A stretch of DNA of 64,000 nt. It comes from Sphingobium sp. GTDB lineage: Bacteria; Pseudomonadota; Alphaproteobacteria; Sphingomonadales; Sphingomonadaceae. The stretch is from contig JAGIAZ010000005.1 of assembly GCA_017744605.1 (NCBI GenBank), positions 82,197-146,196 of the forward strand, read 5' to 3'. The notes under the pieces were generated by a model. The model was not told the DNA's origin. It worked only from the letters and a program-made list of their open reading frames with translations, and made no database searches. The stretch's first letter is position 1. Each line of letters starts with the position of its first letter. The position numbers were made by a program, and so were the translations under genes. Shown here in pieces: positions 1 through 64,000 of this stretch.

Positions 1-1
1 A

Positions 2-241
2 CTCTTTGCGCGGCTAGCGCCGGCATCGTTCAATGCCGCAGTGATCGGTCTTTATTATCTCGCCTTTTTCGGCGCCAACAAGCTGGTCGGCTATTTCGGC
101 GGCTTCTACGAAACCATGGCGACGCCCACATTCTGGTTGATGCATGCCGGCTTCGCGGCGGGCGCGGGCGCAGTGTTCCTGCTGTTCAAGCTGACACTGG
201 CAAGGCGATTGATGGGCGGGCCTGCGCCGGCAATGGCCTGA
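2..241 (+). CDS. POT/PTR-family peptide transporter, C-terminal end (partial)
   Basis: The frame is already open at the window edge, so this is the last 79 or so residues of a longer protein; the GTG at 41 in the ORF track is internal. The visible part has two hydrophobic segments (around IGLYYLAFFGANKL and a later AAGAGAVFLLF stretch) joined by a YFGGFYETM loop. This matches the last two helices of major-facilitator proton-dependent oligopeptide transporters, which import di- and tripeptides across the inner membrane. The family call rests on this short end only. Confidence 0.6.
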   Translation, partial: LFARLAPASFNAAVIGLYYLAFFGANKLVGYFGGFYETMATPTFWLMHAGFAAGAGAVFLLFKLTLARRLMGGPAPAMA

Positions 242-438
242 CGCGGAAAAGGTGGAAGCCGAACGACCCGCAGCGAATTCGTTGTGGCTGCTTCCGTCAG
301 GACCTGACCAGGTTGGCGAAGACTACGTCCGCCGACTTCCGCGGCGGCATATGGCGGCCCTCCCCCGAAAATGCAAGCGGACACGGCATTTGCGGCAAAC
401 TATGCTATGCCCGGCGGACGAGGATGGAGACTCTTGCC

Positions 439-882
439 ATGCTGCGCCTGCTGGCTTTTACTCTCTTGATGACGGCCGTTCCCGCTTCCGCTGCCGACGA
501 ACTGCCCAAAGGCCGGATTACCGGCATTGGCGGCATATTCTTCAAGGCCAAGGATCCCAAGGCGCTCGCTGCCTGGTATCGGGACGTCCTCGGTCTCAAG
601 CTGGAAGATTGGGGCGGCGCGGCGCTCGTACCCGACGCGCCGGGTCATCCGCCGGCGCTGATCTGGAGCACCTTCCCCGCCGACACCCAATATTTCGATC
701 CGTCCAGAAGCGATCACATGATCAACTATGCCGTCGACGACCTCGACGTCTTCCTGAAGCGGATCGAAGCGAAGGGCGTGAAGGTGTTGAAGCGCGACGA
801 CAGCGACCCCAGCGGCCGTTTTGCCTGGATTGTCGACCCAGAGGGCAACAAGCTCGAGCTTTGGCAGCCGCTGGCGAAATAA
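439..882 (+). CDS. Exported VOC/glyoxalase-fold protein
   Basis: A 147-residue protein with a cleavable signal peptide (MLRLLAFTLLMTAVPASAAD) followed by one vicinal-oxygen-chelate module: GIGGIFFKAKDP, LAAWYRDVLGLKLEDW, then YAVDDLDVFLKRIEAKGV and a closing DPEGNKLELWQP. The last motif is the usual VOC end carrying a metal-ligand Glu. Substrate is unknown. Start 439 was chosen because it gives a clean signal peptide with a GGAG upstream; ATG 424 would add five residues. The 197 bases before it show no gene. Confidence 0.8.
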   Translation: MLRLLAFTLLMTAVPASAADELPKGRITGIGGIFFKAKDPKALAAWYRDVLGLKLEDWGGAALVPDAPGHPPALIWSTFPADTQYFDPSRSDHMINYAVDDLDVFLKRIEAKGVKVLKRDDSDPSGRFAWIVDPEGNKLELWQPLAK

Positions 883-910
883 GTTTCAGTATTCCTGCGC
901 AAGCAAGAGT

Positions 911-1246
911 CTAGATGCCCTGCATATTGCGGCTCTCGGCCGGAATCCTGACAGTGAGCGTCTCATAGTCGCCCTTGAGCGTGATCTGGCATGAGAGCCG
1001 GCTGAAGCGCGTCGTCGAAGCGGCAAGATCGAGCATGTCCTCTTCATCCTCGCTCGCTGGGGGCAGCTTGGCAAAATCGGCAGCTTCGAGAATGACATGA
1101 CAGGTCGAACAGGCCATCTGACCCTCGCAAGTTCCTTCCAGCGGCTGGCCGGCGCCTTGCGCCACCTCCAGCAGATTGTCGCCATCCTGCGCCTCGACCT
1201 CCTGGATCTTGTCGCCATCGGCGCTGACGAACCGCACCCGGATCAT
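911..1246 (-). CDS. Adrenodoxin-type [2Fe-2S] ferredoxin
   Basis: A 111-residue electron carrier. The cluster ligands are visible as C-x5-C-x2-C (CEGQMACSTC) plus a distal Cys in RLSCQITL, the spacing of ISC or adrenodoxin-like ferredoxins. The start overlaps the stop of the upstream cysteine desulfurase by ATGA, so translation is probably coupled. With two desulfurases it forms a three-gene leftward operon, consistent with a role in Fe-S cluster assembly or supplying electrons to it. A P450 redox partner is a possible alternative. Confidence 0.88.
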   Translation of the reverse strand: MIRVRFVSADGDKIQEVEAQDGDNLLEVAQGAGQPLEGTCEGQMACSTCHVILEAADFAKLPPASEDEEDMLDLAASTTRFSRLSCQITLKGDYETLTVRIPAESRNMQGI

Positions 1247-2349
1247 GCCGCCACCTTCTGCATCTGCGCCGCCTCGTCGATCGCTGCGGCGGCGCGCTGG
1301 ATTTCTTCGACCTCGGTATAGCGCCCGAAGCCGATGCGCAGGGAAGACCGTGCCTCGGCGTCGCTCAGGCCGATCGCCCGCAATACATGGCTCGGCTTAC
1401 CGGTCCCGCTGGCGCAGGCCGAACCCAGCGAGACACACACATTCCGGAGCGACGAGATCAGCCTGGCAGCATCGACGCCCTCACGCCGGATATTGAGGTT
1501 GCCATGATAGCGCGCGTCCAGCGCGCCATTGATCGTCCAGCCCGCAAAGGCCTTGAGCGCCGCCTTCCAGAGCCGCTCGACATGCGCAATGCCGGTTTCG
1601 CGCTGCGTCATGGCGACCTGCGCCGCCGCGCCGAAACCGGCGCAGAGCATAGGAGAATTGGTGCCGGGGCGGAGGCCATATTCCTGGCCGGAACCATGCA
1701 TCAAAGGCGGCAGTTCCAGCCCCTCGCGCAGCCAGAGCGCGCCGATACCCTTGGGCCCGTGCATCTTGTGGGCGGTGATCGCGATCATGTCGCTGTCCGG
1801 CATTGCCAGCTTGCCGAAGCCCTGCACCGCGTCGCACAACACCGGCACATCGCTTGCGCGGGCAATGGCAATCAGAGCGTCCATCGGCTGAATGACGCCA
1901 ATCTCGTTATTGACCTGCATGACGGCGAGCAGCGCCGCGCGCTCGTCGATCGCGGCCTCGGCGATATCCGGATCGACGAGCCCGTCGGGTCCGACGGGCA
2001 GGATCACCGGTTCGAAACCCTCGTGCCGCAGCGAACGCACCGTTTCCAGCACGGCGGCATGTTCGGTAGCGATCGTGACGACGCGCCGGCGCTCGGGCGG
2101 CGCGCTGCGTGCGGCGCCGATAATGGCGATATTGAGCGCCTCGGTCGCGCCCGACGTGAAAATGAGGTGGCCGTCGCCCTTGCCCAGCGCCGCCTTGACG
2201 CGATCGCGCGCCAATTCGACGTCGGCGGCAGCAATGCGGCCGATGCGATGGGCGCTGTTCGGATTGCCATAATGAGCCATGGCCGCCGTCATGGCCGCTT
2301 CAGCCTCCGGCGCGAGCACCGTGGTCGCCTGATAGTCCAAATAGATCAT
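1243..2349 (-). CDS. Cysteine desulfurase (class V aminotransferase, NifS/IscS family)
   Basis: A PLP enzyme that converts cysteine to alanine and passes persulfide sulfur to Fe-S or thio-cofactor assembly. N-terminal MIYLDYQATT is the family signature; the PLP lysine sits in ITAHKMHGPKG (about residue 195) and the catalytic cysteine in SLGSACASGTG (about residue 312). The ORF track starts 10 codons earlier, but ATG 2349 overlaps the preceding stop as ATGA and starts exactly at the conserved N terminus (368 aa). Second of two tandem paralogues, followed by a ferredoxin. Confidence 0.92.
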   Translation of the reverse strand: MIYLDYQATTVLAPEAEAAMTAAMAHYGNPNSAHRIGRIAAADVELARDRVKAALGKGDGHLIFTSGATEALNIAIIGAARSAPPERRRVVTIATEHAAVLETVRSLRHEGFEPVILPVGPDGLVDPDIAEAAIDERAALLAVMQVNNEIGVIQPMDALIAIARASDVPVLCDAVQGFGKLAMPDSDMIAITAHKMHGPKGIGALWLREGLELPPLMHGSGQEYGLRPGTNSPMLCAGFGAAAQVAMTQRETGIAHVERLWKAALKAFAGWTINGALDARYHGNLNIRREGVDAARLISSLRNVCVSLGSACASGTGKPSHVLRAIGLSDAEARSSLRIGFGRYTEVEEIQRAAAAIDEAAQMQKVAA

Positions 2350-3395
2350 GTCCGGCTGCCAGAATATAGGGCGAGCCATTGCGCAAGAAAGGCCTGAATA
2401 TCGCTTTCCCGCGTATTATGCCCCAGACTGACACGAATAACCTCGGCGGCGTGCTCTTCTGGCCACCCCATGGCCGTCAATACGCCGCTCGCCTTGAGCG
2501 TGCCGGAGGAACAGGCGCTACCCGCCGACACGGCGATCCCGGCCATATCGAAGCGGATAAGCTGTGCCTGTGCGCTCATGCCCGGCATACGATAACTGCC
2601 GATCGTGGCGAGACGGGACGACGCGGACGCGACGATCACGCCACCGGCCGCGGAGACGGCCGCATCGAGTTCACCACGCCAGTGCAGGGCCTCATCGAGC
2701 CATTGCGCACCTTGTTCAACCGCGGCGGCAAACCCCGCCGCAAGCGGCATGGCCTCGGTCCCGGCGCGATAGCCCTGCTCCTGACCGCCGACCGGATGCA
2801 GGAGAGCCAGATCCTGCACCAGCAACGCGCCGATGCCGACAGGGCCGCCGAGCTTATGTGCGCTGATCACGGCCATGTCCGCGCCCTGCGGCAGAGGCAG
2901 CTTGCCCGCACCCTGGCTGCAATCGGCCAGCAACTTTGCTCCGGCGGCATGGATGCGCTCGGCCAGGTCGTCCAAAGGCTGGATGACGCCGGTCTCGCTG
3001 TTGACCTGCTGGATCGCGAAAAGCGTGCCCGCCTCGATATGGTTCGGCAGCAGGACGATGCCGTCCGCATCGACCGGCAGGCGACAATCAGATCGAACGT
3101 GGCGGAGCACGGCGTCATGCTCGGTCGCGCTCGCCAGCACGGCATTTGCCTTGCTCCTGGTCAGCGCAATTGCCAACGCCTCGCTCGCACCGGCGGTGAA
3201 GAGCACGGCCCCTCCCCAGTCCAGCGCCGCTGCAAGCCGCGCGCGCGCGCCCTCGAGCAGTGCCTTGGCTGCGCGCCCTTCAGCATGCGGCGACGATGGA
3301 TTGGCCCAGGCGGAGAAGCCTTGATCCATGGCCGCGCGCGCCGCGGGCAGCAGCGGCGTTGTCGCGGCATGATCGAGATAGATGCGTCCCGTCAT
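2346..3395 (-). CDS. Cysteine desulfurase paralogue (NifS/IscS family)
   Basis: A 349-residue class V PLP enzyme. It begins MTGRIYLDHAATTPLLP, has the PLP lysine in ISAHKLGGP and the active cysteine in SAGSACSSGT. It is clearly diverged from its downstream neighbour, so this is not a recent duplication. The start at 3395 has AGGAAAG just upstream; the longer ORF start adds 18 unconserved residues. It is the first gene of the leftward desulfurase-desulfurase-ferredoxin operon and is divergent from an alpha/beta hydrolase. Confidence 0.9.
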   Translation of the reverse strand: MTGRIYLDHAATTPLLPAARAAMDQGFSAWANPSSPHAEGRAAKALLEGARARLAAALDWGGAVLFTAGASEALAIALTRSKANAVLASATEHDAVLRHVRSDCRLPVDADGIVLLPNHIEAGTLFAIQQVNSETGVIQPLDDLAERIHAAGAKLLADCSQGAGKLPLPQGADMAVISAHKLGGPVGIGALLVQDLALLHPVGGQEQGYRAGTEAMPLAAGFAAAVEQGAQWLDEALHWRGELDAAVSAAGGVIVASASSRLATIGSYRMPGMSAQAQLIRFDMAGIAVSAGSACSSGTLKASGVLTAMGWPEEHAAEVIRVSLGHNTRESDIQAFLAQWLALYSGSRT

Positions 3396-3449
3396 CGGGC
3401 TTTCCTGCAGTTGGTCTCGATACGGGTCAAGGCACAGCACCCAAGACAA

Positions 3450-3477
3450 TTGCGAAATGGCGTCCGCCCTCTATATA
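3450..3477 (+). promoter_or_regulatory. Putative sigma-70 promoter for the hydrolase gene
   Basis: TTGCGA and TATATA are separated by 16 bases in the divergent gap, with the hydrolase start 62 bases downstream. This is a reasonable -35/-10 pair seen by eye only. Confidence 0.45.
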
Positions 3478-3539
3478 AGCGGCCATCCGGCAGCAGTAGC
3501 GCTCGCACCGTCTGCCATCAGTCCAATATCCCAGGTGCC

Positions 3540-4196
3540 ATGCCAGACGTCATTTTTCCCGGTCCCGAGGGCCGTCTCGAGGGCCGCTTCAGCCCGCCGC
3601 CCCGTCCCCGCGCGCCCGTCGCCCTGATCCTGCATCCGCATCCGCAGGGCGGCGGCACGATGAACGACCGCATCACGCAGGCGCTCTACAAAACCTTCGT
3701 GAAGCGCGGTTTTGCGACGCTTCGCTTCAATTTCCGGGGCGTGGGACGTTCGCAGGGCGTCTTCGACAATGGCATCGGTGAACTGTCCGACGCGGCAGCC
3801 GCGCTCGACTGGGTGCAGAGCTTCCATCCGGAGGCACAGACGACCTGGATCGCCGGCTTCTCCTTCGGCGCCTGGATTTCGATGCAGTTGCTCATGCGCC
3901 GGCCGGAAATCCGCGGCTTCATCTCGGTCGCCCCGCCCGCAAACATGTATGATTTCTCGTTCCTCGCGCCCTGCCCGGCCTCCGGCATCATCGTGCAAGG
4001 CATCAATGACGAGGTGGTCTCCGCCAATTCGGTGCAAAAGCTGGTCGACAAGCTGCGCACACAGAAGGGCATCACGATCCATCATGACGAGATTCGCAAC
4101 GCCAATCACTTCTTCGAGCATGAGCTCGACCAGTTGATGATGAGCGTCGACAATTATCTCGACATGCGCCTCGCGCCGGATTCGCCGATCAGGTGA
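3540..4196 (+). CDS. Alpha/beta hydrolase (serine hydrolase)
   Basis: A 218-residue soluble protein. Visible features: LILHPHPQGGGTMND (oxyanion-loop HP motif), FNFRGVGRSQG, the nucleophile elbow GFSFGAW and a late His in ANHFFEHELD. It belongs to the short bacterial alpha/beta hydrolases; the substrate is not inferable. ATG 3540 was taken as the start because the upstream part of the long ORF is the antisense of the desulfurase. The ABM gene follows 13 bases downstream, probably in one operon. Confidence 0.83.
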   Translation: MPDVIFPGPEGRLEGRFSPPPRPRAPVALILHPHPQGGGTMNDRITQALYKTFVKRGFATLRFNFRGVGRSQGVFDNGIGELSDAAAALDWVQSFHPEAQTTWIAGFSFGAWISMQLLMRRPEIRGFISVAPPANMYDFSFLAPCPASGIIVQGINDEVVSANSVQKLVDKLRTQKGITIHHDEIRNANHFFEHELDQLMMSVDNYLDMRLAPDSPIR

Positions 4197-4209
4197 GGCT
4201 GGACGACCG

Positions 4210-4509
4210 ATGCTGATCCTCGCGGGCTCTGTCCGGCTGCCGCCCGAAAATATGGACGCGGCACGGCCTGTCATGCAGCGGATGGTCGAAGCAAGCCGGG
4301 CCGAACCGGGCTGTATCGCCTATAGCTTTTCCGAAGATGCGCTCGAGCCCGGCCTCATCCGGGTCTTCGAGATCTTCCGCGATCACGAAGCTCAGCAGTT
4401 CCATTCGACGAGCGCCCACATGGCGGAATGGCGCGCGGCTTGGCCGGCGCTCGGCATCGGCGCGCGTCAGATCACGCGCTACGAGGTGAGTTCGGCGATC
4501 GAGACCTGA
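4210..4509 (+). CDS. Antibiotic-biosynthesis-monooxygenase (ABM) domain protein
   Basis: A 99-residue single-domain protein of dimeric alpha/beta-barrel type: MLILAGSVRLPPENMDAARP, SRAEPGCIAYSFSEDALEPG, then RVFEIFRDHEAQQFHSTSAHM. This pattern is typical of ABM/YgiN-like quinol monooxygenases. The particular substrate cannot be told. It directly follows the hydrolase gene on the same strand. Confidence 0.85.
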   Translation: MLILAGSVRLPPENMDAARPVMQRMVEASRAEPGCIAYSFSEDALEPGLIRVFEIFRDHEAQQFHSTSAHMAEWRAAWPALGIGARQITRYEVSSAIET

Positions 4510-4516
4510 CCTCAGT

Positions 4517-4549
4517 CAGGCGCGGGTGACAGAAGCACGCTTGCGCCTG
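4517..4549. terminator. Candidate bidirectional terminator hairpin
   Basis: Inverted repeat CAGGCGC...GCGCCTG (7-bp arms, 19-base loop) between two convergent genes. A second small hairpin, CCTGAC-CTCA-GTCAGG, overlaps it from 4505. There is no T-run, so factor-independent termination is uncertain. Confidence 0.3.
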
Positions 4550-4583
4550 GGGGAACCAACACTGCCAGCAGATGCGCGGCCCC

Positions 4584-6377
4584 TCAATTCTGGACCGAGA
4601 GCTGTTCCAGCATTTCCGCCAACTCAAGCCAGCGTTCTTCGGCCGCATCCTTCTCCGCCCGCGCCTTTTCGATGGCACCCGACAATTCGGCAAAGCGCTT
4701 GGGGTTCTTGGCATAGAGATCGGCATCGCCGAGCGCGGCTTCGTCGCGGGCGATCGCCTTCTCGATCTCCTCGATCCGACCGGGCAGCAGATCGAAGTCG
4801 CGCTGATCCTTATAGCTCAACTTGGCGGCCTTGGGCGGCAGCGGCGCGATCGGCGCATCGGCCTTGGGGCCGGCTTTCTTGGCCGATGCATTGATAGGGC
4901 GGCGCTTGGCCTCCCAGTCCGCATAGCCACCGACGATGATGTCGATACGGCCCGATCCGTCGAGGCCGAGTGTCAGCGTTACGGTGCGGTCGAGGAAATC
5001 GCGGTCGTGGCTGACGATCAGCACCGTGCCGTCATAATCGGCGATCACTTCCTGCAGGAGGTCGAGGGTTTCGAGATCGAGATCGTTGGTCGGTTCGTCG
5101 AGCACCAGCAGATTGGATTGGCGGGCAAACTCGCGCGCCAGCAGGAGCCGGGTGCGCTCGCCGCCCGAAAGCGTGCCGACCTTGGCCTCGGTCAACGAGG
5201 GCTCGAACAGGAATTCCTTGAGATAGCCCTGGATGTGCTTGCGGACGCCCCGCACGTCGATCCAGTCTCCGCCCTCGGTGAGCACGTCGCGGACCGTCTT
5301 TTCCGGCGCGAGAAGGCTGCGCTGCTGGTCGATGACGATGCTGTCGAGTGTCCTGGAACGCGTGATCATGCCGCTGTCCGGCTCGATCTCGCCGGTCAGC
5401 AATTTGAGAAGGGTCGATTTGCCCGCGCCGTTGCCGCCGACGATGCCGATCCGGTCGCCGCGCTGGATACGCAGGGTAAAATCCTTGATGATCGTCCGGC
5501 CATCGAAGCTCTTGCCGGCATGTTCGGCTGCAAAAACCGTCTTCGTCTTGCTGCCGTCCGAGGCCATGGCCAGCTTTGCGGCGCCTTGCGGCCCGATCAT
5601 CGCTGCGCGCTCGGTTCGCATTTCCCATAGCTTGGCGAGGCGACCCTGATTACGCTTACGCCGCGCGGTGACGCCGCGCTCCAGCCAATGCGCCTCGATC
5701 TTGAGCTTCGCATCCAGCTTGTCGGCGGCGCGTGCTTCCTCGGCGTAGACTTTTTCCATCCAGGCTTCGAAGCCGCCGAAACCGACCTCGTTGCGGCGCA
5801 GATTGCCGCGATCGAGCCACAATGTGGACCTGGTCAGGCGGGTGAGGAAGGTCCGGTCGTGGCTGATGACCACGAACGCGCCCGAGAAGCGATTAAGCCA
5901 ATCTTCGAGCCAGCTGATCGCGCCGATGTCGAGATGATTGGTCGGCTCGTCGAGCAGCAGGATATCGGGTTCGCTGGCCAGGGCCCGGCAGATCGCCGCG
6001 CGACGGCGCTCGCCGCCCGAGGCGGTCGCCGCATCACGGCCAAGATCTATGCCGAGCTGGTCGGCGATGGCCTCGATCTCATGCGCGGGCGGGGTCCCTG
6101 CTCCTGAAATCGTGAAATCGCGTAGCGTCGCGAAGCCGCTCACATCGGGATCCTGTTCCAGCATCACGACATTCGTGCCCGCGACGATGGACCGCTTGCC
6201 CTCGTCCGCTTCGATCTTGCCCGCAATGAGCTTCAGGAGCGTCGTCTTGCCTGCACCGTTGCGCCCGATAAGCGCAAGCCGGTCACGTGCGCCGATATGA
6301 AGGTCGAGACCGCGGAACAGCCAGCCGCTGCCCTGGATGAGCCCAAGTTGTTCGTAAGATAGAAGTGGCGCTGCCAT
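4584..6377 (-). CDS. ABC-F family ATPase (Uup/EttA-like)
   Basis: A 597-residue soluble protein with two ABC nucleotide-binding domains and no membrane segments. Walker A motifs are GRNGAGKTTL (about residue 38) and GGNGAGKSTL (about residue 320), with signature motifs SGGE in both halves and Walker B LLLDEPTNHLD and LVLDEPTNDLD. ABC-F proteins act on ribosomes (translation factors, some antibiotic resistance) or, in Uup, on DNA transactions. The C terminus has a charged coiled-coil tail, as in Uup. It is convergent with the ABM gene. Confidence 0.88.
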   Translation of the reverse strand: MAAPLLSYEQLGLIQGSGWLFRGLDLHIGARDRLALIGRNGAGKTTLLKLIAGKIEADEGKRSIVAGTNVVMLEQDPDVSGFATLRDFTISGAGTPPAHEIEAIADQLGIDLGRDAATASGGERRRAAICRALASEPDILLLDEPTNHLDIGAISWLEDWLNRFSGAFVVISHDRTFLTRLTRSTLWLDRGNLRRNEVGFGGFEAWMEKVYAEEARAADKLDAKLKIEAHWLERGVTARRKRNQGRLAKLWEMRTERAAMIGPQGAAKLAMASDGSKTKTVFAAEHAGKSFDGRTIIKDFTLRIQRGDRIGIVGGNGAGKSTLLKLLTGEIEPDSGMITRSRTLDSIVIDQQRSLLAPEKTVRDVLTEGGDWIDVRGVRKHIQGYLKEFLFEPSLTEAKVGTLSGGERTRLLLAREFARQSNLLVLDEPTNDLDLETLDLLQEVIADYDGTVLIVSHDRDFLDRTVTLTLGLDGSGRIDIIVGGYADWEAKRRPINASAKKAGPKADAPIAPLPPKAAKLSYKDQRDFDLLPGRIEEIEKAIARDEAALGDADLYAKNPKRFAELSGAIEKARAEKDAAEERWLELAEMLEQLSVQN

Positions 6378-6519
6378 GGCGGTGGGCTAATACAGATGGT
6401 GTCCGTCGGGGCAAGTCCGGGCGCGAACCTGAACGAACGGGAACCGAAGAGGTCAGCGCCCATTCAGCCGCGAGCGGCCATTTGTGATCCAACGTCATCT
6501 CCACACAAGGATGTTTGAA

Positions 6520-7251
6520 ATGTCTCGATCGCCTCTGATGATTGCCGCCCTCCTCCTCGCCACGCCGGCCGCCGTGCTCGCCCAGACGACCACCGCACCG
6601 CTCGAGTTGGCGGGACCGGTGGTCACGCTGTCGGTCACGGAATCGGTCGATGCGGCGCCGGACAAGGCGACGGTCAATACGGGTGTCGAGACCCGGGCGC
6701 CCACGGCCAAGGCCGCGATGGCGCAGAATGCGACGCAGATCGACGCGCTGATCGCGGCGCTCCTCAAGAGCGGCATCGAGCGCAAGGACATCCAGACCAG
6801 CGGGATCAATCTCAATCCGCAATATGACTATGCCAATCGCAAGGCCGGCGAAGGGCCGCGCTTCCTCGGTTATCAGGCCAACAACAATCTGACGGTCACG
6901 ATCCGCAAGCTCGACAAGGCCGGCGACATCATCGACGCCATGGTCGGCGCCGGCGCAACCAACATCAACGGCCCTGCCTTCGGCATCACGGACGCGAGCA
7001 AGCTCGAGGAACAGGCCCGCAACAAGGCTGTGAAGACCGCGCAAACCCGCGCCAATTTCTATGCCGTGGCAGCCGGTTACCGAAGTGCGAAGCTGCTTTC
7101 CATTTCCGAGACGGGCGAGTTCAGCCGGCCTCCGGTCGTCTTCGAGGCCCGCATGATGGCGGCGGCACCGGCCGACGCGAAAACCAGTGTCGAGCCCGGA
7201 CAGCTTTCCACTTCGGTCACGCTGAATTTCCGTTATATGCTGGAGAAATAG
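6520..7251 (+). CDS. Exported SIMPL (DUF541) domain protein
   Basis: A 243-residue protein with a signal peptide (RSPLMIAALLLATPAAVLAQ) and a SIMPL/DUF541 domain: LSVTESVDAAPDKATVNTGV, then SGIERKDIQTSGINLNPQYDY and NLTVTIRKLDKAGDIID. Such proteins are periplasmic and of poorly defined function (the E. coli relative YggE is linked to oxidative stress). Start 6520 has AAGGA eight bases upstream. It lies ahead of the PepSY/two-component genes but is separated by about 60 bases. Confidence 0.85.
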   Translation: MSRSPLMIAALLLATPAAVLAQTTTAPLELAGPVVTLSVTESVDAAPDKATVNTGVETRAPTAKAAMAQNATQIDALIAALLKSGIERKDIQTSGINLNPQYDYANRKAGEGPRFLGYQANNNLTVTIRKLDKAGDIIDAMVGAGATNINGPAFGITDASKLEEQARNKAVKTAQTRANFYAVAAGYRSAKLLSISETGEFSRPPVVFEARMMAAAPADAKTSVEPGQLSTSVTLNFRYMLEK

Positions 7252-7309
7252 GCCAGACCGAAACAGGGCATTCAGCGGCGGTTCAATGCGTACAGACTAT
7301 CGATTTCCC

Positions 7310-7642
7310 ATGACACGTTCCAAATTACCGACCCGGATATTGGCCCTGATTCCATTTTTGGCCACGCTGTCGCTGTCCTCTTCGGGAGTGCAGGCGCAGA
7401 GCTTTTCGCGTGAAAACGACCAGGACCGCGCGCGCGAGAACATGCTGGACCGCAAGGTCATGCCGTTTTCGATCATCAAGCGGAGGACGGAAAGCGCGAT
7501 GGAAAGTGAGGCAAGCTATGTCGGCGTCGCGCCCAGCCCTCGCGAAGGGGTCTATCGCATGCAGTTCCTGCGCAAGGATGGACGGGTGATCTGGGTTGAT
7601 GTCGACGGCAAGACCGGCAACATCGTCGGGCGAACCAAATAG
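7310..7642 (+). CDS. Exported PepSY-like domain protein
   Basis: A 110-residue protein with an N-terminal signal sequence (ILALIPFLATLSLSSSGVQAQ) and a C-terminal PepSY-like unit: YRMQFLRKDGRVIWVDVDGKTGNIVG. Such small exported proteins often sit next to OmpR-type two-component genes and are thought to modulate envelope sensing. Here the response regulator follows 42 bases downstream, which fits. ATG 7286 is an alternative start that adds eight residues; neither start has a strong ribosome site. Confidence 0.75.
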   Translation: MTRSKLPTRILALIPFLATLSLSSSGVQAQSFSRENDQDRARENMLDRKVMPFSIIKRRTESAMESEASYVGVAPSPREGVYRMQFLRKDGRVIWVDVDGKTGNIVGRTK

Positions 7643-7684
7643 CAGCGGCTACCCGGCCTGCTGCCTTGATCGGAGAACAAAGAA

Positions 7685-8350
7685 ATGCGCCTGCTGATCG
7701 TCGAGGACGAACCGACCCTTGGCCGCCAGCTCAAGTCGACACTGGAGGGTGCCGGCTATGCTGTCGACCTCGCGACCGATGGCGAGGACGGCCATTTCAT
7801 GGGTTCGACGGAGAGCTATGACGCCGTCGTGCTCGATCTCGGCCTCCCGGAGGTCGACGGCCTCACCATTCTCGACCGCTGGCGCAAGGAAGGCCGCGCT
7901 CACCCGGTGCTTGTGCTGACCGCCCGCGACAGCTGGTCGGACAAGGTCGCCGGACTCGACGCCGGCGCCGACGACTATCTCGCCAAACCCTTCCAGAGCG
8001 AGGAATTGATCGCGCGCTTGCGTGCCCTCATCCGCCGTTCCTCGGGCCATGCGTCGAGCGAGCTTCTCGCTGGCGACGTCCGCCTCGACACGCGCTCGGG
8101 CAAGGTGACGCTGAATGGCGAGCCGGTGAAGCTCACCGCGCAGGAATATAAGCTCCTCTCATACCTCATGCATCACAAGGGCAAGGTGGTCAGCAGAACG
8201 GAGCTGATCGAGCATATCTACGATCAGGATTTCGACCGCGATTCGAACACAATCGAAGTCTTCGTGACGCGCATCCGGAAGAAGCTGGGCGCGGACGTCA
8301 TCTCCACCATTCGAGGCTTGGGCTACAGCCTTGACGAACCCGCCGGCTGA
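7685..8350 (+). CDS. OmpR-family response regulator
   Basis: A 221-residue regulator: receiver domain with acidic pair VEDEP, phospho-acceptor Asp51 in VLDLGLPEVDG, Thr in LVLTARD and Lys in LAKPF, followed by a C-terminal winged helix (LTAQEYKLLSYLMHHKGKVV ... TIRGLGYSLD). AAAGAAA precedes the start. Its 3' end overlaps the kinase gene by 20 bases, so the two are coupled. Receiver and DNA-binding domains are of the PhoP/FeuP type; the regulon is unknown. Confidence 0.93.
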   Translation: MRLLIVEDEPTLGRQLKSTLEGAGYAVDLATDGEDGHFMGSTESYDAVVLDLGLPEVDGLTILDRWRKEGRAHPVLVLTARDSWSDKVAGLDAGADDYLAKPFQSEELIARLRALIRRSSGHASSELLAGDVRLDTRSGKVTLNGEPVKLTAQEYKLLSYLMHHKGKVVSRTELIEHIYDQDFDRDSNTIEVFVTRIRKKLGADVISTIRGLGYSLDEPAG

Positions 8351-9731
8351 ACCGGCATTCGCCGACCCGGCCCAGGCCCCGCGCTTCACGGGTTCGCTCA
8401 GCCGCCGCGTCATCGGCATCTCGGTCTTGTGGATCGCGGTGCTGCTGATCGGCGGCGGCCTTGCGCTCGACCGGGTGCTGACCAACGCCGTCACGCGGAA
8501 TTTCGATGACGGACTCGCGTCTGTCCTGAACGCCATGATTTCCTCTGCCGAGATCGGACCGGATGGCGAAATCCTGTTCAATCGGGCTCTTGCCGACCAG
8601 CGCTTCCTGGAGCCGGCGAGCGGTCTCTATTACCAGGCCGGCATCGCGGGTCGCGAGGACTTCGACAATCTCGGCAACCGCTCACGCTCATTGTGGGACC
8701 GCGCGATCCATGTCACGCCGGAGATGCTGGCACATCCCGGCCAAGGCGCCGACACCACCCAGTTTCCCGAGGAGCCACTGCGCGTCATGGCGCGCACCGT
8801 GATCGTGCCGGGCAGCGAAGCGCGCTGGGTTCTGGTCGCGGCGCAGGCCCGCGAAACGCTGGACCTGCAGATCAAGGCGCTCCGCACCACCGTGTTTCGC
8901 AGCTTCCTGTTTCTCGGCGCGGGCCTTATCGCCCTGTCTGCGCTACAGGTGTTCATCGGCCTGCGGCCCCTCCGCCGCATCCGCGAGGAAATTGCGCGCA
9001 TGCGAGCCGGCGAGAAGTCGCGTGTCACCGAACCGCTCCCGCGCGAAGTCCAGCCGATGGTCGAGGAATTGAACGCCCTGCTCGCCCATACCGAAAGCCA
9101 GGCCGAGGAAGCGCGGCGGCATGCCGGAAACCTGGCCCATGCGCTCAAGACACCGCTCACCGTGGTGATGAACGCCGCGACGGCCAATGCGCCAGATCTG
9201 TCCCCCACGGTGATCCGCGAGGCCGCGACGATGCGCCGCCAGATCGACCACCATCTCGCCCGGGCGCGGGCCATCGGGCGCCGGGGGTCGAGCCAGAGCC
9301 GTACCAGCGTGTGGCCTAGCCTCGAGGCCGTCGAGCGCGCAGTCGAGCGCCTTTATCCCGATGTCCGCGTGGATCGCGATGGCGCACAGGATACGGTCGT
9401 GCGCATCGAGCGGCAGGATCTCGACGAAATGATCGGCAATCTGGTGGAAAACGCCGCGAAATATGGCGGGGGAAGCGTGTTCGTGACGGTCGAGCCCAAG
9501 GGCACGGCCTGGGTCGATATTGTTGTCGAGGACGATGGCAAGGGCATCCCGGCAGCCGAGCGCGAACGCATCTTCGATCGCGGCGTGCGCCTAGACAGCG
9601 GCAAGCCGGGCACGGGCCTGGGTCTCGCCATCGTTCGCGACGTTGCGGAAATCTATGGTGGCACGGTCGAACTGGGCGAAAGCGAGGATCTTGGCGGTTT
9701 GCTCGCAAGATTGCGGCTGCCATCGGCATAA
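8331..9731 (+). CDS. Membrane sensor histidine kinase
   Basis: A 466-residue kinase with TM1 (VIGISVLWIAVLLIGGGLAL), a periplasmic sensor region of about 120 residues, TM2 (SFLFLGAGLIALSALQVFIG), a linker, phospho-acceptor His270 in NLAHALKTPL, N-box NLVENAAKYG, and G-boxes DDGKGIP and GTGLGLAI. The start is a TTG inside the end of the regulator gene (20-base overlap). The preceding PepSY-like protein may feed its sensor domain. The phospho-site and dimerisation helix resemble PhoQ/FeuQ-type kinases. Confidence 0.9.
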   Translation: MTNPPAEPAFADPAQAPRFTGSLSRRVIGISVLWIAVLLIGGGLALDRVLTNAVTRNFDDGLASVLNAMISSAEIGPDGEILFNRALADQRFLEPASGLYYQAGIAGREDFDNLGNRSRSLWDRAIHVTPEMLAHPGQGADTTQFPEEPLRVMARTVIVPGSEARWVLVAAQARETLDLQIKALRTTVFRSFLFLGAGLIALSALQVFIGLRPLRRIREEIARMRAGEKSRVTEPLPREVQPMVEELNALLAHTESQAEEARRHAGNLAHALKTPLTVVMNAATANAPDLSPTVIREAATMRRQIDHHLARARAIGRRGSSQSRTSVWPSLEAVERAVERLYPDVRVDRDGAQDTVVRIERQDLDEMIGNLVENAAKYGGGSVFVTVEPKGTAWVDIVVEDDGKGIPAAERERIFDRGVRLDSGKPGTGLGLAIVRDVAEIYGGTVELGESEDLGGLLARLRLPSA

Positions 9732-9884
9732 TGAAACGGTCGACGGAAGCCCCTGAGGCGCTCATTCACATCGGCTATACCAATTCGAAGCCACCGCTCT
9801 ATTGAGCAGCTGCCGACCGGGTAGCCGTCCGCCAGGAAGCCCGGTCAGCAATCGTTCAGCAGATCGGTGCACAGACAGCCCAGC

Positions 9885-10676
9885 ATGATCGCGGCCCCGC
9901 CTACACAACCCGCTGAAACCGCACGTTATGGTGCGGGGGAACAGCCGCGCCGCCGTGCCCTCTTGCTGGCCATCATCCTGCACATTCTGATCGGCCTGGT
10001 TGTCGTCTACCAGAAGCGCGAGCCGATCGCGAAAATGGGTGAGGAAGGCCTCAAGACCTTCAACGTCGCGCCGGAAGGGCCGAAGGGATCGCAGACCGAC
10101 AAGACCGAGCAGAAGCAGGAGAAGAAGCAGACCAAACAGGCTGCGTCCCAGGACGTGCCCGTTCCCACCGAAACGCCGCCTCCGCCACCAGACACGCCTC
10201 CGCCGGTCGTCCGCGATTTCCAGATGCCGTTCCTGCAGCTGAACAGCCAGGATTATGCCGCGAGCAATATCGGCAAACAGCCTTCGCAGCGTCCGGCAGC
10301 CGGTCCTTCCCTCGCCCAGGGCGACAGCAAGGGCACCTATGGGCCAGGTTCGGGGCCCGGAGGCGCGACGCTCTATCCGGCGGACTGGTATCGCGAGCCC
10401 ACCGACGCGGAGCTCGGCGGCTATCTGAAGCCCGACATGCCGCGCGCGGGTTGGGGCATGATCGCCTGCAAGACCATCGCCCAATATCATGTCGACGATT
10501 GCTACATCATGGGGGAATCGCCCCGTGGATCGGGTTTCGCCCGCTCGGTGCTGAATGCGTCCTGGCAATTCCTCGTCATGCCGCCGCGCATAAACGGCAA
10601 GACGCAGGTCGGCACATGGGTGAGCATCCGCATCACCTATTATGACGGCAGCATCAAATCGGCATCCGGCGGCTGA
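9885..10676 (+). CDS. TonB-like single-TM protein with proline-rich stalk
   Basis: A 263-residue protein with one N-terminal TM helix (LLLAIILHILIGLVVVY) after an Arg-rich cytoplasmic start, then a charged Lys/Gln segment and a Pro-rich spacer (TETPPPPPDTPPPVV). The C-terminal globular region has two cysteines (IACKTIAQYHVDDCYIMG) and ends in a beta-rich segment, as in TonB/TolA-type energy transducers. No ExbB/ExbD genes are adjacent. The GTG at 9867 would add six residues. The exact TonB family is inferred from architecture only. Confidence 0.6.
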   Translation: MIAAPPTQPAETARYGAGEQPRRRALLLAIILHILIGLVVVYQKREPIAKMGEEGLKTFNVAPEGPKGSQTDKTEQKQEKKQTKQAASQDVPVPTETPPPPPDTPPPVVRDFQMPFLQLNSQDYAASNIGKQPSQRPAAGPSLAQGDSKGTYGPGSGPGGATLYPADWYREPTDAELGGYLKPDMPRAGWGMIACKTIAQYHVDDCYIMGESPRGSGFARSVLNASWQFLVMPPRINGKTQVGTWVSIRITYYDGSIKSASGG

Positions 10677-10694
10677 GGCCGGATATCGACGCGC

Positions 10695-11477
10695 TTATTT
10701 GTCGCGCTTCTTGCGGTGCGTTTCCATGTCGAGGACCGTCGTGTCGGCACCTTCGGCGGGCAGCAGGCCGAGACGCCGCGCCACTTCCTGATAAGCCTCG
10801 ACCTCACCGCCGAGATCGCGGCGGAAGCGGTCCTTGTCGAGCTTCTCGCCGGTCGCCGCGTCCCACAGGCGGCAATTGTCGGGGCTGATCTCATCAGCAA
10901 GGATGATGCGCGAATAATCGCCATCCCAGATGCGGCCGAACTCGAGCTTGAAGTCGACCAGGCGGATGCCGATGCCCGCGAACAGGCCGGAGAGGAAGTC
11001 GTTCACGCGGATCGCCATATCGGCGATGTCGTGCATTTCCTCCGGATTGGCCCAGCCGAAGCAGGCGATATGCTCCTCGGTCACCAGCGGATCGCCGAGC
11101 GCATCGTCCTTGAGGCAATATTCGATGAGAGTCCGCGGCAGTTGCGTGCCCTCTTCGATGCCCAGACGCTTGGAGAGGCCACCGGCGGCGACATTGCGCA
11201 CGATCACCTCGAGCGGCACGATCTCGACCTGGCGGATCAGCTGCTCGCGCATGTTGAGGCGACGAATGAAGTGCGTGGGCACGCCGATATTGCCGAGCAG
11301 CGTGAAGACATGCTCGGAAATCCGGTTGTTGAGCACGCCCTTGCCGTTGATCGTGCCCTTCTTCTGCGCGTTGAACGCCGTCGCGTCGTCCTTGAAATAT
11401 TGGATCAGCGTGCCGGGTTCGGGGCCCTCGTAGAGGATCTTCGCCTTGCCTTCGTAGATTTGGCGGCGACGGGACAT
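10695..11477 (-). CDS. purC: Phosphoribosylaminoimidazole-succinocarboxamide synthase (SAICAR synthetase)
   Basis: A 260-residue cytosolic enzyme of purine synthesis that joins CAIR and aspartate using ATP. The N terminus [20 protein letters not shown] and the motifs [27 protein letters not shown] and [14 protein letters not shown] are diagnostic of PurC. Length is typical for the alphaproteobacterial form. It is convergent with the TonB-like gene, with 18 bases between the stops. Confidence 0.96.
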
Positions 11478-11626
11478 GGGCTGGTACCTACTCGTGAAAG
11501 ACTGGCCGGAAAATCAACGCCCCGGCGACGCGAATCGAAAAGGATCAGCGGACGCCGGGGCTGTTGTTCGAGCCTGTAGACCAAGCAGGCGACAAGTGCA
11601 ATTTGCACCCGCCCGCCGGTCGGATG

Positions 11627-12478
11627 TCAGACAAGGTTGGTCTTGTAGAGCTTGGTAAGCTCAGCCCAGGCCTTCTCGGCGGCCTCCATATTATAGGCGG
11701 CGCTTCCCGGCACGCACCAGCCATGGTCGGCCGGATAGACCTCGACCGTCGCGGGCCGCTTCGCAGCGGCGAAGGCGGCCTTGAGCGTGTCCTTGTCGGT
11801 CGGGGCACGCGCATCGTCATTCTTGGCGATACAGCAGAGGAACGCCGCCTTGGTCTTGGGAATGAGCAGGTGCGGGCTGGCCGGCGTGGTGGTCACGAGA
11901 CCGCCGCCATGGAAGCTGCCGACGGCGCCGATGCGATTGGATACCGCCGCGGCTGTCCGGAAGGAGAGCGGGCCGCCCATGCAATAGCCCTGCACCCCGG
12001 CTTTCTTCTTCTTGTTGGTCGCGGCCTGGGCATCGAGGAAGCCGAGATAGGCAATCGCGTCGCTGTCGACGCCTTCGTCCTTGATGGCGTTCCGATAACC
12101 GAACATCTTCTGCATGTCGGGGTTCGCGCCGCCCGCGAGAATGTCCTTCGACGTCGCGCTGCGATAGAAGGGATTGGGCACCAGAACGGTGTAGCCCTGC
12201 GCGGCAAGGCGCCGGCCCATTTCGCGGAAGACCGGACGCAGGCCGAAAATGTCGGGCCACATGAGGACGGCAGGCCAGGCGCCCTTGCCGCCGGGATGGA
12301 ACAGCGCGGCATCGGCGGTGCCGTCCGGCGTCTTGACGCTGACGTCGGTCTCCACGACGCTCTCGGCGGCATAAGCGGCCGTGCCTGAGAGTGTCGCCGC
12401 GGCGCCCAGCGCCACAAACGTCCGGCGGGTCAGCGACCAATCCTCGAACAGGCCAGAATTGATTTCATTGTCGCACAT
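11627..12478 (-). CDS. Dienelactone-hydrolase family protein with Tat-like signal
   Basis: A 283-residue alpha/beta hydrolase. The N terminus carries a twin-arginine pattern (SLTRRTFVALGAAATLSG), suggesting Tat export. The body matches dienelactone hydrolases: WPDIFGLRP, a cysteine nucleophile in GYCMGG, and the catalytic His in YPADHGWC. Substrate is unknown; many such proteins are general esterases. It stands alone, leftward, 131 bases from the LysR gene. Confidence 0.85.
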   Translation of the reverse strand: MCDNEINSGLFEDWSLTRRTFVALGAAATLSGTAAYAAESVVETDVSVKTPDGTADAALFHPGGKGAWPAVLMWPDIFGLRPVFREMGRRLAAQGYTVLVPNPFYRSATSKDILAGGANPDMQKMFGYRNAIKDEGVDSDAIAYLGFLDAQAATNKKKKAGVQGYCMGGPLSFRTAAAVSNRIGAVGSFHGGGLVTTTPASPHLLIPKTKAAFLCCIAKNDDARAPTDKDTLKAAFAAAKRPATVEVYPADHGWCVPGSAAYNMEAAEKAWAELTKLYKTNLV

Positions 12479-12609
12479 TGCGTGAATCCCTCCTCATTGT
12501 CCGTCCATTGATTTTGTCCGGAGGCTCTGCCTGCGTGCCCGCACTGTCAAGGGCCGGGCGGCGGACAGTTTCATTCGCAGCCCCTGTTGCCCGGTCCTGC
12601 TGCCCCGTC

Positions 12610-13635
12610 CTACTGCAGGGTCGCGACCAGCGCCTGCACCTCATCATCGTCCGCCGCGGCGGGATGTACGACACGCCGCACCTCGATCGCCGGAATCGGA
12701 TCGACGAAGGGCAACCGCCTGAGGCCCGAACTGGCGCCGATGCGCGCCGCCGCCGCGCCAAAGAGCGGCAATATGCCCGCCCCTTCGCGCGCATTTTCGG
12801 TAAGCCGGCCATAATCGTCGCTCTCGAGCGCGACCGGCATGGCCCCAAGGCCGCCGCCCGAGAGGCAGGCATCGACCAGCGGGCGCAATCGATTGGCTGC
12901 GGCAAAGGTCAGGAGCGCATATTCGGCAATGTCGTCGCGGCTCACGAATTCCAGCGCGGCGAGCGGATGATCGCAGCCGACATAGAGCGACCAGCGCTCG
13001 CTCCAGAGATAATCGGACGGAAAGATCCGTGTCGCGCCCAGCGCATAGAAATAAGCCATGGTCACGCGGTCTTCGGAGAGCGCGAGCGCGACGCGATCCG
13101 CAACGAAGCAATTATAGTCGATCGTCACCGGCCGATGCGGAAAGGCATCCTCGAACGCGGCGACCTTGGCCTGGAAGCGCGCGAGAATCGAAGGATGGAT
13201 ACCGATGGTGATCGGTCGATCCGAGTGGGCATGCGGTGCCCAATGCGCATCGGGCGCTTCGACCGGCAAATCCGGCTGTTCTTCGACCTCTGGCGATACC
13301 GGCTTCATCGATGTCGGTGCTGCACGCCTGGCGGGCGCTGCCTGTGGCGCCGGCGGCACAACGCCGGCATGGTCACGCATCGCCTGCACCAGCGCGTCGC
13401 AATCGGCGAGAATGATCCGCGCACGGCTCAGCGCCGCCGCCCCCGCCGCAGACATGGCAGCCTTGCCGCCCCTTGCCCGCGCGAACAGCGAGACGCCCAG
13501 CCGGGTCTCCAGTTGCTTGATATGGTCGCTGATCGCCACCTGCGACACGCCCAGCGCCCGCGCGGCAGCGCGAAAACTGCCCTCGCGCGCAATCGCGTCC
13601 AGGGCCTCGAGTTGCCGTAGGGTCGGGCGGTCCAT
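12610..13635 (-). CDS. LysR-family transcriptional regulator
   Basis: A 341-residue regulator. The N-terminal winged HTH is clear (RQLEALDAIAREGSFRAAAR ... VSQVAISDHIKQLETRLG). A Pro/Ala-rich linker near residues 90-120 precedes the effector-binding domain (ITIGIHPSILARFQAKVAAF). It is the last host gene before the tRNA that holds the prophage. Its target could be the dienelactone-hydrolase gene next to it, but both are leftward rather than divergent, so this is only a guess. Confidence 0.9.
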   Translation of the reverse strand: MDRPTLRQLEALDAIAREGSFRAAARALGVSQVAISDHIKQLETRLGVSLFARARGGKAAMSAAGAAALSRARIILADCDALVQAMRDHAGVVPPAPQAAPARRAAPTSMKPVSPEVEEQPDLPVEAPDAHWAPHAHSDRPITIGIHPSILARFQAKVAAFEDAFPHRPVTIDYNCFVADRVALALSEDRVTMAYFYALGATRIFPSDYLWSERWSLYVGCDHPLAALEFVSRDDIAEYALLTFAAANRLRPLVDACLSGGGLGAMPVALESDDYGRLTENAREGAGILPLFGAAAARIGASSGLRRLPFVDPIPAIEVRRVVHPAAADDDEVQALVATLQ

Positions 13636-13751
13636 AGCGATAGGTCTATGCTTGTCGCGTTACGAGTCAATGGCAGTCCGGACAAATTGGGTTCGGCAAT
13701 GCCATTGACCGCCGGCGCTTGCTTGTGGCAAGCGGCACGCCGCCTAGGAGC

Positions 13752-13825
13752 GCGGGTATAGCTCAATGGTAGAGCACTAGCCTTCCAAGCTTGTGATGCG
13801 GGTTCGATCCCCGCTACCCGCTCCA
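13752..13825 (+). tRNA. tRNA-Gly (anticodon TCC)
   Basis: Cloverleaf by eye: acceptor GCGGGTA/TACCCGC, D-arm GCTC AATGGTAG AGC, anticodon loop CTTCCAA, T-arm CGGGTTCGATCCCCG, encoded CCA end. The anticodon stem has one T-T mismatch. The 3' 48 bases lie inside the phage att core, so the intact gene is rebuilt from host 5' and phage-derived 3' sequence. Confidence 0.95.
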
Positions 13826-13829
13826 GCCT
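13778..13829 (+). repeat. attL core (52-bp direct repeat)
   Basis: Identical over 52 bases to 54908-54959. It runs from the anticodon stem of tRNA-Gly(TCC) to four bases past CCA. The flanking bases differ on both sides (C/G and T/C), which fixes the limits. Confidence 0.95.
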
Positions 13830-13843
13830 TCATGCTGCAGATA

Positions 13844-15076
13844 TTAGCCATTTCTGTCGCCTCCAACAAGCTTCAGACGCGGCGCCGATGCGGTAACATT
13901 GCGGTATGCGCCAGGTGCCAGCGCTTCGATCTCGTCAATGATTTCCTCGGTCGCAGCCATCGCAAGGCCGAGATTCGCAGGGTCGATGATCGCGTAGATG
14001 TCCGACATGGCGAACGGTACGTGGCCGAGCATGATTTCGCCCTGCCGCCACTGCGCCTCACCTATCCGCTTGCGGGCAATCGTGGAGATCGACCGCCTGA
14101 TAAGCTTCGGGCCGGCCTCGCGATTTGCGGGCAGTTTCAGATGAGCGCGCAGCTTGTCCCATGATGCGCGCACGCTCGCTGCCTGTATCCAATTGCCTTC
14201 GAGTTCATCGAGCCACGGGCGCATCTGCTTGGCAATCGGCACCATGGGCAATCGCTTGTTGGTCCGCTGGCGCCGCACGGGATTCAGGTCCAACACATGG
14301 GCGGCGCTGTGCCACTGGTCGCTTCTCACCGCCAGAACGGTTTCAGGACGCGCCCAGGAGGCCACTGCGAGGCGAAGATACGCCAAGAGCGTCTGCCGCT
14401 CCTTGATGCGCAGCGCGATGAGCGCGTCCGATTTCTCCTCGGGGCGCAGGCAATAGTTGAACATCGCTGCGATCGTCTCGACGGGCACACGCAGTTTCGG
14501 GCTCTGCGTAACATTCACCTGCTGCTGCGCGGTGAACTTCGCACGCTGTCCTGGGACGGCATTGATCGCGGCGGCGAGCTGCATCACGCTGCCCTCAACA
14601 TGGGCCAGCGACCGGTCCCGCAGAACGCGGCCCTTGGGGCTGACAACGGGACGAGCAAGCGCCCATGCCCTGAATTTGACGATCCACGCTTCGTCGATCT
14701 CGGCGCAATGCGTTTCAGGCTTGGTTGCCGCAAGATAATCGATGACGTGAGACAGGCGGTGACGGCTCGCATCGTGACCGGCACTGCCCTCCCTGAGGAT
14801 GAGATAGTCGCCGATAGCTTGGCTGACCAAAGGTGAATACTCACCTTCCCATGGGCGCTGACAGGTCGGGCAAAGGCGTTCCCCCGCGTCATTCAGGTAG
14901 ATCCGGTCGAGGGCCTTGATCCCGGCTTGCAGATCGCTCGTGCCCGCGCTAGCTGATCGCTCGCGCTTAAGCTCGTCATCGTACCAGATGACTTCGAGGT
15001 TCGCACGGCCGGCGCGGCTGTGGAGGGCGTACTTGCCGCGCTGGTAGAGCGGCTTCTGGCGCTTCTTTGCAGGCAT
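13844..15076 (-). CDS. int: Tyrosine-recombinase phage integrase
   Basis: A 410-residue site-specific recombinase. N-terminal arm-binding region (QKPLYQRGKYALHSRAGRAN), a zinc-ribbon-like CPTCQRPW near residue 70, a core-binding domain, and a C-terminal catalytic domain with RPETVLAVRSDQW, LIRRSISTIARKR, the LGHV box and nucleophile Tyr361 in MSDIYAII. The box-II region lacks a textbook HxLRH, but the R, H and Y landmarks are present. It sits 18 bases from the tRNA, facing it. The first 184 bases of the gene also encode the end of the upstream ORF. Confidence 0.92.
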   Translation of the reverse strand: MPAKKRQKPLYQRGKYALHSRAGRANLEVIWYDDELKRERSASAGTSDLQAGIKALDRIYLNDAGERLCPTCQRPWEGEYSPLVSQAIGDYLILREGSAGHDASRHRLSHVIDYLAATKPETHCAEIDEAWIVKFRAWALARPVVSPKGRVLRDRSLAHVEGSVMQLAAAINAVPGQRAKFTAQQQVNVTQSPKLRVPVETIAAMFNYCLRPEEKSDALIALRIKERQTLLAYLRLAVASWARPETVLAVRSDQWHSAAHVLDLNPVRRQRTNKRLPMVPIAKQMRPWLDELEGNWIQAASVRASWDKLRAHLKLPANREAGPKLIRRSISTIARKRIGEAQWRQGEIMLGHVPFAMSDIYAIIDPANLGLAMAATEEIIDEIEALAPGAYRNVTASAPRLKLVGGDRNG

Positions 15077-15228
15077 AGGTTCCTCTGAAATTCGGCCGCC
15101 GCTTCACGCAGGGCCCTATAGGCGCCCGTGGCGACAAGCAGGTCAAGATCGTCGGCGGAGAGCTGGATGCCCTTCCCTTGTTCGATGCGTCGGCTGAGGC
15201 GTCGGTCCAAGTCGGCCGGGTTGCTCAC
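14893..15228 (-). CDS. Small phage protein overlapping integrase (excisionase candidate)
   Basis: A 111-residue ORF. The first 50 or so residues look coding (RRIEQGKGIQLSADDLDLLV). The rest is Ser/Ala/Arg-rich and lies in another frame across the integrase start, overlapping it by 184 bases. It starts in an ATGA overlap with the winged-helix gene upstream. It could be a genuine dual-coding gene, or the true protein may be shorter through frameshift. Position next to int suggests a recombination-directionality role, but no Xis signature is seen. Confidence 0.5.
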   Translation of the reverse strand: MSNPADLDRRLSRRIEQGKGIQLSADDLDLLVATGAYRALREAAAEFQRNLCLQRSARSRSTSAASTPSTAAPAVRTSKSSGTMTSLSASDQLARARAICKPGSRPSTGST

Positions 15229-15587
15229 GCCGCCCTCCTCATCCGACGGGCCATCGTCGTCGCATGATCGTCCAAAATCCGCTGCGCCTCTTCACGGCTG
15301 AAACCCATGCCGCGCAGGCGCTTAATCTCCTCGCCCATCGGCGTGCGCGGGTCGCGCTTCCTCGGCTCCAGCACCAGGGCCGGAACAGCGTCGAGCAGCC
15401 GGTAGCCGCTGCAACTGCGTCCGATCTCGCTCTCGATGTTGATGCCTTTCTCGCGCAGCCGCTTGACCGCTGCCCAGATGGCATCATCCTCGACGCCGCA
15501 TATAGCCGCGAGCGATCCGGCGTTGCGCCATTGGCCATCGGCAAGCGCCGTCAGGATCTGACGTTGGAGGCGACCGAAGCGGTTCAT
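15225..15587 (-). CDS. Winged-helix DNA-binding protein (HTH_11/BirA-N like)
   Basis: A 120-residue protein: RLQRQILTALADGQWRNAGSLAAICGV-EDDAIWAAVKRLREKGINIES ends in a CSGYRLLD wing, the pattern of the BirA N-terminal winged helix. A second helical part (MGEEIKRLRGMGFSREEAQRIL) follows. It lies in the leftward operon behind OL and overlaps both neighbours by 4 bases. Roles could be excision or regulation of the operon. Confidence 0.75.
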   Translation of the reverse strand: MNRFGRLQRQILTALADGQWRNAGSLAAICGVEDDAIWAAVKRLREKGINIESEIGRSCSGYRLLDAVPALVLEPRKRDPRTPMGEEIKRLRGMGFSREEAQRILDDHATTMARRMRRAA

Positions 15588-15712
15588 TTGCGGCGCTTCC
15601 GTTCGATCTTCGGCGTAACGAACCGCACAAACTCGCGCTTGATCGAGTCATAGACCAGATCGCCGGTCCGCTTTTCCGTTTCGCGGAAGGGGACGTACTC
15701 GCGGGCGATCAT
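15584..15712 (-). CDS. Small basic phage protein (42 aa)
   Basis: Below the ORF-track length from its own start. It begins MIAREYVPFRETEKRTGD and ends in a Lys/Arg-rich tail (KIERKRRK). It is linked by ATGA overlaps to the genes on both sides, which is the main support. Its function is not recognised. Confidence 0.55.
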   Translation of the reverse strand: MIAREYVPFRETEKRTGDLVYDSIKREFVRFVTPKIERKRRK

Positions 15713-15858
15713 GACAGCCAAGCCACCACGCCAAACAGCATCACAAAACTGCCGATCAGAGCTGTCACGGCGGTTCCGGCGATCCGCAGCCATGTCGGGT
15801 GGGCTGCGATCTCGTTCCAGTGCAGGGCTTGCTCGTCGAGGGGGTGAAGGATCATCAT
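15709..15858 (-). CDS. Small single-TM protein (49 aa)
   Basis: Not in the ORF track. It starts MMILHPLDEQALHWNEIAAH and has one strong hydrophobic helix (VTALIGSFVMLFGVVAWL) at the C terminus. It is coupled by ATGA to the 42-aa gene downstream. A small membrane protein in an early leftward operon might act in superinfection control or membrane anchoring; this is inference only. Confidence 0.55.
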   Translation of the reverse strand: MMILHPLDEQALHWNEIAAHPTWLRIAGTAVTALIGSFVMLFGVVAWLS

Positions 15859-15911
15859 GGCTGCTCCTGAGTTTATCCTCGCGGCGGATCGAAACCCGCC
15901 GGTTGGGAAAG

Positions 15912-16265
15912 TCAGTCGGCGACGCGACGGATCTGCGCGGCGAACGGATCGAACTCGCGGGCAATACGCATCTCATAGAGGCCGGCGGGGAGATCGTGCG
16001 CGCCGTGAGCGTCGGGCGCGTCCTGGATGAGCTGCATCGGTTCCTCGAGCAGGGCATAGAGGATACGCATCCCCTCCGGGGCGTCAGGCTTTTCGAGGAC
16101 AGCCACGGCGCCACTCAGAATGTGATGATTGCCGCTCTCGGAGTGACTGATAATCGGACGGCCGCGCTTGTCCTTCTCGTTGTGGGCAATGAGGCCGGCC
16201 GGCATGTCGCCAATGATGCGAAACACAGTGATTTCGCCTTGGGCACAGATAACTTCGCGCTTCAT
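15912..16265 (-). CDS. Hypothetical phage protein (117 aa)
   Basis: Begins MKREVICAQGEITVFRIIGD, with a GAAAGGA ribosome site six bases upstream; the ORF-track start 22 codons earlier lacks one and runs into the preceding gene. It is acidic and rich in short beta-like segments, with no TM and no recognised domain. It is the next gene of the leftward operon after the repeat protein. Confidence 0.65.
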   Translation of the reverse strand: MKREVICAQGEITVFRIIGDMPAGLIAHNEKDKRGRPIISHSESGNHHILSGAVAVLEKPDAPEGMRILYALLEEPMQLIQDAPDAHGAHDLPAGLYEMRIAREFDPFAAQIRRVAD

Positions 16266-16276
16266 AATATGTCCTT

Positions 16277-17674
16277 TCAGGTGCGAACTGCGGGGTAGGA
16301 GAATTCGGAAGGTAACAGGCCGACCCGCCATGCCTGCGCTTCCAAAACGGACTTGATGTTGCTGGGAACACCCTCACAAATATCGCCATTCCGAGGGCAT
16401 TCGGCGAAGAGAAAGCGGCCCGGATTTGGCAGTCCGTCGAGCTTAATTTCGATGAGGCTGCCGTGCATTGGGTCAGGATCGCGATCGATGACCTTATGGG
16501 GAATGGCACCCGACTTGATGCCGCGAGCCCAACCGACACAGGCCAAGCCAGCCGCTCGCTGTTCCACATTCTCGCAACGGAGAATCTCGGCGGGATCGAT
16601 TTCGTCGCGATTGACGACCCAATTTGCCGGTAGGCGCGTACCGTGCCACGCGAACAGGGCAGACCCATCTCGCCATGCGCAGAATGGCCCATCTTCGCCG
16701 TGCGGCCGATTGCCCGCATCGACTGTTAAAATCGATGGACGATCCGAGATCATGCAAAAATCTGGATGCATTATCCGCGGGCCAGAATGCTCAGCCAGCG
16801 CGCGCCAGTGGTTCCATTTCGAATAATCTAGAGGTAGCTGAGCCACGTCCTGAAAGAAGCTCAAATAAGCATCCTCACCGGCCCATTGATTGCCGCCTGA
16901 CCACATCTGATAAGCATTTGCCGCGCAGCGAAGGCCGAAATCGCCGACCCCGATCTCGTGCGCAAGCTGGCGCATGTCAGCAGGCACATAATACCAGTTT
17001 GAGAGATCATCCCCGGTCGCATCCCTGGTCGCATCCCTGGTCGCAGCCCTGGTCGCATCCCAGGTCGCAGCCCTGGTCGCAGCCCCGGTCGCAGCCCTGG
17101 TCGCAGCCCCGGTCGCATCCCCGGTCGCATCCCCGGTCGCATCCCCGGTCGCAGCCCTGGTCGCAGCCCAGGTCGCAGCCCAGGTCGCATCCCCGGTCGC
17201 ATCCCTGGTCGCAGCCCCGGTCGCAGCCCAGGTCGCATCCCAGGTCGCATCCCTGGTCGCAGCCCCGGTCGCAGCCCAGGTCGCAGCCCAGGTCGCAGCC
17301 CAGGTCGCATCCCCGGTCGCATCCCTGGTCGCAGCCCCGGTCGCAGCCCAGGTCGCAGCCCTGGTCGCAGCCCTGGTCGCATCCCCGGTCGCAGCCCCGG
17401 TCGCAGCCCTGGTCGCAGCCCCTTTGCTGTGCCGGTGCCAAATGGAAGCGGCGAAACCGCCTGCAAAGGCCAGCACGAACGGAGATGGCACGAATACGAT
17501 ATGTTTCGGCGCCGGAAGATTGGCAGCGGCATAGAGACCAAGAACCGCCGAGCGGCAAATTTCACGATCCAGATCCGTCATGGCAGCCGTGGACATCGCG
17601 TTGGCGATCCAGCGATCACGCCATTCGGGGAAACGAGCGCGATGCTCGGGTATGAGTTCGTATTTCTTGCTCAT
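16277..17674 (-). CDS. DUF6745-like protein with 34 tandem tetrapeptide repeats
   Basis: A 465-residue protein in three parts. Residues 1-84 are a helical N-terminal domain (ELIPEHRARFPEWRDRWIAN). Residues of about 85-220 are 34 perfect-register copies of [A/D]-A-T-[R/W/G]. Then a globular C-terminal domain contains DRPSILTVDAGNRPHGEDGP and CAWRDGSALFAWHGTRLP, a pattern I associate with DUF6745 (recalled, not searched). Only two of four repeat positions vary. The start overlaps the upstream gene by ATGA. Function is unknown; the repeats could make a helical or solenoid spacer. Confidence 0.75.
   Translation of the reverse strand: MSKKYELIPEHRARFPEWRDRWIANAMSTAAMTDLDREICRSAVLGLYAAANLPAPKHIVFVPSPFVLAFAGGFAASIWHRHSKGAATRAATGAATGDATRAATRAATWAATGAATRDATGDATWAATWAATWAATGAATRDATWDATWAATGAATRDATGDATWAATWAATRAATGDATGDATGDATGAATRAATGAATRAATWDATRAATRDATRDATGDDLSNWYYVPADMRQLAHEIGVGDFGLRCAANAYQMWSGGNQWAGEDAYLSFFQDVAQLPLDYSKWNHWRALAEHSGPRIMHPDFCMISDRPSILTVDAGNRPHGEDGPFCAWRDGSALFAWHGTRLPANWVVNRDEIDPAEILRCENVEQRAAGLACVGWARGIKSGAIPHKVIDRDPDPMHGSLIEIKLDGLPNPGRFLFAECPRNGDICEGVPSNIKSVLEAQAWRVGLLPSEFSYPAVRT
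17016..17423 (-). repeat. 34 x 12-bp in-frame coding microsatellite
   Basis: Unit on the + strand is GTCGCAKCCCNG, 34 copies without a single indel. Only the K position (Ala/Asp codon) and the N position (first base of Arg/Trp/Gly codon) change. By unit: 12 R, 13 G and 9 W; 21 A and 13 D. All frames remain open because 12 is divisible by 3, which creates several spurious ORFs. Confidence 0.97.
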
Positions 17675-18000
17675 GCACTTCCTCCTATAATCCCGTTGAT
17701 CTCCGCCTCACGGAGCCCGGCGCCGCGCAGCAATTCGGTGTCGCGGTTGCGGCGGCGCTCCACGGCCTTGCGATCGGCAAACGCCTCAATATCGGCGGTC
17801 CAGCGCTCATAGAGGAACGGCGCGCGGGTCCGGGCGATGTCGCGCTGGAATTGCGCGGCGGTGTCGGCGGCGTTGTGCAACCCCATCGCGCGCATCTTGC
17901 TCTCGGCCTCGATGAGCCGGGTCATGATGGTGTCGCCTACCGTCGGCTCTGAGCCGGGCAGGTTCATGGCGGCGAGGATGTTAGGGGTGCGAGCGTTCAT
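17671..18000 (-). CDS. Hypothetical phage protein (109 aa)
   Basis: A helical, charged protein (TIMTRLIEAESKMRAMGLHN, YERWTADIEAFADRKAVERR) with no recognised domain. It overlaps both neighbours by 4 bases (ATGA), so it is translated as part of the leftward operon. It lies directly upstream of the repeat protein and may work with it. Confidence 0.7.
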   Translation of the reverse strand: MNARTPNILAAMNLPGSEPTVGDTIMTRLIEAESKMRAMGLHNAADTAAQFQRDIARTRAPFLYERWTADIEAFADRKAVERRRNRDTELLRGAGLREAEINGIIGGSA

Positions 18001-18254
18001 GCCGCCACCCCGATCACAACCTGCACGCCATTGGCGGCAGCGCGGGCGAACATCCTGTCAAGCGGATGACGCATATCGGGAGCGCCGATCTCGGGGCAGC
18101 GGCGGTCCTTGGTGCGTGCCGTGCGATCCAGCCACATGAACAGCCGCAGCGCGCTATCGTCGCTCAGTGGGTTCTCGCGACCCTCGTTCATCAGCTCCGT
18201 GACGGTGAACGTCCGGGCCGTTGCGCGGCGGGGAAGGATTGCGGTGTGCTGCAT
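17997..18254 (-). CDS. First gene of the leftward operon, hypothetical (85 aa)
   Basis: Starts MQHTAILPRRATARTFTVTE with GAGG five bases upstream; the ORF-track start 18 codons earlier runs into the operator region. No domain recognised. Its start is 28 bases downstream of the operator pair at 18283-18334, so it is presumably the first gene repressed in the lysogen. Confidence 0.65.
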   Translation of the reverse strand: MQHTAILPRRATARTFTVTELMNEGRENPLSDDSALRLFMWLDRTARTKDRRCPEIGAPDMRHPLDRMFARAAANGVQVVIGVAA

Positions 18255-18282
18255 GGTGTCCTCGCGGTTGATGCGGGGACGT

Positions 18283-18304
18283 AAAGCACATCTAAATGTG
18301 CCAT
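18283..18304. promoter_or_regulatory. Left operator site 1 (OL1-like)
   Basis: AAAGCACAT-CTAA-ATGTGCCAT, 16 of 18 arm positions matching the consensus AAAGCACAT-N4-ATGTGCTTT. It lies upstream of the leftward operon. Its centre is 30 bases from the next site. Confidence 0.75.
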
Positions 18305-18312
18305 GCAACAGA

Positions 18313-18334
18313 AAAGAACATAGAGATGTGCTTT
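18313..18334. promoter_or_regulatory. Left operator site 2 (OL2-like)
   Basis: AAAGAACAT-AGAG-ATGTGCTTT, 17 of 18 arm positions matching the same consensus. With the neighbouring site it forms a pair about three helical turns apart. Confidence 0.75.
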
Positions 18335-18350
18335 TATGGTGCGCGACGCG

Positions 18351-18473
18351 TCACTGCAGCTCGATGGTCTCACCCGGCTTGCACATGGCGATCTCGAACC
18401 GCCGTGTCGGGCCGCGCTTGTTCGGGTAATCAGCGCCGACGATGGCGAGGGAGAGCTGGCGGGGCTGCGGCAC
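18351..18473 (-). pseudogene. Truncated HIRAN-like domain ORF (40 aa)
   Basis: Too short for the ORF track. From a GTG it reads VPQPRQLSLAIVGADYP, then NKRGPTRRFEIAMCKPGETI and a stop. This resembles the first half of HIRAN domains (DNA-end or damaged-DNA binding), where ..VG..YPN...R..E...C.PGE is followed by a second half that is missing here. The stop is 17 bases from the operator pair. It is probably a remnant, though a functional mini-protein is possible. The HIRAN match is from memory. Confidence 0.45.
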
Positions 18474-18486
18474 GTGGCTTGAGCAG

Positions 18487-18927
18487 CTATGCGGTCGGAA
18501 TGAACTTAACTGCTATGCCGACGATGGCGGCGATGATCGTCATCAAGATTCCCATCTTCACGAGAAAGTTGTGAAGCTTCGTATCGATCCAATCCTTCGT
18601 CGGGAGATTATCGACCTTCACCTTGATTTCGGCAACCTCGACCGGCAGCCCAATCAGCTTGTCGAGATCGGCGCGAATGTGTTTCACTTCCGCCTCCAAT
18701 ACTGCAACTCGCGCTTCCATCCCTGGCCCTCCGGGTCCGCCTCCTGTGCCGCCGGTTTGAGATGGAGGCAAGTCTCGACCTCCGCCGCCGCCCAGCAAAG
18801 CATCGGTGAATGCTACGATTGCAGGCTTTATATTTGATTGCACCGCTTTCGACGCAAGAGGCGTTTTCTGGGATAGCTGGGAGCCAGTATCCGCGACCAG
18901 CCTCAAATGCTCATTCTGCATCGCCAT
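18487..18927 (-). CDS. Coiled-coil protein with C-terminal TM anchor
   Basis: A 146-residue protein: variable N-terminal region, a Gly-rich linker (LLGGGGG, then TGGTGGGPGGPG), a heptad coiled coil (MEARVAVLEAEVKHIRADLD), and one C-terminal TM helix (FLVKMGILMTIIAAIVGIAV). The coil-plus-tail-anchor layout resembles XhlA-type and holin-associated phage proteins. It overlaps the upstream gene end by 17 bases. It is located between repressor and left operator, so it is likely transcribed with the repressor in the lysogen. Confidence 0.7.
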   Translation of the reverse strand: MAMQNEHLRLVADTGSQLSQKTPLASKAVQSNIKPAIVAFTDALLGGGGGRDLPPSQTGGTGGGPGGPGMEARVAVLEAEVKHIRADLDKLIGLPVEVAEIKVKVDNLPTKDWIDTKLHNFLVKMGILMTIIAAIVGIAVKFIPTA

Positions 18928-19243
18928 CGCTGTCTATATCCTCGCCCTGCTGTGCCTGTAGGTCGTCGAATGCCTTCTGAAATGACGTGACAATCGACGG
19001 CAGCATAACATGAGGGATGGCTATCGTGATATTCGGTCGAAGCGCGGGACTTTTGGCGCCCGGGGCCGGATTAAACACAATCTCTGCAAGCACAAATCGA
19101 TGAATTGCGCCTGCCGAAGCGTGCCCAACGACCTGTTCCACAATGAGAGTCGGCGTGTCACGCCACGCAACTTGCGGCCCATTGTCTTCATTCGAGGGCG
19201 GCAAGCTTTCATCCGAAGCTTTGGCATCTTCGTCTTTGCTCAT
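18911..19243 (-). CDS. Hypothetical acidic protein of the immunity-region cassette
   Basis: A 110-residue protein starting MSKDEDAKASDESLPPSNED, with a GGGGGATT ribosome site five bases upstream; the ORF-track start is 24 codons too early. The middle is beta-rich (VAWRDTPTLIVEQVVGHASA, HRFVLAEIVFNPAPGA) and the tail acidic. No domain recognised. It is coupled to the coiled-coil/TM gene and follows the nuclease gene. Confidence 0.65.
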   Translation of the reverse strand: MSKDEDAKASDESLPPSNEDNGPQVAWRDTPTLIVEQVVGHASAGAIHRFVLAEIVFNPAPGAKSPALRPNITIAIPHVMLPSIVTSFQKAFDDLQAQQGEDIDSDGDAE

Positions 19244-19335
19244 CCAATCCCCCGTCGATTCGCTATTGCCACGCCACCTAATCACTAAGTCGATGCCGCG
19301 CAAATACGCTATCATCTATAAGCTCGCGAGCCTCA

Positions 19336-19734
19336 TCAACACCACGGATGCCGCGCCCCATCCCACTTCCGAGCAAGGCCGCGCGAGATCAATTCCGAAC
19401 CAACCGATTCCCCATCGCGCACAAGCACCCGAAGTTGCCGCCCATAGCGGTCGACCTGGCGGCCGTTCACACGCAGCTCGAACGCGCCGGCATTGACCCA
19501 TGCGAGCAGCACCTGCGTGGCACGATCGCCGAGCGCCTTTTCGGCCGGGCATTTGGGCTGATGCGTCTCCGGCGCGTCGATGTCGCTGATCCTGATTTTG
19601 ACGCGGTCGATCCATAGCGTGTCGCCATCGACAACGCAGTTCATGCCGCCGCCGGTGTGGCAGAAGGTGAAGGTGCGCGGTGGGATTGGGGTGCAGTTGG
19701 TTGCGCAGGATGCGGCCAAGACTAGAAAAATCAT
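19336..19734 (-). CDS. Exported staphylococcal-nuclease-like protein (SNase/thermonuclease family)
   Basis: A 132-residue protein. A short hydrophobic N terminus ends in a cysteine (MIFLVLAASCATN), so it is secreted or a lipoprotein with a weak lipobox. The SNase fold is clear: VVDGDTLWI, VKIRISDIDAPETHQPKC and the Arg-bearing DRYGRQLRVLV, ending GLARKWDG-xx-PWC. Active-site Arg/Asp/Glu positions appear kept. Several cysteines suggest a periplasmic location with disulfides. It overlaps the upstream Rap1a/Tai-like gene by 4 bases. It would hydrolyse DNA or RNA outside the cytoplasm. Confidence 0.85.
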   Translation of the reverse strand: MIFLVLAASCATNCTPIPPRTFTFCHTGGGMNCVVDGDTLWIDRVKIRISDIDAPETHQPKCPAEKALGDRATQVLLAWVNAGAFELRVNGRQVDRYGRQLRVLVRDGESVGSELISRGLARKWDGARHPWC

Positions 19735-20153
19735 TTGGTCTTTGGGGCCGAGAAGACCGCGCCGCCGGTCGCTGGATCAAAAGTTATCACTCGCCCATCG
19801 GGACACGGCCAAGCATGACTATAGGCGATTAACGCTAGAACTTCCCAACGAGCATGGCGACGCTCTGGATGGTCTCGAAGTTCGGCCAGAAAAATATCGC
19901 GCGTTTGACTGTTTGCAGTCACATCGGGCCGGCAAATCACCTTCGTAGCGCCTAATACCGCCTCCTGACCAGAGAGATACCCATCCAGACGACCTAGGCA
20001 CAATCCAAGGAAAAAACTGTCAGTTGCTTGGCAAAAGCCCAGCATAGCATTGCCAGAATGCATATCTGACTGTGCGATCACTTCCTGAGGAGCGACGGTA
20101 AGAAGCCAACCTGTCGCCGCAACAATTAGAGGAATGTCCCGCCAAAACCTCAT
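19731..20153 (-). CDS. Exported Rap1a/Tai-family protein
   Basis: A 140-residue protein with a signal peptide (DIPLIVAATGWLLTVAPQEV). The mature part shows LGLCLGRLDGYLSGQEAVLG, VICRPDVTANSQTRDIFLAE, LRDHPERRHARWEVLALIAY and a final AWPCP. The paired cysteines and the DxPExRH helix match the Rap1a/Tai family, which includes immunity proteins against T6SS peptidoglycan amidases. No effector is encoded beside it. It lies between the repressor and the exported nuclease and is coupled to the nuclease by ATGA. Confidence 0.75.
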   Translation of the reverse strand: MRFWRDIPLIVAATGWLLTVAPQEVIAQSDMHSGNAMLGFCQATDSFFLGLCLGRLDGYLSGQEAVLGATKVICRPDVTANSQTRDIFLAELRDHPERRHARWEVLALIAYSHAWPCPDGRVITFDPATGGAVFSAPKTK

Positions 20154-20223
20154 TTCCCCCTCCGAATTTTAGAGATCCCGTCAACGCCAGACATCCGCCA
20201 AGAATTTGCACATTTTCCACCTG

Positions 20224-20919
20224 TCAAACCACGCGCGGGCGATAGTCTCCAACTACGAGACCCTTAATTTCGATAGTGTTGACGCCGGCTGGCGGATTGC
20301 GTGGATCAATCGGAGCTTGATGTTCAGGGTCATTGCTCTGCGGCCATAGCCAAGGCTTGCCATCGATCTCGCGCAGAAGCTTCACCGTAGCCTCGATCAG
20401 GCCGTCATCGGCATGGCTATAGACGATCACATGGTCACCATCGCGCGGCGGCCTGGCGTCGAGAACATCAACCCAAATTACGATAGCGCCCTCGCGGTAC
20501 TCCCGGTCCATGGACGAACCGCGGACCTCGAGCGCCTTAGCGTGGCGTTTAAACCGATTCGGAACCGGCACGTCAACCGGATACCAGTCCTCTCTGTCCC
20601 ACTCCACGGCCTCTCTGAAATCCCCTGCCTGGACATGTCCTGCGACAATTATCTCGACCGGCTTTGTGATCTCCGGCTTTTCGCCGCTCAGTTCCCAAGA
20701 GGGAACGCCCGCAACGCGCGCCAACTTCGCATAGGTGCGGAGATCGAGTCCATCCGAATGGCCATTAAGGAAATTGTAGAGCGAGTTTTTCCCCACGCCC
20801 GCTTCCTTGGCCCAAGTGCCAGGACGCAGACGCCGATCCAGCATGAATTTCCGCAGAAGGTCGCGTTTTTGGTCGGGTGACAGGGCCATGCGGCGACGGC
20901 TAACAGAATAGAAGCCCAT
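20224..20919 (-). CDS. Phage repressor, S24 (CI/LexA-like) with HTH
   Basis: A 231-residue regulator. The N-terminal HTH is around residues 25-70 (DRRLRPGTWAKEAGVGKNSL). The C-terminal S24 peptidase/dimerisation domain has a likely Ala98-Gly99 self-cleavage site (GHVQAGDF), nucleophile Ser136 (VRGSSMD) and Lys180 (EATVKLL), so RecA-stimulated induction is expected. The start is ATG 20919, inside an operator-like site and nearly leaderless, or ATG 20889; the ORF-track start at 20982 would read through both operators. It is divergent from the Cro-like gene. Confidence 0.9.
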   Translation of the reverse strand: MGFYSVSRRRMALSPDQKRDLLRKFMLDRRLRPGTWAKEAGVGKNSLYNFLNGHSDGLDLRTYAKLARVAGVPSWELSGEKPEITKPVEIIVAGHVQAGDFREAVEWDREDWYPVDVPVPNRFKRHAKALEVRGSSMDREYREGAIVIWVDVLDARPPRDGDHVIVYSHADDGLIEATVKLLREIDGKPWLWPQSNDPEHQAPIDPRNPPAGVNTIEIKGLVVGDYRPRVV

Positions 20920-20932
20920 CCTGATGTGTTTC
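20911..20932. promoter_or_regulatory. Right operator site, degenerate (OR2-like)
   Basis: GAAGCCCAT-CCTG-ATGTGTTTC, 14 of 18 arm positions matching the operator consensus. It overlaps the repressor start codon at 20919. Start-to-start distance to the perfect site is 31 bases. Confidence 0.55.
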
Positions 20933-20941
20933 TGCTCTTGA

Positions 20942-20963
20942 AAAGCACATCCATATGTGCTTT
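20942..20963. promoter_or_regulatory. Right operator site, perfect palindrome (OR1-like)
   Basis: AAAGCACAT-CCAT-ATGTGCTTT, 9-bp perfect arms with a 4-base spacer, in the gap between the divergent repressor and Cro-like genes. It defines the operator consensus used for the other three sites. Confidence 0.85.
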
Positions 20964-20973
20964 GTGACCCGAC

Positions 20974-21180
20974 ATGGTTCATGAGATCATCAAGCGTGTG
21001 CGCGAGACCCTAGCCCAGCCGGGGATGAGCAAGCATAAACTGGCCATCGTCGCTGGCCTGCACCGCAACACTCTGCGTGACGTAGACGATCCGGACTGGA
21101 ACCCATCGGCCGCAACGTTGGCCGCTCTTGAGCCACATATCGTTGGCAGTGAAGTCGAAGCCTCCCCGGAGGCCGCATGA
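20974..21180 (+). CDS. Cro-like HTH protein, first gene of the rightward early operon
   Basis: A 68-residue protein with a helix-turn-helix (MSKHKLAIVAGLHRNTLRDV) and a helical N-terminal extension. It starts 10 bases after the perfect operator and is divergent from the repressor, the position of Cro in lambdoid phages. No ribosome site is evident before ATG 20974, so it may be leaderless. It is inferred to compete for the same operators. Confidence 0.75.
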   Translation: MVHEIIKRVRETLAQPGMSKHKLAIVAGLHRNTLRDVDDPDWNPSAATLAALEPHIVGSEVEASPEAA

Positions 21181-21389
21181 CCATGCAGGATGAAATTGAC
21201 GCTCTGCGCGCTGCTACGGCCGAGCGTTTGACAGCATCGTCCGCACGGTTGCCAGCAGTCCAGTCGCCTGAGCTTTCCCGTGCTCTCCGTGGAGCACGTC
21301 AACATGATGATCCATACCCTGTAAAAGGGCTTCGATCCGTTCTGGCGAAAATCCTTCCTCGCGCATGGCGTAAAGGAGGTTCGCGATGA
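21177..21389 (+). CDS. Possible short early protein (70 aa)
   Basis: Begins MTMQDEIDALRAATAERLTA with GGAGG five bases upstream and an ATGA overlap with the Cro-like gene. Most of it lies antisense to a better-looking ORF at 21214-21456, and codon quality falls after the first 20 residues. It could be a real short protein or the remnant of a rightward gene cut by an inserted antisense gene. Confidence 0.35.
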   Translation: MTMQDEIDALRAATAERLTASSARLPAVQSPELSRALRGARQHDDPYPVKGLRSVLAKILPRAWRKGGSR

Positions 21390-21456
21390 AGATCGCGTGC
21401 ATGCTCCATAAATTGGCGATGCTGTGGGTAACGACCTCACGGTCTTCTGGTGACAT
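21214..21456 (-). CDS. Antisense hypothetical protein inside the early operon (80 aa)
   Basis: Reads MSPEDREVVTHSIANLWSMH, then AIFIANLLYAMREEGFSPER and a GMDHHVDVLH segment; composition and wobble GC look coding. A strong ribosome site (GGAGGGAGA) sits six bases before ATG. It points against the rightward operon, so it needs its own leftward promoter, and its transcript would be antisense to the Cro-proximal message. Function unknown. Confidence 0.6.
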   Translation of the reverse strand: MSPEDREVVTHSIANLWSMHAIFIANLLYAMREEGFSPERIEALLQGMDHHVDVLHGEHGKAQATGLLATVRTMLSNARP

Positions 21457-21488
21457 GTCGATTCTCCCTCCGAAGGGAGAGCTATAGC

Positions 21489-21797
21489 ATGAGGGACGCC
21501 CAACTCCTCGCGGACCTCGCCCGCGTGAAGGCGATCTTCCAGCTGCGCGCCGTCTGCACAGCCATTGGCATTGATCCCATCCATCGCGCCTCCGCTCCCA
21601 CTGGCGTCGCGATGGACTGGTCTACGGGTCGGGAAGCTCTCTCTCCTCGCCTCCCGACCCGTAGTGCCGACGCTGGCTCCCACCTCCATGCGTCGGCGAA
21701 CATCGGCAAGCACGAGGGGTATCAGCTCGCCGATGCTGAATGTTGTTCGTCCCATGCCGTAGCGTCTAATTCGAACGAGGATCACGATCATGCGTGA
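21489..21797 (+). CDS. Hypothetical early protein (102 aa)
   Basis: Begins MRDAQLLADLARVKAIFQLR with GGAGAG seven bases upstream. The first half has strong coding wobble; the second half is of lower complexity. A long open frame on the other strand (20979-21893) was judged a shadow because it lacks a ribosome site. It overlaps the next HTH gene by 8 bases. No domain recognised. Confidence 0.55.
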   Translation: MRDAQLLADLARVKAIFQLRAVCTAIGIDPIHRASAPTGVAMDWSTGREALSPRLPTRSADAGSHLHASANIGKHEGYQLADAECCSSHAVASNSNEDHDHA

Positions 21798-22218
21798 CGT
21801 TGATGACATCATGCGCGAACGCCAGCTGGCCGTGCGCCGTGAAATCGATCGTCGCGGCATCGCCATAAAGGCAATTGCATTCGACGCCGGCATCTCCCGC
21901 GAGACGCTGCTGAGCTATTTCCCCGGCGGCGAGAACCGCAAGCCCGCCGTTATCCCAACATCGGTCGTGTTCGCGATCATCGAGGGCAACGCACTTCCTC
22001 TTGAGCTGGTGTCCATGCTGCTACCCGATGGTGCGATGGTCGTCCGCGTACCGGAGGAAATCGATCACGATGTTCTCTGTGAAGCGATGCAGGCCTATCT
22101 CGAAGAGAAGGCCCGCGCGCACCGCCTGGACAGCCCCATGGGCCCGGCAATCGCTCCGTGTGAGCATGACAAGCTGACACGGCTTGCTGTCGTCGCAGGA
22201 ACGGCGGTGGCGGCATGA
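21790..22218 (+). CDS. HTH regulator, early operon (CII-position)
   Basis: A 142-residue protein with an N-terminal HTH (RRGIAIKAIAFDAGISRETL, LLSYFPGGEN) and a helical C-terminal part (EEIDHDVLCEAMQAYLEEKA). It is the second DNA-binding protein after the Cro-like gene, where lambdoid phages carry CII; the sequence does not show that it is a CII homologue. Confidence 0.7.
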   Translation: MRDVDDIMRERQLAVRREIDRRGIAIKAIAFDAGISRETLLSYFPGGENRKPAVIPTSVVFAIIEGNALPLELVSMLLPDGAMVVRVPEEIDHDVLCEAMQAYLEEKARAHRLDSPMGPAIAPCEHDKLTRLAVVAGTAVAA

Positions 22219-22316
22219 CCTTCGCCCTGCTCCTCACCCTCGTCGCAGGCACCATCCTGCGTGCCCGCCATGCTGTTCCCGCTTTCCTTGAGCGCATTCC
22301 AGACGGGGAGCGGTGA
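22215..22316 (+). CDS. Possible 33-aa hydrophobic peptide
   Basis: Starts in an ATGA overlap with the HTH gene: MTFALLLTLVAGTILRARHA, then a short charged end. It could be a small membrane peptide or chance. Only the overlap and the hydrophobic start support it. Confidence 0.35.
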   Translation: MTFALLLTLVAGTILRARHAVPAFLERIPDGER

Positions 22317-22352
22317 GTCCCCATCCCAATACACACTGAGGAGGAAGAGAAG

Positions 22353-23156
22353 ATGAACGCTTTGGTGCCGATCGAGCAGAGTAACGTGGCAGCGTACCGC
22401 GCCTCCACGGACGCTGCCGAGCTTTGCAAGGAGATCGTGGTCGCCACGGCCACGAATATTCAGGGCCGCAAATATGTCTGTGTCGAGGGCTGGCAAGCGA
22501 TTGCTGTGGCCCATGGGTGCGCGGCTTCTGCCCACTCTGTCGAGCGTGTCGATGGCGGAATCCGTGCCATCGGACAGGTTCGCCGCATGTCGGACGGGAC
22601 CGTTCTGGCCGAGGCCGAGGGCTTTGTCGGTGAGGACGAAACCACTTGGTTCGGCGGCGAACAGACTACCAAATGGGGCACGAAAAATCTACCGAAAAGG
22701 CCGGATTACGCCATTCGTGCCATGGCGCAGACGCGTGCGATCAGTCGCGCCTGTCGCTCGGCATTCGCCCATGTCGTGGTCATGATGAACGCCAATCTTT
22801 CGACGACGCCGGCCGAGGAAGTGCCGAGCGGCGGGTTCGAGGATGCGCAAGACGCCGAGTTCGTCGAGGTCGCAACCAAGCCGGTCGCGCGCGAGAAGAT
22901 GGACGGACCATTCCCGACGAAGACGGCGCTCAAGAAGGCGGCTGACAACTTCATCGGCGATCTGCGCAAGGTGGCCGAACTCGGCGAACTGGAAGCGATC
23001 CTTTCGGCGCCCTCTACGCAGGCCCTCAAGGAACAGCTCAAGCGCTGCTGGCCCGGCTATCTCGACGGCCGCGACATGCCGGAAGAGTTCGAGCCAATCA
23101 TCGACATGGTCAACCGCCTCCGCGAAGAGATGGCCGTACCGGAGGCCGCGGAATGA
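22353..23156 (+). CDS. Putative phage single-strand annealing / recombination protein
   Basis: A 267-residue protein with GAGGAG upstream. The core has [37 protein letters not shown] and [20 protein letters not shown], followed by TPAEEVP. The YAIRxMAQTRAxSxACR pattern is common in phage proteins placed beside SSB and of presumed ERF/Rad52-like recombination role; I cannot confirm the family by eye. The C-terminal third is helical. It ends in an ATGA overlap with the SSB gene, which supports a DNA-metabolism role. Confidence 0.6.
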
Positions 23157-23611
23157 GCGGCTCGGTGAACAAGGTCATTCTCGTCGGCAATCTCGGCGCG
23201 GATCCCGAGATCAAGTCGTTCCAGAACGGCGGGCGCATCGCCAATCTGCGCATCGCGACCAGCGAGACCTGGACCGACCGCGCCTCCGGCGAGCGCCGCG
23301 AGCGCACCGAGTGGCACAATGTCGTCATCAACGGCGACGGCCTGGTCGGCGTGGTCGAGCGCTATCTGCGCAAGGGCAAGAAGGTCTATATCGAAGGCTC
23401 GCTGCGCACCCGCAAATGGCAGGACCAGAATGGCCAGGACAAGTATACGACCGAGGTCGTGCTCTCTGGCCCGGGCGCCGTCATGACCATGCTCGCCAGC
23501 GCGGGTGGTGAAGGCGGTGCGCGCACGCACTATCAAGGCGAAGAAGGTCATATCCCCGGCTATGACGCGCGCAACGCGCGGGAAGAGCTGGACGATGAGA
23601 TTCCATTCTGA
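23153..23611 (+). CDS. ssb: Phage single-stranded DNA-binding protein
   Basis: A 152-residue SSB: OB-fold start [20 protein letters not shown], then [33 protein letters not shown] and [14 protein letters not shown], a short linker, and the acidic C-terminal tip DDEIPF that recruits partner proteins. Shorter linker than host SSBs. It coats ssDNA during phage replication and recombination and lies next to the putative annealing protein. Confidence 0.95.
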
Positions 23612-24195
23612 TGCTCCCCCGCCGCATCCTGAAACCCGAGAAACGAGCAAGTCGCTGGCGTAGCCAGGCGCTCAATTGCCATGCTCTGCGAGGCGTTCTT
23701 CGCTATGAAGCGGGAAAGCTGTTTTGGCTTGAGCGCCCCCGCGCCATGATTGCAGATCAGCGATCATTCAAAACCTGGAACGCTCGCTTCGCTGGGCAAG
23801 AGGCTTTCACCGCCAAGCATAGCGAGGGCTACCGCTGCGGGACGATTTTTGGATGCAACTTCTTCGCCCACCAGATCATTTGGGCACTGCATTTTGGCGA
23901 TGCACCCGGCGAGATCGATCACATAAATGGGAATCGCGCGGATAACAGGCTCGAGAATCTCCGCGCTGTTTCTCGCGATGAGAACCGCCGCAATGTGAAG
24001 CGACCTTCCACCAACTCAAGCGGCGTAGTCGGCGTATACCGCATGGGTTCAGGCTGGCGCGCCAGCATTGGGATAGATGGGCGCTCGGTCCATCTCGGCA
24101 ACTTTACCGAATTTGATCAAGCGTGCACGGCTCGTAAGCTGGCCGAAGTTCAATACGGGTTTCACGAAAATCACGGGCGCTCAGATGCTGCCTAG
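23611..24195 (+). CDS. HNH homing endonuclease with AP2-like domain
   Basis: A 194-residue free-standing nuclease: HNH core FFAHQIIWALHFGDAPGEID, then HINGNRADNRLENLRAVSRD (His-Asn-His zinc/metal motif), followed by an AP2-like DNA-binding unit (SSGVVGVYRMGSGWRASIGI). The first 20 residues ([20 protein letters not shown]) match the start of the next gene at 17 of 20 positions although the DNA differs at about 25 of 60 bases. It starts inside the SSB stop (TGATG) and ends 11 bases into the next gene. Confidence 0.88.
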   Translation: MLPRRILKPEKRASRWRSQALNCHALRGVLRYEAGKLFWLERPRAMIADQRSFKTWNARFAGQEAFTAKHSEGYRCGTIFGCNFFAHQIIWALHFGDAPGEIDHINGNRADNRLENLRAVSRDENRRNVKRPSTNSSGVVGVYRMGSGWRASIGIDGRSVHLGNFTEFDQACTARKLAEVQYGFHENHGRSDAA

Positions 24196-24535
24196 GCGTA
24201 TTCCGAAAGCGCCCAAGCGCGCCTCGCGGTGGAGATCGCAGGCCCATTGTTCGTTCGTACGCTCCCATGCCTGCTGCAATTGCCACAGCATGGCTGCGAT
24301 CGAGGTCGCGCATGTTCGGATCGGGAGCGGCGCGGGCGTTGGCCAAAAACCCGATGACTGGCGGACGGTGAGCCTCTGCCGTGATTGTCACGCAACCCAA
24401 CACCGTAACGGCGAACGGTCTTTTTGGGCCGCCTACAAAGTCGCGACAGGGCAGGACGTGGAAACCCTCATTGAGGAGTTCATCACAGCCTCGCCCAAGC
24501 GTCTTGAGATCAGACAGGAAAGGGCAGCGCAATGA
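24185..24535 (+). CDS. Zinc-binding HNH/DUF968-like nuclease-type protein
   Basis: A 116-residue protein: basic leader MLPRRIPKAPKRASRWRSQA, then VRSHACCNCHSMAAIEVAHV and SLCRDCHATQHRNGERSFW. The CxxC/CxxCH and AHVR elements match HNH-type zinc nucleases found in phage nin-like regions (DUF968-like). It precedes NinB and RusA-like genes, so a role in resolving or trimming recombination intermediates is likely. The ATG was chosen where similarity to the preceding gene's leader begins. Confidence 0.7.
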   Translation: MLPRRIPKAPKRASRWRSQAHCSFVRSHACCNCHSMAAIEVAHVRIGSGAGVGQKPDDWRTVSLCRDCHATQHRNGERSFWAAYKVATGQDVETLIEEFITASPKRLEIRQERAAQ

Positions 24536-24918
24536 GCCACCTCATCCGCCTCACCAACTGGTATCAGCGCCAGCGCGCCAAGGATCTCATCGATCGCGCG
24601 CCTGATGGCTACATCATGAAGGTCGATGAGCCTCGCCGCACTTGTGACCAGAACGCGAAGCTCTGGGCAATGCTCACCGACATCTCGCACGCCAAGCCGC
24701 TCGGTCGCCGACACACGCCCGACGACTGGAAGGCCATCTTCATGAATGCCTGTGGTTGGGAGTGTCAATTCGTTGAAGGGATCGACGGACGCCCCTTCCC
24801 CAAAGGCTTCAAATCATCCGAGCTGAGCAAGTCTCAGATGTCGAGCCTTATCGACTTCATGCGGGCCTTTGGTGACCAGCATGGTGTGCGCTGGGGCGAG
24901 GAAGCGAGGGCAGCATGA
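24532..24918 (+). CDS. ninB: NinB-family recombination protein
   Basis: A 128-residue protein with the NinB core: CDQNAKLWAMLTDISHAKPL, PDDWKAIFMNACG, then SKSQMSSLIDFMRAFGDQHG and a final VRWGE. In lambda, NinB (Orf) is a recombination mediator that helps load Red-beta on SSB-coated DNA. The SSB and putative annealing genes upstream and RusA downstream fit that role. ATGA overlaps on both sides. Confidence 0.88.
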   Translation: MSHLIRLTNWYQRQRAKDLIDRAPDGYIMKVDEPRRTCDQNAKLWAMLTDISHAKPLGRRHTPDDWKAIFMNACGWECQFVEGIDGRPFPKGFKSSELSKSQMSSLIDFMRAFGDQHGVRWGEEARAA

Positions 24919-25064
24919 TCCGCCGTTTCTTCGCCCGCCGTCGCTTAGCCAAGCTCGTGAGGGCAGAGAGAGCCCGTAACCACCAATGGTCCCTGAACCG
25001 ACTTGCCCAGCTCACAGGAGAGCGGCGGGAGAGGTTTGCGCGGGCGATGGAGCGCGCGCTGTGA
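24915..25064 (+). CDS. Small Arg-rich phage protein (49 aa)
   Basis: Not in the ORF track. Begins MIRRFFARRRLAKLVRAERA and ends REREFARAMERAL-like helical residues. It is joined by ATGA to ninB and by GTGA to rusA. Highly basic, probably nucleic-acid-binding; function unknown. Confidence 0.55.
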   Translation: MIRRFFARRRLAKLVRAERARNHQWSLNRLAQLTGERRERFARAMERAL

Positions 25065-25414
25065 ACAGCATCACAGTCTCTTGGCCGGATCGCGTCCTCT
25101 CTCCCAATGTGTCCGCACATTGGCGCCGCAAGTCTGCCGCACGCAAGGCCCAACGGCTCGAAGCATGGACGCTTGCCATGCAGGCTAAGGTTCATTGCCC
25201 TGGCGCGCCCATAGATCCGATATCCATCCGTCTGGACGCCTATCCCAAGCACGAGCGCAAGCGGGATATCGACAACCTTCTCGCCAGCACCAAGGGCGCT
25301 CTGGATGGTCTCGCGCAGGCGATGGGCGTCGATGACAGCCTCTTTCGTCCTGAGCTTACCATTCACCCTGCAGACGGCACTGGTCGCATTGTTTTGACGG
25401 TTTTGCCGATATGA
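25061..25414 (+). CDS. rusA: RusA-family Holliday-junction resolvase
   Basis: A 117-residue protein from a GTG start in a GTGA overlap; the ORF-track start 25 codons earlier is the antisense-free but unconserved region of the previous gene. RusA signatures: VSWPDRVLSPNVSAHWRRKS, YPKHERKRDIDNLLASTKGA and LAQAMGVDDSLF, with the acidic DIDN and DD residues that bind metal. It cuts four-way junctions in phage recombination. Confidence 0.88.
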   Translation: MNSITVSWPDRVLSPNVSAHWRRKSAARKAQRLEAWTLAMQAKVHCPGAPIDPISIRLDAYPKHERKRDIDNLLASTKGALDGLAQAMGVDDSLFRPELTIHPADGTGRIVLTVLPI

Positions 25415-25695
25415 CCCGTCTTCGCCTTTCCAGCTCAATCATATCGGACACAGCCAAGGCATTCAACGTGCCCATGGATCGGATGCTGAGCGAAAGCCGC
25501 GTCCGTCCTCTCGCATGCGCCCGGTTCGCGGCAATGAAGATCATCCGTGAGGAGCGCTACCTGTCCGCACAAACGATAGCCCGGCTCTTGAAGCGCAAGG
25601 ACCACACAACTGTTCTCAATGGCATTCGCCAGGCAGATAAGTTGCTCGCCACCGATCCCGCTTTCCGTGACGCATATATGAGGGCAGCGGGATGA
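25411..25695 (+). CDS. DnaA domain-IV-like DNA-binding protein
   Basis: A 94-residue protein that looks like only the DNA-binding end of DnaA: ISDTAKAFNVPMDRMLSESR, RFAAMKIIREERYLSAQTIA and RKDHTTVLNGIRQ. The last segment is the DnaA signature (RDHTTVLH in cellular DnaA) that reads DnaA boxes. There is no AAA+ domain. It precedes the replication gene and may mark or compete for an origin. ATGA overlaps on both sides. Confidence 0.85.
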   Translation: MTRLRLSSSIISDTAKAFNVPMDRMLSESRVRPLACARFAAMKIIREERYLSAQTIARLLKRKDHTTVLNGIRQADKLLATDPAFRDAYMRAAG

Positions 25696-26360
25696 GCGAC
25701 CTTCTCGCGCGCCTTTTGTCCGCAGGGACGCCTCCTGAGCTTGTCGCCGAAGTAGCTATGGAGCTGGCGCGCGCAGAAGCGGCGAAAGAGGCAATTGAAC
25801 AGCGCCGCCTCAATGATAGGACAAGGCAGGCCGAGCGCCGCGCTCGGAATAACGTGACGTCACGTGACACCGCAGACGTCACAGACGCCCCCCTTTCCCT
25901 TTCCCCCAATGAAAATAATTCTAACCCCCATACCCATACCCCCGAGAATATAACTCCCCGCGCGCGTAAGACCGATTTCCCGAAACCGGATTGGGCTGAT
26001 GGGCAGGTTTGGGCTGATTTCCTGACAAACCGAAAAGCGAAGCGCCTGCAAAACACCGCCACGGCGCATGCAAAATTCCTGAACGACACGGCGAAACTCA
26101 GTGCCGAGACAGGATGGCCGCCCGGCGAATGCCTGCGAGCCTGCGTGGCCAAGGGCTGGGGTGCAATTTTCGATCCACGGGACAAACACGATGGCAGAAG
26201 CGGTCAAAATTTCGGAAGCAATTCAGATCGACGTGACGGAGTTGCCCGCGCTCTCGACCGGCAGCTTGGCCTTGATGGCGCGCCGTCCAACAGACGCGGA
26301 ACTGGCGGAGGCGGAGATAGTGGCAGCGGCCCCGTTGCCTATCTTACCGCCGTGCGATGA
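25692..26360 (+). CDS. Putative phage replication protein
   Basis: A 222-residue protein. Helical N terminus (EVAMELARAEAAKEAIEQRR), a low-complexity middle (LSLSPNENNSNPHTHTPENI), then a small conserved unit DWADGQVWADFLTNRKAKRL with CLRACVAKGWGAIFDP, as in DnaT/primosome-like phage proteins. A Gly/Ser-rich tail follows. The last 170 bases are also read in a second frame by the next gene. The role is inferred from position beside the DnaA-like protein. Confidence 0.6.
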   Translation: MSDLLARLLSAGTPPELVAEVAMELARAEAAKEAIEQRRLNDRTRQAERRARNNVTSRDTADVTDAPLSLSPNENNSNPHTHTPENITPRARKTDFPKPDWADGQVWADFLTNRKAKRLQNTATAHAKFLNDTAKLSAETGWPPGECLRACVAKGWGAIFDPRDKHDGRSGQNFGSNSDRRDGVARALDRQLGLDGAPSNRRGTGGGGDSGSGPVAYLTAVR

Positions 26361-26808
26361 AAAGCATTTCGGTCAGTGTCTCCGTGTCATGATCGCAGCG
26401 CTGCCCAAGCAGAGCGCGGATGAAGTTGGTGGCGAGTTGTTCGTTGCCGCATATCGCCGGAAGCTTGGTCACATGGCTGCTGAGCAAATCAGTTTTCTCG
26501 CAGACCAAGCCTTGGGCGAGTGCCGTTGGTTTCCGACCATCGCGCAATGCCTGGACATCGCCGCTCGCTGGGAGCGCAGTGACGAGTTCACGCGCCGACA
26601 GTCGCGGGCCAGGTCTATCGTTACCTGCGAGCGCCAGGCCCGCATGGAAGACGCGATGAAGGCTTTGGACCGCTTCGAGATGACACAGGACCAATTCGAT
26701 GCCCTGCCCGACCAATGGCAGAGGATCGCGGATGCCAGGGGCTTGGTTCGATGGACGGCTGAAGGCCTAACAGTTCGGCAACCGATTAAAGCTGAGACCG
26801 CAGCATGA
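26191..26808 (+). CDS. Hypothetical phage protein, replication region (205 aa)
   Basis: Starts MAEAVKISEAIQIDVTELPA inside the preceding gene in another frame (170-base overlap); the ORF-track start is earlier and unconserved. The body is helical: AALPKQSADEVGGELFVAAY, MAAEQISFLADQALGECRWF and TIAQCLDIAARWERSDE. Proteins of this type often lie after phage replication initiators. Specific function unknown. Confidence 0.65.
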   Translation: MAEAVKISEAIQIDVTELPALSTGSLALMARRPTDAELAEAEIVAAAPLPILPPCDEKHFGQCLRVMIAALPKQSADEVGGELFVAAYRRKLGHMAAEQISFLADQALGECRWFPTIAQCLDIAARWERSDEFTRRQSRARSIVTCERQARMEDAMKALDRFEMTQDQFDALPDQWQRIADARGLVRWTAEGLTVRQPIKAETAA

Positions 26809-26843
26809 ACACCGCCTACATCCCCCAGGACAAAGGATAGATC

Positions 26844-27005
26844 ATGGCTCTAAGGGGTAGGCCTGCAAGTGTCCGAGACGAGATACTGCGTCGAGCCAAT
26901 GGCATGCGCGCGAACGGAGAGATCGTGAACAAGTCACGCATTGCCCGCGAGCTGCATGTTTCGCTGCGCCACGTTCGCAGGGTTCTCCCACTAATTTCGA
27001 TCTGA
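26844..27005 (+). CDS. Small HTH protein (53 aa)
   Basis: Missed by the ORF track. Begins MALRGRPASVRDEILRRANG and has a helix-turn-helix-like end (GEIVNKSRIARELHVSLRHV). AAAGGA precedes the start. It is the last gene before the packaging module, so it may control late genes; this is inferred from position only. Confidence 0.6.
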   Translation: MALRGRPASVRDEILRRANGMRANGEIVNKSRIARELHVSLRHVRRVLPLISI

Positions 27006-27057
27006 CGAATTATGTCCTATGCACAGGCCCTCAAAACCTGTGTAATTGAAATGCCCC

Positions 27058-27390
27058 ATGAGCGGGGCAAACCCTGTAACAAACGGCGAGAAAAAGGACA
27101 CGCGGATCAAGCCCGGCGAGGTCCGCAATCCGCATGGCCGCCCGAAGGGTTCGCGGCATAAGCTCGGCGAAGATTTCCTCAAGGCTCTACAGGCCGATTT
27201 TGCGCAGCACGGCAAGCGGGTGATCGAGGATGTCCGAGAGGAAAAGCCAGATGTCTACCTCAAGGTCATCGCCTCTGTCCTCCCCAAAGAGATTGAGGTC
27301 AGCGGCGAAGTCGCTCTGACCACCAAAGAGCAGCGAGATGCAGCGCTTAGCGCATTTCAACGCACTTTGGCTGAAGAGGTCATGCAATGA
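27058..27390 (+). CDS. DUF5681-type protein, probable terminase small subunit
   Basis: A 110-residue protein. IKPGEVRNPHGRPKGSRHKL is the GNPxGRPKGS-type N-terminal element of DUF5681 proteins, followed by EDFLKALQADFAQHGKRVIE and a KPDVYLKVIASVLPKEIEV segment. It is coupled by ATGA to the large terminase gene, where the DNA-recognition subunit belongs. The ORF-track start is a TTG 12 bases earlier; ATG 27058 is preferred, but no strong ribosome site is visible for either. Confidence 0.75.
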   Translation: MSGANPVTNGEKKDTRIKPGEVRNPHGRPKGSRHKLGEDFLKALQADFAQHGKRVIEDVREEKPDVYLKVIASVLPKEIEVSGEVALTTKEQRDAALSAFQRTLAEEVMQ

Positions 27391-28856
27391 GCGCCGCCAT
27401 CGCTCTCCAAGCTGAGGACTTCGCGTTCTCGCGCCTCATTGCTTATATCGCCTATCAATGGCCGAATTACGCCGACGCGCCGCATCACCGCTTGATTGCC
27501 CGTCACCTCGAAGCTGTCGAGCGCGGCGAGATCACTCGCCTCATGATCACCATGCCGCCTCGCCACGGCAAGAGCATGCTCGCGAGCGAGTTCTTCCCGG
27601 CTTGGTATATGGGTCGCAATCCCGACCACTATGTGGTGACGGCGACCTACGCACAGGAGCTTGCCGATGACTTCGGGCGCAAGGTCAAGAACCAGATCGA
27701 GGACCCCGCCTTTCAGTGCATCTTCCCGGGAGTTGGGCTTGCAGACGATTCCAAGTCAGCCAAGCGTTTCCATATCGACGGCTCAATCGGTGGCGTGGAG
27801 CATGCGACGACCCAGAGAGGCGCATTTTACGCTGTGGGCGTTGGGGGTCCGTTAACAGGCCGTGGCGCACACCTTCTCCTCATTGACGACCCGGTAAAGA
27901 ACCGCGAGGAAGCTGAATCCGAGGTCATCCGCAAGAAGACCAAGGATTGGTACACCAGCACCGCCTACACGCGCCTTATGCCGGGTGGCCGGATCGTCAT
28001 CATCCAGACGCGCTGGCACGAAGACGACCTGTCTGGTTGGCTTCTCTCAGAGCACCAGCACGAGGGCTGGACAGTCCTCAATCTGCCGGCGATCAACGAT
28101 AACGGCGATGCGCTTTGGCCCGAGCAGTATCCGGTTGAAGCGCTGGAACGGATCAAGCGAGCCCTCCCGCCACGCGATTGGTCAGCCCTCTACCAGCAGA
28201 TGCCGACGCCTGAATCGGGTGACTATTTCAAACGCGAGTGGATCATCCCTGTCGATGTCATTCCTCCCAAGGAGGCGATGGCGATCTACGGTGCCTCCGA
28301 TTACGCGGTCACGGCCGATGGAGGCGACTATACCGTCCATGCCGTGATCGGTGTTGCCCAGGATGGCCGCATGTATCTGCTTGATCTGTGGCGCGCTCAG
28401 GTCAGCTCCGATGTCTGGGTTGAGGCCTTCTGCGCCATGGTGCGCAAGTGGCGCCCGATTGGCTGGGCCGAAGAGACTGGCCAGATCAAGAGCGGCGTCG
28501 GCCCATTCCTTGTTCGGCGCATGATCGAGACGGATTCCATCGTTGCCCGCGAGCAATTCCCGACGCGCGGCGATAAGGCAGTGCGCGCTCAGTCAATCCG
28601 GGGTCGCATGGCGCTCCAAGGCCTCCATGTGCCCCGTGATGCACCGTGGCTTGCTGACTTCATCTCCGAGTGCATGAGCTTCCCGGTCGGCGTTCATGAC
28701 GACCAAATCGATGCGATCGGTCTTGTTGGCCAGCTCATCGACAAGTTCAGCTTGGGCAAGAGGTCGCGTGACGAGACGCCGGTGCCGCGACGCGCTCCTG
28801 TCGCTGTACAAGACGGTGTGATCGCCCCTCCCTTGAGCATGGGGAGGCGTCGATGA
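27387..28856 (+). CDS. terL: Terminase large subunit
   Basis: A 489-residue packaging motor. ATPase: Walker A MPPRHGKS (residues 56-63), Walker B LLLIDDPVK (about 163-171), coupling region IIQTRWHEDDLSG. C-terminal RNase-H-like nuclease: YGASDYAVTADGGDYTVHAV, with further acidic residues at AEETGQIKSG and HDDQIDAIG. Length and motifs match headful-type phage terminases. It works with the small subunit and the portal to fill the prohead. Confidence 0.93.
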   Translation: MSAAIALQAEDFAFSRLIAYIAYQWPNYADAPHHRLIARHLEAVERGEITRLMITMPPRHGKSMLASEFFPAWYMGRNPDHYVVTATYAQELADDFGRKVKNQIEDPAFQCIFPGVGLADDSKSAKRFHIDGSIGGVEHATTQRGAFYAVGVGGPLTGRGAHLLLIDDPVKNREEAESEVIRKKTKDWYTSTAYTRLMPGGRIVIIQTRWHEDDLSGWLLSEHQHEGWTVLNLPAINDNGDALWPEQYPVEALERIKRALPPRDWSALYQQMPTPESGDYFKREWIIPVDVIPPKEAMAIYGASDYAVTADGGDYTVHAVIGVAQDGRMYLLDLWRAQVSSDVWVEAFCAMVRKWRPIGWAEETGQIKSGVGPFLVRRMIETDSIVAREQFPTRGDKAVRAQSIRGRMALQGLHVPRDAPWLADFISECMSFPVGVHDDQIDAIGLVGQLIDKFSLGKRSRDETPVPRRAPVAVQDGVIAPPLSMGRRR

Positions 28857-31231
28857 TCCCTGTCAGCCAAGGCAACACCGGCAACGACCAGCAGTTCACG
28901 GATGAGAACGACGGTGAGACTTTCACCGGCGACACCAAGAGCAGCGCGACTGTCCTGACCGCCCTCAAGCGCGCCGAAGACACATTTCGCGATTGGCAGG
29001 CCACATGCTCGACGATTGACGAAATCTACAATCTCGACGGCGCCGGCTATGGCGGTATTCGCAGCGATCTCGATCAATATGGCTGGCGCGACACGAAGCT
29101 CGATCTGTTCTGGGCAAGCTATGAAGTCCTGAAACCCGCTGTCTATGCTCGCCCTCCACAGCCGGTCGTTGAGCCGCTGTTTAAGGACACGAAGCGCCTC
29201 CCGATCGTGACAGCGGAATTGCTGGAGCGGTGCGCTGTCTCGACGCTCAAGCGCACCGGCATCGGCGACGTGATGACAGAGGTGCGTGATGATCTCATTT
29301 TTACCTCGCGCGGCATCATCTGGATTACCTACGAAGCGGACAATGATGGGAAGCGGGTTTGCTTTGAGCATCTGGACCGCAAGGATTTCCTGCACGAGCC
29401 TGTGAGGAAATGGCAGGAATGCGGTTGGGTTGGTCGCCGTGCCTGGATGACCCGTAAGGAGATGCGCAAGCGCTTCTTCAAGACGAGTGGCGATGCATAT
29501 CAGTATGCCAATTATCTTAAGGCCAAGGATCGCGACGGCGATCTGGCCGATGAGGACCGCGCCACCACGAAAAAGGCCGGTGTCTGGGAGGTTTGGCACA
29601 AGGCTGACGGCAAGGTCTATTGGGTCACGCCTGGCGTTGATGTGCTTCTGGATAGCGGAGAGCCGCATCTCAAACTCTGCGAATTCTTCCCCTGCCCTCG
29701 CCCTGCATTTGCGACGAAGCGGCACCGCTCCATGATCCCCGTTCCCGATTGGGAGCGTTACGCAGTCCATTTCCGCAAGATCAGCGATCTCACCGGGCGC
29801 ATCTACCAGCTGCTCAACCAGGTCCGCATGATGGGCATCATTGCGGGTGGCGGTGATGTTGCGGATGCCGTCGAAGACATGCTTCGCGCGATCGACGACG
29901 ATCAGACCGTCATCCGCGTCAATAGCATTCAGCCCCTGAATGAAACCCTGTCATGGCTTCCCCTCAAGGAAATGGCCGAAGCGATCCAAGGCCTCATCAT
30001 GGCTCGCGGACAGCTCATTGAAGATTTCTACCAGCTTTCCGGCATCTCGGACATCATGCGCGGTGCTTCCGAGGAAAATGAAACGCTGGGGGCGCAGCAA
30101 CTCAAAACACAGTTCGGCTCTGTTCGAGTTCGCGAGAAGTCGGCTGAGCTCCAGCGATTGGCGGCCGATGGCGTCAAGATCGCCTGCGAGATCATCGCGG
30201 AGAAGTTCGACCAAGAGACGCTTCTTGAGATGTCTCAGATGGATCTTCCGACCAAGCGCGAGATCGAAAAGCACATCAAGGAGATAGAGGAAGCAGCAAA
30301 GGGCGAACTCAAGGCCCTAGGGGAAAAGGCGAAGCAGGCCGCTGCCCAAAGCCAGCAGCAGATCGATCCTCAGCAAGCTGAACAGGCACTCCAGCAGGCC
30401 CAGCAGCAGATCGTGGCCAAATATGCCCCTATGCTGAGCGAGGCGCAAAATCAGGTTCCCATCGAGGACGTGATCAAACTGCTCCGCGACGACCGCGCCC
30501 GGAACTTCACGTTCGAAATTGAAAGCAGCAGCACGATCCTTGTTGATGAACTCGAGGAGAAGCGCGCCCGCAATGAGTTCATGGATAGCCTGTCAAAGGG
30601 CATCCCGGCTATGCTGCAGCTGGTCGCGCTGGGAGAGCCTGCCGCGAAGTTGGCTGGAGAGGCGCTGAAGTTCCAACTCGCCCCCTATCGGGCCGGTCGT
30701 TCGCTGGATGGAGCGATTGACCAATTCATCGACGCTGCGCCCGAGATGGCGAAGGCGATGGCCGCGAAGAACGGCGCGAATGATGAGGCTGAAGGTCTCG
30801 TGGAAGCTCAGAAGCAGCTCGCCCAAGCCGAAATGGAGAAGGGGCAGGCGGCCATGGCGAATGTCCAAGCTAAGGCCGCGCTCGATAAGGCCGAACTGCA
30901 ACGCAAAATGATGCAGATGCAGCTCGACGCGCAAAATGATGCCGTCAAGGCCCAGCAGGAAGCCGAAAAGCTCCGTCTCCAGATGGCCGACATGGCCGAG
31001 AAGCATGGGCAGGCCCAACGCAAGCTAGAGGCTGATATCGACAAGGTTCGGGCAGAAACCGTCCAGATCCTTCAGAGCATCGGCCTAGCCCAGCGCCAGC
31101 AGGAGATGGCGGAATTCAAGTCCGTCGCCGATGTGAGCCTGCGGCAAGGCGACCAATCGCTTTCCGCCCAAGGACAGGCCCAAGAGGCGCAATTCCGCGA
31201 TCGACAGAGCCAGCAACAGGAGGCCCGGTAA
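28853..31231 (+). CDS. P22-like portal protein
   Basis: A 792-residue protein, close to the size of P22 gp1 and much larger than siphovirus portals. The N-terminal 450 residues hold the wing/stem region (LFWASYEVLKPAVYARPPQP, YQLLNQVRMMGIIAGGGDVA). The C-terminal 300 or so residues are Gln/Glu/Ala-rich long helices (EAQKQLAQAEMEKGQAAMAN), as expected of the P22 helical barrel that forms the DNA-sensing tube. It is coupled to terL. Confidence 0.85.
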   Translation: MIPVSQGNTGNDQQFTDENDGETFTGDTKSSATVLTALKRAEDTFRDWQATCSTIDEIYNLDGAGYGGIRSDLDQYGWRDTKLDLFWASYEVLKPAVYARPPQPVVEPLFKDTKRLPIVTAELLERCAVSTLKRTGIGDVMTEVRDDLIFTSRGIIWITYEADNDGKRVCFEHLDRKDFLHEPVRKWQECGWVGRRAWMTRKEMRKRFFKTSGDAYQYANYLKAKDRDGDLADEDRATTKKAGVWEVWHKADGKVYWVTPGVDVLLDSGEPHLKLCEFFPCPRPAFATKRHRSMIPVPDWERYAVHFRKISDLTGRIYQLLNQVRMMGIIAGGGDVADAVEDMLRAIDDDQTVIRVNSIQPLNETLSWLPLKEMAEAIQGLIMARGQLIEDFYQLSGISDIMRGASEENETLGAQQLKTQFGSVRVREKSAELQRLAADGVKIACEIIAEKFDQETLLEMSQMDLPTKREIEKHIKEIEEAAKGELKALGEKAKQAAAQSQQQIDPQQAEQALQQAQQQIVAKYAPMLSEAQNQVPIEDVIKLLRDDRARNFTFEIESSSTILVDELEEKRARNEFMDSLSKGIPAMLQLVALGEPAAKLAGEALKFQLAPYRAGRSLDGAIDQFIDAAPEMAKAMAAKNGANDEAEGLVEAQKQLAQAEMEKGQAAMANVQAKAALDKAELQRKMMQMQLDAQNDAVKAQQEAEKLRLQMADMAEKHGQAQRKLEADIDKVRAETVQILQSIGLAQRQQEMAEFKSVADVSLRQGDQSLSAQGQAQEAQFRDRQSQQQEAR

Positions 31232-31479
31232 TGGCAACAGGAAACGCACGCCGCTTCCAGGAACTCGGTGTTCCCAGCGGCACGGCGAAGGAACTCGCTG
31301 CCCAGATCACAGCCAGCACGGGCAATGTGCGGCGACTTGGCGAGATGGGCTTTACGCCGAACGCATCGAATATCATCGCGGCCTCCGTGGCAGCGCATAC
31401 GGTGAATGTGCGAGCGCTTTGCGAAGCCGGTGTGTCGAGCCGCGTCGTCGCCGAATTCAAGACGCAGATTGCCTCCTGA
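31231..31479 (+). CDS. Small triple-repeat protein next to portal (82 aa)
   Basis: Three tandem units of about 27 residues: NARRFQELGVPSGTAKELAA, NVRRLGEMGFTPNASNIIAA and NVRALCEAGVSSRVVAEFKT. Each looks like helix-turn-helix with the pattern N-x-R-x(2)-x-E-x-G. No known family recognised. It is directly between portal and scaffold-side genes and overlaps the portal stop by one base (TAATG). Confidence 0.7.
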   Translation: MATGNARRFQELGVPSGTAKELAAQITASTGNVRRLGEMGFTPNASNIIAASVAAHTVNVRALCEAGVSSRVVAEFKTQIAS

Positions 31480-31481
31480 CC

Positions 31482-31871
31482 ATGGCAAGCGTCGTTCGTA
31501 TCGAACCCTCCCTGTTCCGTGCCGATGAGGCATGGTTTGTGTTCGATGACGGCCGACAATTGCTTCGGAAGGTAGACCGAGAGCCGAACCCGGCGCGGTC
31601 CACCTTCCCCTGTCCTGCGATCGTCCGTGACAGCATCGAACCTATCCTCGCGATGGATGGCAAGATGACGGACAGCCTCTCGCATTATCGCCGCACGTTG
31701 CGTGCCGACGGCAATCCTCGAGGCGAAACCTATACCGAAATCGGCAATGAAAGCCTTCCTGCGTTCAAAGCGCCTGAATTCGATGCGCGCCAGCGCCGCG
31801 ACGATATTCACGCCGCCATGGCCGATTTCAAGAACGGCAACATCCCTCCCCTGACGATACTTGAGGACTGA
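31482..31871 (+). CDS. Hypothetical head-module protein (129 aa)
   Basis: Starts MASVVRIEPSLFRADEAWFV three bases after the preceding stop; the longer ORF-track start is in the previous gene. It is mostly soluble with an acidic C terminus (DIHAAMADFKNGNIPPLTIL). No domain recognised. Its place between portal and scaffold suggests a role in assembly. Confidence 0.65.
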   Translation: MASVVRIEPSLFRADEAWFVFDDGRQLLRKVDREPNPARSTFPCPAIVRDSIEPILAMDGKMTDSLSHYRRTLRADGNPRGETYTEIGNESLPAFKAPEFDARQRRDDIHAAMADFKNGNIPPLTILED

Positions 31872-31873
31872 TC

Positions 31874-33061
31874 ATGACCGATCTCGCAACCAACGCGCCG
31901 CTCTCAACCACTCTGGACGGAGATACCGGTGCCACCCAAGCCGGCGCTGGTAAGTTAGCGATCGCCGAGCCCAAGGAACCTGTCCGCGAGACAGCCCGAG
32001 AGAGCCTTGAGGCTGTGATCAAGAATGAGGATCGCCGATCCACTGATGCTGCGAAAAAGGCCGATCCGAACAAGGATGATGCCAATCCAGCAGAAGCTGC
32101 GAAGTCTGCCGAGAAAGGTGATGAGCAGGCCCAGAAAGCAGCCAGAGACAAGGAAAATGAGGAAGATAAAGGTGAATTTCAGCCTATGTCCGATTCATCG
32201 GACAGGGTCCAAAAGGACGCCGAGCAGCAGCGCCAGCACGTCGAAGCGCCCAAGCATTTCAGCGAAACCGCTCGTGAGAAATGGCGGAACACGCCGCGCG
32301 AAGTCCAGAATGAAGTCGCCCGGCATGCGCAGGAAGGCGAGGTCCACAGGGTGCGCAGCGAGCGTTATGAGCGTATCCGCGAGTTCGATGAACTTGCTCA
32401 AACGAATGGTCGCGATCTCCGCGATAGCCTGAGTAAGATCAATCACATCGAGAACCTCATGAAGGCCAATCCGCTCGCGGGACTGAATGCCATCCTTCAA
32501 GAGATTGGCCCTCGCAAGTCGGACGGCCTGCCGATCACCCTTATGGAGGTGGCGCAGTACGTAACGCAGGCCGGCCAACAGGGCTATAATCAGGCCATGC
32601 AGCAGGGACAGCAGTTCACACAAGCGCAGGAGCAGGAACAGCGCCAGAACAGCGAAAAACAGGCCCAGCAAGCTCAATTCGCGGCGTTGGTCACCAAAAT
32701 GGTGATCGAGCCCTTTGCGCAGGCGAATCCTCGCTATCATGAGCTTCAGGACAGCATTGCGTTTTTCTTGAATTCGCCTATGATTGACCAGAACTTGAGC
32801 CCGCAAGAGCGGCTGAAATTGGCATATGACATGGCTGAGCGGGCCTTTCCGCCTTCCAATGTCCAGCCTATCGCTTCAGCCCGCGCCGGCCTTGATCAAG
32901 AACCCGCTCGCCGCGCTGATCCTGACGACCTCAGCGGCTCGAAATCCATCAAATCGGCTCCTGGCTCCGTGTCTGACGAAGGCATGGAGTTCGAAGCCAA
33001 GGCCGGCGAGTCAGTTCTCGACAGTGTGAGAGAAGCGGCCCGCAGGCTCAAACGAGCTTGA
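31874..33061 (+). CDS. Putative scaffolding protein
   Basis: A 395-residue highly charged, helical protein lacking hydrophobic segments. Acidic, Ala/Lys-rich N terminus (NPAEAAKSAEKGDEQAQKAA), a middle with TAREKWRNTPREVQNEVARH, Gln-rich coils (QQGQQFTQAQEQEQRQNSEK) and a basic C terminus (SVREAARRLKRA). A basic C-terminal helix before the coat gene is typical of podovirus scaffolds such as P22 gp8. The call rests on composition and position. Confidence 0.75.
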   Translation: MTDLATNAPLSTTLDGDTGATQAGAGKLAIAEPKEPVRETARESLEAVIKNEDRRSTDAAKKADPNKDDANPAEAAKSAEKGDEQAQKAARDKENEEDKGEFQPMSDSSDRVQKDAEQQRQHVEAPKHFSETAREKWRNTPREVQNEVARHAQEGEVHRVRSERYERIREFDELAQTNGRDLRDSLSKINHIENLMKANPLAGLNAILQEIGPRKSDGLPITLMEVAQYVTQAGQQGYNQAMQQGQQFTQAQEQEQRQNSEKQAQQAQFAALVTKMVIEPFAQANPRYHELQDSIAFFLNSPMIDQNLSPQERLKLAYDMAERAFPPSNVQPIASARAGLDQEPARRADPDDLSGSKSIKSAPGSVSDEGMEFEAKAGESVLDSVREAARRLKRA

Positions 33062-33071
33062 GGAAGTCACC

Positions 33072-34085
33072 ATGAATATTGTCACAGATCGCAATTACGG
33101 TCAGCTCCTGACCGTTGCGGCGGCGCGACGCTCCCGCACCATCCAGGACATCGTCCACAACGCAACCCCAATGACCCGAATCCTGAAGGATTCTGGTCGC
33201 ATCCGCACCAAGCGCGGCGGCGGTCCAGAGCTTCGCTTGCCGGTCCAGTTCGACAAGCTGACGGCGCAGTGGTTCACCGGCTATGATAAGATCGAGATTA
33301 CGCCGCGCGAGTTGCTGAACTCGGCCGTGTTCAACTGGTCACGCGTGGTCGCTCCCTTCTCGCTGAACGGGTCTGAAATCCTGTTCACTGGCGGCGAAGA
33401 GGAAATCATCGATCTGGTCGCCTTCTATCTCGACGAGGCCGAACGGTCGGTCAAGGAGACGTGGGAAGTCGGCCTGTTCTCCGATGGCACCGGCGACGGC
33501 GGCCGGCAGATGGCAGGTTTCGGTGCTGCTATCCCGATCGTCGCGAACACGGGCATCTACGGCGGCATTGATCGGAGCACGGTGGCCAATTGGCGCACGA
33601 GCACGTTCAATATCGTGTCGGGAGACGTTTCTGGCTTCACGGCATGGGACAGCACCACGGCGCGTCCGATCATCAACCGCATTTCGCTCAACCGTTCGCG
33701 TAACGGCCGCTATGCGGACCTGCTGGTCGCCGACGCTCTCGCCTATGAAGCGGTCGATGCGTCTTTTGTAGCGCATCAGCGCATCGTAGGCGAACGTGCC
33801 GGTCGCCTTGGTTTCACCAGCCTCACCTATATGACCCCAGCAGGCCCGGTCGATATCGTCGCAGCTGGCGGCATCGGCAATGTCATGCCAGCCAATATGG
33901 TGTTCGGCTTCGATACCGATGGGCTCGCCATCTACGAGTTTCCCAACCAGAGCTTCGTGCCCTTCCATCCCGGAAACGGTATCCGTCCGATCAATCAGGA
34001 CGCGATCGCGCAGGGCATCGTCTGGTCGGGTCAGCTCGTACTGGAGAACCCGCTCTTCACCTATCGCATCCGCACGACATCGTAA
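33072..34085 (+). CDS. Major capsid (coat) protein
   Basis: A 337-residue protein with AGGAAG upstream. Segments: FTGYDKIEITPRELLNSAVF, RVVAPFSLNGSEILFTGGEE, YLDEAERSVKETWEVGLFSD and TSLTYMTPAGPVDIV. It follows the scaffold directly and precedes a small decoration candidate, the usual coat position. The sequence style matches HK97-fold coats of podovirus-like phages, although the family was not checked by search. Confidence 0.85.
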   Translation: MNIVTDRNYGQLLTVAAARRSRTIQDIVHNATPMTRILKDSGRIRTKRGGGPELRLPVQFDKLTAQWFTGYDKIEITPRELLNSAVFNWSRVVAPFSLNGSEILFTGGEEEIIDLVAFYLDEAERSVKETWEVGLFSDGTGDGGRQMAGFGAAIPIVANTGIYGGIDRSTVANWRTSTFNIVSGDVSGFTAWDSTTARPIINRISLNRSRNGRYADLLVADALAYEAVDASFVAHQRIVGERAGRLGFTSLTYMTPAGPVDIVAAGGIGNVMPANMVFGFDTDGLAIYEFPNQSFVPFHPGNGIRPINQDAIAQGIVWSGQLVLENPLFTYRIRTTS

Positions 34086-34098
34086 GGAGGAACAGGAC

Positions 34099-34470
34099 AT
34101 GACTTCTCCCTTCCGCATGACCACCGGTCTTGGGCCGAACCTCTCCCAGGTCGTGAAGAACGATCAGGCTTGGTATGATGGTCCTGGGCGCGGCGCCTCC
34201 GGTACAAACCAGGCCATGAGCCCCCAGAAGGGCGACACGGCATTCGGTGACGACGGTCGCGAATATATGTGGGTTGAGGCAAGCGGCACAATCGCTGTTG
34301 CAGCTTCTCCCGGTACGCAGGTCACTCTGACCCCTGGTGCTCCTGGCTCCGATCCTCGCGTCACGGCCGCGACCGGCGCTGGTGGCTGGTATGCCCCGCA
34401 TACCGGCTTTTACACTGGCACGCTTGTGGCGGGCGACTGCTTCTGGGTCGCAAAGGGCACCACACCCTGA
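34099..34470 (+). CDS. Putative capsid decoration/stabilisation protein (123 aa)
   Basis: Starts MTSPFRMTTGLGPNLSQVVK after a strong AAGGAGG; the ORF-track frame extends upstream through the coat gene as a shadow. Gly/Thr-rich and beta-like (GTIAVAASPGTQVTLTPGAP, TGFYTGTLVAGDCFWVAKGT). Size, composition and place after the coat gene suggest a head decoration protein. Confidence 0.6.
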   Translation: MTSPFRMTTGLGPNLSQVVKNDQAWYDGPGRGASGTNQAMSPQKGDTAFGDDGREYMWVEASGTIAVAASPGTQVTLTPGAPGSDPRVTAATGAGGWYAPHTGFYTGTLVAGDCFWVAKGTTP

Positions 34471-34526
34471 TGAATTGAGGTTTGGCGGGGGCATGGCGCT
34501 CCCGCCTTTCACACATAGGAGCAGTT

Positions 34527-35243
34527 ATGGACCACATGGTTGGCATTGGCGACAACAAGGATCTTGCTGTCACGCCGTTCTTCAAGTTCGTCGAAGTCGA
34601 GAACGTCCCCAAGTCGGAAAGAGCCGGCCGTGCCGTTATGGAGCGCATTGAGGTCGTGGAAGTGCGCATTGCGGGCAACCGTCATGTCTCCCCTGTGTTC
34701 CCGACCGATGCCATGTGGAAGCGCGACGGCAACCGCATTATCACTTATGCCGAGCGCTGGCCCGATGCTTATCGGCAGTTCAAGGACGGCCTTCCTCAGG
34801 AAGCTTCCGGCACGCCTTTGGAGATGCTTTTGCCGTTCGGTGTTACGCCATCCGAGGTATCCCTCCTTCGCACGCTTCGCGTCTATTCGATCGAAGCACT
34901 GCAACAGCTCGAAGGTCAGGCTCTCAAGTCACTTGGAATGGCGCAGAACAAGCTGAAGGCTGCGGCCGCATCGTTCATCGCTGACCGGTCGGACAAGACC
35001 AATATCCTTGCCGAGATGGCTGACCTCAAGGCCGAAATCGCCCGTCTCAAGGGAGAAAAAGCCCAAGTGCTCCCCGAAAACGATTCAACGGAAGAGGAAA
35101 TCGTCGAAGCGATCGATGCATTCGAGGGCATCAGCGACACTGATATCGCCGATGAAATCGAGAAGATTACCGGCGCTCGTCCCCATCACAAGACCGGCCG
35201 CATCAAGCTGATTTCGATGCTCCAACTCGCCAAGGCGGCCTGA
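34527..35243 (+). CDS. Hypothetical virion protein with coiled coil and SAP-like end
   Basis: A 238-residue protein after AGGAG. Domains: beta-rich N-terminal half (LAVTPFFKFVEVENVPKSER), a helical hairpin region (LLRTLRVYSIEALQQLEGQA), a coiled coil (ILAEMADLKAEIARLKGEKA), and a C-terminal SAP/Rho-N-like motif (EIEKITGARPHHKTGRIKLI). It lies between coat and adaptor genes. Function unknown; it may be a head-completion or internal protein. Confidence 0.65.
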   Translation: MDHMVGIGDNKDLAVTPFFKFVEVENVPKSERAGRAVMERIEVVEVRIAGNRHVSPVFPTDAMWKRDGNRIITYAERWPDAYRQFKDGLPQEASGTPLEMLLPFGVTPSEVSLLRTLRVYSIEALQQLEGQALKSLGMAQNKLKAAAASFIADRSDKTNILAEMADLKAEIARLKGEKAQVLPENDSTEEEIVEAIDAFEGISDTDIADEIEKITGARPHHKTGRIKLISMLQLAKAA

Positions 35244-35244
35244 T

Positions 35245-35955
35245 GTGTCGATCCTGTCGGCGCTTCAGTCTGCTTCCGTAAAGCTGATCGGGCGCCGGCC
35301 TCTCACGTTCTTCGGCGCGACCGAGATGTTCGAGATGGAAATCTGCGACTTCGCGAACGAGGTCGCGGAGGATATCGCCCAATATTGCGACTGGCAGAGC
35401 CTCACACAGATTCACACGATCACAGGAGACGGAACCACTGCGGTTTTTCCGCTCCCGGATGACTATGATCGCATGCTGGTCCGATCGGAGGTGCAGGACA
35501 CTGTCAATTGGGCCTTCGGGTATCGCAATTACATCGATATCAACGCGTTCCTGTTCGATGAGGCCCGCAACTTCAATCCCTTCCCCGGTGGATGGATCAT
35601 TTACGGGAATGAGATGAGGTTCAGTCCTGCGCCGGCATCTGGGGCATCGGCGACCTTCCCCTATATTTCCAAGAATTGGGCGTCGTCGGCTTCGGGCTCT
35701 GCCAAAACCGCATTCGACACGGACACCGACACCTTTAATCTCCTCGATGACAAGAAGGCCAATCGACTTCTCATGCTCGGCATCGTCTGGCGTTGGAACG
35801 AGAACAAGCGTCTGGACGCAACCGGCGATCAGGAGGCGTTCACCAAGGCGCTGGATGAATATTCCTCCAAAGATCGAGGAAGCCGCGTCATCCGGCTCTC
35901 CTCGCGCCGTTTCCTGCCGGGCACCTATCCCGCTTGGCCATGGCCATTAGGCTGA
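35245..35955 (+). CDS. Putative head-tail adaptor (gp4-like)
   Basis: A 236-residue protein with a GTG start one base after the preceding stop. Helical N terminus (EMEICDFANEVAEDIAQYCD), a WQSL.Q.HTITGDGTTAVFP motif leading to PLPDDYDRML, and a C-terminal helical part (RLLMLGIVWRWNENKRLDAT). Position after coat and before the hub protein parallels P22 gp4, the first ring below the portal. The assignment is from synteny and fold-like pattern. Confidence 0.65.
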   Translation: MSILSALQSASVKLIGRRPLTFFGATEMFEMEICDFANEVAEDIAQYCDWQSLTQIHTITGDGTTAVFPLPDDYDRMLVRSEVQDTVNWAFGYRNYIDINAFLFDEARNFNPFPGGWIIYGNEMRFSPAPASGASATFPYISKNWASSASGSAKTAFDTDTDTFNLLDDKKANRLLMLGIVWRWNENKRLDATGDQEAFTKALDEYSSKDRGSRVIRLSSRRFLPGTYPAWPWPLG

Positions 35956-35958
35956 GCC

Positions 35959-37536
35959 ATGTACGCACGCCGCATTCCGCGCCCCAAGCCTCTCAAGGAG
36001 TTGCTAAAGCGATTTCCTGCACCGACTGGTGGATGGGTTAGTAATCGCAACCTCGCCGACCCCTCGCAGCCCGGCGTGGCTCAGGGTGCAGCGATATTGG
36101 ATAACTTCTTCCCAAAGGCTTCGAGCGTGATCATGCGTCGCGGTCGTGTGGCTTATGATAGAGTCCCAAGCGACCCGCTTGCGATGTTCTCGTACAAAAA
36201 CGGCAACAACAAGAAGTTGTTCACCGCGACTGAAACGAACATCTACAACATCACCATACCGCCGGCTGCGAGTGTGGTTGCTGGCAAGACAAGCGGGGAT
36301 TGGAGCGTGGTCCAGTTCGCGACGACAGGCGGCGTTTTTCTGATTGGTGTGAACGGGGCTGACAGCGGTTTCCAGTACGATGGCACCACCTTCTCTGTCC
36401 CTGCCATGACGTTTCCAGGGGGCCTAACGACCGCCGATATGAGCTATGTCTGGGCGTATAAGAACCGGCTGTGGTTCGCCCAGAAAAACAGCATGAACGC
36501 CTACTATCTAGCGGTAGATAGCATCGGAGGCGCTGCAACCGTCTTTCCTCTTGCCGGCATCTTTGGAAAGGGCGGCTCTCTCATGTTTGGTCAGGCATGG
36601 AGCCTGGATAGCGGCGCGCAAGGCGGCCTTTCCGAGCAGAACATCTTCGTTTCGACGGAGGGAGAGGTCGCGGTCTATCAGGGCGCAGATCCATCGTCGG
36701 CGAGCGATTGGCAAAAGGTCGGCGTCTACCGAATTGGCACGCCTCTAGGCAAGAACGCGTTCTTCCGGGGCGGCGGCGATTTGGCAATTGCGACCAGTGT
36801 CGGCCTTGTCCCTCTTTCGAAGGCGATCTCTCTCGATATCACCAGCCTGAACGTCGCGACGGTGAGCTATAATATTGCCGACGCTTGGTCCGAGGCTGTC
36901 TTTCTGAGAGGTCTTGAAGGATGGTCATGCGAGCTGTGGCCTGAGCAGAAAATGGCATTTGTGTCGCCGCCGGACATCGTTGGGTCATCCTCTCCGGTAG
37001 CCTTTATCTCGAATACGGAAACGGGGGCATGGTGCAGATTCACCAACTGGCGCATGCTCTGCATGGAGGTCTTTGACGGCCAGCTGTATTTCGGCTCCCC
37101 CGGCGGCACGATCTACGCGGCCAATCAAAGCGGCCTTGATGGCGACATGCCATATACTGGCGTCGTGATGCCGTTGTTCGAGGATGTTGGATCGCCTGCT
37201 TCAAGCAAGGTGGGCCGCATGGGGCGAACTGTTATCCGTTCACTAGGTGTCGTCAGTTCCGCCATCGCCATGCATGTCGACTTCAACATGACCATGGGAG
37301 TCGCGCCCGATTCGAGCGGCGGCGCCTCAAGCAATCTGTGGGGTACGGGCACATGGGGAGCATCCACGTGGGGAGCGGCCGCGCCTGAATTCATCAATCA
37401 AGACTGGAAATCAATCGGCGGCCTTGGTTATGCGATCACCCTATCCTGTCAGATCACCAGTGGTTCAGAGGCGCCGCTAGATGCCGAGATTATCCGGCAG
37501 GAAATGACCTATACGCAAGGTGGTCTCGTGTCGTGA
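35959..37536 (+). CDS. Putative tail hub / packaged-DNA stabilisation protein (gp10-like)
   Basis: A 525-residue, beta-rich, Gly/Ser-rich protein with recurring blade-like segments (NIYNITIPPAASVVAGKTSG, VQFATTGGVFLIGVNGADSG, FGSPGGTIYAANQSG), suggesting a beta-propeller as in P22 gp10. The N-terminal AILDNFFPKASSVIMRRGRV motif is common in podovirus hub proteins. It follows the adaptor and precedes the ejection proteins, the same order as in P22. Confidence 0.65.
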   Translation: MYARRIPRPKPLKELLKRFPAPTGGWVSNRNLADPSQPGVAQGAAILDNFFPKASSVIMRRGRVAYDRVPSDPLAMFSYKNGNNKKLFTATETNIYNITIPPAASVVAGKTSGDWSVVQFATTGGVFLIGVNGADSGFQYDGTTFSVPAMTFPGGLTTADMSYVWAYKNRLWFAQKNSMNAYYLAVDSIGGAATVFPLAGIFGKGGSLMFGQAWSLDSGAQGGLSEQNIFVSTEGEVAVYQGADPSSASDWQKVGVYRIGTPLGKNAFFRGGGDLAIATSVGLVPLSKAISLDITSLNVATVSYNIADAWSEAVFLRGLEGWSCELWPEQKMAFVSPPDIVGSSSPVAFISNTETGAWCRFTNWRMLCMEVFDGQLYFGSPGGTIYAANQSGLDGDMPYTGVVMPLFEDVGSPASSKVGRMGRTVIRSLGVVSSAIAMHVDFNMTMGVAPDSSGGASSNLWGTGTWGASTWGAAAPEFINQDWKSIGGLGYAITLSCQITSGSEAPLDAEIIRQEMTYTQGGLVS

Positions 37537-37943
37537 TCGTCACTGACGAACGAGTGGCTCGGTTCGTTTCCGAAAAGCTGGGGTTTGGCCTTTGTCCACC
37601 CTATTCCGTTGTGGGCATCGAGGTCGACGGTCAGATCATTGGCGGCGTGTTGCTGAACTTCTTCGAAGGTGCCGACGTGCATATTTCTGTCGCCGGCAGG
37701 GGTTGGGGACGTGACTTTCTTCGCCGCCTTGGCGAATATGTGTTCGATCAACTGGGCTGTCTCCGGGCCACTCTCATCACTGAACAGCCGGCCGTCATCT
37801 CCTTGGGCAAGAAGCTCGGGGGTGAGGTCGAAGGGTGTTTGCGAAACCACTTTGGCACCGGTCGGGATGGCACGATCATCGGTATCTTGCGGGAGAACTA
37901 TCGCTATGGTAGATTGCCCGAAATTCCAGCGCCACTGAACTGA
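37533..37943 (+). CDS. GNAT-fold acetyltransferase-like phage protein
   Basis: A 136-residue protein from GTG (GTGA overlap). Acetyltransferase-like layout: VVGIEVDGQIIGGVLLNFFE, VHISVAGRGWGRDFLRRLGE (acetyl-CoA loop region), then LRATLITEQPAVISLGKKLG. Small GNAT-like proteins are seen in the tail gene clusters of several podoviruses; the target is unknown. It could modify a virion protein or be structural. Confidence 0.7.
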   Translation: MIVTDERVARFVSEKLGFGLCPPYSVVGIEVDGQIIGGVLLNFFEGADVHISVAGRGWGRDFLRRLGEYVFDQLGCLRATLITEQPAVISLGKKLGGEVEGCLRNHFGTGRDGTIIGILRENYRYGRLPEIPAPLN

Positions 37944-38005
37944 CTTTAGGCGCTCCATGTCGATGGAGCGTTCCCATAGTCAGCTCGCCTTCTCCGCCAG
38001 ATCCG

Positions 38006-39181
38006 ATGCAGACAGCCCAGGCACAGTCCGGGCTGAACCGCGACACGGCGGTCTCACAGAATCTCATCAACATGACCAACCAAGTGAATCCTTGGGGTTC
38101 GGTCACATATAACCAGACCGGTAATACTGGTTATGTCGATAGCTCCGGGAAGTGGGTGAGTGTTCCGCAGTTTACGCAGACAACAGCCTATTCGCCCGAG
38201 CAGCAGGGGATTTTCGACCGCACAACGCAGGCGCAAACCAACATTGCCGATATCGCCGCCCAACAGTCGGGAGCGCTGAAGGATTATCTCAGCAGCCGTT
38301 TCGATTTCGGTCAAGGACAGTTCAATCCCCAAGGCGTTACGCAGCCGGACCAGTTTTCGTTCGGCGGTGATCCATTCAGCTTCAACAATCAGGATGCGGC
38401 GAACTGGGCTTTCGATCTCGGGTCGCAACGCATCATTCCGCAGCAGGAGCGTGACCGCGCATCCCTTGAGACACAATTGGTCAACAAGGGCATCCGTCCG
38501 GGATCAGATGCCTGGAATTCGGAGATGGAACGCCTCGGGCGCACTCAGGGCGACCAGCTCAACCAGCTTGCCCTGACTGGGCGCCAGCAAGCCTACAATG
38601 AGGCGCTGACAGGTCGGCAGAACAACTTCGGCGAGGCGCTTTCGACGCAGCAGCAGAATGCGGGCCAGAGCCTCGCTGCCGAACAGGCCCGTTTTGCGCA
38701 GGAGCTGGCCGCAAGGCAGCAGCAATTCCAGGAAGCCGTCACGGGGCGCAATCAGCCCCTTAACGAGATTACCGCGCTTCTCTCTGGCTCGCAGATTGCC
38801 AACCCTGGAACCGCATCGTCTCCCACGCCTCAATCGGCCGTTGGGGGAGTCGACTATTCCGGCCTCGTGCAAAGCAACTATCAAAACCAGCTGGCCCGGT
38901 CGCAGGCTGGGCTTGGTGGCCTTTTCGGGCTGGCTGGATCGCTAGGCGGTGCAATCGGCCAAGCGGGGGGCATTGGGTCTTTCTTCTCCGATGCCCGGCT
39001 CAAGACTGGCATCAGGCGCATCGGCTATCTCGACAATGGCCTGCCTGTATATGCCTATCGCTATATCTGGGGCGGCCCGGTCCAGATCGGCGTGATGGCG
39101 CAGGAGGCCGAGCAAATCTCTCCTGAGGCGGTCGGTGAAGCGATGGGCTTCAAGACGGTTGATTATGGGAGGGTCGCTTGA
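38006..39181 (+). CDS. Putative ejection protein with C-terminal intramolecular-chaperone-like domain
   Basis: A 391-residue protein. N terminus TAQAQSGLNRDTAVSQNLIN, a Gln/Asn-rich helical middle, a Gly-rich hydrophobic patch (GGLFGLAGSLGGAIGQAGGI), and an end SDARLKTGIRRIGYLDNGLP...YAYRY, the S74/endosialidase-chaperone-like pattern. The frame stays open upstream and would encode SSPSPPDP before the ATG, but no ATG/GTG/TTG start exists there; a CTG at 37940 or a frameshift is possible. Position corresponds to P22 gp7. Confidence 0.65.
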   Translation: MQTAQAQSGLNRDTAVSQNLINMTNQVNPWGSVTYNQTGNTGYVDSSGKWVSVPQFTQTTAYSPEQQGIFDRTTQAQTNIADIAAQQSGALKDYLSSRFDFGQGQFNPQGVTQPDQFSFGGDPFSFNNQDAANWAFDLGSQRIIPQQERDRASLETQLVNKGIRPGSDAWNSEMERLGRTQGDQLNQLALTGRQQAYNEALTGRQNNFGEALSTQQQNAGQSLAAEQARFAQELAARQQQFQEAVTGRNQPLNEITALLSGSQIANPGTASSPTPQSAVGGVDYSGLVQSNYQNQLARSQAGLGGLFGLAGSLGGAIGQAGGIGSFFSDARLKTGIRRIGYLDNGLPVYAYRYIWGGPVQIGVMAQEAEQISPEAVGEAMGFKTVDYGRVA

Positions 39182-39954
39182 CGTTTTCCCCTTTCCGTTA
39201 CGGCGATACTGGCGGAGGTCTTGACCCTGTCGCGGCAGTGCTCGCCAGACAGCCCGATACTGGCTCCATCTCGCCATCAACGGTGCCCGTGCAGCCATTC
39301 GTCTGGGGTGCTGGCGGCCAGCAATTGTCTCCGGAACAATTGAAGTTGGATCGCCAGATTGCGGCCTCTCTTTATCAGCCCGATTATTCGCCTGTTTCCT
39401 CGCTCTGGGAAGGCGCGGGACGAGTGTTCGACAACGTTCGCGGCGGTATCGGTTTCCGCGATGCGCGCGCCGCCGATGCGCAGCAGCAGCAGGCCCTCCA
39501 AGCGGCCCTTGGCGCTTCGCTTGGCCCCGGCAACCAGGATATTGCTCGGTTGCTGATGAGCGGCAGTCCCACGGTCGCCTCAATTGCCGACAACATCTAT
39601 GCGCAGCGCACTAGGCCGGCCCAACCCCACTACTGGGAGACCAATAATGGATCGCTAGGCATGATCGGGCCGGATGGAACGCCGCAGATTGTCTATCAGG
39701 ACCCGACGCCAAAAATCGACTGGATCCAAGCCAAGGACCCGAACACTGGCCAGATCACGCTGTACCCAATGCAACAGGGAGGAGGTGGTCCTGCATCTAA
39801 TGGCATGGGGGCGGGCATCCCATCTGGCTCGCCCCTCGAAGGTTGGCCTCCGCCCGAGGCGATTTCCGAATTGATGCGCAATCCGAGCACCGCCTCGCAA
39901 TTTGACGAGGTTTTCGGTTCTGGCGCAGCCTCAAAAATCTTGGGTAAGCCATAA
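39178..39954 (+). CDS. Putative ejection/internal virion protein (258 aa)
   Basis: TTG start within the preceding stop (TTGA). Pro/Gly/Gln-rich: PFRYGDTGGGLDPVAAVLAR, a helical AADAQQQQALQAALGASLGP, then HYWETNNGSLGMIGPDGTPQ. No TM. It lies between two other ejection candidates, matching P22 gp20 by order. Family not recognised. Confidence 0.55.
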   Translation: MTFSPFRYGDTGGGLDPVAAVLARQPDTGSISPSTVPVQPFVWGAGGQQLSPEQLKLDRQIAASLYQPDYSPVSSLWEGAGRVFDNVRGGIGFRDARAADAQQQQALQAALGASLGPGNQDIARLLMSGSPTVASIADNIYAQRTRPAQPHYWETNNGSLGMIGPDGTPQIVYQDPTPKIDWIQAKDPNTGQITLYPMQQGGGGPASNGMGAGIPSGSPLEGWPPPEAISELMRNPSTASQFDEVFGSGAASKILGKP

Positions 39955-42257
39955 TGGCGCAGGATAATCCATACGCGAAATATCGTCAGGGCCCTCAGCC
40001 GGTTACGATCGGCGCGCCTGATCTCTACCGTCCGCGAGAAGAGGAACGCAAGGACGTCGCTACGCAGCTCGATGAGGAGCGCGTAAGGATCGCTCGCGAA
40101 AACCTTGCCCGCGAGCAATCTGGCCAGACGTATCAGCAAGGTAACGCCAAGTTCGACAACGTCGCCACGCTTCGCAAGGAGTTCAACGCCCTCCCCCAAG
40201 TGCGCGAGTATACGTCTGTCATGCCGCTGCTCATGGCCGGCCTTCAGACCGCTCCAAACCCCCAAGGCGATAATGCACTGATTTATGCCTATGCAAAGAT
40301 CATGGACCCCGGCTCGGTTGTCCGTGAAAGCGAGGGCGAGAGCGCTGCCAATACGGCAGGGTTCTTTGCGGCGCAGGCCGAGAAGATCAAAAAGAACCTC
40401 GGGTGGAGTGATGCGCGCGGGCTTCCGGCGGGTGCGGCCCAAGGGCTCCGCGATGAAATGAATCGCAAGGTTGCCCAGATGGCCAAGACCTACGGCGTGG
40501 AACGTGCGCGCTATCAGGAGATGGCAAAGCGTCAGAACTTCGATCCGAACGATGTTGTAGGCCAATCTCCCGCTGCACCGTTCATCGATAAATATCTACA
40601 GCTCGTTCCCAGTGCGAATCAGTCGCGGGAAAATTCCGCTATTGGCGCTTTCAACCAAGGTGCGGCAACGCTTGATCCGAAAGCTCCATTTTCCACCGAC
40701 CAGGACAAGGAGGTCGCTGCGGTAGTAAATGCCGCATTCAAAGGGGGAGCAACGTTCGAACAGCTTGACGCTATGCACCGGGCAATGACCAAAAATCCTG
40801 CCGCTCCGGATGGCGTCCCGCTCACCGAGCAGCATCGCCAATATGTGCAAGCTCGCGACAGGGGACTCCCTGTCAGTGAGTTCCCGGCTGCGACCAGCGG
40901 ACAGCCTACGGCGATGCAAGATATCATCACCAATGCCGCAAAGAACCCTTGGGGCGCAGCGTTGTTTGGTGGCGTGAATGCTGATCTCGCCGGGATTCCG
41001 GGCCGTCTGGCAGGCCTGGACAAGATGGACGCCATGCGGGCCGAAAACCCCAAGGCCACATTTGCGGGCGAGATGGCGGGAAATATTGGAGGTACGCTTG
41101 CGACAGGTGGGAGTTTAAAGGCGCTTAGCGGTGTTGCCCGACTTACGCCGGAAGTGACAGCCATGCTGGCAAACCCCCTGACGGCCGATGCGCTCTACGG
41201 GGGTATTAGCGGCGGCATGTCCTCTGATAATCCCACGCTCGGCGCGATGGGAGGTGTTGCGGCAGCACTGATTGGCGGGTCGCTTAGCAACAAGATCACG
41301 GGTGGATTAGCAAAGAGGGCAGCGGTCAAGAATGCCGAAGCGGCCGTTCCATCGGTTGATGATCTCAAGTCTCAGGCGAAATCGCTTTACGATGCGGTTG
41401 ATAATAGTGGGGCGCTACTCGATCCGGCTCAAACCGCCAATCTCGCCAGCGATGTTCGAGCCTTTCTGTCGAAGGAAGGTGTGATCAGCCCCAAGGGCTC
41501 CCTTTCCGAAGTTCATCCGAAGGTGAAGGAGGCATTGCGCCTTGTAGACGAATATGCAGGGCAAACAATGGACCCAGCGCAGATGCAGACAGTCCGAAAG
41601 GTTGCCGCGAACGCTGCTCAGAGCGCCGACGCTTCCGAGGCGCGCGTCGGCAAGGTCGTACGTGATATCGTTGACAGCCACATCGATCCAGTGGTGCCAG
41701 ATCTTGCGAGAGCTCGCGATATTTCAAGCCGCTACCTTCAGGGGCAGGAACTTGAGCAGGCTCGGCAGTTGGCGGGAGCCAGGGCTGGACAGTTTTCCGG
41801 CTCTGGTTTTGAAAATGCGCTGCGCACCGAGTATCGCGGCCTTGATCGCGGGATCGTAAAGGGTCAGAACATGTTCGACCCGGCGGTGGTCGAAGCGATC
41901 ATGAACGTTGGACGCGGCACGCCGGCATCCAATTTTGCTCGAGGCGTCGGCAAATTGGCGCCGACTGGCGTCGTAAGTAGCGGCCTATCGGCGGGCGTGC
42001 CGTTTGGCATCGGTACTGCGGTTGGCGGTCCAGCCCTTGGCTCTGCTCTCAGTGCCGGCTCTTTGACCACTGGCGCAATCGGCCGGAAAATTGCCACTGC
42101 GATGACTGACCGCAACGCTCAGATTGCCGAGATATTGGCCAGAAATGGCGGCCCGCTCCAATTGGTAGATATACCCCCGAGCGATGTTTCCGCCCTCCTT
42201 GCGGGAGGGGCAAGCATTCCGTTTGCTCAATGGTTACAGCAGCAACAGGGCCAGTAA
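39954..42257 (+). CDS. Large internal/ejection protein (gp16-like position, 767 aa)
   Basis: Starts one base into the preceding stop (TAATG). N-terminal charged helical region, a middle segment, then amphipathic/hydrophobic Gly-Ala stretches (AGEMAGNIGGTLATGGSLKA, GAMGGVAAALIGGSLSNKIT, GVPFGIGTAVGGPALGSALS) suited to membrane insertion during DNA ejection. No lysozyme motif was found. Size and order match P22 gp16. The 192 bases after it hold no gene and probably carry a terminator or promoter for the fibre genes. Confidence 0.6.
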   Translation: MAQDNPYAKYRQGPQPVTIGAPDLYRPREEERKDVATQLDEERVRIARENLAREQSGQTYQQGNAKFDNVATLRKEFNALPQVREYTSVMPLLMAGLQTAPNPQGDNALIYAYAKIMDPGSVVRESEGESAANTAGFFAAQAEKIKKNLGWSDARGLPAGAAQGLRDEMNRKVAQMAKTYGVERARYQEMAKRQNFDPNDVVGQSPAAPFIDKYLQLVPSANQSRENSAIGAFNQGAATLDPKAPFSTDQDKEVAAVVNAAFKGGATFEQLDAMHRAMTKNPAAPDGVPLTEQHRQYVQARDRGLPVSEFPAATSGQPTAMQDIITNAAKNPWGAALFGGVNADLAGIPGRLAGLDKMDAMRAENPKATFAGEMAGNIGGTLATGGSLKALSGVARLTPEVTAMLANPLTADALYGGISGGMSSDNPTLGAMGGVAAALIGGSLSNKITGGLAKRAAVKNAEAAVPSVDDLKSQAKSLYDAVDNSGALLDPAQTANLASDVRAFLSKEGVISPKGSLSEVHPKVKEALRLVDEYAGQTMDPAQMQTVRKVAANAAQSADASEARVGKVVRDIVDSHIDPVVPDLARARDISSRYLQGQELEQARQLAGARAGQFSGSGFENALRTEYRGLDRGIVKGQNMFDPAVVEAIMNVGRGTPASNFARGVGKLAPTGVVSSGLSAGVPFGIGTAVGGPALGSALSAGSLTTGAIGRKIATAMTDRNAQIAEILARNGGPLQLVDIPPSDVSALLAGGASIPFAQWLQQQQGQ

Positions 42258-42449
42258 GAGAAAGCTGGCTATGTAAATGCGCGAAAAAATCTCGTCGCTG
42301 TTGTCATGCTGGGGTAATTTGCGGCGCATTTTTGAAGGATTATCCTAAATTTCGGCGCTTTCATAGCCCCTTATGATGTGCTAACATTGGCCAAATCCCG
42401 CGTGGGCTGAACTCCTTCACCGCGCTTCCCCAAGAGGAAGCCGAGTTCA

Positions 42450-43496
42450 GTGCCCAGAGACGCAAACGGAAATTATACACTCCCTGGTGGATCGATCGTC
42501 GCGACTGGCGATACGATCCTGCCTTCGCAGCACAATCCTCCTTTGCTGGACATCGCCCAGTCGATGACCAATTCGCTCAGCCGTGACGGTCTGGGTGGAA
42601 TGCGCGCCGCGTTAGACATGGGCGGCTTCAAGATTTCCAACATTCTTGCTGCGACCCTGCCGGGGGATGCTCCCCGCCTTGACCAGGTGTTTCCGACGAC
42701 TGGGGGCACGATCTCAGGGAATGTCTCAGTCACTGGTGCCGCGACCTTCGGCTCCTCTCTCACTGTCACCGGAGCAGCCGTTTTCAACGGCAATGCAACC
42801 GTTGCTTCCCAGCTGAACATCGGCCCCAATGCGATCTTTCAGCATAACGGGACAGACGGCTTTCTTCGGACACAGTCCGGCAAGCTCTATCTGGGCTCCG
42901 CCGGAACCAATCATTTCAGCATCGACGCATCGACTGGCGATCTCGCTGCGCTGGCCGATGAAAAACTTCTGCTGAACACAGGCACTCTTGGTTGGTCTAG
43001 TCTGACGAATTTCACCCTTGGTCCCAACTCAGGTGTTCCCCTGCTGGCATGGGACAGCGGCGATTATATCAGCTACGACCGCTCGATAAACACGATGTAT
43101 TTCGTGATCGGGAACTCGGTAAAGCTGTCCTTAAGTGCGTCTGGCGCTTTCGATGGTAACAATCTCGAACTTGGCAACAAGGATTTACCGCAGAACGCAC
43201 AGACGGGCGATTACACCCTAGTTCTCACTGACCGAGCCAAGCACCTCTATCTGACCAGCGGCTCGGCGATGATCACGATCCCGCCAAACAGTTCGGTCGC
43301 GTATCCGATCGGGACCGTGATCGTCCTAATCAACAACGGTTCAGCCTCCAAGACGGTAGCTCGCGGATCGGGCGTCGCTCTCCTGCTCGCGGGCTCAGCG
43401 GCAGATGCCAACAAGACGCTTGCCCAAGGCGCGGTCGCAACCATCATCAAGGTTGCCACGAACACCTGGTTCATTTCCGGGGCAGGCGTGTCGTGA
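42450..43496 (+). CDS. Tail fibre protein
   Basis: A 348-residue protein with GTG start and AGAGGAAG upstream. The N-terminal module PRDANGNYTLPGGSIVATGD ... LDIAQSMTNSLSRDGLGGMR is a recurring phage fibre attachment domain. Then repeating beta motifs (TISGNVSVTGAATFGSSLTV, TGAAVFNGNATVASQLNIGP) typical of trimeric fibres, and a C-terminal receptor or cap region. It starts the host-recognition module. Confidence 0.8.
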   Translation: MPRDANGNYTLPGGSIVATGDTILPSQHNPPLLDIAQSMTNSLSRDGLGGMRAALDMGGFKISNILAATLPGDAPRLDQVFPTTGGTISGNVSVTGAATFGSSLTVTGAAVFNGNATVASQLNIGPNAIFQHNGTDGFLRTQSGKLYLGSAGTNHFSIDASTGDLAALADEKLLLNTGTLGWSSLTNFTLGPNSGVPLLAWDSGDYISYDRSINTMYFVIGNSVKLSLSASGAFDGNNLELGNKDLPQNAQTGDYTLVLTDRAKHLYLTSGSAMITIPPNSSVAYPIGTVIVLINNGSASKTVARGSGVALLLAGSAADANKTLAQGAVATIIKVATNTWFISGAGVS

Positions 43497-43900
43497 CGGG
43501 CGCGCTGGCAGCGATGGCTGGCATGGGGGGCTTGGGCGGCCTGATCTCGCTTTCTAATCAGTCGCCGGATTCTTCCGTTCCTGATCCCTCAATTGCGACA
43601 TCAGTCTATGAGTTGCGCTCTAGCGGCGAAGTTCAGGTCAACGGTTCAACAGTCGAAAACTTCTGTAATCCTACCAACCTCGCACCCCTCCTCGAATGCC
43701 GAATGACGATCAATTCTGGCTTCCTTAACGGAGGCACGATCAACACGTGGTTGAGCCTGGTCTCCAGCAGGCAGTGGTATGTACAGCAAGTTGGCATTGG
43801 TGTCTCGACCTGCAATTGTACGATTGAAATCCGGGAGGCCGCCAGTGGCATTGTCCGCGCGTCGGCAGCAATAACCTTCCATGCCGAGGTGTTCGGATGA
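43493..43900 (+). CDS. Hypothetical tail-associated protein (135 aa)
   Basis: GTG start in a GTGA overlap with the fibre gene. Hydrophobic Gly-rich start (LAAMAGMGGLGGLISL), then a beta-rich body with several cysteines (FCNPTNLAPLLECRMTINSG, STCNCTIEIREAASGIV). It may be a minor tail or fibre-assembly protein. No family recognised. Confidence 0.6.
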   Translation: MTGALAAMAGMGGLGGLISLSNQSPDSSVPDPSIATSVYELRSSGEVQVNGSTVENFCNPTNLAPLLECRMTINSGFLNGGTINTWLSLVSSRQWYVQQVGIGVSTCNCTIEIREAASGIVRASAAITFHAEVFG

Positions 43901-44175
43901 TCGGGCTTGCGCATCCATTCATAGCGCTTGGAGCCCAGTTTTCGCTTTTCGGCCTATTTGGCAATTGGTGGCTTGGCGTCATTGCCTCTGCCTTCTTCTT
44001 TGGCCGCGAAATTACGCAGGCCGAATATCGCTGGATCGCAGCTTATGGTTCCGGCCTCCGCGCCAACATGCCTTGGTGGGGCGCATTCGATCCACGTGTG
44101 TGGAACCTGCATTCTCTGACCGATTGCCTGCTGCCCCTTCTCCTTACTGCTGCCATCGCCGGGATCGCGAGCTGA
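43897..44175 (+). CDS. Small membrane protein in tail module (92 aa)
   Basis: Two or three hydrophobic segments (FIALGAQFSLFGLFGNWWLG, VIASAFFFG, LLPLLLTAAIAGIAS) around a soluble loop with REITQAEYRWIAAYG. Coupled by ATGA to the gene upstream and TGATG to the spike. It could be an extra holin-like or membrane protein; the location in the tail cluster is unusual. Confidence 0.65.
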   Translation: MIGLAHPFIALGAQFSLFGLFGNWWLGVIASAFFFGREITQAEYRWIAAYGSGLRANMPWWGAFDPRVWNLHSLTDCLLPLLLTAAIAGIAS

Positions 44176-47100
44176 TGCCGGGCATCCCCGTCGTCCTTTC
44201 TCCTCGCGGAGTTCCAGTGCGACAGGTTGAGACCGGTGCGCCTGTCATGACCGTTGCGGCCAACGGTTTCGGGACGCCTGTTTTCATCTCGGACTATGGG
44301 GCGCCGTTCGTCATCGAGGGTGGCACTCCCACGCCGACGCCCGGCCCTACCGCGACCATCGCCCTTAATGGCACGAGCGACGGCTTCGAGGTGACCAATC
44401 CCCTCACCGGGTCATCGTGGCAGTGGTATAAGGCATCGGACAACACGCCCATCTCCGGCGCGAATACGACAAGCCTTGCCCTGTCCGCGATCTCCTACGG
44501 GGAAGGCGCTTATGTCGTGCCAGACGGGCAGTCAGCGCGTAAATCAGGCGCGCTGTACCGCATCCCCGCCGTCCCCGATGCGACGATCACAACGCAAGAT
44601 CCCAACGGCAAGGCGAACGGCACGACACTGACCAACCCCGCCTTTGGCTGGACCCTCATTGGCAGCAAGGACAATGTTCTCACCGTCCAGTCCAACAAAT
44701 TCGCCTTCACGAATAATTATGCAAACGAGGGCGGATGGAAGAAGTCGCTCGGTTCCAAAGACCACTTCATTGGCTTCACGCACAAGCTCGTTGATGCCAG
44801 TGAAGACTACGGAATTAATAGATTCACAATCGGTGCACGCTATACCGACGCGAATAACCGCATCCAACTTGATTGCTCTTTCAAAACCGACAACGGCGGC
44901 TCTCTCGCAGTAGTTGTTGGCGGGACTGCAACCAATCTTAACGGCATATGGGCCATCCATTTCCCGACTATCGCCGATCTCGACGATGTCGGCCTGGAGG
45001 TAATCGGCTCGACAGCCTACATCTACTTCAAGGGCGCGGTCCTTCCACCCCATCCAGACAACCCGCGCAAGACCGCTGATAACGGCTACGACTTCTCAGA
45101 CTTGGCTCTGCCCGACTCTGATTATGTCGTGATCCACGAAATCGGCGGCAACAGCTTGCACGCGCTTCCTTATGATGTCGCCACCCGTATTACGCTGAAG
45201 TCATACGCCGAGTCCGACATCTTGATTGCCAGCACGGCATTCAGCGTTCCGACCAAAACGAATAACTTCATTGGTCTTTCCACGACCGGTGCTACTCCTG
45301 GCTCATCGGTCCTGGTCGGCTGGTTCGACGAGAATGGGCAACCGATCGCGGTGTCCGGCCCCTATTCAATCACGGCCGGCTCTCTTGCGCTTTCCGACGT
45401 GCCGGTGCCCCACGTCCTTCGCGGCCGTCCCGCCTCATTGATGGTTTGGAATCCGAGCGATCCTGCAGTTTTCGGCTACGTCCACTTCAACGCGATCCCG
45501 GCTTCGCAGCTAGTGCCCGCGATCGAACACGGCATCAATCTCGGCCAGTGGAACGCCACGGGCGGCGACTATGTCCGTGACCGTGGCCAGCTCATACGCT
45601 GGGTCGACTCTTCCGGCGGCGGTGACGTGCCGCTAGCCGCAAGCGGCTGGCCATCCGATACTCCGAACGTCGGCTCCTATTACGATGCGCTGATTTATGA
45701 AAGCGACAAGACCGAGCACCGCGCCGGTCAGTTCCGCATGACGTGGCCGGCCAACGTTACCGTGTCGAATGCTATTACTACCAATGTGACTGTCGACAGC
45801 ATCGATAACACCGCGCGCGAAGCGCTCTTCACCGTTATCGATGGCACACTGAATACGCTGCTGAGATTCCGGTTTACGCCCACAGGCGCTGTTCCTGGCG
45901 GTATCGTGGTGACCGTCCGACCCGTTGGCGACGCGCATCCCGAGCGTCCGTTCACCGACCAGTTGGGGCTGGATTACGGCATCGGTGCTGGTTTCCGCAG
46001 CGCCCGTTTCATGAAGCAGATGGGCACCGAGCTTCGGGGCGGTAACGATGATCCGGTCACTATTTATCCGCGCTACTTCACGCCCGCCAATGTGGCGTGG
46101 CTGATCAAAAATCTCGGCCTCAAGCCGCATCTTAGCTGGTCAATTCTCGAAACATCCACGTTCATCGAATCGTGGATGCTGAACCTCAAGACAGAACTGA
46201 TTGCGCTCGGCGTCGATCTGGTCGCCATTCAGATTTACGTCGAATTCGGCAACGAAATCTGGAATTGGGGCACCTATCAGCAGCAGGATCATCGCGCCCG
46301 ATGGCTGGCTGCGAAAGAAGGTTTTGTGCCCGGCATTGCGTCCGGCGAACGGCCCAACGTCATCTATTATTTCAACAACGGCTCGCACACGACCGATCGG
46401 TCCTTCAGCACAGGCGATGTCGTGTACAACGGCGATTATTATGTCGTGCGTGCGAAGCGGAACACGTCCGCCGGCGCAACGATGCCCGCCAATTCCGGCG
46501 AGAACAACGCAGACTTCGAATATGTAAACCGCGTCACCGCGTCGATGGTCGGCAAGTGGCAGGGCTCGCGGCAGAAGGCGCTTGCCCAATTGCTCAAGCC
46601 GCTCTTTCCGGCTGGCGTGGTCAAGTCTGTCCTTGGCTGTTTTATTAACGACAGCGCCGCCGACATCTGGAGCCGCATGTCCGACAACGGTGTGTGGAAG
46701 TGGGTCGATAGCTATCAGCCATCGGGCTATGTTTCCAGCCTTCAGGTCTATGGCGCCAACGCATTCGATGCGGCCGGCACCACGGCCGGCTACAAGGATG
46801 GCGTCTTCGCCTTCCTTGCCCCGGAACTTGCCGACACCAAGGCCAAGCTTCTCGCCCTCAAGCATGGTGTCGAACCGTTTATCGTCACCAGCCCAGACTA
46901 CACGCCTGGTGATACGACGCCCACCCTTGGCACCTATGAGATTAACTGGCATTGGGGCTATCTACACAGCACCGTTCCCGACGACGCCGTGCTTGCGGCC
47001 CGCATAGCGGCGGTCACCCAGGACGCGCGCTGGACGGCGATGGTCGAAGACTATTGCGACTGGCTCATCGAGAACATCGGCGGCCCGCACAACTGGTTCG

Positions 47101-47252
47101 TTGATGTCGAAAGGCGCCCGACCTATTTCGGAAGCGCGGGCGACAAGCAGTTCCAGATTTTTGGGATCAAGGATAACTATGTCGGCGCCCGGCCCAGTGA
47201 GCAACTGACCTACAACGTGGTCAGCGCGAAGGCGTTGGCGGTGCTGTCATGA
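44175..47252 (+). CDS. Tail spike with glycoside-hydrolase-like domain (1025 aa)
   Basis: The ORF track adds 98 shadow residues; the real start is MPGIPVVLSPRGVPVRQVET in a TGATG overlap. Parts: short head-binding region, Pro/Thr linker (TPTPTPGPT), Ig-like segment (SSWQWYKASDNTPISGANTT), lectin-like beta region (residues of about 160-450), and a TIM-barrel-like C-terminal half with IYVEFGNEIWNWG, the clan GH-A type Asn-Glu motif, and a later GTYEINWHWGYL that may hold the nucleophile. It probably binds and cleaves a surface polysaccharide. Confidence 0.7.
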   Translation: MPGIPVVLSPRGVPVRQVETGAPVMTVAANGFGTPVFISDYGAPFVIEGGTPTPTPGPTATIALNGTSDGFEVTNPLTGSSWQWYKASDNTPISGANTTSLALSAISYGEGAYVVPDGQSARKSGALYRIPAVPDATITTQDPNGKANGTTLTNPAFGWTLIGSKDNVLTVQSNKFAFTNNYANEGGWKKSLGSKDHFIGFTHKLVDASEDYGINRFTIGARYTDANNRIQLDCSFKTDNGGSLAVVVGGTATNLNGIWAIHFPTIADLDDVGLEVIGSTAYIYFKGAVLPPHPDNPRKTADNGYDFSDLALPDSDYVVIHEIGGNSLHALPYDVATRITLKSYAESDILIASTAFSVPTKTNNFIGLSTTGATPGSSVLVGWFDENGQPIAVSGPYSITAGSLALSDVPVPHVLRGRPASLMVWNPSDPAVFGYVHFNAIPASQLVPAIEHGINLGQWNATGGDYVRDRGQLIRWVDSSGGGDVPLAASGWPSDTPNVGSYYDALIYESDKTEHRAGQFRMTWPANVTVSNAITTNVTVDSIDNTAREALFTVIDGTLNTLLRFRFTPTGAVPGGIVVTVRPVGDAHPERPFTDQLGLDYGIGAGFRSARFMKQMGTELRGGNDDPVTIYPRYFTPANVAWLIKNLGLKPHLSWSILETSTFIESWMLNLKTELIALGVDLVAIQIYVEFGNEIWNWGTYQQQDHRARWLAAKEGFVPGIASGERPNVIYYFNNGSHTTDRSFSTGDVVYNGDYYVVRAKRNTSAGATMPANSGENNADFEYVNRVTASMVGKWQGSRQKALAQLLKPLFPAGVVKSVLGCFINDSAADIWSRMSDNGVWKWVDSYQPSGYVSSLQVYGANAFDAAGTTAGYKDGVFAFLAPELADTKAKLLALKHGVEPFIVTSPDYTPGDTTPTLGTYEINWHWGYLHSTVPDDAVLAARIAAVTQDARWTAMVEDYCDWLIENIGGPHNWFVDVERRPTYFGSAGDKQFQIFGIKDNYVGARPSEQLTYNVVSAKALAVLS

Positions 47253-47503
47253 GCGGCACGACCAACACCCAGATCGCCGAAAAGCTCGACGAGGTTCTGG
47301 CCGAGCTCGCCGCGACCAAGGGCGAAATTGAGAAGCTGGCCCTGCAATCCAAGCCGGTTATCGAAGCATATGACGCGGTTGCGAAGACCGGGAAGGTCCT
47401 CAACTGGGTCGGCAAGGTGGCCGTGTGGATCGTGGCAATCGCCGCGGCGATGGCGCTGCTCTGGGGCGCGTTCAAGATCGCCGTAAAAGGAACGCTGTCA
47501 TGA
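47249..47503 (+). CDS. Coiled-coil protein with C-terminal TM helix (lysis module)
   Basis: An 84-residue protein: coiled coil (IAEKLDEVLAELAATKGEIE) and one TM near the C terminus (VAVWIVAIAAAMALLWGAF). Coupled by ATGA to the spike and the endolysin. The layout matches XhlA-like holin partners. It resembles in architecture, not in sequence, the immunity-region protein at 18487-18927. Confidence 0.7.
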   Translation: MSGTTNTQIAEKLDEVLAELAATKGEIEKLALQSKPVIEAYDAVAKTGKVLNWVGKVAVWIVAIAAAMALLWGAFKIAVKGTLS

Positions 47504-48063
47504 GCATCATGACCGACAAAGAAATCTTCGCTGCGATCCGGGCGCGACGTGGGGCCCCGCTCCTGCAAGCGGACGTGGATGCCGTGAATGCGGTGCTGTA
47601 TCCAGCTGGAGAGAAAGCGCCGATGACGATCAGCCAGCGAGGCATTGACCTGATCAAGCGGTGCGAGGGCCTACGGCTGAGCGCCTATCCTGACCCTGGC
47701 ACAGGCGGGGCGCCATGGACTATCGGTTACGGGCACACCGGCCCGGAAGTACGCAAGGGCCTCACCATCACGCAGGCGCAGGCGGATACCTTTCTGGTGG
47801 CAGATATCCAGCGGTTCGAGGCGGACGTGCGGGCACTATGCCCCATCACCACGCAGGGACAGTTCGATGCACTGGTGAGCTTTGCCTACAACGTGGGCCA
47901 GTCCGCTCTCTCCGGCAGCACCATGCGCAAGAAGCATGTTGCGGGGAACTATGCGGGCGCCGCTGCGGAATTTGATCGCTGGGTCTATGCTGGCGGGCGG
48001 ACGATGGCTGGACTTGTCGCGCGCCGCGCGGAAGAGCGCGCGCTCTATGAGGGGCGGGCATGA
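47500..48063 (+). CDS. Endolysin, GH24 phage lysozyme (RrrD/T4-type)
   Basis: A 187-residue muramidase. Catalytic triad Glu56 (RCEGLRLSAY), Asp65 (YPDPGTGG) and Thr74 (WTIGYGHT), with FDALVSFAYNVGQ and a C-terminal RRAEERALYEG as in GH24. It has a 40-residue N-terminal extension (MTDKEIFAAIRARRGAPLLQ) and no signal peptide, so release needs a holin. The start was chosen at the ATGA overlap; the ORF-track start is 25 codons too early. Confidence 0.92.
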   Translation: MSIMTDKEIFAAIRARRGAPLLQADVDAVNAVLYPAGEKAPMTISQRGIDLIKRCEGLRLSAYPDPGTGGAPWTIGYGHTGPEVRKGLTITQAQADTFLVADIQRFEADVRALCPITTQGQFDALVSFAYNVGQSALSGSTMRKKHVAGNYAGAAAEFDRWVYAGGRTMAGLVARRAEERALYEGRA

Positions 48064-48353
48064 GCTGGACGGCGCGAGACTGGCGGCAATTTACCGCTCT
48101 CACCCTTCTCGCCCTTGCCGCGATTCCGCTAACGCTCATCAGCGCGATGTCGCGCGTCATCATCTACCTGCAGCCGCACAACAGCTTCGCCTTCTACCTC
48201 GGCTTATCGAACGACGTGCTCATCCTCGTGGACCTGGTCTGCGTGGGGACGATCCTCGGCCGGCGCACCTTCAAGATCAAGGTGGGCGACAACGAGATCA
48301 ACGCCGACGGCGGCGATGGCGAGCGTGTCCTGAACCAAGGAGATGCCGCATGA
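48060..48353 (+). CDS. Putative holin (two-TM protein, 97 aa)
   Basis: Two hydrophobic helices (FTALTLLALAAIPLTLISAM and NDVLILVDLVCVGTIL) with a charged C-terminal tail (KIKVGDNEINADGGDGERVL). It lies directly after the endolysin with an ATGA overlap and before the spanins, the usual place for a class II holin. The alternative is a minor membrane protein. Confidence 0.65.
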   Translation: MSWTARDWRQFTALTLLALAAIPLTLISAMSRVIIYLQPHNSFAFYLGLSNDVLILVDLVCVGTILGRRTFKIKVGDNEINADGGDGERVLNQGDAA

Positions 48354-48646
48354 TCGGCCTCGCCACCTTCCTCGCCAGGCCGCTGGTCAAGTTCGGCGTG
48401 CCGGTGCTCCTGCTCGTGGGCGCCGCTCTGTGGTTCGCCCTCTGGCTCTCAGGCGTGAAGCATGACGCCAAGCAGGAGGGCGTTACCCAAGAGCGAACTG
48501 GAGCTCTCGTCGAAACCGTCAACCGAATGGAGAATGCCAGTGACACGCGCCGTGACATTGCCAATCCCGCTACTCGCGCTCGCTATGATGAGTGCCTGCG
48601 GTCCGCAAGAACCCCCGAGAACTGTAAGCGATTTCTGCCTCAATGA
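48350..48646 (+). CDS. Inner-membrane spanin (Rz-like)
   Basis: A 98-residue protein: N-terminal TM (FGVPVLLLVGAALWFALWL) then a periplasmic helical part (KHDAKQEGVTQERTGALVET). In the ORF track it is hidden inside a longer shadow frame. ATG is in an ATGA overlap with the holin candidate. A nested o-spanin in another frame supports the call. Confidence 0.75.
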   Translation: MIGLATFLARPLVKFGVPVLLLVGAALWFALWLSGVKHDAKQEGVTQERTGALVETVNRMENASDTRRDIANPATRARYDECLRSARTPENCKRFLPQ

Positions 48647-48779
48647 CCGAGAAGTGAAGTTCGATCCGGCGCCGTCAGCGGACGTGGACGACCGGGGCAA
48701 CAAGCTCGACACTGACCAGACGGTCAAGGACCTTATTGAGCACAATGCAGTTTATCATCGGTTGTGCGATAATAGATAA
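48534..48779 (+). CDS. Outer-membrane spanin lipoprotein (Rz1-like), nested in Rz
   Basis: Read in a different frame from inside the Rz-like gene (113-base overlap). It has a lipoprotein signal: TRAVTLPIPLLALAMMSAC, with the lipid-accepting Cys followed by GPQEPPRT. The mature part is about 60 residues, longer than classical Rz1. The start is ATG 48534 or GTG 48540; the GTG has GGAG at better spacing. Together with Rz it would fuse inner and outer membranes at lysis. Confidence 0.72.
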   Translation: MPVTRAVTLPIPLLALAMMSACGPQEPPRTVSDFCLNDREVKFDPAPSADVDDRGNKLDTDQTVKDLIEHNAVYHRLCDNR

Positions 48780-48796
48780 GCCGCCATTCGGAGCGG

Positions 48797-48988
48797 GTGG
48801 CCTTCAAATCCGATTCTCCGACCTACACGCACATCCAGTGCCCGAAATGCGGCCATGAAAAGACACTTGCCACATGGAAGCTCTACAGCCTGTATCGCGA
48901 GAAAGGCTGTCTGACCGAACCCGATTTCAGCAAGCTCGTCTGTTCACGCTGCGGGACTAAGGGCGCCACCGTCAGAGGGAGGGGTTGA
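48797..48988 (+). CDS. Small zinc-ribbon protein (63 aa)
   Basis: GTG start. Two CxxC knuckles (HIQCPKCGHEKTL and KLVCSRCGTKGATV) form a zinc ribbon. It is the last rightward gene and is convergent with the right-end leftward operon. It may bind nucleic acid or regulate; unknown. Confidence 0.6.
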   Translation: MAFKSDSPTYTHIQCPKCGHEKTLATWKLYSLYREKGCLTEPDFSKLVCSRCGTKGATVRGRG

Positions 48989-49048
48989 TGGCGCCCCGGG
49001 CCCGATGCACACCCGGTCTAGTGCGCCATGGTTACCGAAACGTTAGCG

Positions 49049-50083
49049 TTAAGCTGCCGGCGCCTCTCGGGCCACTACATCTCGCCTCGGACGGGCTCTC
49101 AGCAGCTTGAGCAGCGGCTTCTCGGCCAGCACATGCACCGCGATGCCAAAGACCACGCAGGCGAGCGCGACGGAGACCGGGATCGCGGCAACTCCCGCTG
49201 GAACGAGCGTCACCAGCGCCAAGATCACCGCTTCGTGATTGAGGTAGAGCGCATAGCTGCTGTCGCCCAGCTTGCCGATGCGCTGCAAGAGCGGGTGCGA
49301 GCCTGCGTGCCGTTCCCAGCATACCAGGCCCAGCACAAGCAACAGGCTCGGAGCCCCGAACGAAAAGGCTTCCCGCGTCTTGTCGTAGCCTATGGCCAGC
49401 ACGAGCATGAACAGCAGGATCGCGGCCCCGGTGATCGCGGCGCCCCAACGTTCCGGCAACTTGCCACGGACAGCCAGCCAACCGATCGCTGTGCCGCCCA
49501 GGAACTCCAGCAGCAGCACGCTCGTCATCTGGTTGAGCAGCGGGCCCTGGTTGTCGATGAGCGTGCCTACAGCGACGCAGCACAAGAAGAAGGCGGCGAG
49601 GATCATAAGCCCGCGCGTCAGGCCCAGCATCATCGCCAGGCCAAAGCAGATATAGAAATAGACCTCGAACGAGAGCGTCCATGCTGCGCCGATGAACCGG
49701 GGCGCGTCCGCCGGCAGCAGCAGCAGGGCTCCAATCGAATGCGTGAAGCTCACCGCGAAAGGCTGGCCGAACGCGGCGGCGGTTGCGAGCAGCAGCAAGA
49801 CCGAGATCCAGTAGATCGGGTAGATGCGGCCGAACCGGCGCGCGATGAAGTCCTTGAAGCTGTATCGGCTCTCGTTGGTGGTCATCACCATGATGAAGCC
49901 GCTCAGCACGAAGAACATGTGAACGCCTGCCCGCCCGAACGCGAACACGTACATCTCGGCTTCGGAGGCGGTGGCCAGATGTCTTTCGATCAAGACCAAA
50001 TGCGCGTGGTAGAGCGCGACCATGAATGCGGCCACGGCTCGCATCACCTGTAATGAATGCAATGTTCCACGCACTTGGTTCAT
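49049..50083 (-). CDS. Acyltransferase-3 family membrane protein (candidate surface-conversion gene)
   Basis: A 344-residue integral membrane protein with about ten TM segments. Acyltransferase-3 marks: RAVAAFMVALYHAHLVL (catalytic-type His near the first TM), FFVLSGFIM, RRFGRIYPIYWISVLLL and WTLSFEVYFYICFGL. It transfers acyl groups to cell-surface glycans, as O-antigen acetylases of other temperate phages do. Start 50083 overlaps the upstream 27-aa ORF by ATGA; the ORF-track start is 87 codons too early. Last gene of the leftward right-end operon. Confidence 0.88.
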   Translation of the reverse strand: MNQVRGTLHSLQVMRAVAAFMVALYHAHLVLIERHLATASEAEMYVFAFGRAGVHMFFVLSGFIMVMTTNESRYSFKDFIARRFGRIYPIYWISVLLLLATAAAFGQPFAVSFTHSIGALLLLPADAPRFIGAAWTLSFEVYFYICFGLAMMLGLTRGLMILAAFFLCCVAVGTLIDNQGPLLNQMTSVLLLEFLGGTAIGWLAVRGKLPERWGAAITGAAILLFMLVLAIGYDKTREAFSFGAPSLLLVLGLVCWERHAGSHPLLQRIGKLGDSSYALYLNHEAVILALVTLVPAGVAAIPVSVALACVVFGIAVHVLAEKPLLKLLRARPRRDVVAREAPAA

Positions 50084-50163
50084 CCGCTCCATATCCGAAT
50101 AGCCGCCCATAACAGGGAAAGTGTGAATAGTCCGCAAAGGAGGGATTTGGTGGATGATTTCAT
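50080..50163 (-). CDS. 27-aa membrane peptide coupled to the acyltransferase
   Basis: MKSSTKSLLCGLFTLSLLWA followed by AIRIWSG: a single hydrophobic helix with basic N terminus. It has ATGA overlaps with both neighbours. It may be only a translation-coupling leader or a micro-protein. Confidence 0.45.
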   Translation of the reverse strand: MKSSTKSLLCGLFTLSLLWAAIRIWSG

Positions 50164-50375
50164 GATGCCTTGGCATGCTCTGCCTCCACCGCCTCGCTGG
50201 CCTTGAGGTCGGCGGGGCGAGATATCTGCTCGGCTTCGAAGCGGGCGAAGGCTTGAAAGAGCGGGTGATCGTCGAGGCGTCCAGCTCGGGCAGCTTCTCT
50301 GGAGGCTTTCGCCCAACGGTAACGCATAAAGTCAGCCGCTGCATCCCTATGTCGCTGCTCAGGGGATGAGGTCAT
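50160..50375 (-). CDS. Hypothetical phage protein (71 aa)
   Basis: Helical and charged: RHRDAAADFMRYRWAKASRE, then PLFQAFARFEAEQISRPADL. ATGA overlaps on both sides place it in the leftward operon. No domain recognised. Confidence 0.6.
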   Translation of the reverse strand: MTSSPEQRHRDAAADFMRYRWAKASREAARAGRLDDHPLFQAFARFEAEQISRPADLKASEAVEAEHAKAS

Positions 50376-51040
50376 GCGGATGCCTTCCCGTGACCGAGAA
50401 AGCGCAAGATCCGATATGCCGCCTGAACACCGTTATTGGTGTTCTGCCGCTGCCAAGCCCCTTCGCGCGGCGACCAGCGGAAGGCCTCGCGCTTGAGTTC
50501 GGCAATGGTCTCAGCTTCCGGCTTCCCGTCGAACAGGAGCTGGATGCGATCGAGCGTGGTGTTTTGCACGAGACGGACGCCGGGGAATTCGATGGAGCGG
50601 TGCTCGACGGTTGCGGCCTGCGCGCTCAAGGCAGCCCTATCGGCCCGGCGGGTCTGGTGATCCAGCCATGAGGTCGGGCGATGAGCGAAGGCGTAGAATT
50701 CCTCACCTTTGCGGCGCTCGGAAGCCATAGCTTTTTGATTGCGTGCAACGGGGAAGTTGGCCGGGCCGGTGATCATGGGATTCGCCGTGCGGGCACCTGC
50801 GGCTTGATAGGCGAGCCAAAGCTGAATGGCCTTGGCAGACCACTGCTCAACCTGTTCAGTAGAGGCGCCACGCTCGACCAATGCGGCGATTCCGTCGCCG
50901 ATTTCCTGCTCAGCGCTAGTGATTGCGCTCTCCGCCCGCTGTTTCGGCGAATGGGAGCGCTCGTTCCAGTTGCGGGAGAACTGATCTAAGCCGCCGACCG
51001 CCGAGAGCAGACGCTGCTTGATATCTTCTTCGCCGCTCAT
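50372..51040 (-). CDS. Hypothetical phage protein with DUF3560/LPD-like features (222 aa)
   Basis: N-terminal helical part (MSGEEDIKQRLLSAVGGLDQ), a central NFPVARNQKAMASERRKGEE segment, and a C-terminal GVRLVQNTTLDRIQLLFDGK followed by REAFRWSPREGAWQRQNTNN. The last segment resembles large-polyvalent-protein-associated domains on phages and plasmids; this is a loose impression. It is coupled by ATGA to the 71-aa gene. Confidence 0.6.
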   Translation of the reverse strand: MSGEEDIKQRLLSAVGGLDQFSRNWNERSHSPKQRAESAITSAEQEIGDGIAALVERGASTEQVEQWSAKAIQLWLAYQAAGARTANPMITGPANFPVARNQKAMASERRKGEEFYAFAHRPTSWLDHQTRRADRAALSAQAATVEHRSIEFPGVRLVQNTTLDRIQLLFDGKPEAETIAELKREAFRWSPREGAWQRQNTNNGVQAAYRILRFLGHGKASA

Positions 51041-51080
51041 ACGTCCCCCTTATCCTCTTCCCGACCCTGATGGCTGGCGG

Positions 51081-51275
51081 TCATGGCTTTAGTCCTTCGC
51101 GGTCGATTTGAGATTGGACGGACGAGGGCATTTCCTTGAGCGTCATTGGCTTGCCGCAGGTCCGGCAGCGCGGACGGAGCGACGAGTGAAAGATGCGCCA
51201 GCGTCTCGCCCGAACGGTCAGCTTCGGATGCTCGGGACAATGCCAGGTATCTTTGTGCGCGGCCCATCTAGCCAT
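51081..51275 (-). CDS. Small Cys/His zinc-binding protein (64 aa)
   Basis: DTWHCPEHPKLTVRARRWRI and RPRCRTCGKPM hold C-x2-H and C-x2-C pairs that could bind one zinc. It overlaps the next upstream gene by 8 bases. The competing ORF 51037-51267 in another frame lacks such features and was rejected. Confidence 0.6.
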   Translation of the reverse strand: MARWAAHKDTWHCPEHPKLTVRARRWRIFHSSLRPRCRTCGKPMTLKEMPSSVQSQIDREGLKP

Positions 51276-51630
51276 TCCCCTTTCCCTTCATGGCCGAGAA
51301 GGTGGCGAGGGCTGCGTCACATTTCGACCGGGCCAGTTGCAGCGGCACAGCGTCTTCGGGCTCTCCGTCCCAATCGACATAATGCTGGTGCAGCGCTTCC
51401 CTCGCCTCGGCCAGCGCCTCCACCAGAACCTCTATGCCGGGTGCGGGGGTGGAGAGGCGATGGCGGGCGAAGGCTTGGACCCAATAATGGCTGTCATTGT
51501 CTCCGCGCCGAATTTCGGCAGACTTACATTCGATGATGCAGTTGCGGGATTTTTCGATAAGCAGGTTCGCCGCCGCCTCCCGATCCGCTTGGGTGATCTC
51601 CACCCCCTGCTGCTTGTCATGGTTGGGCAT
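51268..51630 (-). CDS. Hypothetical phage protein (120 aa)
   Basis: Helical protein: QADREAAANLLIEKSRNCII and IEVLVEALAEAREALHQHYV. The EVLVEALAEAREAL segment recurs in phage hypothetical proteins. Overlaps with both neighbours (8 and 14 bases). Confidence 0.6.
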   Translation of the reverse strand: MPNHDKQQGVEITQADREAAANLLIEKSRNCIIECKSAEIRRGDNDSHYWVQAFARHRLSTPAPGIEVLVEALAEAREALHQHYVDWDGEPEDAVPLQLARSKCDAALATFSAMKGKGNG

Positions 51631-51859
51631 GGTGTTCGGCTCCTAATCCTATATCAGCCGCCGTCATCAGTGGCATCGGCAGGAGAATGTCGGCAGCAAT
51701 CATCTCTCGCCGCCCAGCGCGTCGATCTTCAACTTTGCGGCGAAATTCGGCCTCGTAGTCGTAGGCGACTTGAGCAAAACGCGGCCCATGCCGTTGCTCG
51801 ACGACAAATGCGGCTGTGCGCATTCCGAGCATCAGGGCGTCTTCGAATGGAACGGCCAT
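51617..51859 (-). CDS. Hypothetical phage protein (80 aa)
   Basis: MAVPFEDALMLGMRTAAFVV then RFAQVAYDYEAEFRRKVEDR: short helical protein. It sits one base after the ASCH gene's stop and overlaps the next gene by 14 bases. No domain recognised. Confidence 0.55.
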   Translation of the reverse strand: MAVPFEDALMLGMRTAAFVVEQRHGPRFAQVAYDYEAEFRRKVEDRRAGRREMIAADILLPMPLMTAADIGLGAEHHAQP

Positions 51860-51860
51860 C

Positions 51861-52334
51861 CTACCCCTCCCTCTCTTTGGACGCGCCGATCTCCTGGGTG
51901 GCGAGGGCTCTTAGGGCGGCTGCGACAGCTGCGTTCGTAGCCGTGTCGAGCCGGAAAAAACCGAGCTGGCCTTTGCACGGGATGAGCGGAAGCGGGGTCG
52001 CATCGTTCAAGACGAAGCCATAGCGTCCGAAGAACCAATCGCTCTCCATCTCGGTCACGCAATCGACGATGCGCGCAATGCCGACGACACCGCCGCGAGG
52101 CAGATCATATTCGCTCGGCGCGCACTCGCTCTTGCTGACGCCGGCATGCACGATGAACCAGCCTCTGCCCTTGGTTGGCCAGTCGCGGTTCTCAACGTCC
52201 TTGCCATCGTGGAAGATGTTGTGCGGATAGGGCTGCTTGATCGACAGAGCCTTAATCTCGCCGCGCTCAATCCTGCCCGCCAACGCCAGCAACGCCTCCC
52301 CGCGTCCTTCGGGCTGTGGGGATGGGTTAGGCAC
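51861..52334 (-). CDS. ASCH-domain protein
   Basis: A 157-residue protein with the ASCH (PUA-like) fold pattern: IKALSIKQPYPHNIFHDGKD, ENRDWPTKGRGWFIVHAGVS, GGVVGIARIVDCV and a final LPLIPCKGQLGFFRLD. ASCH domains bind or act on RNA or modified nucleotides; some are amidohydrolases or ribonucleases. In a phage operon with a DNA methyltransferase it may handle modified bases or counter-defence. Specific activity is not inferable. Confidence 0.85.
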   Translation of the reverse strand: MPNPSPQPEGRGEALLALAGRIERGEIKALSIKQPYPHNIFHDGKDVENRDWPTKGRGWFIVHAGVSKSECAPSEYDLPRGGVVGIARIVDCVTEMESDWFFGRYGFVLNDATPLPLIPCKGQLGFFRLDTATNAAVAAALRALATQEIGASKEREG

Positions 52335-52755
52335 TGACCCGCTCCCATTCCGCGGGATCGATGCCCGGCTGCTGATAGTCGGCGATCTTGCCAGCCCCGT
52401 CGATTTTCAGGATGATGTAGTCGCCATAACCATTGTCGCCGTGGCAGAGGAAATCGCCCGGCACGTAGTAGTCGCGATACTTGGCGATGCGCTCGCCGTT
52501 CTTATCGAGCAGCCAATATTCGCCATCGTCGCACACCTTGTAGTGGACGTTGGCCGTCATGTCTTTGGGCCAGCCCTCGATGCGACCTTCCGCGAGATTG
52601 ATCTTGACGCGCCACCGATCGTTGTCGGCGCCGAAGATGGTCGGGTTTTCGTCCGTTTCATCGACGCCGTTGACCGATGCATCCTCCCAATAGCGAACGC
52701 CGGCATCGACTTCGATGTGTGTCGCCCCCGCATTCTGGCCCATATCCTCAGTCAT
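52327..52755 (-). CDS. Hypothetical phage protein (142 aa)
   Basis: Starts MTEDMGQNAGATHIEVDAGV; the ORF-track frame adds 74 shadow residues. Acidic and beta-rich: RYWEDASVNGVDETDENPTI, VHYKVCDDGEYWLLDKNGER, RDYYVPGDFLCHGDNGYGDY. No family recognised; it looks like a single soluble beta domain. Overlaps neighbours by 8 bases on each side. Confidence 0.65.
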   Translation of the reverse strand: MTEDMGQNAGATHIEVDAGVRYWEDASVNGVDETDENPTIFGADNDRWRVKINLAEGRIEGWPKDMTANVHYKVCDDGEYWLLDKNGERIAKYRDYYVPGDFLCHGDNGYGDYIILKIDGAGKIADYQQPGIDPAEWERVSA

Positions 52756-53011
52756 CGACGATCTCCGTTTCGCAAGTGCTGCTCGACAGATTGATGCCCA
52801 TATCGTTCGACGGGCCGTAGCCTTCGATGAACGACGGCAGCCAATCGACGAGGCCGCGAGCATGAAGCTGGGCAAGGTGCTGGGCGTGATCTTCGATTGT
52901 GTCGAAGGGATAGAAGCTCGCGCGGAACTCCTCCATGAAGGCGTCGTCGAACTTCTCCGCGTCCAGCTCGACCTCAATCCGCTGGGTCACATCGACCGTG
53001 AACTTGGTCAT
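52748..53011 (-). CDS. Hypothetical phage protein (87 aa)
   Basis: MTKFTVDVTQRIEVELDAEK then DTIEDHAQHLAQLHARGLVD: short acidic protein. A similar FTVxVTxxxEVELD start is common in phage accessory proteins. Upstream AAAGGA supports the start; it overlaps the next upstream gene end by 38 bases. Confidence 0.65.
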   Translation of the reverse strand: MTKFTVDVTQRIEVELDAEKFDDAFMEEFRASFYPFDTIEDHAQHLAQLHARGLVDWLPSFIEGYGPSNDMGINLSSSTCETEIVDD

Positions 53012-53258
53012 CTGCTTGTCCTTTCATGATGTGGTTGCGGAGGGAGATTCCGTCAGATGTCAGGCGATCGCGGTGGAAGGCCACTGGCTCGGATAGCCCT
53101 CGTGATCTCAGCGCGCTCTGCTCACGCATATGCATCCATGCGCGTGTCAGATAATCGCCGTTAAAGGCTTCTCTTGCCGACAAGATGTTGAACCGCATCT
53201 TCGGCGTCAGCCCCTTCTCTAGGGCCGCCATCCGCTCAAGGTCGGTGGGGGGATTCAT
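52974..53258 (-). CDS. Hypothetical phage protein (94 aa)
   Basis: Starts MNPPTDLERMAALEKGLTPK in an ATGA overlap with the methyltransferase; the ORF-track frame is 142 codons too long. The first 75 residues look coding (YLTRAWMHMREQSALRSRGL); the last 15 lie over the next gene. Function unknown. Confidence 0.55.
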   Translation of the reverse strand: MNPPTDLERMAALEKGLTPKMRFNILSAREAFNGDYLTRAWMHMREQSALRSRGLSEPVAFHRDRLTSDGISLRNHIMKGQADDQVHGRCDPAD

Positions 53259-54751
53259 GCTGCGAGGCTTTCGGATTTGATCTGGTCGACGAGATGGATG
53301 CGCTCGCCGATCCAGCGCATCACCGGGACCGCCATGCTGTTGCCGAGCATCTTGTAGCGCGGGCCATCGGCCATCATGCGGCCGCGGTAAGGGATCAGCG
53401 TGAAGTCGTCGGGAAAGCCCTGAAGGCGCTCGCACTCGCGCGGGGTGAGGCGGCGGACCCCCGATCGAACGATGTAGTCGCCACCCTGGTTTCCGCCCAC
53501 AGGGCCGCCCGCCATCACGGGCTGTGCAACGTCTGTCTCGCGCGCCTTGTAATCCTTCCCGCTGTTCATCGGCATGATGGAGAAGGCGACGGCAGCTGCC
53601 TGGGGCGATTGCGAGCCCAGCGAGCCGAACACATGCTCGGACGAGCAACAATCCTCGCGACTGTTGAACGCGATCGGCGAGCATATAGCCCCAACACCGA
53701 GCCCGCCTCTTCCACCATTGGGCGTCAAGATGGCATTGGCCGTTCCGTCAGATCGCCATTCAAGGTTCGGCACACCGTTCCGGCCACGCTCCATGAGAAC
53801 GAATGTCTCGCTCTCGAAGTCCTGTCTGCCATGCGGGCCACCATGCGAATTCAACGCGGCGGAAACGTCAATTGGCCCAGCGGTATTATTTCCACCGAAG
53901 GCGATAAGATGTCCGTGTCCGTGGTTGGCGTCTTGGCCGGAACATCCCTGAAGCCGACTAAAGCTGGCATCGAGGCATGGAGCTACCTCTTGCGCAATTA
54001 GCCCTTCGTCGCAATCAAAGTCGGTCCCGAGGCCGCCACCTCCAGTGCTGCGGCTAGGGCTGGTGGGAGCGCTTTGCCCCGGGCCTCTGCGCGGCGCAGG
54101 ATGCCCCGACAGGCCGTGGCGCTCAAAAAGTACCGCTGCGGCACGTCGCCAGTCTCCAAGATATCCGACAACGAAGACGCGACGGCGGCGCTGTGGAACT
54201 CCGGCATATTGTGCGTCGAGCACTCGGTAGGCGATCCCGTACCCGAGTTCTTGTAGTCCGGCCAGGAAACATCCGAACGCATGGTCTTCGTCTGCGTCGT
54301 AGCTATCTTCGACCACGATCTCTTCCCCGTCTTCGGGTCCGTCACCGGTGTCCAAGTCGATTTGCGGTGGACAGAAATCGGGAGCGTCGTGGGAAAGCGC
54401 GCTGAAAACTCCGGGGACATTCTCCCAGACGACCCAGCGGGGGCGTGCACGACCAGCAAGCTTGAGAAATTCGAGGGCCAAGTTGCCACGGTCATCAGCC
54501 AGTCCGCCTCTGAGACCTGCGATGCTGAACGACTGGCAGGGGGTTCCTCCGACAAGAAGGTCAACTGGTCCAAATTCGTCGCCTTGTATTTGGGTGAAGT
54601 CGCCCACGAGGGGGACGTCGGGATAGTAGTGGGCCAGCACAGCGCGGGGAGCGGCCTCGATCTCGGCATAGCAGAGCGCCTGCCATCCGAGCGGCTTCCA
54701 AGCTGCCGTGGGGGCACTGATGCCGGAACAGACATCGATGTAGCGGATCAC
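53255..54751 (-). CDS. C5-cytosine DNA methyltransferase
   Basis: A 498-residue enzyme: motif I IDVCSGISAPTAAWKPLGW, catalytic PCQ at residues 71-73, ENV at 110-112, QRRRRVFVVG (motif VIII), and motifs IX-X RLTPRECERLQGFPD and GNSMAVPV. The region of about 215-420 is a long target-recognition domain. No restriction endonuclease is next to it, so it is an orphan enzyme, probably protecting phage DNA. It is the promoter-proximal gene of the leftward right-end operon, 156 bases from attR. Confidence 0.94.
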   Translation of the reverse strand: MIRYIDVCSGISAPTAAWKPLGWQALCYAEIEAAPRAVLAHYYPDVPLVGDFTQIQGDEFGPVDLLVGGTPCQSFSIAGLRGGLADDRGNLALEFLKLAGRARPRWVVWENVPGVFSALSHDAPDFCPPQIDLDTGDGPEDGEEIVVEDSYDADEDHAFGCFLAGLQELGYGIAYRVLDAQYAGVPQRRRRVFVVGYLGDWRRAAAVLFERHGLSGHPAPRRGPGQSAPTSPSRSTGGGGLGTDFDCDEGLIAQEVAPCLDASFSRLQGCSGQDANHGHGHLIAFGGNNTAGPIDVSAALNSHGGPHGRQDFESETFVLMERGRNGVPNLEWRSDGTANAILTPNGGRGGLGVGAICSPIAFNSREDCCSSEHVFGSLGSQSPQAAAVAFSIMPMNSGKDYKARETDVAQPVMAGGPVGGNQGGDYIVRSGVRRLTPRECERLQGFPDDFTLIPYRGRMMADGPRYKMLGNSMAVPVMRWIGERIHLVDQIKSESLAA

Positions 54752-55091
54752 CGCCCTTCCCCCGCAATATCCTGTGAGGGGGAGAGGTGGGAGGAGGTGC
54801 GGTAAAACTGCGGTATCAGCCCGAGATGTTCCGTCTTGAATCCCGCTCTGTTCCGTGAATGTGCCTGCACATCCTTTCGGAAAAACCGCTGAAATCCGCG
54901 ACTTCCGTAGCCTTCCAAGCTTGTGATGCGGGTTCGATCCCCGCTACCCGCTCCAGCCTCTCGCCACATCGCGCCCCATTACAATTTGACACAATCTTGC
55001 CCCGGCGCGACAAAGTCGCGTGACAAGTCTATCCTAGAAGCCTCCTCACAGCGTCGCCCCACACGGCGCTGCCCCTACAAGGAAGCTTCCG
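54752..55091. other. Non-coding prophage right end and junction
   Basis: No convincing gene. It contains the presumed leftward promoter for the methyltransferase operon, a short palindrome ATGTGC-CT-GCACAT at 54859-54872 that uses the operator half-sites in the opposite arrangement, attR, and about 130 host bases ahead of the EF-hand gene. Confidence 0.6.
54908..54959 (+). repeat. attR core (52-bp direct repeat)
   Basis: Exact copy of 13778-13829, a 3' tRNA-Gly fragment from anticodon stem through CCA. The tRNA 5' half is absent here, so it is not a functional tRNA. Confidence 0.95.
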
Positions 55092-55766
55092 ATGCCCAAG
55101 ATCTCCCACATAGTTCTGGCAGCCGGCCTTCTCTCCCTCAGTGCCGGCGTCATGGCGCAACCGCCTGCTCCTCCCCCTGGCGCGCCCGACGCCGGCCCGC
55201 GCATGAAAGCGCCCGAAACGCGCCCAGAACCTCGGGCAGAGCTCAAGGCCCGGCTCGAGGCCCGTTTCGACCGCATGGACGCCAATCATGACGGCAAGAT
55301 CGACGAGAAAGACATCGAGGTGCGCCGCGCCGCGCGCATTGCGGAGCATTTTGCCGAGATCGACACCGACAAGGACGGCTCGATCAGCAAGGCGGAATTC
55401 GCCGCTGCCGAAGAGCGGCGCGGCCCGCCGCGCTTCGCACGGATGGAAAGCCCTGGCCGCGCCATGCTGTTCAGCCGTCGCGGCCGCGAAGGCATGATGA
55501 TGATGCGCGGCCGCCCGCCCTTCGCACCGCCTCCCGGCGGTTTCGAGGGCGGCGCCCCGGGCCGTCCTGGTAAAAGTGCCGTTGACCGCAAGCCGGGCGA
55601 TGCGCTCACCAAATCCGATTTCGTCAATCAGGGCCTCGCCCGCTTCGACAAGATCGACACCGATCACGACGGCAGGATTTCCCCCGCAGAGCGTAAAGCC
55701 GCCCGTCCGATGCGCGATCCCCGCAAAATGCCCCCGCCCCCTCAGACTCCACAGTCGGGGCAGTGA
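55092..55766 (+). CDS. Exported EF-hand protein
   Basis: A 224-residue protein with a signal peptide (ISHIVLAAGLLSLSAGVMAQ), Pro-rich segments and three EF-hand loops: DANHDGKIDEKD, DTDKDGSISKAE and DTDHDGRISPAE. It is predicted to bind calcium in the periplasm. A Met/Arg/Gly-rich middle (GMMMMRGRPPF) separates loops two and three. It lies upstream of an OmpR/kinase pair but behind a strong hairpin, so it is probably a separate transcript. Similar proteins often neighbour such two-component genes. Confidence 0.88.
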   Translation: MPKISHIVLAAGLLSLSAGVMAQPPAPPPGAPDAGPRMKAPETRPEPRAELKARLEARFDRMDANHDGKIDEKDIEVRRAARIAEHFAEIDTDKDGSISKAEFAAAEERRGPPRFARMESPGRAMLFSRRGREGMMMMRGRPPFAPPPGGFEGGAPGRPGKSAVDRKPGDALTKSDFVNQGLARFDKIDTDHDGRISPAERKAARPMRDPRKMPPPPQTPQSGQ

Positions 55767-55771
55767 GGCTG

Positions 55772-55819
55772 CACGGCCGATCCGCTGCGGTTTCCCCCAC
55801 TTCCGCCGGATCGGCCGTG
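55772..55819 (+). terminator. Hairpin terminator after the EF-hand gene
   Basis: Perfect 13-bp arms CACGGCCGATCCG / CGGATCGGCCGTG with a 22-base loop, six bases after the stop codon. A weaker hairpin AGCATG-AACAC-CATGCT with a downstream T6 run lies at 55882-55911. There is no T-run directly after the large stem. Confidence 0.55.
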
Positions 55820-55925
55820 TCATCTCATGCGCGCCCACAAAGCTTGCCGCGCTTGCATCTTCTCGACATTGCCGCCACCGAAGCATGAACACCATGCTCC
55901 GGTCCTTTTTTCGTGAGGCACTGCC

Positions 55926-56645
55926 ATGACTGCCCGCTCCCATCTCCTCCTCGTCGATGATGAAGCGGCGATCCGCGAGCCACTCAGCGCCTATTTGCAG
56001 CGCTCCGGCTTTCGGGTGAGCGAAGCCGCGAATGCAGCCGAAGCGCGCAAGATCCTGGCCGGCAATGCGATCGAGCTTGCGATCCTCGACATCATGATGC
56101 CCGGCGAGGACGGCCTGTCGCTGTGCCGCTCGATCCGCGAACAGGGCGAACTGCCGGTCATCCTCCTGACGGCGCGCTCGGAAGAGACCGACCGCATCGT
56201 CGGCCTGGAAATGGGCGCGGACGACTATGTGCTGAAGCCCTTCTCGCCTCGCGAGCTCGTGGCGCGAATCAAGACGATCATGCGCCGCGCCGGTGGAAGC
56301 GGCGCGCGCGAGGTCGCCAATGAAGCCGCTGTCTACCGGTTCGAGGGCTGGACGTTGCGCGCCGACGACTGGACTTTGACCGGCGCCGACAATGTCGCCA
56401 TTCCGCTCTCTACCGCGGATTTCCGGTTGCTCCAGGCCTTCGTGACCCATCCCCGCCAGGTGTTGAACCGCGACCAGCTGCTCGACCTGACCGCCGGCCG
56501 CGAAGCGCATGCGTTCGACCGCTCGATCGACAACCAGATCAGCCGCCTGCGCCGCAAGCTGGAGGATGACGCGCGCGCGCCGCGCCTCATCAAGACGGTC
56601 TGGGGCGGCGGCTATATGTTCGGAGCGGACGTGACGCGGTCATGA
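55926..56645 (+). CDS. OmpR-family response regulator
   Basis: A 239-residue regulator: LLLVDDEAAIREPLSAYLQR, phospho-acceptor Asp55 in AILDIMMPGEDG, Thr in ILLTARS and Lys in VLKPFSPRE, then a winged helix with LSTADFRLLQAFVTHPRQVL and TVWGGGYMFG. Its style is close to OmpR/TorR-type regulators. The kinase gene begins 13 bases downstream, so the two form an operon. Confidence 0.93.
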   Translation: MTARSHLLLVDDEAAIREPLSAYLQRSGFRVSEAANAAEARKILAGNAIELAILDIMMPGEDGLSLCRSIREQGELPVILLTARSEETDRIVGLEMGADDYVLKPFSPRELVARIKTIMRRAGGSGAREVANEAAVYRFEGWTLRADDWTLTGADNVAIPLSTADFRLLQAFVTHPRQVLNRDQLLDLTAGREAHAFDRSIDNQISRLRRKLEDDARAPRLIKTVWGGGYMFGADVTRS

Positions 56646-56658
56646 GCCGGAGCCATTC

Positions 56659-58035
56659 ATGAGCGGATGGATGCGATCCCTGGCTTCGAGCTTTCGGCCG
56701 CGCACGCTCGTCGGCCAGACGATCCTCTTCGTGGCCGCCTCGCTTTTCGTCGTGCAGGCGATCGGGGTCGGCCTTGTCTATCTCGCCCAGCGCAACCAGT
56801 GGCTGACCGTCGCGGCGGCACCTGGCGTGATCGTCGTGCTGGAAACGCTGGACCAGCGGACCAACGTCAGCCCGATCAACCGTCTCCGCTTGCAGCGCGG
56901 CATACAGGCCAGCCCCACCCCGCCAGTTCGGCAGGGCGAAGATGCACCGGCCATCGCCGCGCGCGCCATGGACATGTTCCACACGGCCGGCGTCAATCCG
57001 CTCCAGGTGCGGGCGGCGATCGACCGGCCTCCGTCACGGTCGCGGCTTCGGCCCATATTGTTCGGACGAGCCGACAGTCCGCCGCGCGGCGGCCGCGTCC
57101 AGGTCCAACTCAGCGTCCAGATGGCGCCGGACCGCTGGTTCACGGTCTTTTCGCGCGCCGCGCCAATCGACCAGCCGATCATTCCGCGTGCGCTGGCGCA
57201 GACGCTGTTCCTCTACCTCATGGTTCTCGTGCCGCTGGTCTGGTTCATGCACCGCCTCGCAGATCCGCTGCGCTCACTGGCCGCGGCGACGAAGCGCGTC
57301 GGCACACCGGACGGCTTCATGCACGTGCCCGTCGAAGGCTCACAGGACGTTCGCGGTCTCGCGGTCTCGTTCAACGCCATGCAGGACCGTATCCGTTCGA
57401 TGCTCGAGGAAAAGGACCATATGCTCGGCGCGATCGGCCATGATCTGCGAACGCCGCTGACGGCCCTTCGGGTTCGGGTGGAATCGGTGCCCGAAGGGCC
57501 GGATCGCGACCGCATGATCACCACCATCGACGACATGCGCCAGATGCTGGATGATATTCTCGCGCTGGCGCGTATCGGCCGCGACCGCGAGCCGGCGCAG
57601 AAGGTCGATCTTGGGGCGCTCATCGAGGCTGCGATCGACGATTTCCTCGAGACCGGCGCCAACGTGTCGCTCGACGAAGACATGCCGCGCGCCATCGTCA
57701 ATGTGCATCCGCGCGCTATTCGCCGAGCGGTCAACAATCTCGTCGACAATGCCATCAAATATGGGACCACCGCGGAAGTTTCACTGCGCGTCACGGACAA
57801 TCGCGCCATCATCGCGATCGCCGATCGCGGTCCCGGCATCGCCCCCGAGCGTGTCGAGGAAATGATGCAGCCGTTCACCCGCATGGAGAGCTCGCGCAGC
57901 CGCGACACGGGCGGCGCCGGCCTCGGCCTTGCCATCGTCCGTGCCATCGCATCTTCGGAATCGGGTCAATTCATGCTGGCCAACCGACCAGAAGGCGGCC
58001 TCGTGGCGTCCCTCAGCCTGCCGCTGGCTCTCTGA
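56659..58035 (+). CDS. Membrane sensor histidine kinase (HAMP)
   Basis: A 458-residue kinase. TM1 (TILFVAASLFVVQAIGVGLV), a periplasmic region of about 130 residues, TM2 (LFLYLMVLVPLVWFMHRL), HAMP linker with ADPLRSLAAATKRVG, phospho-acceptor His261 (AIGHDLRTPL), N-box NLVDNAIKYG, and G-boxes DRGPGI and GAGLGLAI. EnvZ-like architecture. It pairs with the regulator just upstream; the neighbouring EF-hand protein may relate to the sensed condition. Confidence 0.92.
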   Translation: MSGWMRSLASSFRPRTLVGQTILFVAASLFVVQAIGVGLVYLAQRNQWLTVAAAPGVIVVLETLDQRTNVSPINRLRLQRGIQASPTPPVRQGEDAPAIAARAMDMFHTAGVNPLQVRAAIDRPPSRSRLRPILFGRADSPPRGGRVQVQLSVQMAPDRWFTVFSRAAPIDQPIIPRALAQTLFLYLMVLVPLVWFMHRLADPLRSLAAATKRVGTPDGFMHVPVEGSQDVRGLAVSFNAMQDRIRSMLEEKDHMLGAIGHDLRTPLTALRVRVESVPEGPDRDRMITTIDDMRQMLDDILALARIGRDREPAQKVDLGALIEAAIDDFLETGANVSLDEDMPRAIVNVHPRAIRRAVNNLVDNAIKYGTTAEVSLRVTDNRAIIAIADRGPGIAPERVEEMMQPFTRMESSRSRDTGGAGLGLAIVRAIASSESGQFMLANRPEGGLVASLSLPLAL

Positions 58036-58050
58036 GCAACAATACCGAAC

Positions 58051-59193
58051 TCAGTGATGCGTGGATGGGGGAACCGGGTGCGCCATTGCCTCGGTCCGCC
58101 CCGGCGGGGTCAGCGCGTTGCGCTTCGGAATGTCCTGCTCGTTGATCACATTGGCGCCGGTCGGCAAGGCCGTCTTGCCAAGGTCGAGCTTGCGCAGCTG
58201 CACCTTCATGCCTTCCTCGCCATCGCGAACGGCGATGCGGCGACGGATTTCGTTCTGCTCGGCGAGATCGGCCTTGGGATCCTCGGCCTGTCGCCCGATC
58301 GCCTTTTCGAGGCCCTTCGACCAGGCAAGGATCACCGACATGCGCCGGTTGCGCGGATCGTAACGGTCATCCGGCACGAACGGCTCGCGGTCGGCAACAC
58401 CGTCGATGCGGATGAAGCGTGTCGCCGCAACACCGTCCCGTGAGAGCAGGGCGCGTGTCGCTTCCGCGCGAGCCGCTGACAAGGTCCAGTTGTTCGTCGT
58501 CTGGCCCGAGCTGTACGGCAGGCTGTCGGTATGGCCGCGGACGATCACATCGTTGGACACATCCTTCACGACCTCGGCCACCTGGCCGATGAGCGTGCGC
58601 GCCTCTGGCAACAGCTGATCGGTGCCCATCTTGAACATGGCGAAGTCCGCTTCGTCGATCAGGTCAATGCGCAGGCCCTCGGCCGTCTCGGTGAACTTGA
58701 TGTGGCGACGCAGCTTGCGCAGCGCCTTCTGCTGCTCGAGCTTGGCCTCGATCTGCTTCTTGAGCGCCTCGAACTTCTGACGATCCCGGTCCTTGGCCTT
58801 GTCCTTCATATCGTCGCCGCCCACGTCGCGCGTGCCGGTAGCATCGCGCGGAATGGTGATGGCGAGATTGCCCTGCCCCCCCGTCGTCGGATAATTTTCC
58901 TTGGACGTCAGGCTGTCGCCGCCGAACAGGCCGCTGGAGCCGGCACTGTCCATCTTCAGCTGAACGAGTGTCGGTGTGAAATAGTCCGCCAGCCCTTTGC
59001 GCTGTTTCTCGGTCGTCGCGCCGAGCAGCCACATCAGCAGGAAGAACGCCATCATAGCGGTCACGAAGTCGGCATAGGCCACCTTCCACGCGCCGCCATG
59101 ATGTCCGCCATGACCATCGGCGATGATTTTCTTGACGATGATCGGGCGCGGTTCGGGCTCGTTCGCGCGCTTGCCTTTGGGCGGGAGTGCCAT
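58051..59193 (-). CDS. motB: Flagellar motor stator protein MotB
   Basis: A 380-residue protein. Single TM with the proton-path Asp: VAYADFVTAMMAFFLLMWLL, then a plug region and a C-terminal OmpA-like peptidoglycan-binding domain (DVIVRGHTDSLPYSSGQTTN, NRRMSVILAW). It anchors stators to the cell wall. It follows motA by 16 bases in the same leftward operon. A long charged C-terminal tail extends past the OmpA domain. Confidence 0.94.
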   Translation of the reverse strand: MALPPKGKRANEPEPRPIIVKKIIADGHGGHHGGAWKVAYADFVTAMMAFFLLMWLLGATTEKQRKGLADYFTPTLVQLKMDSAGSSGLFGGDSLTSKENYPTTGGQGNLAITIPRDATGTRDVGGDDMKDKAKDRDRQKFEALKKQIEAKLEQQKALRKLRRHIKFTETAEGLRIDLIDEADFAMFKMGTDQLLPEARTLIGQVAEVVKDVSNDVIVRGHTDSLPYSSGQTTNNWTLSAARAEATRALLSRDGVAATRFIRIDGVADREPFVPDDRYDPRNRRMSVILAWSKGLEKAIGRQAEDPKADLAEQNEIRRRIAVRDGEEGMKVQLRKLDLGKTALPTGANVINEQDIPKRNALTPPGRTEAMAHPVPPSTHH

Positions 59194-59209
59194 GGTCCAG
59201 TCCTACGCC

Positions 59210-60073
59210 TCAGCGGCCCCGCATGCCGTCGAACACCTCGGCAAAGGCGGGCTGGTTGGCATGCGAAAGGTTCGAACGCGCCGCCTCGATCACCAGCGGC
59301 TGTGGATGGCCGTGGAGCGAGGCGATGATGATCTGCTTGACCACCTGGTAGATCGCGGCGTCGGCCTCGATCACCTGGCGGCAACGATTGGCGAACGGGT
59401 TGACCATGCCATAAGCGAGCAACACGCCGAGGAACGTACCGACGAGCGCGGAGCCGATCATGGCGCCGAGAATTTCCGGCGGCTTGTCGATCGAGCCCAT
59501 GGTCTTGACCACGCCGAGCACGGCCGCGACGATGCCCAGCGCCGGCAGCGCGTCGGCGAGGCCCTGGAGGTTGTCGGCCGGGCGGATCGCATGATGGTGG
59601 TGCGTCTTGAGGCTGTTGTCCATGACATCCTCGACCGCATGCGGATCGAGCGTGCCCGAGGACACGACGACCAGCCGCAGCGTATCGCAGATCAGGTGGA
59701 TCAGCGTCGAATCCTTCAGGAGCTTGGGATATTCGGCGAAGATGGACGAGGTCTTGGGATCCTCGATGTGCGGCTCAAGCGCCACCGGGCCCTCGACACG
59801 CAGCGTCTTCATGAGCTTGCTCACGAGGAAGATGCAATCCAGGAAGTCCTTCTTCTTGTAGCTCGGGCCCTTGAACACCTTGCCCAGGCCGCCGAGCAAC
59901 GCCTTGAGGTCAGCGCCGCTATTGCCGATGACAAGCGCGCCGACGGCCGCGCCGCCGATGATGATCATTTCGTGCGGCAGGGCGTGCAGCACAGGCTCGA
60001 TATCGCCGCCGGTGAAGATGAAGCCACCGAACACCATGACGATGAGAATAACGAGACCGATACCTGCGAACAT
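59210..60073 (-). CDS. motA: Flagellar motor stator protein MotA
   Basis: A 287-residue inner-membrane protein with four hydrophobic segments (GIGLVILIVMVFGGFIFTGG at the N terminus; LADALPALGIVAAVLGVVKT and GAMIGSALVGTFLGVLLAYG later) and a large cytoplasmic loop. The MotA signature PALGIVAAVLGVVKTMG is present. With MotB it forms the proton-driven stator. 224 bases without a gene separate it from flgL. Confidence 0.94.
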   Translation of the reverse strand: MFAGIGLVILIVMVFGGFIFTGGDIEPVLHALPHEMIIIGGAAVGALVIGNSGADLKALLGGLGKVFKGPSYKKKDFLDCIFLVSKLMKTLRVEGPVALEPHIEDPKTSSIFAEYPKLLKDSTLIHLICDTLRLVVVSSGTLDPHAVEDVMDNSLKTHHHHAIRPADNLQGLADALPALGIVAAVLGVVKTMGSIDKPPEILGAMIGSALVGTFLGVLLAYGMVNPFANRCRQVIEADAAIYQVVKQIIIASLHGHPQPLVIEAARSNLSHANQPAFAEVFDGMRGR

Positions 60074-60297
60074 TATGATCCCCGCGCAGTTTGACTATTG
60101 AAGCGGACGACTGCGAACTCGTCCTGCATGCACAACCCTTAGAACGGCTGTGCTGAAACAGGGTTTAGAGCCACGGTTACTGCGACCTTTATTTTTCTGC
60201 GCCAGCCGCGGAATGACGATGATGCGGGATCGTGAACGACGCCCGCGCCCAGACAAGGGCACGGACGCCGACTGAGGCTTTCCCGCAACTGGAAGGC

Positions 60298-61134
60298 TTA
60301 GCGCAGCAGATCGAACAGCGACTGGCGCCCGATGCGGGCGAAAGCGGCCTGCGAGGCTTCGAGCGTCGTCAGCTTGCTCTGCAGCTTGGTGATCACCTCG
60401 CCGACATCGGTATCCTCGAGGCTCGAGCGGCGCTCGGTCAGATCGAGCTTCTTGTTGTTGATGCGCGTGGCGATGTCGTCGATACGCTGCTGGCGCACGC
60501 CCTGGATCGACTGCGCGACGATCACATGATCGAGCGCTGCCCTGCTGTCCGTGAGCGACTGCTTGAGCGCCGCGTCGTCTGAATTGCGCACCGCGTCGAT
60601 CGCCGCCTGAAGGATGTCGTCGAGCGACTTGGTGCCGACCACATTATCGGAGATGCTCTGCCGGGTCGCCACGGCGTCCACGGCAAGGCCGGCGCCGACC
60701 GGGATGTTGACCGTGTTGGTATCGTCGAAAATCGGCGACCCTTGGTAGTCGGTCTGATGGAGCAGGTCGTGGATCGACTGCTTGATGCCTTCGATCGACT
60801 GCGCCACCGCCTCGCGGCCTGGCGAAGCCTGCGAGGTCGACGTGGACTGCACGAGCAGCTCGGTCACCTTCGACATCAATGCGTTGATGTCTCCCAGGCT
60901 GCTGGATGCAGCAGTCGCGCGCGAATTGGCGAAGTTCGCATTCGATGCCCAGGCATCATTGATCGACTGCTGACGGCCGATCTGCGAAATCTGCACCCAG
61001 TCCTGCGGGTTGTCTGCGGGCTGGTTGATCTTCTTGCCGGTCGAGATCTTGGTCTGTTCGGTCGCGATATCGCGGGCCAGATTCTGCTGGCGCAGGATTT
61101 CGGCATTCAGAGACTGGGATGTGATGAAGACCAT
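60298..61134 (-). CDS. flgL: Hook-filament junction protein FlgL
   Basis: A 278-residue flagellin-like protein: N-terminal helix NLARDIATEQTKISTGKKIN with PADNPQDWVQISQIGRQQSI, and C-terminal helix DVGEVITKLQSKLTTLEASQ ending ARIGRQSLFDLLR, typical of FlgL/HAP3. It follows flgK by 18 bases. Confidence 0.92.
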   Translation of the reverse strand: MVFITSQSLNAEILRQQNLARDIATEQTKISTGKKINQPADNPQDWVQISQIGRQQSINDAWASNANFANSRATAASSSLGDINALMSKVTELLVQSTSTSQASPGREAVAQSIEGIKQSIHDLLHQTDYQGSPIFDDTNTVNIPVGAGLAVDAVATRQSISDNVVGTKSLDDILQAAIDAVRNSDDAALKQSLTDSRAALDHVIVAQSIQGVRQQRIDDIATRINNKKLDLTERRSSLEDTDVGEVITKLQSKLTTLEASQAAFARIGRQSLFDLLR

Positions 61135-61152
61135 GTTCTCTTACCTTCTGCC

Positions 61153-62493
61153 TTAACGGAAGACGTCGAAGATCGTCTGCGTGATCTCACGCGCGACCTG
61201 GATGATGCGCGCGCAGCCCTGATAGGCCTGCTGCAGGCGGAGCAGATCGGCCGCCTCGCGGTCGAGATTCACCCCCGAGACGTCGCCGCGCGCCTGCTGG
61301 GCAAGCGTGTCGCGGTTCGAAGCGGCCTTTTGCTCGGCCGTCGCCGCATTGGCGATATTGCCCTGGGACGAAATGATCTGCGTCCAATTGTCTTCCATCG
61401 AACCGCTACCGCGGATCGAGGAGGCAGCGACGAGATTGCCGTTGATGACGCCTGCCGCATTTGCCGACGCGATCTCGGCAGGATCCGTAATCAGCACCTG
61501 CAGGGTCGAGGCGTCCGCGCCGATCGACAGGATCGGCTGGCCCGCCGCGCCGGCTGCAGTGAAGCCCGCGGTATGCCAGGTGTTGATATCCGTCACATAT
61601 TTCTGGGCGAGCGTATTGAGATCATCGACGCGCGTCTTCGCGACATCCGCGCTCTGCGCCAGCCCTGCCAGCGCGCCGCTCGACGGCGTCGCGACGGCGG
61701 CGCCGTCGAGCGTGAAGGCAAGCGTGCCGTCGGCATTGGCACTGACGGCGAACAGATGCGGGTCGACATTGCTGACGACCGGGGAGCCGTTGAAATCGAC
61801 ATTGGCGATACCCTTGCCGTCGAACGCCGTGGTCACATCGAGGCGCTTGCTGATTTCAAGCAAAGCCTGATCCCGCGCATCGAAGAGCTGCACCTGCGCG
61901 GGCGAACCGTCGATGGCGCGCCGCAGACCCTCATTGGCTGTCGCAAGCTGTTTGATAGCGTCATTCAGCGCCGCAACTTCGCTCGTCGCCGTCGTCGAGA
62001 TGCCGTCCTGCAGGCTCTTCATGTCGCCATAGGAGAGCTTGAACGCCGTGTTGACCTGCTCCATCGAGAACAACATGTCGGTGCGCAAGGTCCGGTCTGT
62101 GGGGTTCGCGGCCAGCCTCTCGATCGTCGAGAACATGCCGCCCATGCGCTGCCCCACGCCGAGCGGGCCGTCGTCGAGCGCCGTCTGGATGTCGGTCATC
62201 CAGCGCGAGCGCTGATCGGCGCTGCCCAGCGTATTGGCAGTGCGGCGCGTCGCCGCGTCGAGATAGGGATCGCTGGCGCGGAATACCCGGCCGATGTCGA
62301 CACCGGCAAAGGACGCACCGCCCTTTTCGAAGATGGAACTCGACGCAGAAGCACTCGATTCCCTGATTTCGAGATTGCGGCGGCTGTAGCCGGCTGTGTT
62401 GGTGTTCGCGATATTATCGGCGACGGCGCCCATCGCAGCCTGATAGGCGCGCGTGCCGGAAGCGCCGATCTGGAAGAGGTCGACCTGAGGCAT
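61153..62493 (-). CDS. flgK: Hook-associated protein FlgK
   Basis: A 446-residue protein: FQIGASGTRAYQAAMGAVAD, then NIANTNTAGYSRRNLEI (rod/hook-type N-terminal motif), and C-terminal SGVNLDREAADLLRLQQAYQ, the FlgK end. It caps the hook and binds FlgL. It begins one base inside the flgJ stop. Confidence 0.94.
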   Translation of the reverse strand: MPQVDLFQIGASGTRAYQAAMGAVADNIANTNTAGYSRRNLEIRESSASASSSIFEKGGASFAGVDIGRVFRASDPYLDAATRRTANTLGSADQRSRWMTDIQTALDDGPLGVGQRMGGMFSTIERLAANPTDRTLRTDMLFSMEQVNTAFKLSYGDMKSLQDGISTTATSEVAALNDAIKQLATANEGLRRAIDGSPAQVQLFDARDQALLEISKRLDVTTAFDGKGIANVDFNGSPVVSNVDPHLFAVSANADGTLAFTLDGAAVATPSSGALAGLAQSADVAKTRVDDLNTLAQKYVTDINTWHTAGFTAAGAAGQPILSIGADASTLQVLITDPAEIASANAAGVINGNLVAASSIRGSGSMEDNWTQIISSQGNIANAATAEQKAASNRDTLAQQARGDVSGVNLDREAADLLRLQQAYQGCARIIQVAREITQTIFDVFR

Positions 62494-62789
62494 CAGCGCC
62501 TATCCAGCTGTTGCAGGATGAGCTGCGCGATGCCCAGACCGCCGCTGGAGGCCAGGCCATCGGCCATGTTGGCGTCCGAAAGCTCCTGAAACTGATCGAC
62601 GGCGCTCGAGCCGTCGATGCTTTCCCCCGCGCCGGAATGGCGCATCGTGCCGACGAGCTGACGCATGAAAATCGCCTCGAAGCTCTTGGCGGCCTTCTGC
62701 AAGGCGGCGCGCTCCTGCGCCTTCGCCGCGGAGGCGGCGTCGAGGGGAGCGGCCGCGATGCTCTGACCGATATTGGCCATCTGGGTCAT
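62493..62789 (-). CDS. flgJ: Rod-binding protein, FlgJ N-terminal type
   Basis: A 98-residue protein: AALQKAAKSFEAIFMRQLVG and FQELSDANMADGLASSGGLG are the FlgJ rod-binding signatures. The muramidase half seen in enteric FlgJ is absent, as is common in alphaproteobacteria. It overlaps flgI by 4 bases. Confidence 0.9.
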   Translation of the reverse strand: MTQMANIGQSIAAAPLDAASAAKAQERAALQKAAKSFEAIFMRQLVGTMRHSGAGESIDGSSAVDQFQELSDANMADGLASSGGLGIAQLILQQLDRR

Positions 62790-63904
62790 ATGATCTCGAG
62801 CTCCGCCTTCATCGCACCCGCCTGTTTCAGCGCCTCCAGGATCTCGACGAGATCCGACGAGGACGCCCCCACCGCGTTCACCGCTTTGACTATATCGGCA
62901 AGAGATGCCCCACCCTTAAACAGGAACATCGGATTTTTCTCTTCCGTGGCCTCAAGGGCGCTCGACGGTTCGACCGCGGTCTGCCCCTTCGAGAAGGGCG
63001 CGGGCTGCACGATCCGGGGTGCTTCCTTGACCGTCACGGTCAGTTTGCCATGGCTGATCGCGGCCGGCGTGATCTGCACCTGGCCATTGATGACGACCGT
63101 GCCGGTGCGGGCATTGACGATCACCTTGGCCGGCGGATCGGCGGGCCGCACCTGGATATTCTCGATAAGGCCCATCATCATGATGCGGCTTTCCTTGCCC
63201 TGCGGAGCCTCGATGCTGATCGAAACGCCGTCGAGCGCCTTGGCGCGCTTGTCGTTGAAGGCGAGATTGATCGCATCGGCCACGCGCAATGCGGTGGTGA
63301 GATCGGCATCGGCGAGATTGAAGGTCAGCACCGGCGACGTGTCGAAACCGGTCGCGACCGCACGCTCGACCGTAGCGCCGGCCGGAATGCGTCCAGCCGA
63401 CGGCACGTTGACTGACAGCTGCGAGCCGTCGGCGCCCGAAACGCCGAGACCGCCCACGGCGAGATTACCCTGGGCCATCGCATAGATTTCGCCATCGGCA
63501 CCGCGCAGCGGCGCCAGAACCAACGTGCCGCCGCGCAGCGACTTGGCCTTGCCGAGTGCCGACACCGTGATGTCGAGACGCTGCCCGGGCTTGGAGAAAG
63601 CGGGCAGTTCGGCGGTGATCATGACGGCGGCGGCGTTCTTGAGTGCCGGATTGACGCCCGGCGGCAGCGTGAGACCGAAGCGCGAGACCACCCCCTTCAT
63701 GCCCTGCGTCGCATAATCGAGGCTGTCGTCACCGGTGCCGGCAAGGCCGACCACGACGCCGTAACCCACGAGCTGGTTGGCGCGCAGGCCTTCGAAGGCA
63801 CCAAGGTCCTTGATGCGCTCGGCGTGCGCGGGCGCCGCACCGAACTGGAGTGCCATCAGCAGCGGGATGAGCGCCGCCATGAGCCGGGGCAGAAACTGGT
63901 TCAT
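62786..63904 (-). CDS. flgI: Flagellar P-ring protein FlgI
   Basis: A 372-residue periplasmic protein with a signal peptide (LMAALIPLLMALQFGAAPAH). FlgI hallmarks: AERIKDLGAFEGLRANQLVG, YGVVVGLAGTGDDSLDYATQ, LPPGVNPALKNAAAVMITAE and a C-terminal LADIVKAVNAVGASSSDLVE. It forms the P ring in peptidoglycan. Start 63904 is chosen over the ORF-track start because it gives a clean signal peptide. Confidence 0.94.
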   Translation of the reverse strand: MNQFLPRLMAALIPLLMALQFGAAPAHAERIKDLGAFEGLRANQLVGYGVVVGLAGTGDDSLDYATQGMKGVVSRFGLTLPPGVNPALKNAAAVMITAELPAFSKPGQRLDITVSALGKAKSLRGGTLVLAPLRGADGEIYAMAQGNLAVGGLGVSGADGSQLSVNVPSAGRIPAGATVERAVATGFDTSPVLTFNLADADLTTALRVADAINLAFNDKRAKALDGVSISIEAPQGKESRIMMMGLIENIQVRPADPPAKVIVNARTGTVVINGQVQITPAAISHGKLTVTVKEAPRIVQPAPFSKGQTAVEPSSALEATEEKNPMFLFKGGASLADIVKAVNAVGASSSDLVEILEALKQAGAMKAELEII

Positions 63905-63920
63905 TGGAACGGCCACTCCG

Positions 63921-64000
63921 TCAGAAGGGATTGATGATCGAGAAGAAGCTGCTGAGCCAGCCGGGCTTGCTCGCACGCTGAATGTCGCCCTTGCCCGTGT
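63921..64000 (-). CDS. flgH: Flagellar L-ring protein FlgH, C-terminal end (partial)
   Basis: The last 26 residues read TGKGDIQRASKPGWLSSFFS plus IINPF before a stop. This matches the FlgH end (..G..xxxxPGW....L..L.PF) and the gene order flgH-flgI. The rest lies outside the window. Confidence 0.75.
   Translation of the reverse strand, partial: TGKGDIQRASKPGWLSSFFSIINPF

What the first reader, a model, noticed from the sequence alone, without database searches (positions are those of the whole stretch)
49049..54751. Leftward right-end operon of about twelve genes headed by an orphan C5 methyltransferase
Seen: methyltransferase, small unknowns, ASCH-domain protein, more small unknowns and acyltransferase are nearly all joined by 4-38-base overlaps and oriented against the late genes. 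Inference: an accessory package combining DNA modification, RNA or nucleotide handling (ASCH) and surface conversion; some of the unknown small proteins could be anti-defence factors.
Basis: partly seen in the sequence, partly recalled or inferred. Interest (0 to 1): 0.52.

Follow-up and report, generated by a model that had tools for sequence, protein, structure and literature searches.

The report
Prophage methyltransferase with swappable recognition modules
At one end of a bacterial virus's dormant genome sits a run of small accessory genes led by a DNA-marking enzyme whose DNA-recognition part is a string of about six interchangeable blocks drawn from a pool shared by many viruses, probably letting one enzyme hide the virus from several bacterial DNA-cutting defences at once.

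Summary
A 41-kb prophage lies in tRNA-Gly(TCC), between 52-bp att repeats at 13778-13829 and 54908-54959. Thirteen leftward ORFs (49049-54751) run from attR into the convergent late genes; 11 of 12 junctions overlap by 4-38 bp. They are a C5 methyltransferase, small unknowns, an ASCH protein (confirmed by profile) and an acyltransferase-3 gene (start about 50083). The set is not a conserved package: in 271 loci and 94 same-genus genomes no more than two of these genes recur together. Such a right-end leftward block next to attP, downstream of int, is the geometry of lambda ea47-ea31-ea59. The surprise is the methyltransferase. Between motifs VIII and IX it carries about six modules of 25-42 aa, and relatives carry up to eight modules in other combinations. 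Module repertoire is unrelated to catalytic-core identity (46% of pairs with 80-89% identical cores share no module), while module order is conserved (96% versus 69% expected). The best reading is a multispecific anti-restriction methyltransferase of the Bacillus phage SPR/phi3T type, expressed from the circular phage genome. Multispecificity itself is untested. New variant of a known kind.

The parts
13778..13829 (+). attL: 3' part of tRNA-Gly(TCC), 52-bp direct repeat
   Evidence: identical to 54908-54959; tRNA at 13752-13825; same att core beside related integrases in G052, G114 and G026
13844..15076 (-). tyrosine-type integrase, reads toward attL
   Evidence: 48.5% identical over its whole length to phage tyrosine recombinases; 66-70% relatives next to tRNA-Gly(TCC)
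20224..20982 (-). S24-type phage repressor, in the leftward gene run that ends with int
   Evidence: PF00717 E 2.7e-9
53255..54751 (-). g1: C5 cytosine methyltransferase with a module array (motif IV at aa 68-75, VI 109-114, VIII 187-191, IX 433-447, X 467-477)
   Evidence: PF00145 E 3.5e-46, TIGR00675, phrog_116, motif positions
53996..54070 (-). recognition module W0 (aa 228-252)
   Evidence: family found in 19 of 75 arrays; coordinates
53903..53995 (-). recognition module W1 (aa 253-283)
   Evidence: family found in 14 arrays
53798..53902 (-). recognition module W2 (aa 284-318)
   Evidence: family found in 30 arrays
53672..53797 (-). recognition module W3 (aa 319-360)
   Evidence: family found in 4 arrays
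53588..53671 (-). candidate recognition module W4 (aa 361-388), not found elsewhere by profile
   Evidence: only the window itself; resembles AFNARQ...LDTDG segments of L123 and L135 by eye
53468..53587 (-). recognition module W5 (aa 389-428)
   Evidence: family found in 12 arrays; DNA up to 90% identical to another locus
52974..53258 (-). g2, 94 aa, unknown
   Evidence: no family; no viral relative
52748..53011 (-). g3, 87 aa, phage protein of unknown function
   Evidence: phrog_19384 E 1.4e-21; in Caulobacter, Brevundimonas and Erythrobacter phages
52327..52755 (-). g4, 142 aa, unknown
   Evidence: 9 viral loci and 2 same-genus genomes
51861..52334 (-). g5, ASCH-domain protein
   Evidence: phrog_3193 E 1.4e-38; family profile to ASC-1 structures E 3e-12
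51617..51859 (-). g6, 80 aa, unknown
   Evidence: open frame with SD-like site only
51268..51630 (-). g7, 120 aa, unknown
   Evidence: 4 viral loci
51081..51275 (-). g8, 64 aa, CxxC-containing
   Evidence: open frame only
51037..51084 (-). g9, 15 aa, possible leader peptide
   Evidence: overlaps both neighbours by 4 bp
50372..51040 (-). g10, 222 aa, C-terminal domain shared with DUF3560 and primase-tail proteins of phages and conjugative plasmids
   Evidence: phrog_19458 E 3.1e-25; 247 plasmid records, 170 conjugative; R388 copy between a zincin-like metallopeptidase gene and ssb
50160..50375 (-). g11, 71 aa, unknown
   Evidence: open frame only
50080..50163 (-). g12, 27 aa, possible single-span membrane peptide
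   Evidence: open frame only
49049..50083 (-). g13, acyltransferase-3, probable O-acetyltransferase
   Evidence: PF01757 E 4.7e-26; phrog_3333 O-acetyltransferase E 9.1e-48
54908..54959 (+). attR
   Evidence: 52-bp identical repeat

Best explanation
The right-end block is the far part of the phage's leftward transcription unit. In the circular phage genome the order is repressor region, small genes, int, attP, methyltransferase, small genes, acyltransferase. Integration at tRNA-Gly cuts the unit between int and the methyltransferase and moves the block 40 kb away. The methyltransferase is a multispecific anti-restriction enzyme. One conserved catalytic core is served by about six short recognition modules lying in tandem between motifs VIII and IX. 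Each module is thought to address a different short target, so that one protein protects phage DNA from several host restriction enzymes during infection or after induction. Modules are gained and lost by recombination within a pool shared by many phages, but keep their relative order. The remaining genes are independently acquired accessories. Shown here: geometry, catalytic motifs, module array, shared module families, repertoire turnover and order conservation. Inferred: that modules are functional recognition domains, that several sequences are methylated, early expression, and silence in the lysogen.
For: Motifs and array. Pool: 75 non-redundant enzymes, 39 module families covering 74% of array residues, 65 of 75 arrays with at least 3 modules, window W0-W1-W2-W3-W4-W5. 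Decoupling: mean Jaccard of module sets 0.10-0.13 for core identities from 40 to 89%; 46% of pairs at 80-89% share none. Order: 407 of 424 co-occurrences in majority order, against a shuffled mean of 69% and maximum of 73%. Mosaic at DNA level: best relatives of core, W0, W1, W2, W3 and W5 are mostly different loci, with W5 90% identical. Weak similarity of families M5/M32/M25 to the second recognition stretch of phi3T methyltransferase, and of arrays to P1 Dmt. Tandem recognition domains in one polypeptide protecting against many RM systems, and phage modification enzymes silent in lysogens, are documented (PMC12707154 section 65; PMC8936443). Expression: no promoter-like site better than shuffled sequence between attR and the methyltransferase, no terminator-like site between int and attL, 222 bp from int stop to methyltransferase start in the circle. 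P1 dmt has a C1-repressor operator.
Against: No methylation data; modules could include degenerate, inactive ones. AlphaFold2 gave low confidence over the array (pLDDT about 30-47; also in the short-array relative), so the modules' fold is not shown. The similarity to phi3T recognition domains is weak after correction for 39 families. Absence of a sigma-70 consensus in a 61% GC host is weak evidence against a private promoter. W4 has no relative by profile. Only 5 of 74 relatives had a recognised integrase nearby, so the link to int is not general.
Confidence: 0.66

Rival explanations
1. The methyltransferase recognises one target; the long region between motifs VIII and IX is a tolerated repeat-like insertion that varies for structural or immune-escape reasons, and only one module is a working recognition domain.
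For: AlphaFold2 finds no confident fold in the array. In the known Bacillus enzymes some modules are inactive (own knowledge, not tested here).
Against: Module families are often 60-90% identical between enzymes whose cores are no more alike, implying selection on each module. At least 65 of 75 enzymes keep three or more. Order is conserved.
Confidence: 0.2
2. The block is a lysogenic-conversion (moron) operon expressed in the prophage: methylation alters host gene expression and the acyltransferase changes surface polysaccharide to exclude other phages.
For: Position next to attR; acyltransferase-3/O-acetyltransferase match; phage-encoded methyltransferases can change host expression (PMC13076061).
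Against: No promoter-like site upstream. ASCH relatives lie in gene runs just upstream of integrases, not in conversion loci. A methyltransferase relative lies among recombination and replication genes.
Confidence: 0.25
3. The block is a conserved anti-defence island whose genes act together.
For: Tight overlaps; g10 relatives in conjugative plasmids, in R388 between a zincin-like metallopeptidase gene and ssb; occasional pairs such as methyltransferase with ASCH (L201), with g3 (L169) or with g4 (G045).
Against: No locus among 271 fetched keeps more than two of the genes, and none of 94 same-genus genomes searched with g4 and g10 keeps the block.
Confidence: 0.1

Closest known systems
Multispecific C5 methyltransferases of Bacillus phages (SPR, phi3T, SPbeta, rho11, H2)
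   Same: Orphan temperate-phage enzyme, one C5 core, tandem recognition stretches of about 40 aa between motifs VIII and IX, order of domains described as sequential (Wilke 1988, cited in PMC8936443).
   Different: About six modules here and up to eight in relatives, drawn from a pool of some 39 detected families spread over phages and prophages of many bacterial groups; sequence similarity to phi3T modules is weak; specificities unknown.
Lambda b region (ea47-ea31-ea59)
   Same: Leftward genes between the late genes and attP, just across attP from leftward int (NC_001416); in the prophage they lie next to attR.
   Different: No homologous genes recognised; 13 small overlapping genes led by a methyltransferase.
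Phage P1 Dmt (C5 half)
   Same: Related C5 core and array-like modules; phage-encoded.
   Different: P1 fuses it to an adenine methyltransferase and controls it by a C1 operator; here the only control proposed is separation by integration.
Acyltransferase-3 O-antigen acetylases of temperate phages
   Same: PF01757/phrog_3333 protein near the attachment site.
   Different: Acceptor and effect unknown; co-oriented with a methyltransferase operon.

Membership tests
Multispecific C5 methyltransferase | C5 core motifs I, IV (PCQ), VI (ENV), VIII (QRRRR), IX, X | tested here: met
Multispecific C5 methyltransferase | Enlarged variable region between motifs VIII and IX | tested here: met
   241 aa between the motifs in the window; VIII-to-IX span median 236 in relatives
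Multispecific C5 methyltransferase | Several tandem recognition units of about 40 aa | tested here: met
   six modules of 25-42 aa, five with independent homologues elsewhere; sequence level only
Multispecific C5 methyltransferase | Fixed sequential order of units among enzymes | tested here: met
   96% majority order versus 69% shuffled
Multispecific C5 methyltransferase | Units homologous to experimentally mapped Bacillus phage recognition domains | tested here: inconclusive
   weak matches of M5, M25, M32 and M7 to phi3T; none of W0-W5
Multispecific C5 methyltransferase | Methylates two or more different target sequences | not testable with these tools
   needs methylome data
Multispecific C5 methyltransferase | Orphan: no partner endonuclease | tested here: met
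   no other defence-family hit among the ten operon proteins scanned; g9, g11 and g12 not scanned
Lambda b-region-type block | Leftward genes directly across attP from leftward int, convergent with late genes | tested here: met
Lambda b-region-type block | Own leftward promoter | tested here: inconclusive
   best sigma-70 match no better than shuffled sequence
ASCH domain | Profile similarity to a solved ASCH domain | tested here: met
   ASC-1, E 3e-12; EOLA1, E 1e-3
Acyltransferase-3 family | PF01757 above cut-off | tested here: met
   92.1 bits against cut-off 31
Acyltransferase-3 family | O-acetylation of host surface polysaccharide | not testable with these tools
   needs a biochemical assay

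The most novel reading that the evidence does not exclude
Phages and prophages of very different bacteria share one pool of dozens of position-ordered C5 recognition cassettes, exchanged independently of the catalytic core, so that orphan phage methyltransferases act as evolving multi-target anti-restriction libraries; the array of each enzyme records which restriction systems its phage lineage met. The P1 Dmt C5 half would belong to the same pool.
Probability: 0.45. Interest if true: 0.72.

Novelty: new variant of a known kind. Interest (0 to 1): 0.52.

Why it matters
If modules are addresses, the many phage cytosine methyltransferases of unknown target become decodable: assign a motif to each of some 39 module families once, and the protection range of any phage enzyme could be read from sequence. 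That would bear on restriction escape, phage host range in laboratory strains, and tools for methylating chosen sites. It also offers a concrete test of how temperate phages keep a broad methyltransferase silent in the lysogen (splitting the operon at attP).

Tried and rejected
Conserved operon across related prophages: rejected. Free shuffling of modules: rejected, order is conserved. Structural proof of the modules by AlphaFold2: failed twice, low confidence in the array. Core searches against PDB only returned C5 methyltransferases. General placement of this methyltransferase beside an integrase: not found, 5 of 74 loci with a limited integrase profile, although L066, G029 and L201 do show a methyltransferase just upstream of int. 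Relatives with the same integrase (G052, G114, G026) carry other cargo; the weak methyltransferase match in G052 and the 578-aa methyltransferase in G026 match g1 only in the C-terminal region, so they are not evidence that this enzyme travels with this integrase. Viral scans for g2 and g3 gave nothing.

Full report
Setting. The window lies in a 3.37-Mb draft genome. A perfect 52-bp direct repeat, the 3' part of tRNA-Gly(TCC), occurs at 13778-13829 and 54908-54959 and nowhere else in the window. The same att core lies beside 66-70% identical integrases in three same-genus genomes. The prophage is therefore 13778-54959 and the finding is its right end. The integrase (13844-15076) reads leftward into attL; an S24-type repressor (20224-20982) and a run of small genes lie upstream of it in the same direction.

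The observation. Thirteen minus-strand ORFs fill 49049-54751. Eleven of twelve junctions overlap by 4-38 bp and one has a 1-bp gap. The acyltransferase start is best placed at 50083. Homology supports seven of the genes; six are supported by layout only.

What the genes are. g1 is a C5 cytosine methyltransferase. g5 is an ASCH protein: single-sequence hits to ASC-1 are weak, but the family profile reaches E 3e-12. g10 has a C-terminal domain found in phage primase-like proteins and in conjugative plasmids; in R388 it lies between a zincin-like metallopeptidase gene and ssb. g13 is an acyltransferase-3 protein. g3 is a phage protein of unknown function. The others are unknown.

Synteny. I searched loci brought in by g1, g4, g5, g7 and g10 for all thirteen proteins. 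No locus keeps more than two. The pairs seen are methyltransferase with ASCH (L201, L183), with g3 (L169), with g4 (G045) and, more distantly, g7 with a methyltransferase (L270) and g4 with ASCH (L263). ASCH relatives at 63-75% identity usually sit one or two genes upstream of an integrase in prophages. The block is therefore an assembly of individually mobile accessories, drawn at least in part from a pool normally found in the int-proximal operon.

Geometry. In the circular phage, int is followed after 222 bp, across attP, by g1 in the same direction. No promoter-like site better than shuffled sequence lies between attR and g1, and no terminator-like site lies between int and attL. Lambda has the same layout with ea59-ea31-ea47. 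My inference is that the block is the distal part of the leftward unit, fed from upstream after infection or excision, and cut off by integration.

The methyltransferase array. Between motif VIII (aa 187-191) and motif IX (aa 433-447) lie 241 residues that include six modules, W0-W5. I extracted 75 non-redundant enzymes (the window's own included) from genome and viral contigs and built profiles iteratively. Thirty-nine module families cover 74% of the array residues; some families overlap, so 39 is approximate. Sixty-five of 75 arrays have three or more modules, up to eight. Two tests matter. First, the repertoire is decoupled from the core: mean Jaccard similarity of module sets is 0.10-0.13 from 40% to 89% core identity, and 46% of pairs at 80-89% share no module. 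Second, order is conserved: 407 of 424 ordered co-occurrences follow the majority order, where shuffling gives 69% on average and never above 73.3% in 200 trials; only 9 of 287 pairs sharing two stretches are permuted. At DNA level the window enzyme is a mosaic: the nearest relatives of the N-terminal core, W0, W1, W2, W3, W5 and the C-terminal core are mostly different loci, and W5 is 90% identical to L172.

Comparison with known systems. One core with tandem recognition domains is the defining design of the Bacillus phage enzymes (PMC12707154 section 65; PMC8936443), and their sequential domain order has been described (Wilke 1988, cited). Families M5, M25 and M32 weakly resemble the second recognition stretch of the phi3T enzyme, with no match to its reversal. 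The C5 half of P1 Dmt carries similar modules and its promoter has a C1-repressor operator, which fits silence in lysogens. In the papers I could search, array enzymes are described only for Bacillus phages; subscription literature and REBASE were not available, so prior description cannot be excluded.

Limits. No methylation data exist here. AlphaFold2 did not resolve the array. W4 has no relative by profile. The order test does not remove all effects of shared descent, although the flat Jaccard curve shows descent explains little of the repertoire. The step from module to recognition domain rests on analogy with the Bacillus enzymes.

Verdict.

Noticed in passing
L293:2986-5250 (phage P1 AF234172, dmt): The C5 half of P1 Dmt shows about three array-like modules related to those found here, which suggests its cytosine part may also be multispecific.
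   Followed up: partly
window 17007-17420: Many 12-bp tandem repeats inside a DUF6745 protein gene (16277-17674, minus strand), encoding runs of AATxAATx-like repeats.
   Followed up: no
L255:11957-14974 (same-genus genome G029): A methyltransferase with W0-, W2-, M0- and W5-like modules, split into two ORFs, lies directly upstream of an integrase-like gene.
   Followed up: partly
L292:2274-4010 (same-genus genome G026): A 578-aa C5 methyltransferase-like gene with a different core lies a few genes upstream of an integrase 66% identical to the window's, at the same tRNA-Gly.
   Followed up: no
L257:5443-6219 (plasmid R388): A DUF3560 protein sharing the C-terminal domain of g10 sits near a zincin-like metallopeptidase gene and directly before ssb; a possible establishment or anti-defence factor shared by plasmids and phages.
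   Followed up: partly
window 43881-48988: The late region next to the finding holds a 1123-aa tail-like protein and a lysozyme/holin-like lysis cluster reading rightward into the leftward block.
   Followed up: no
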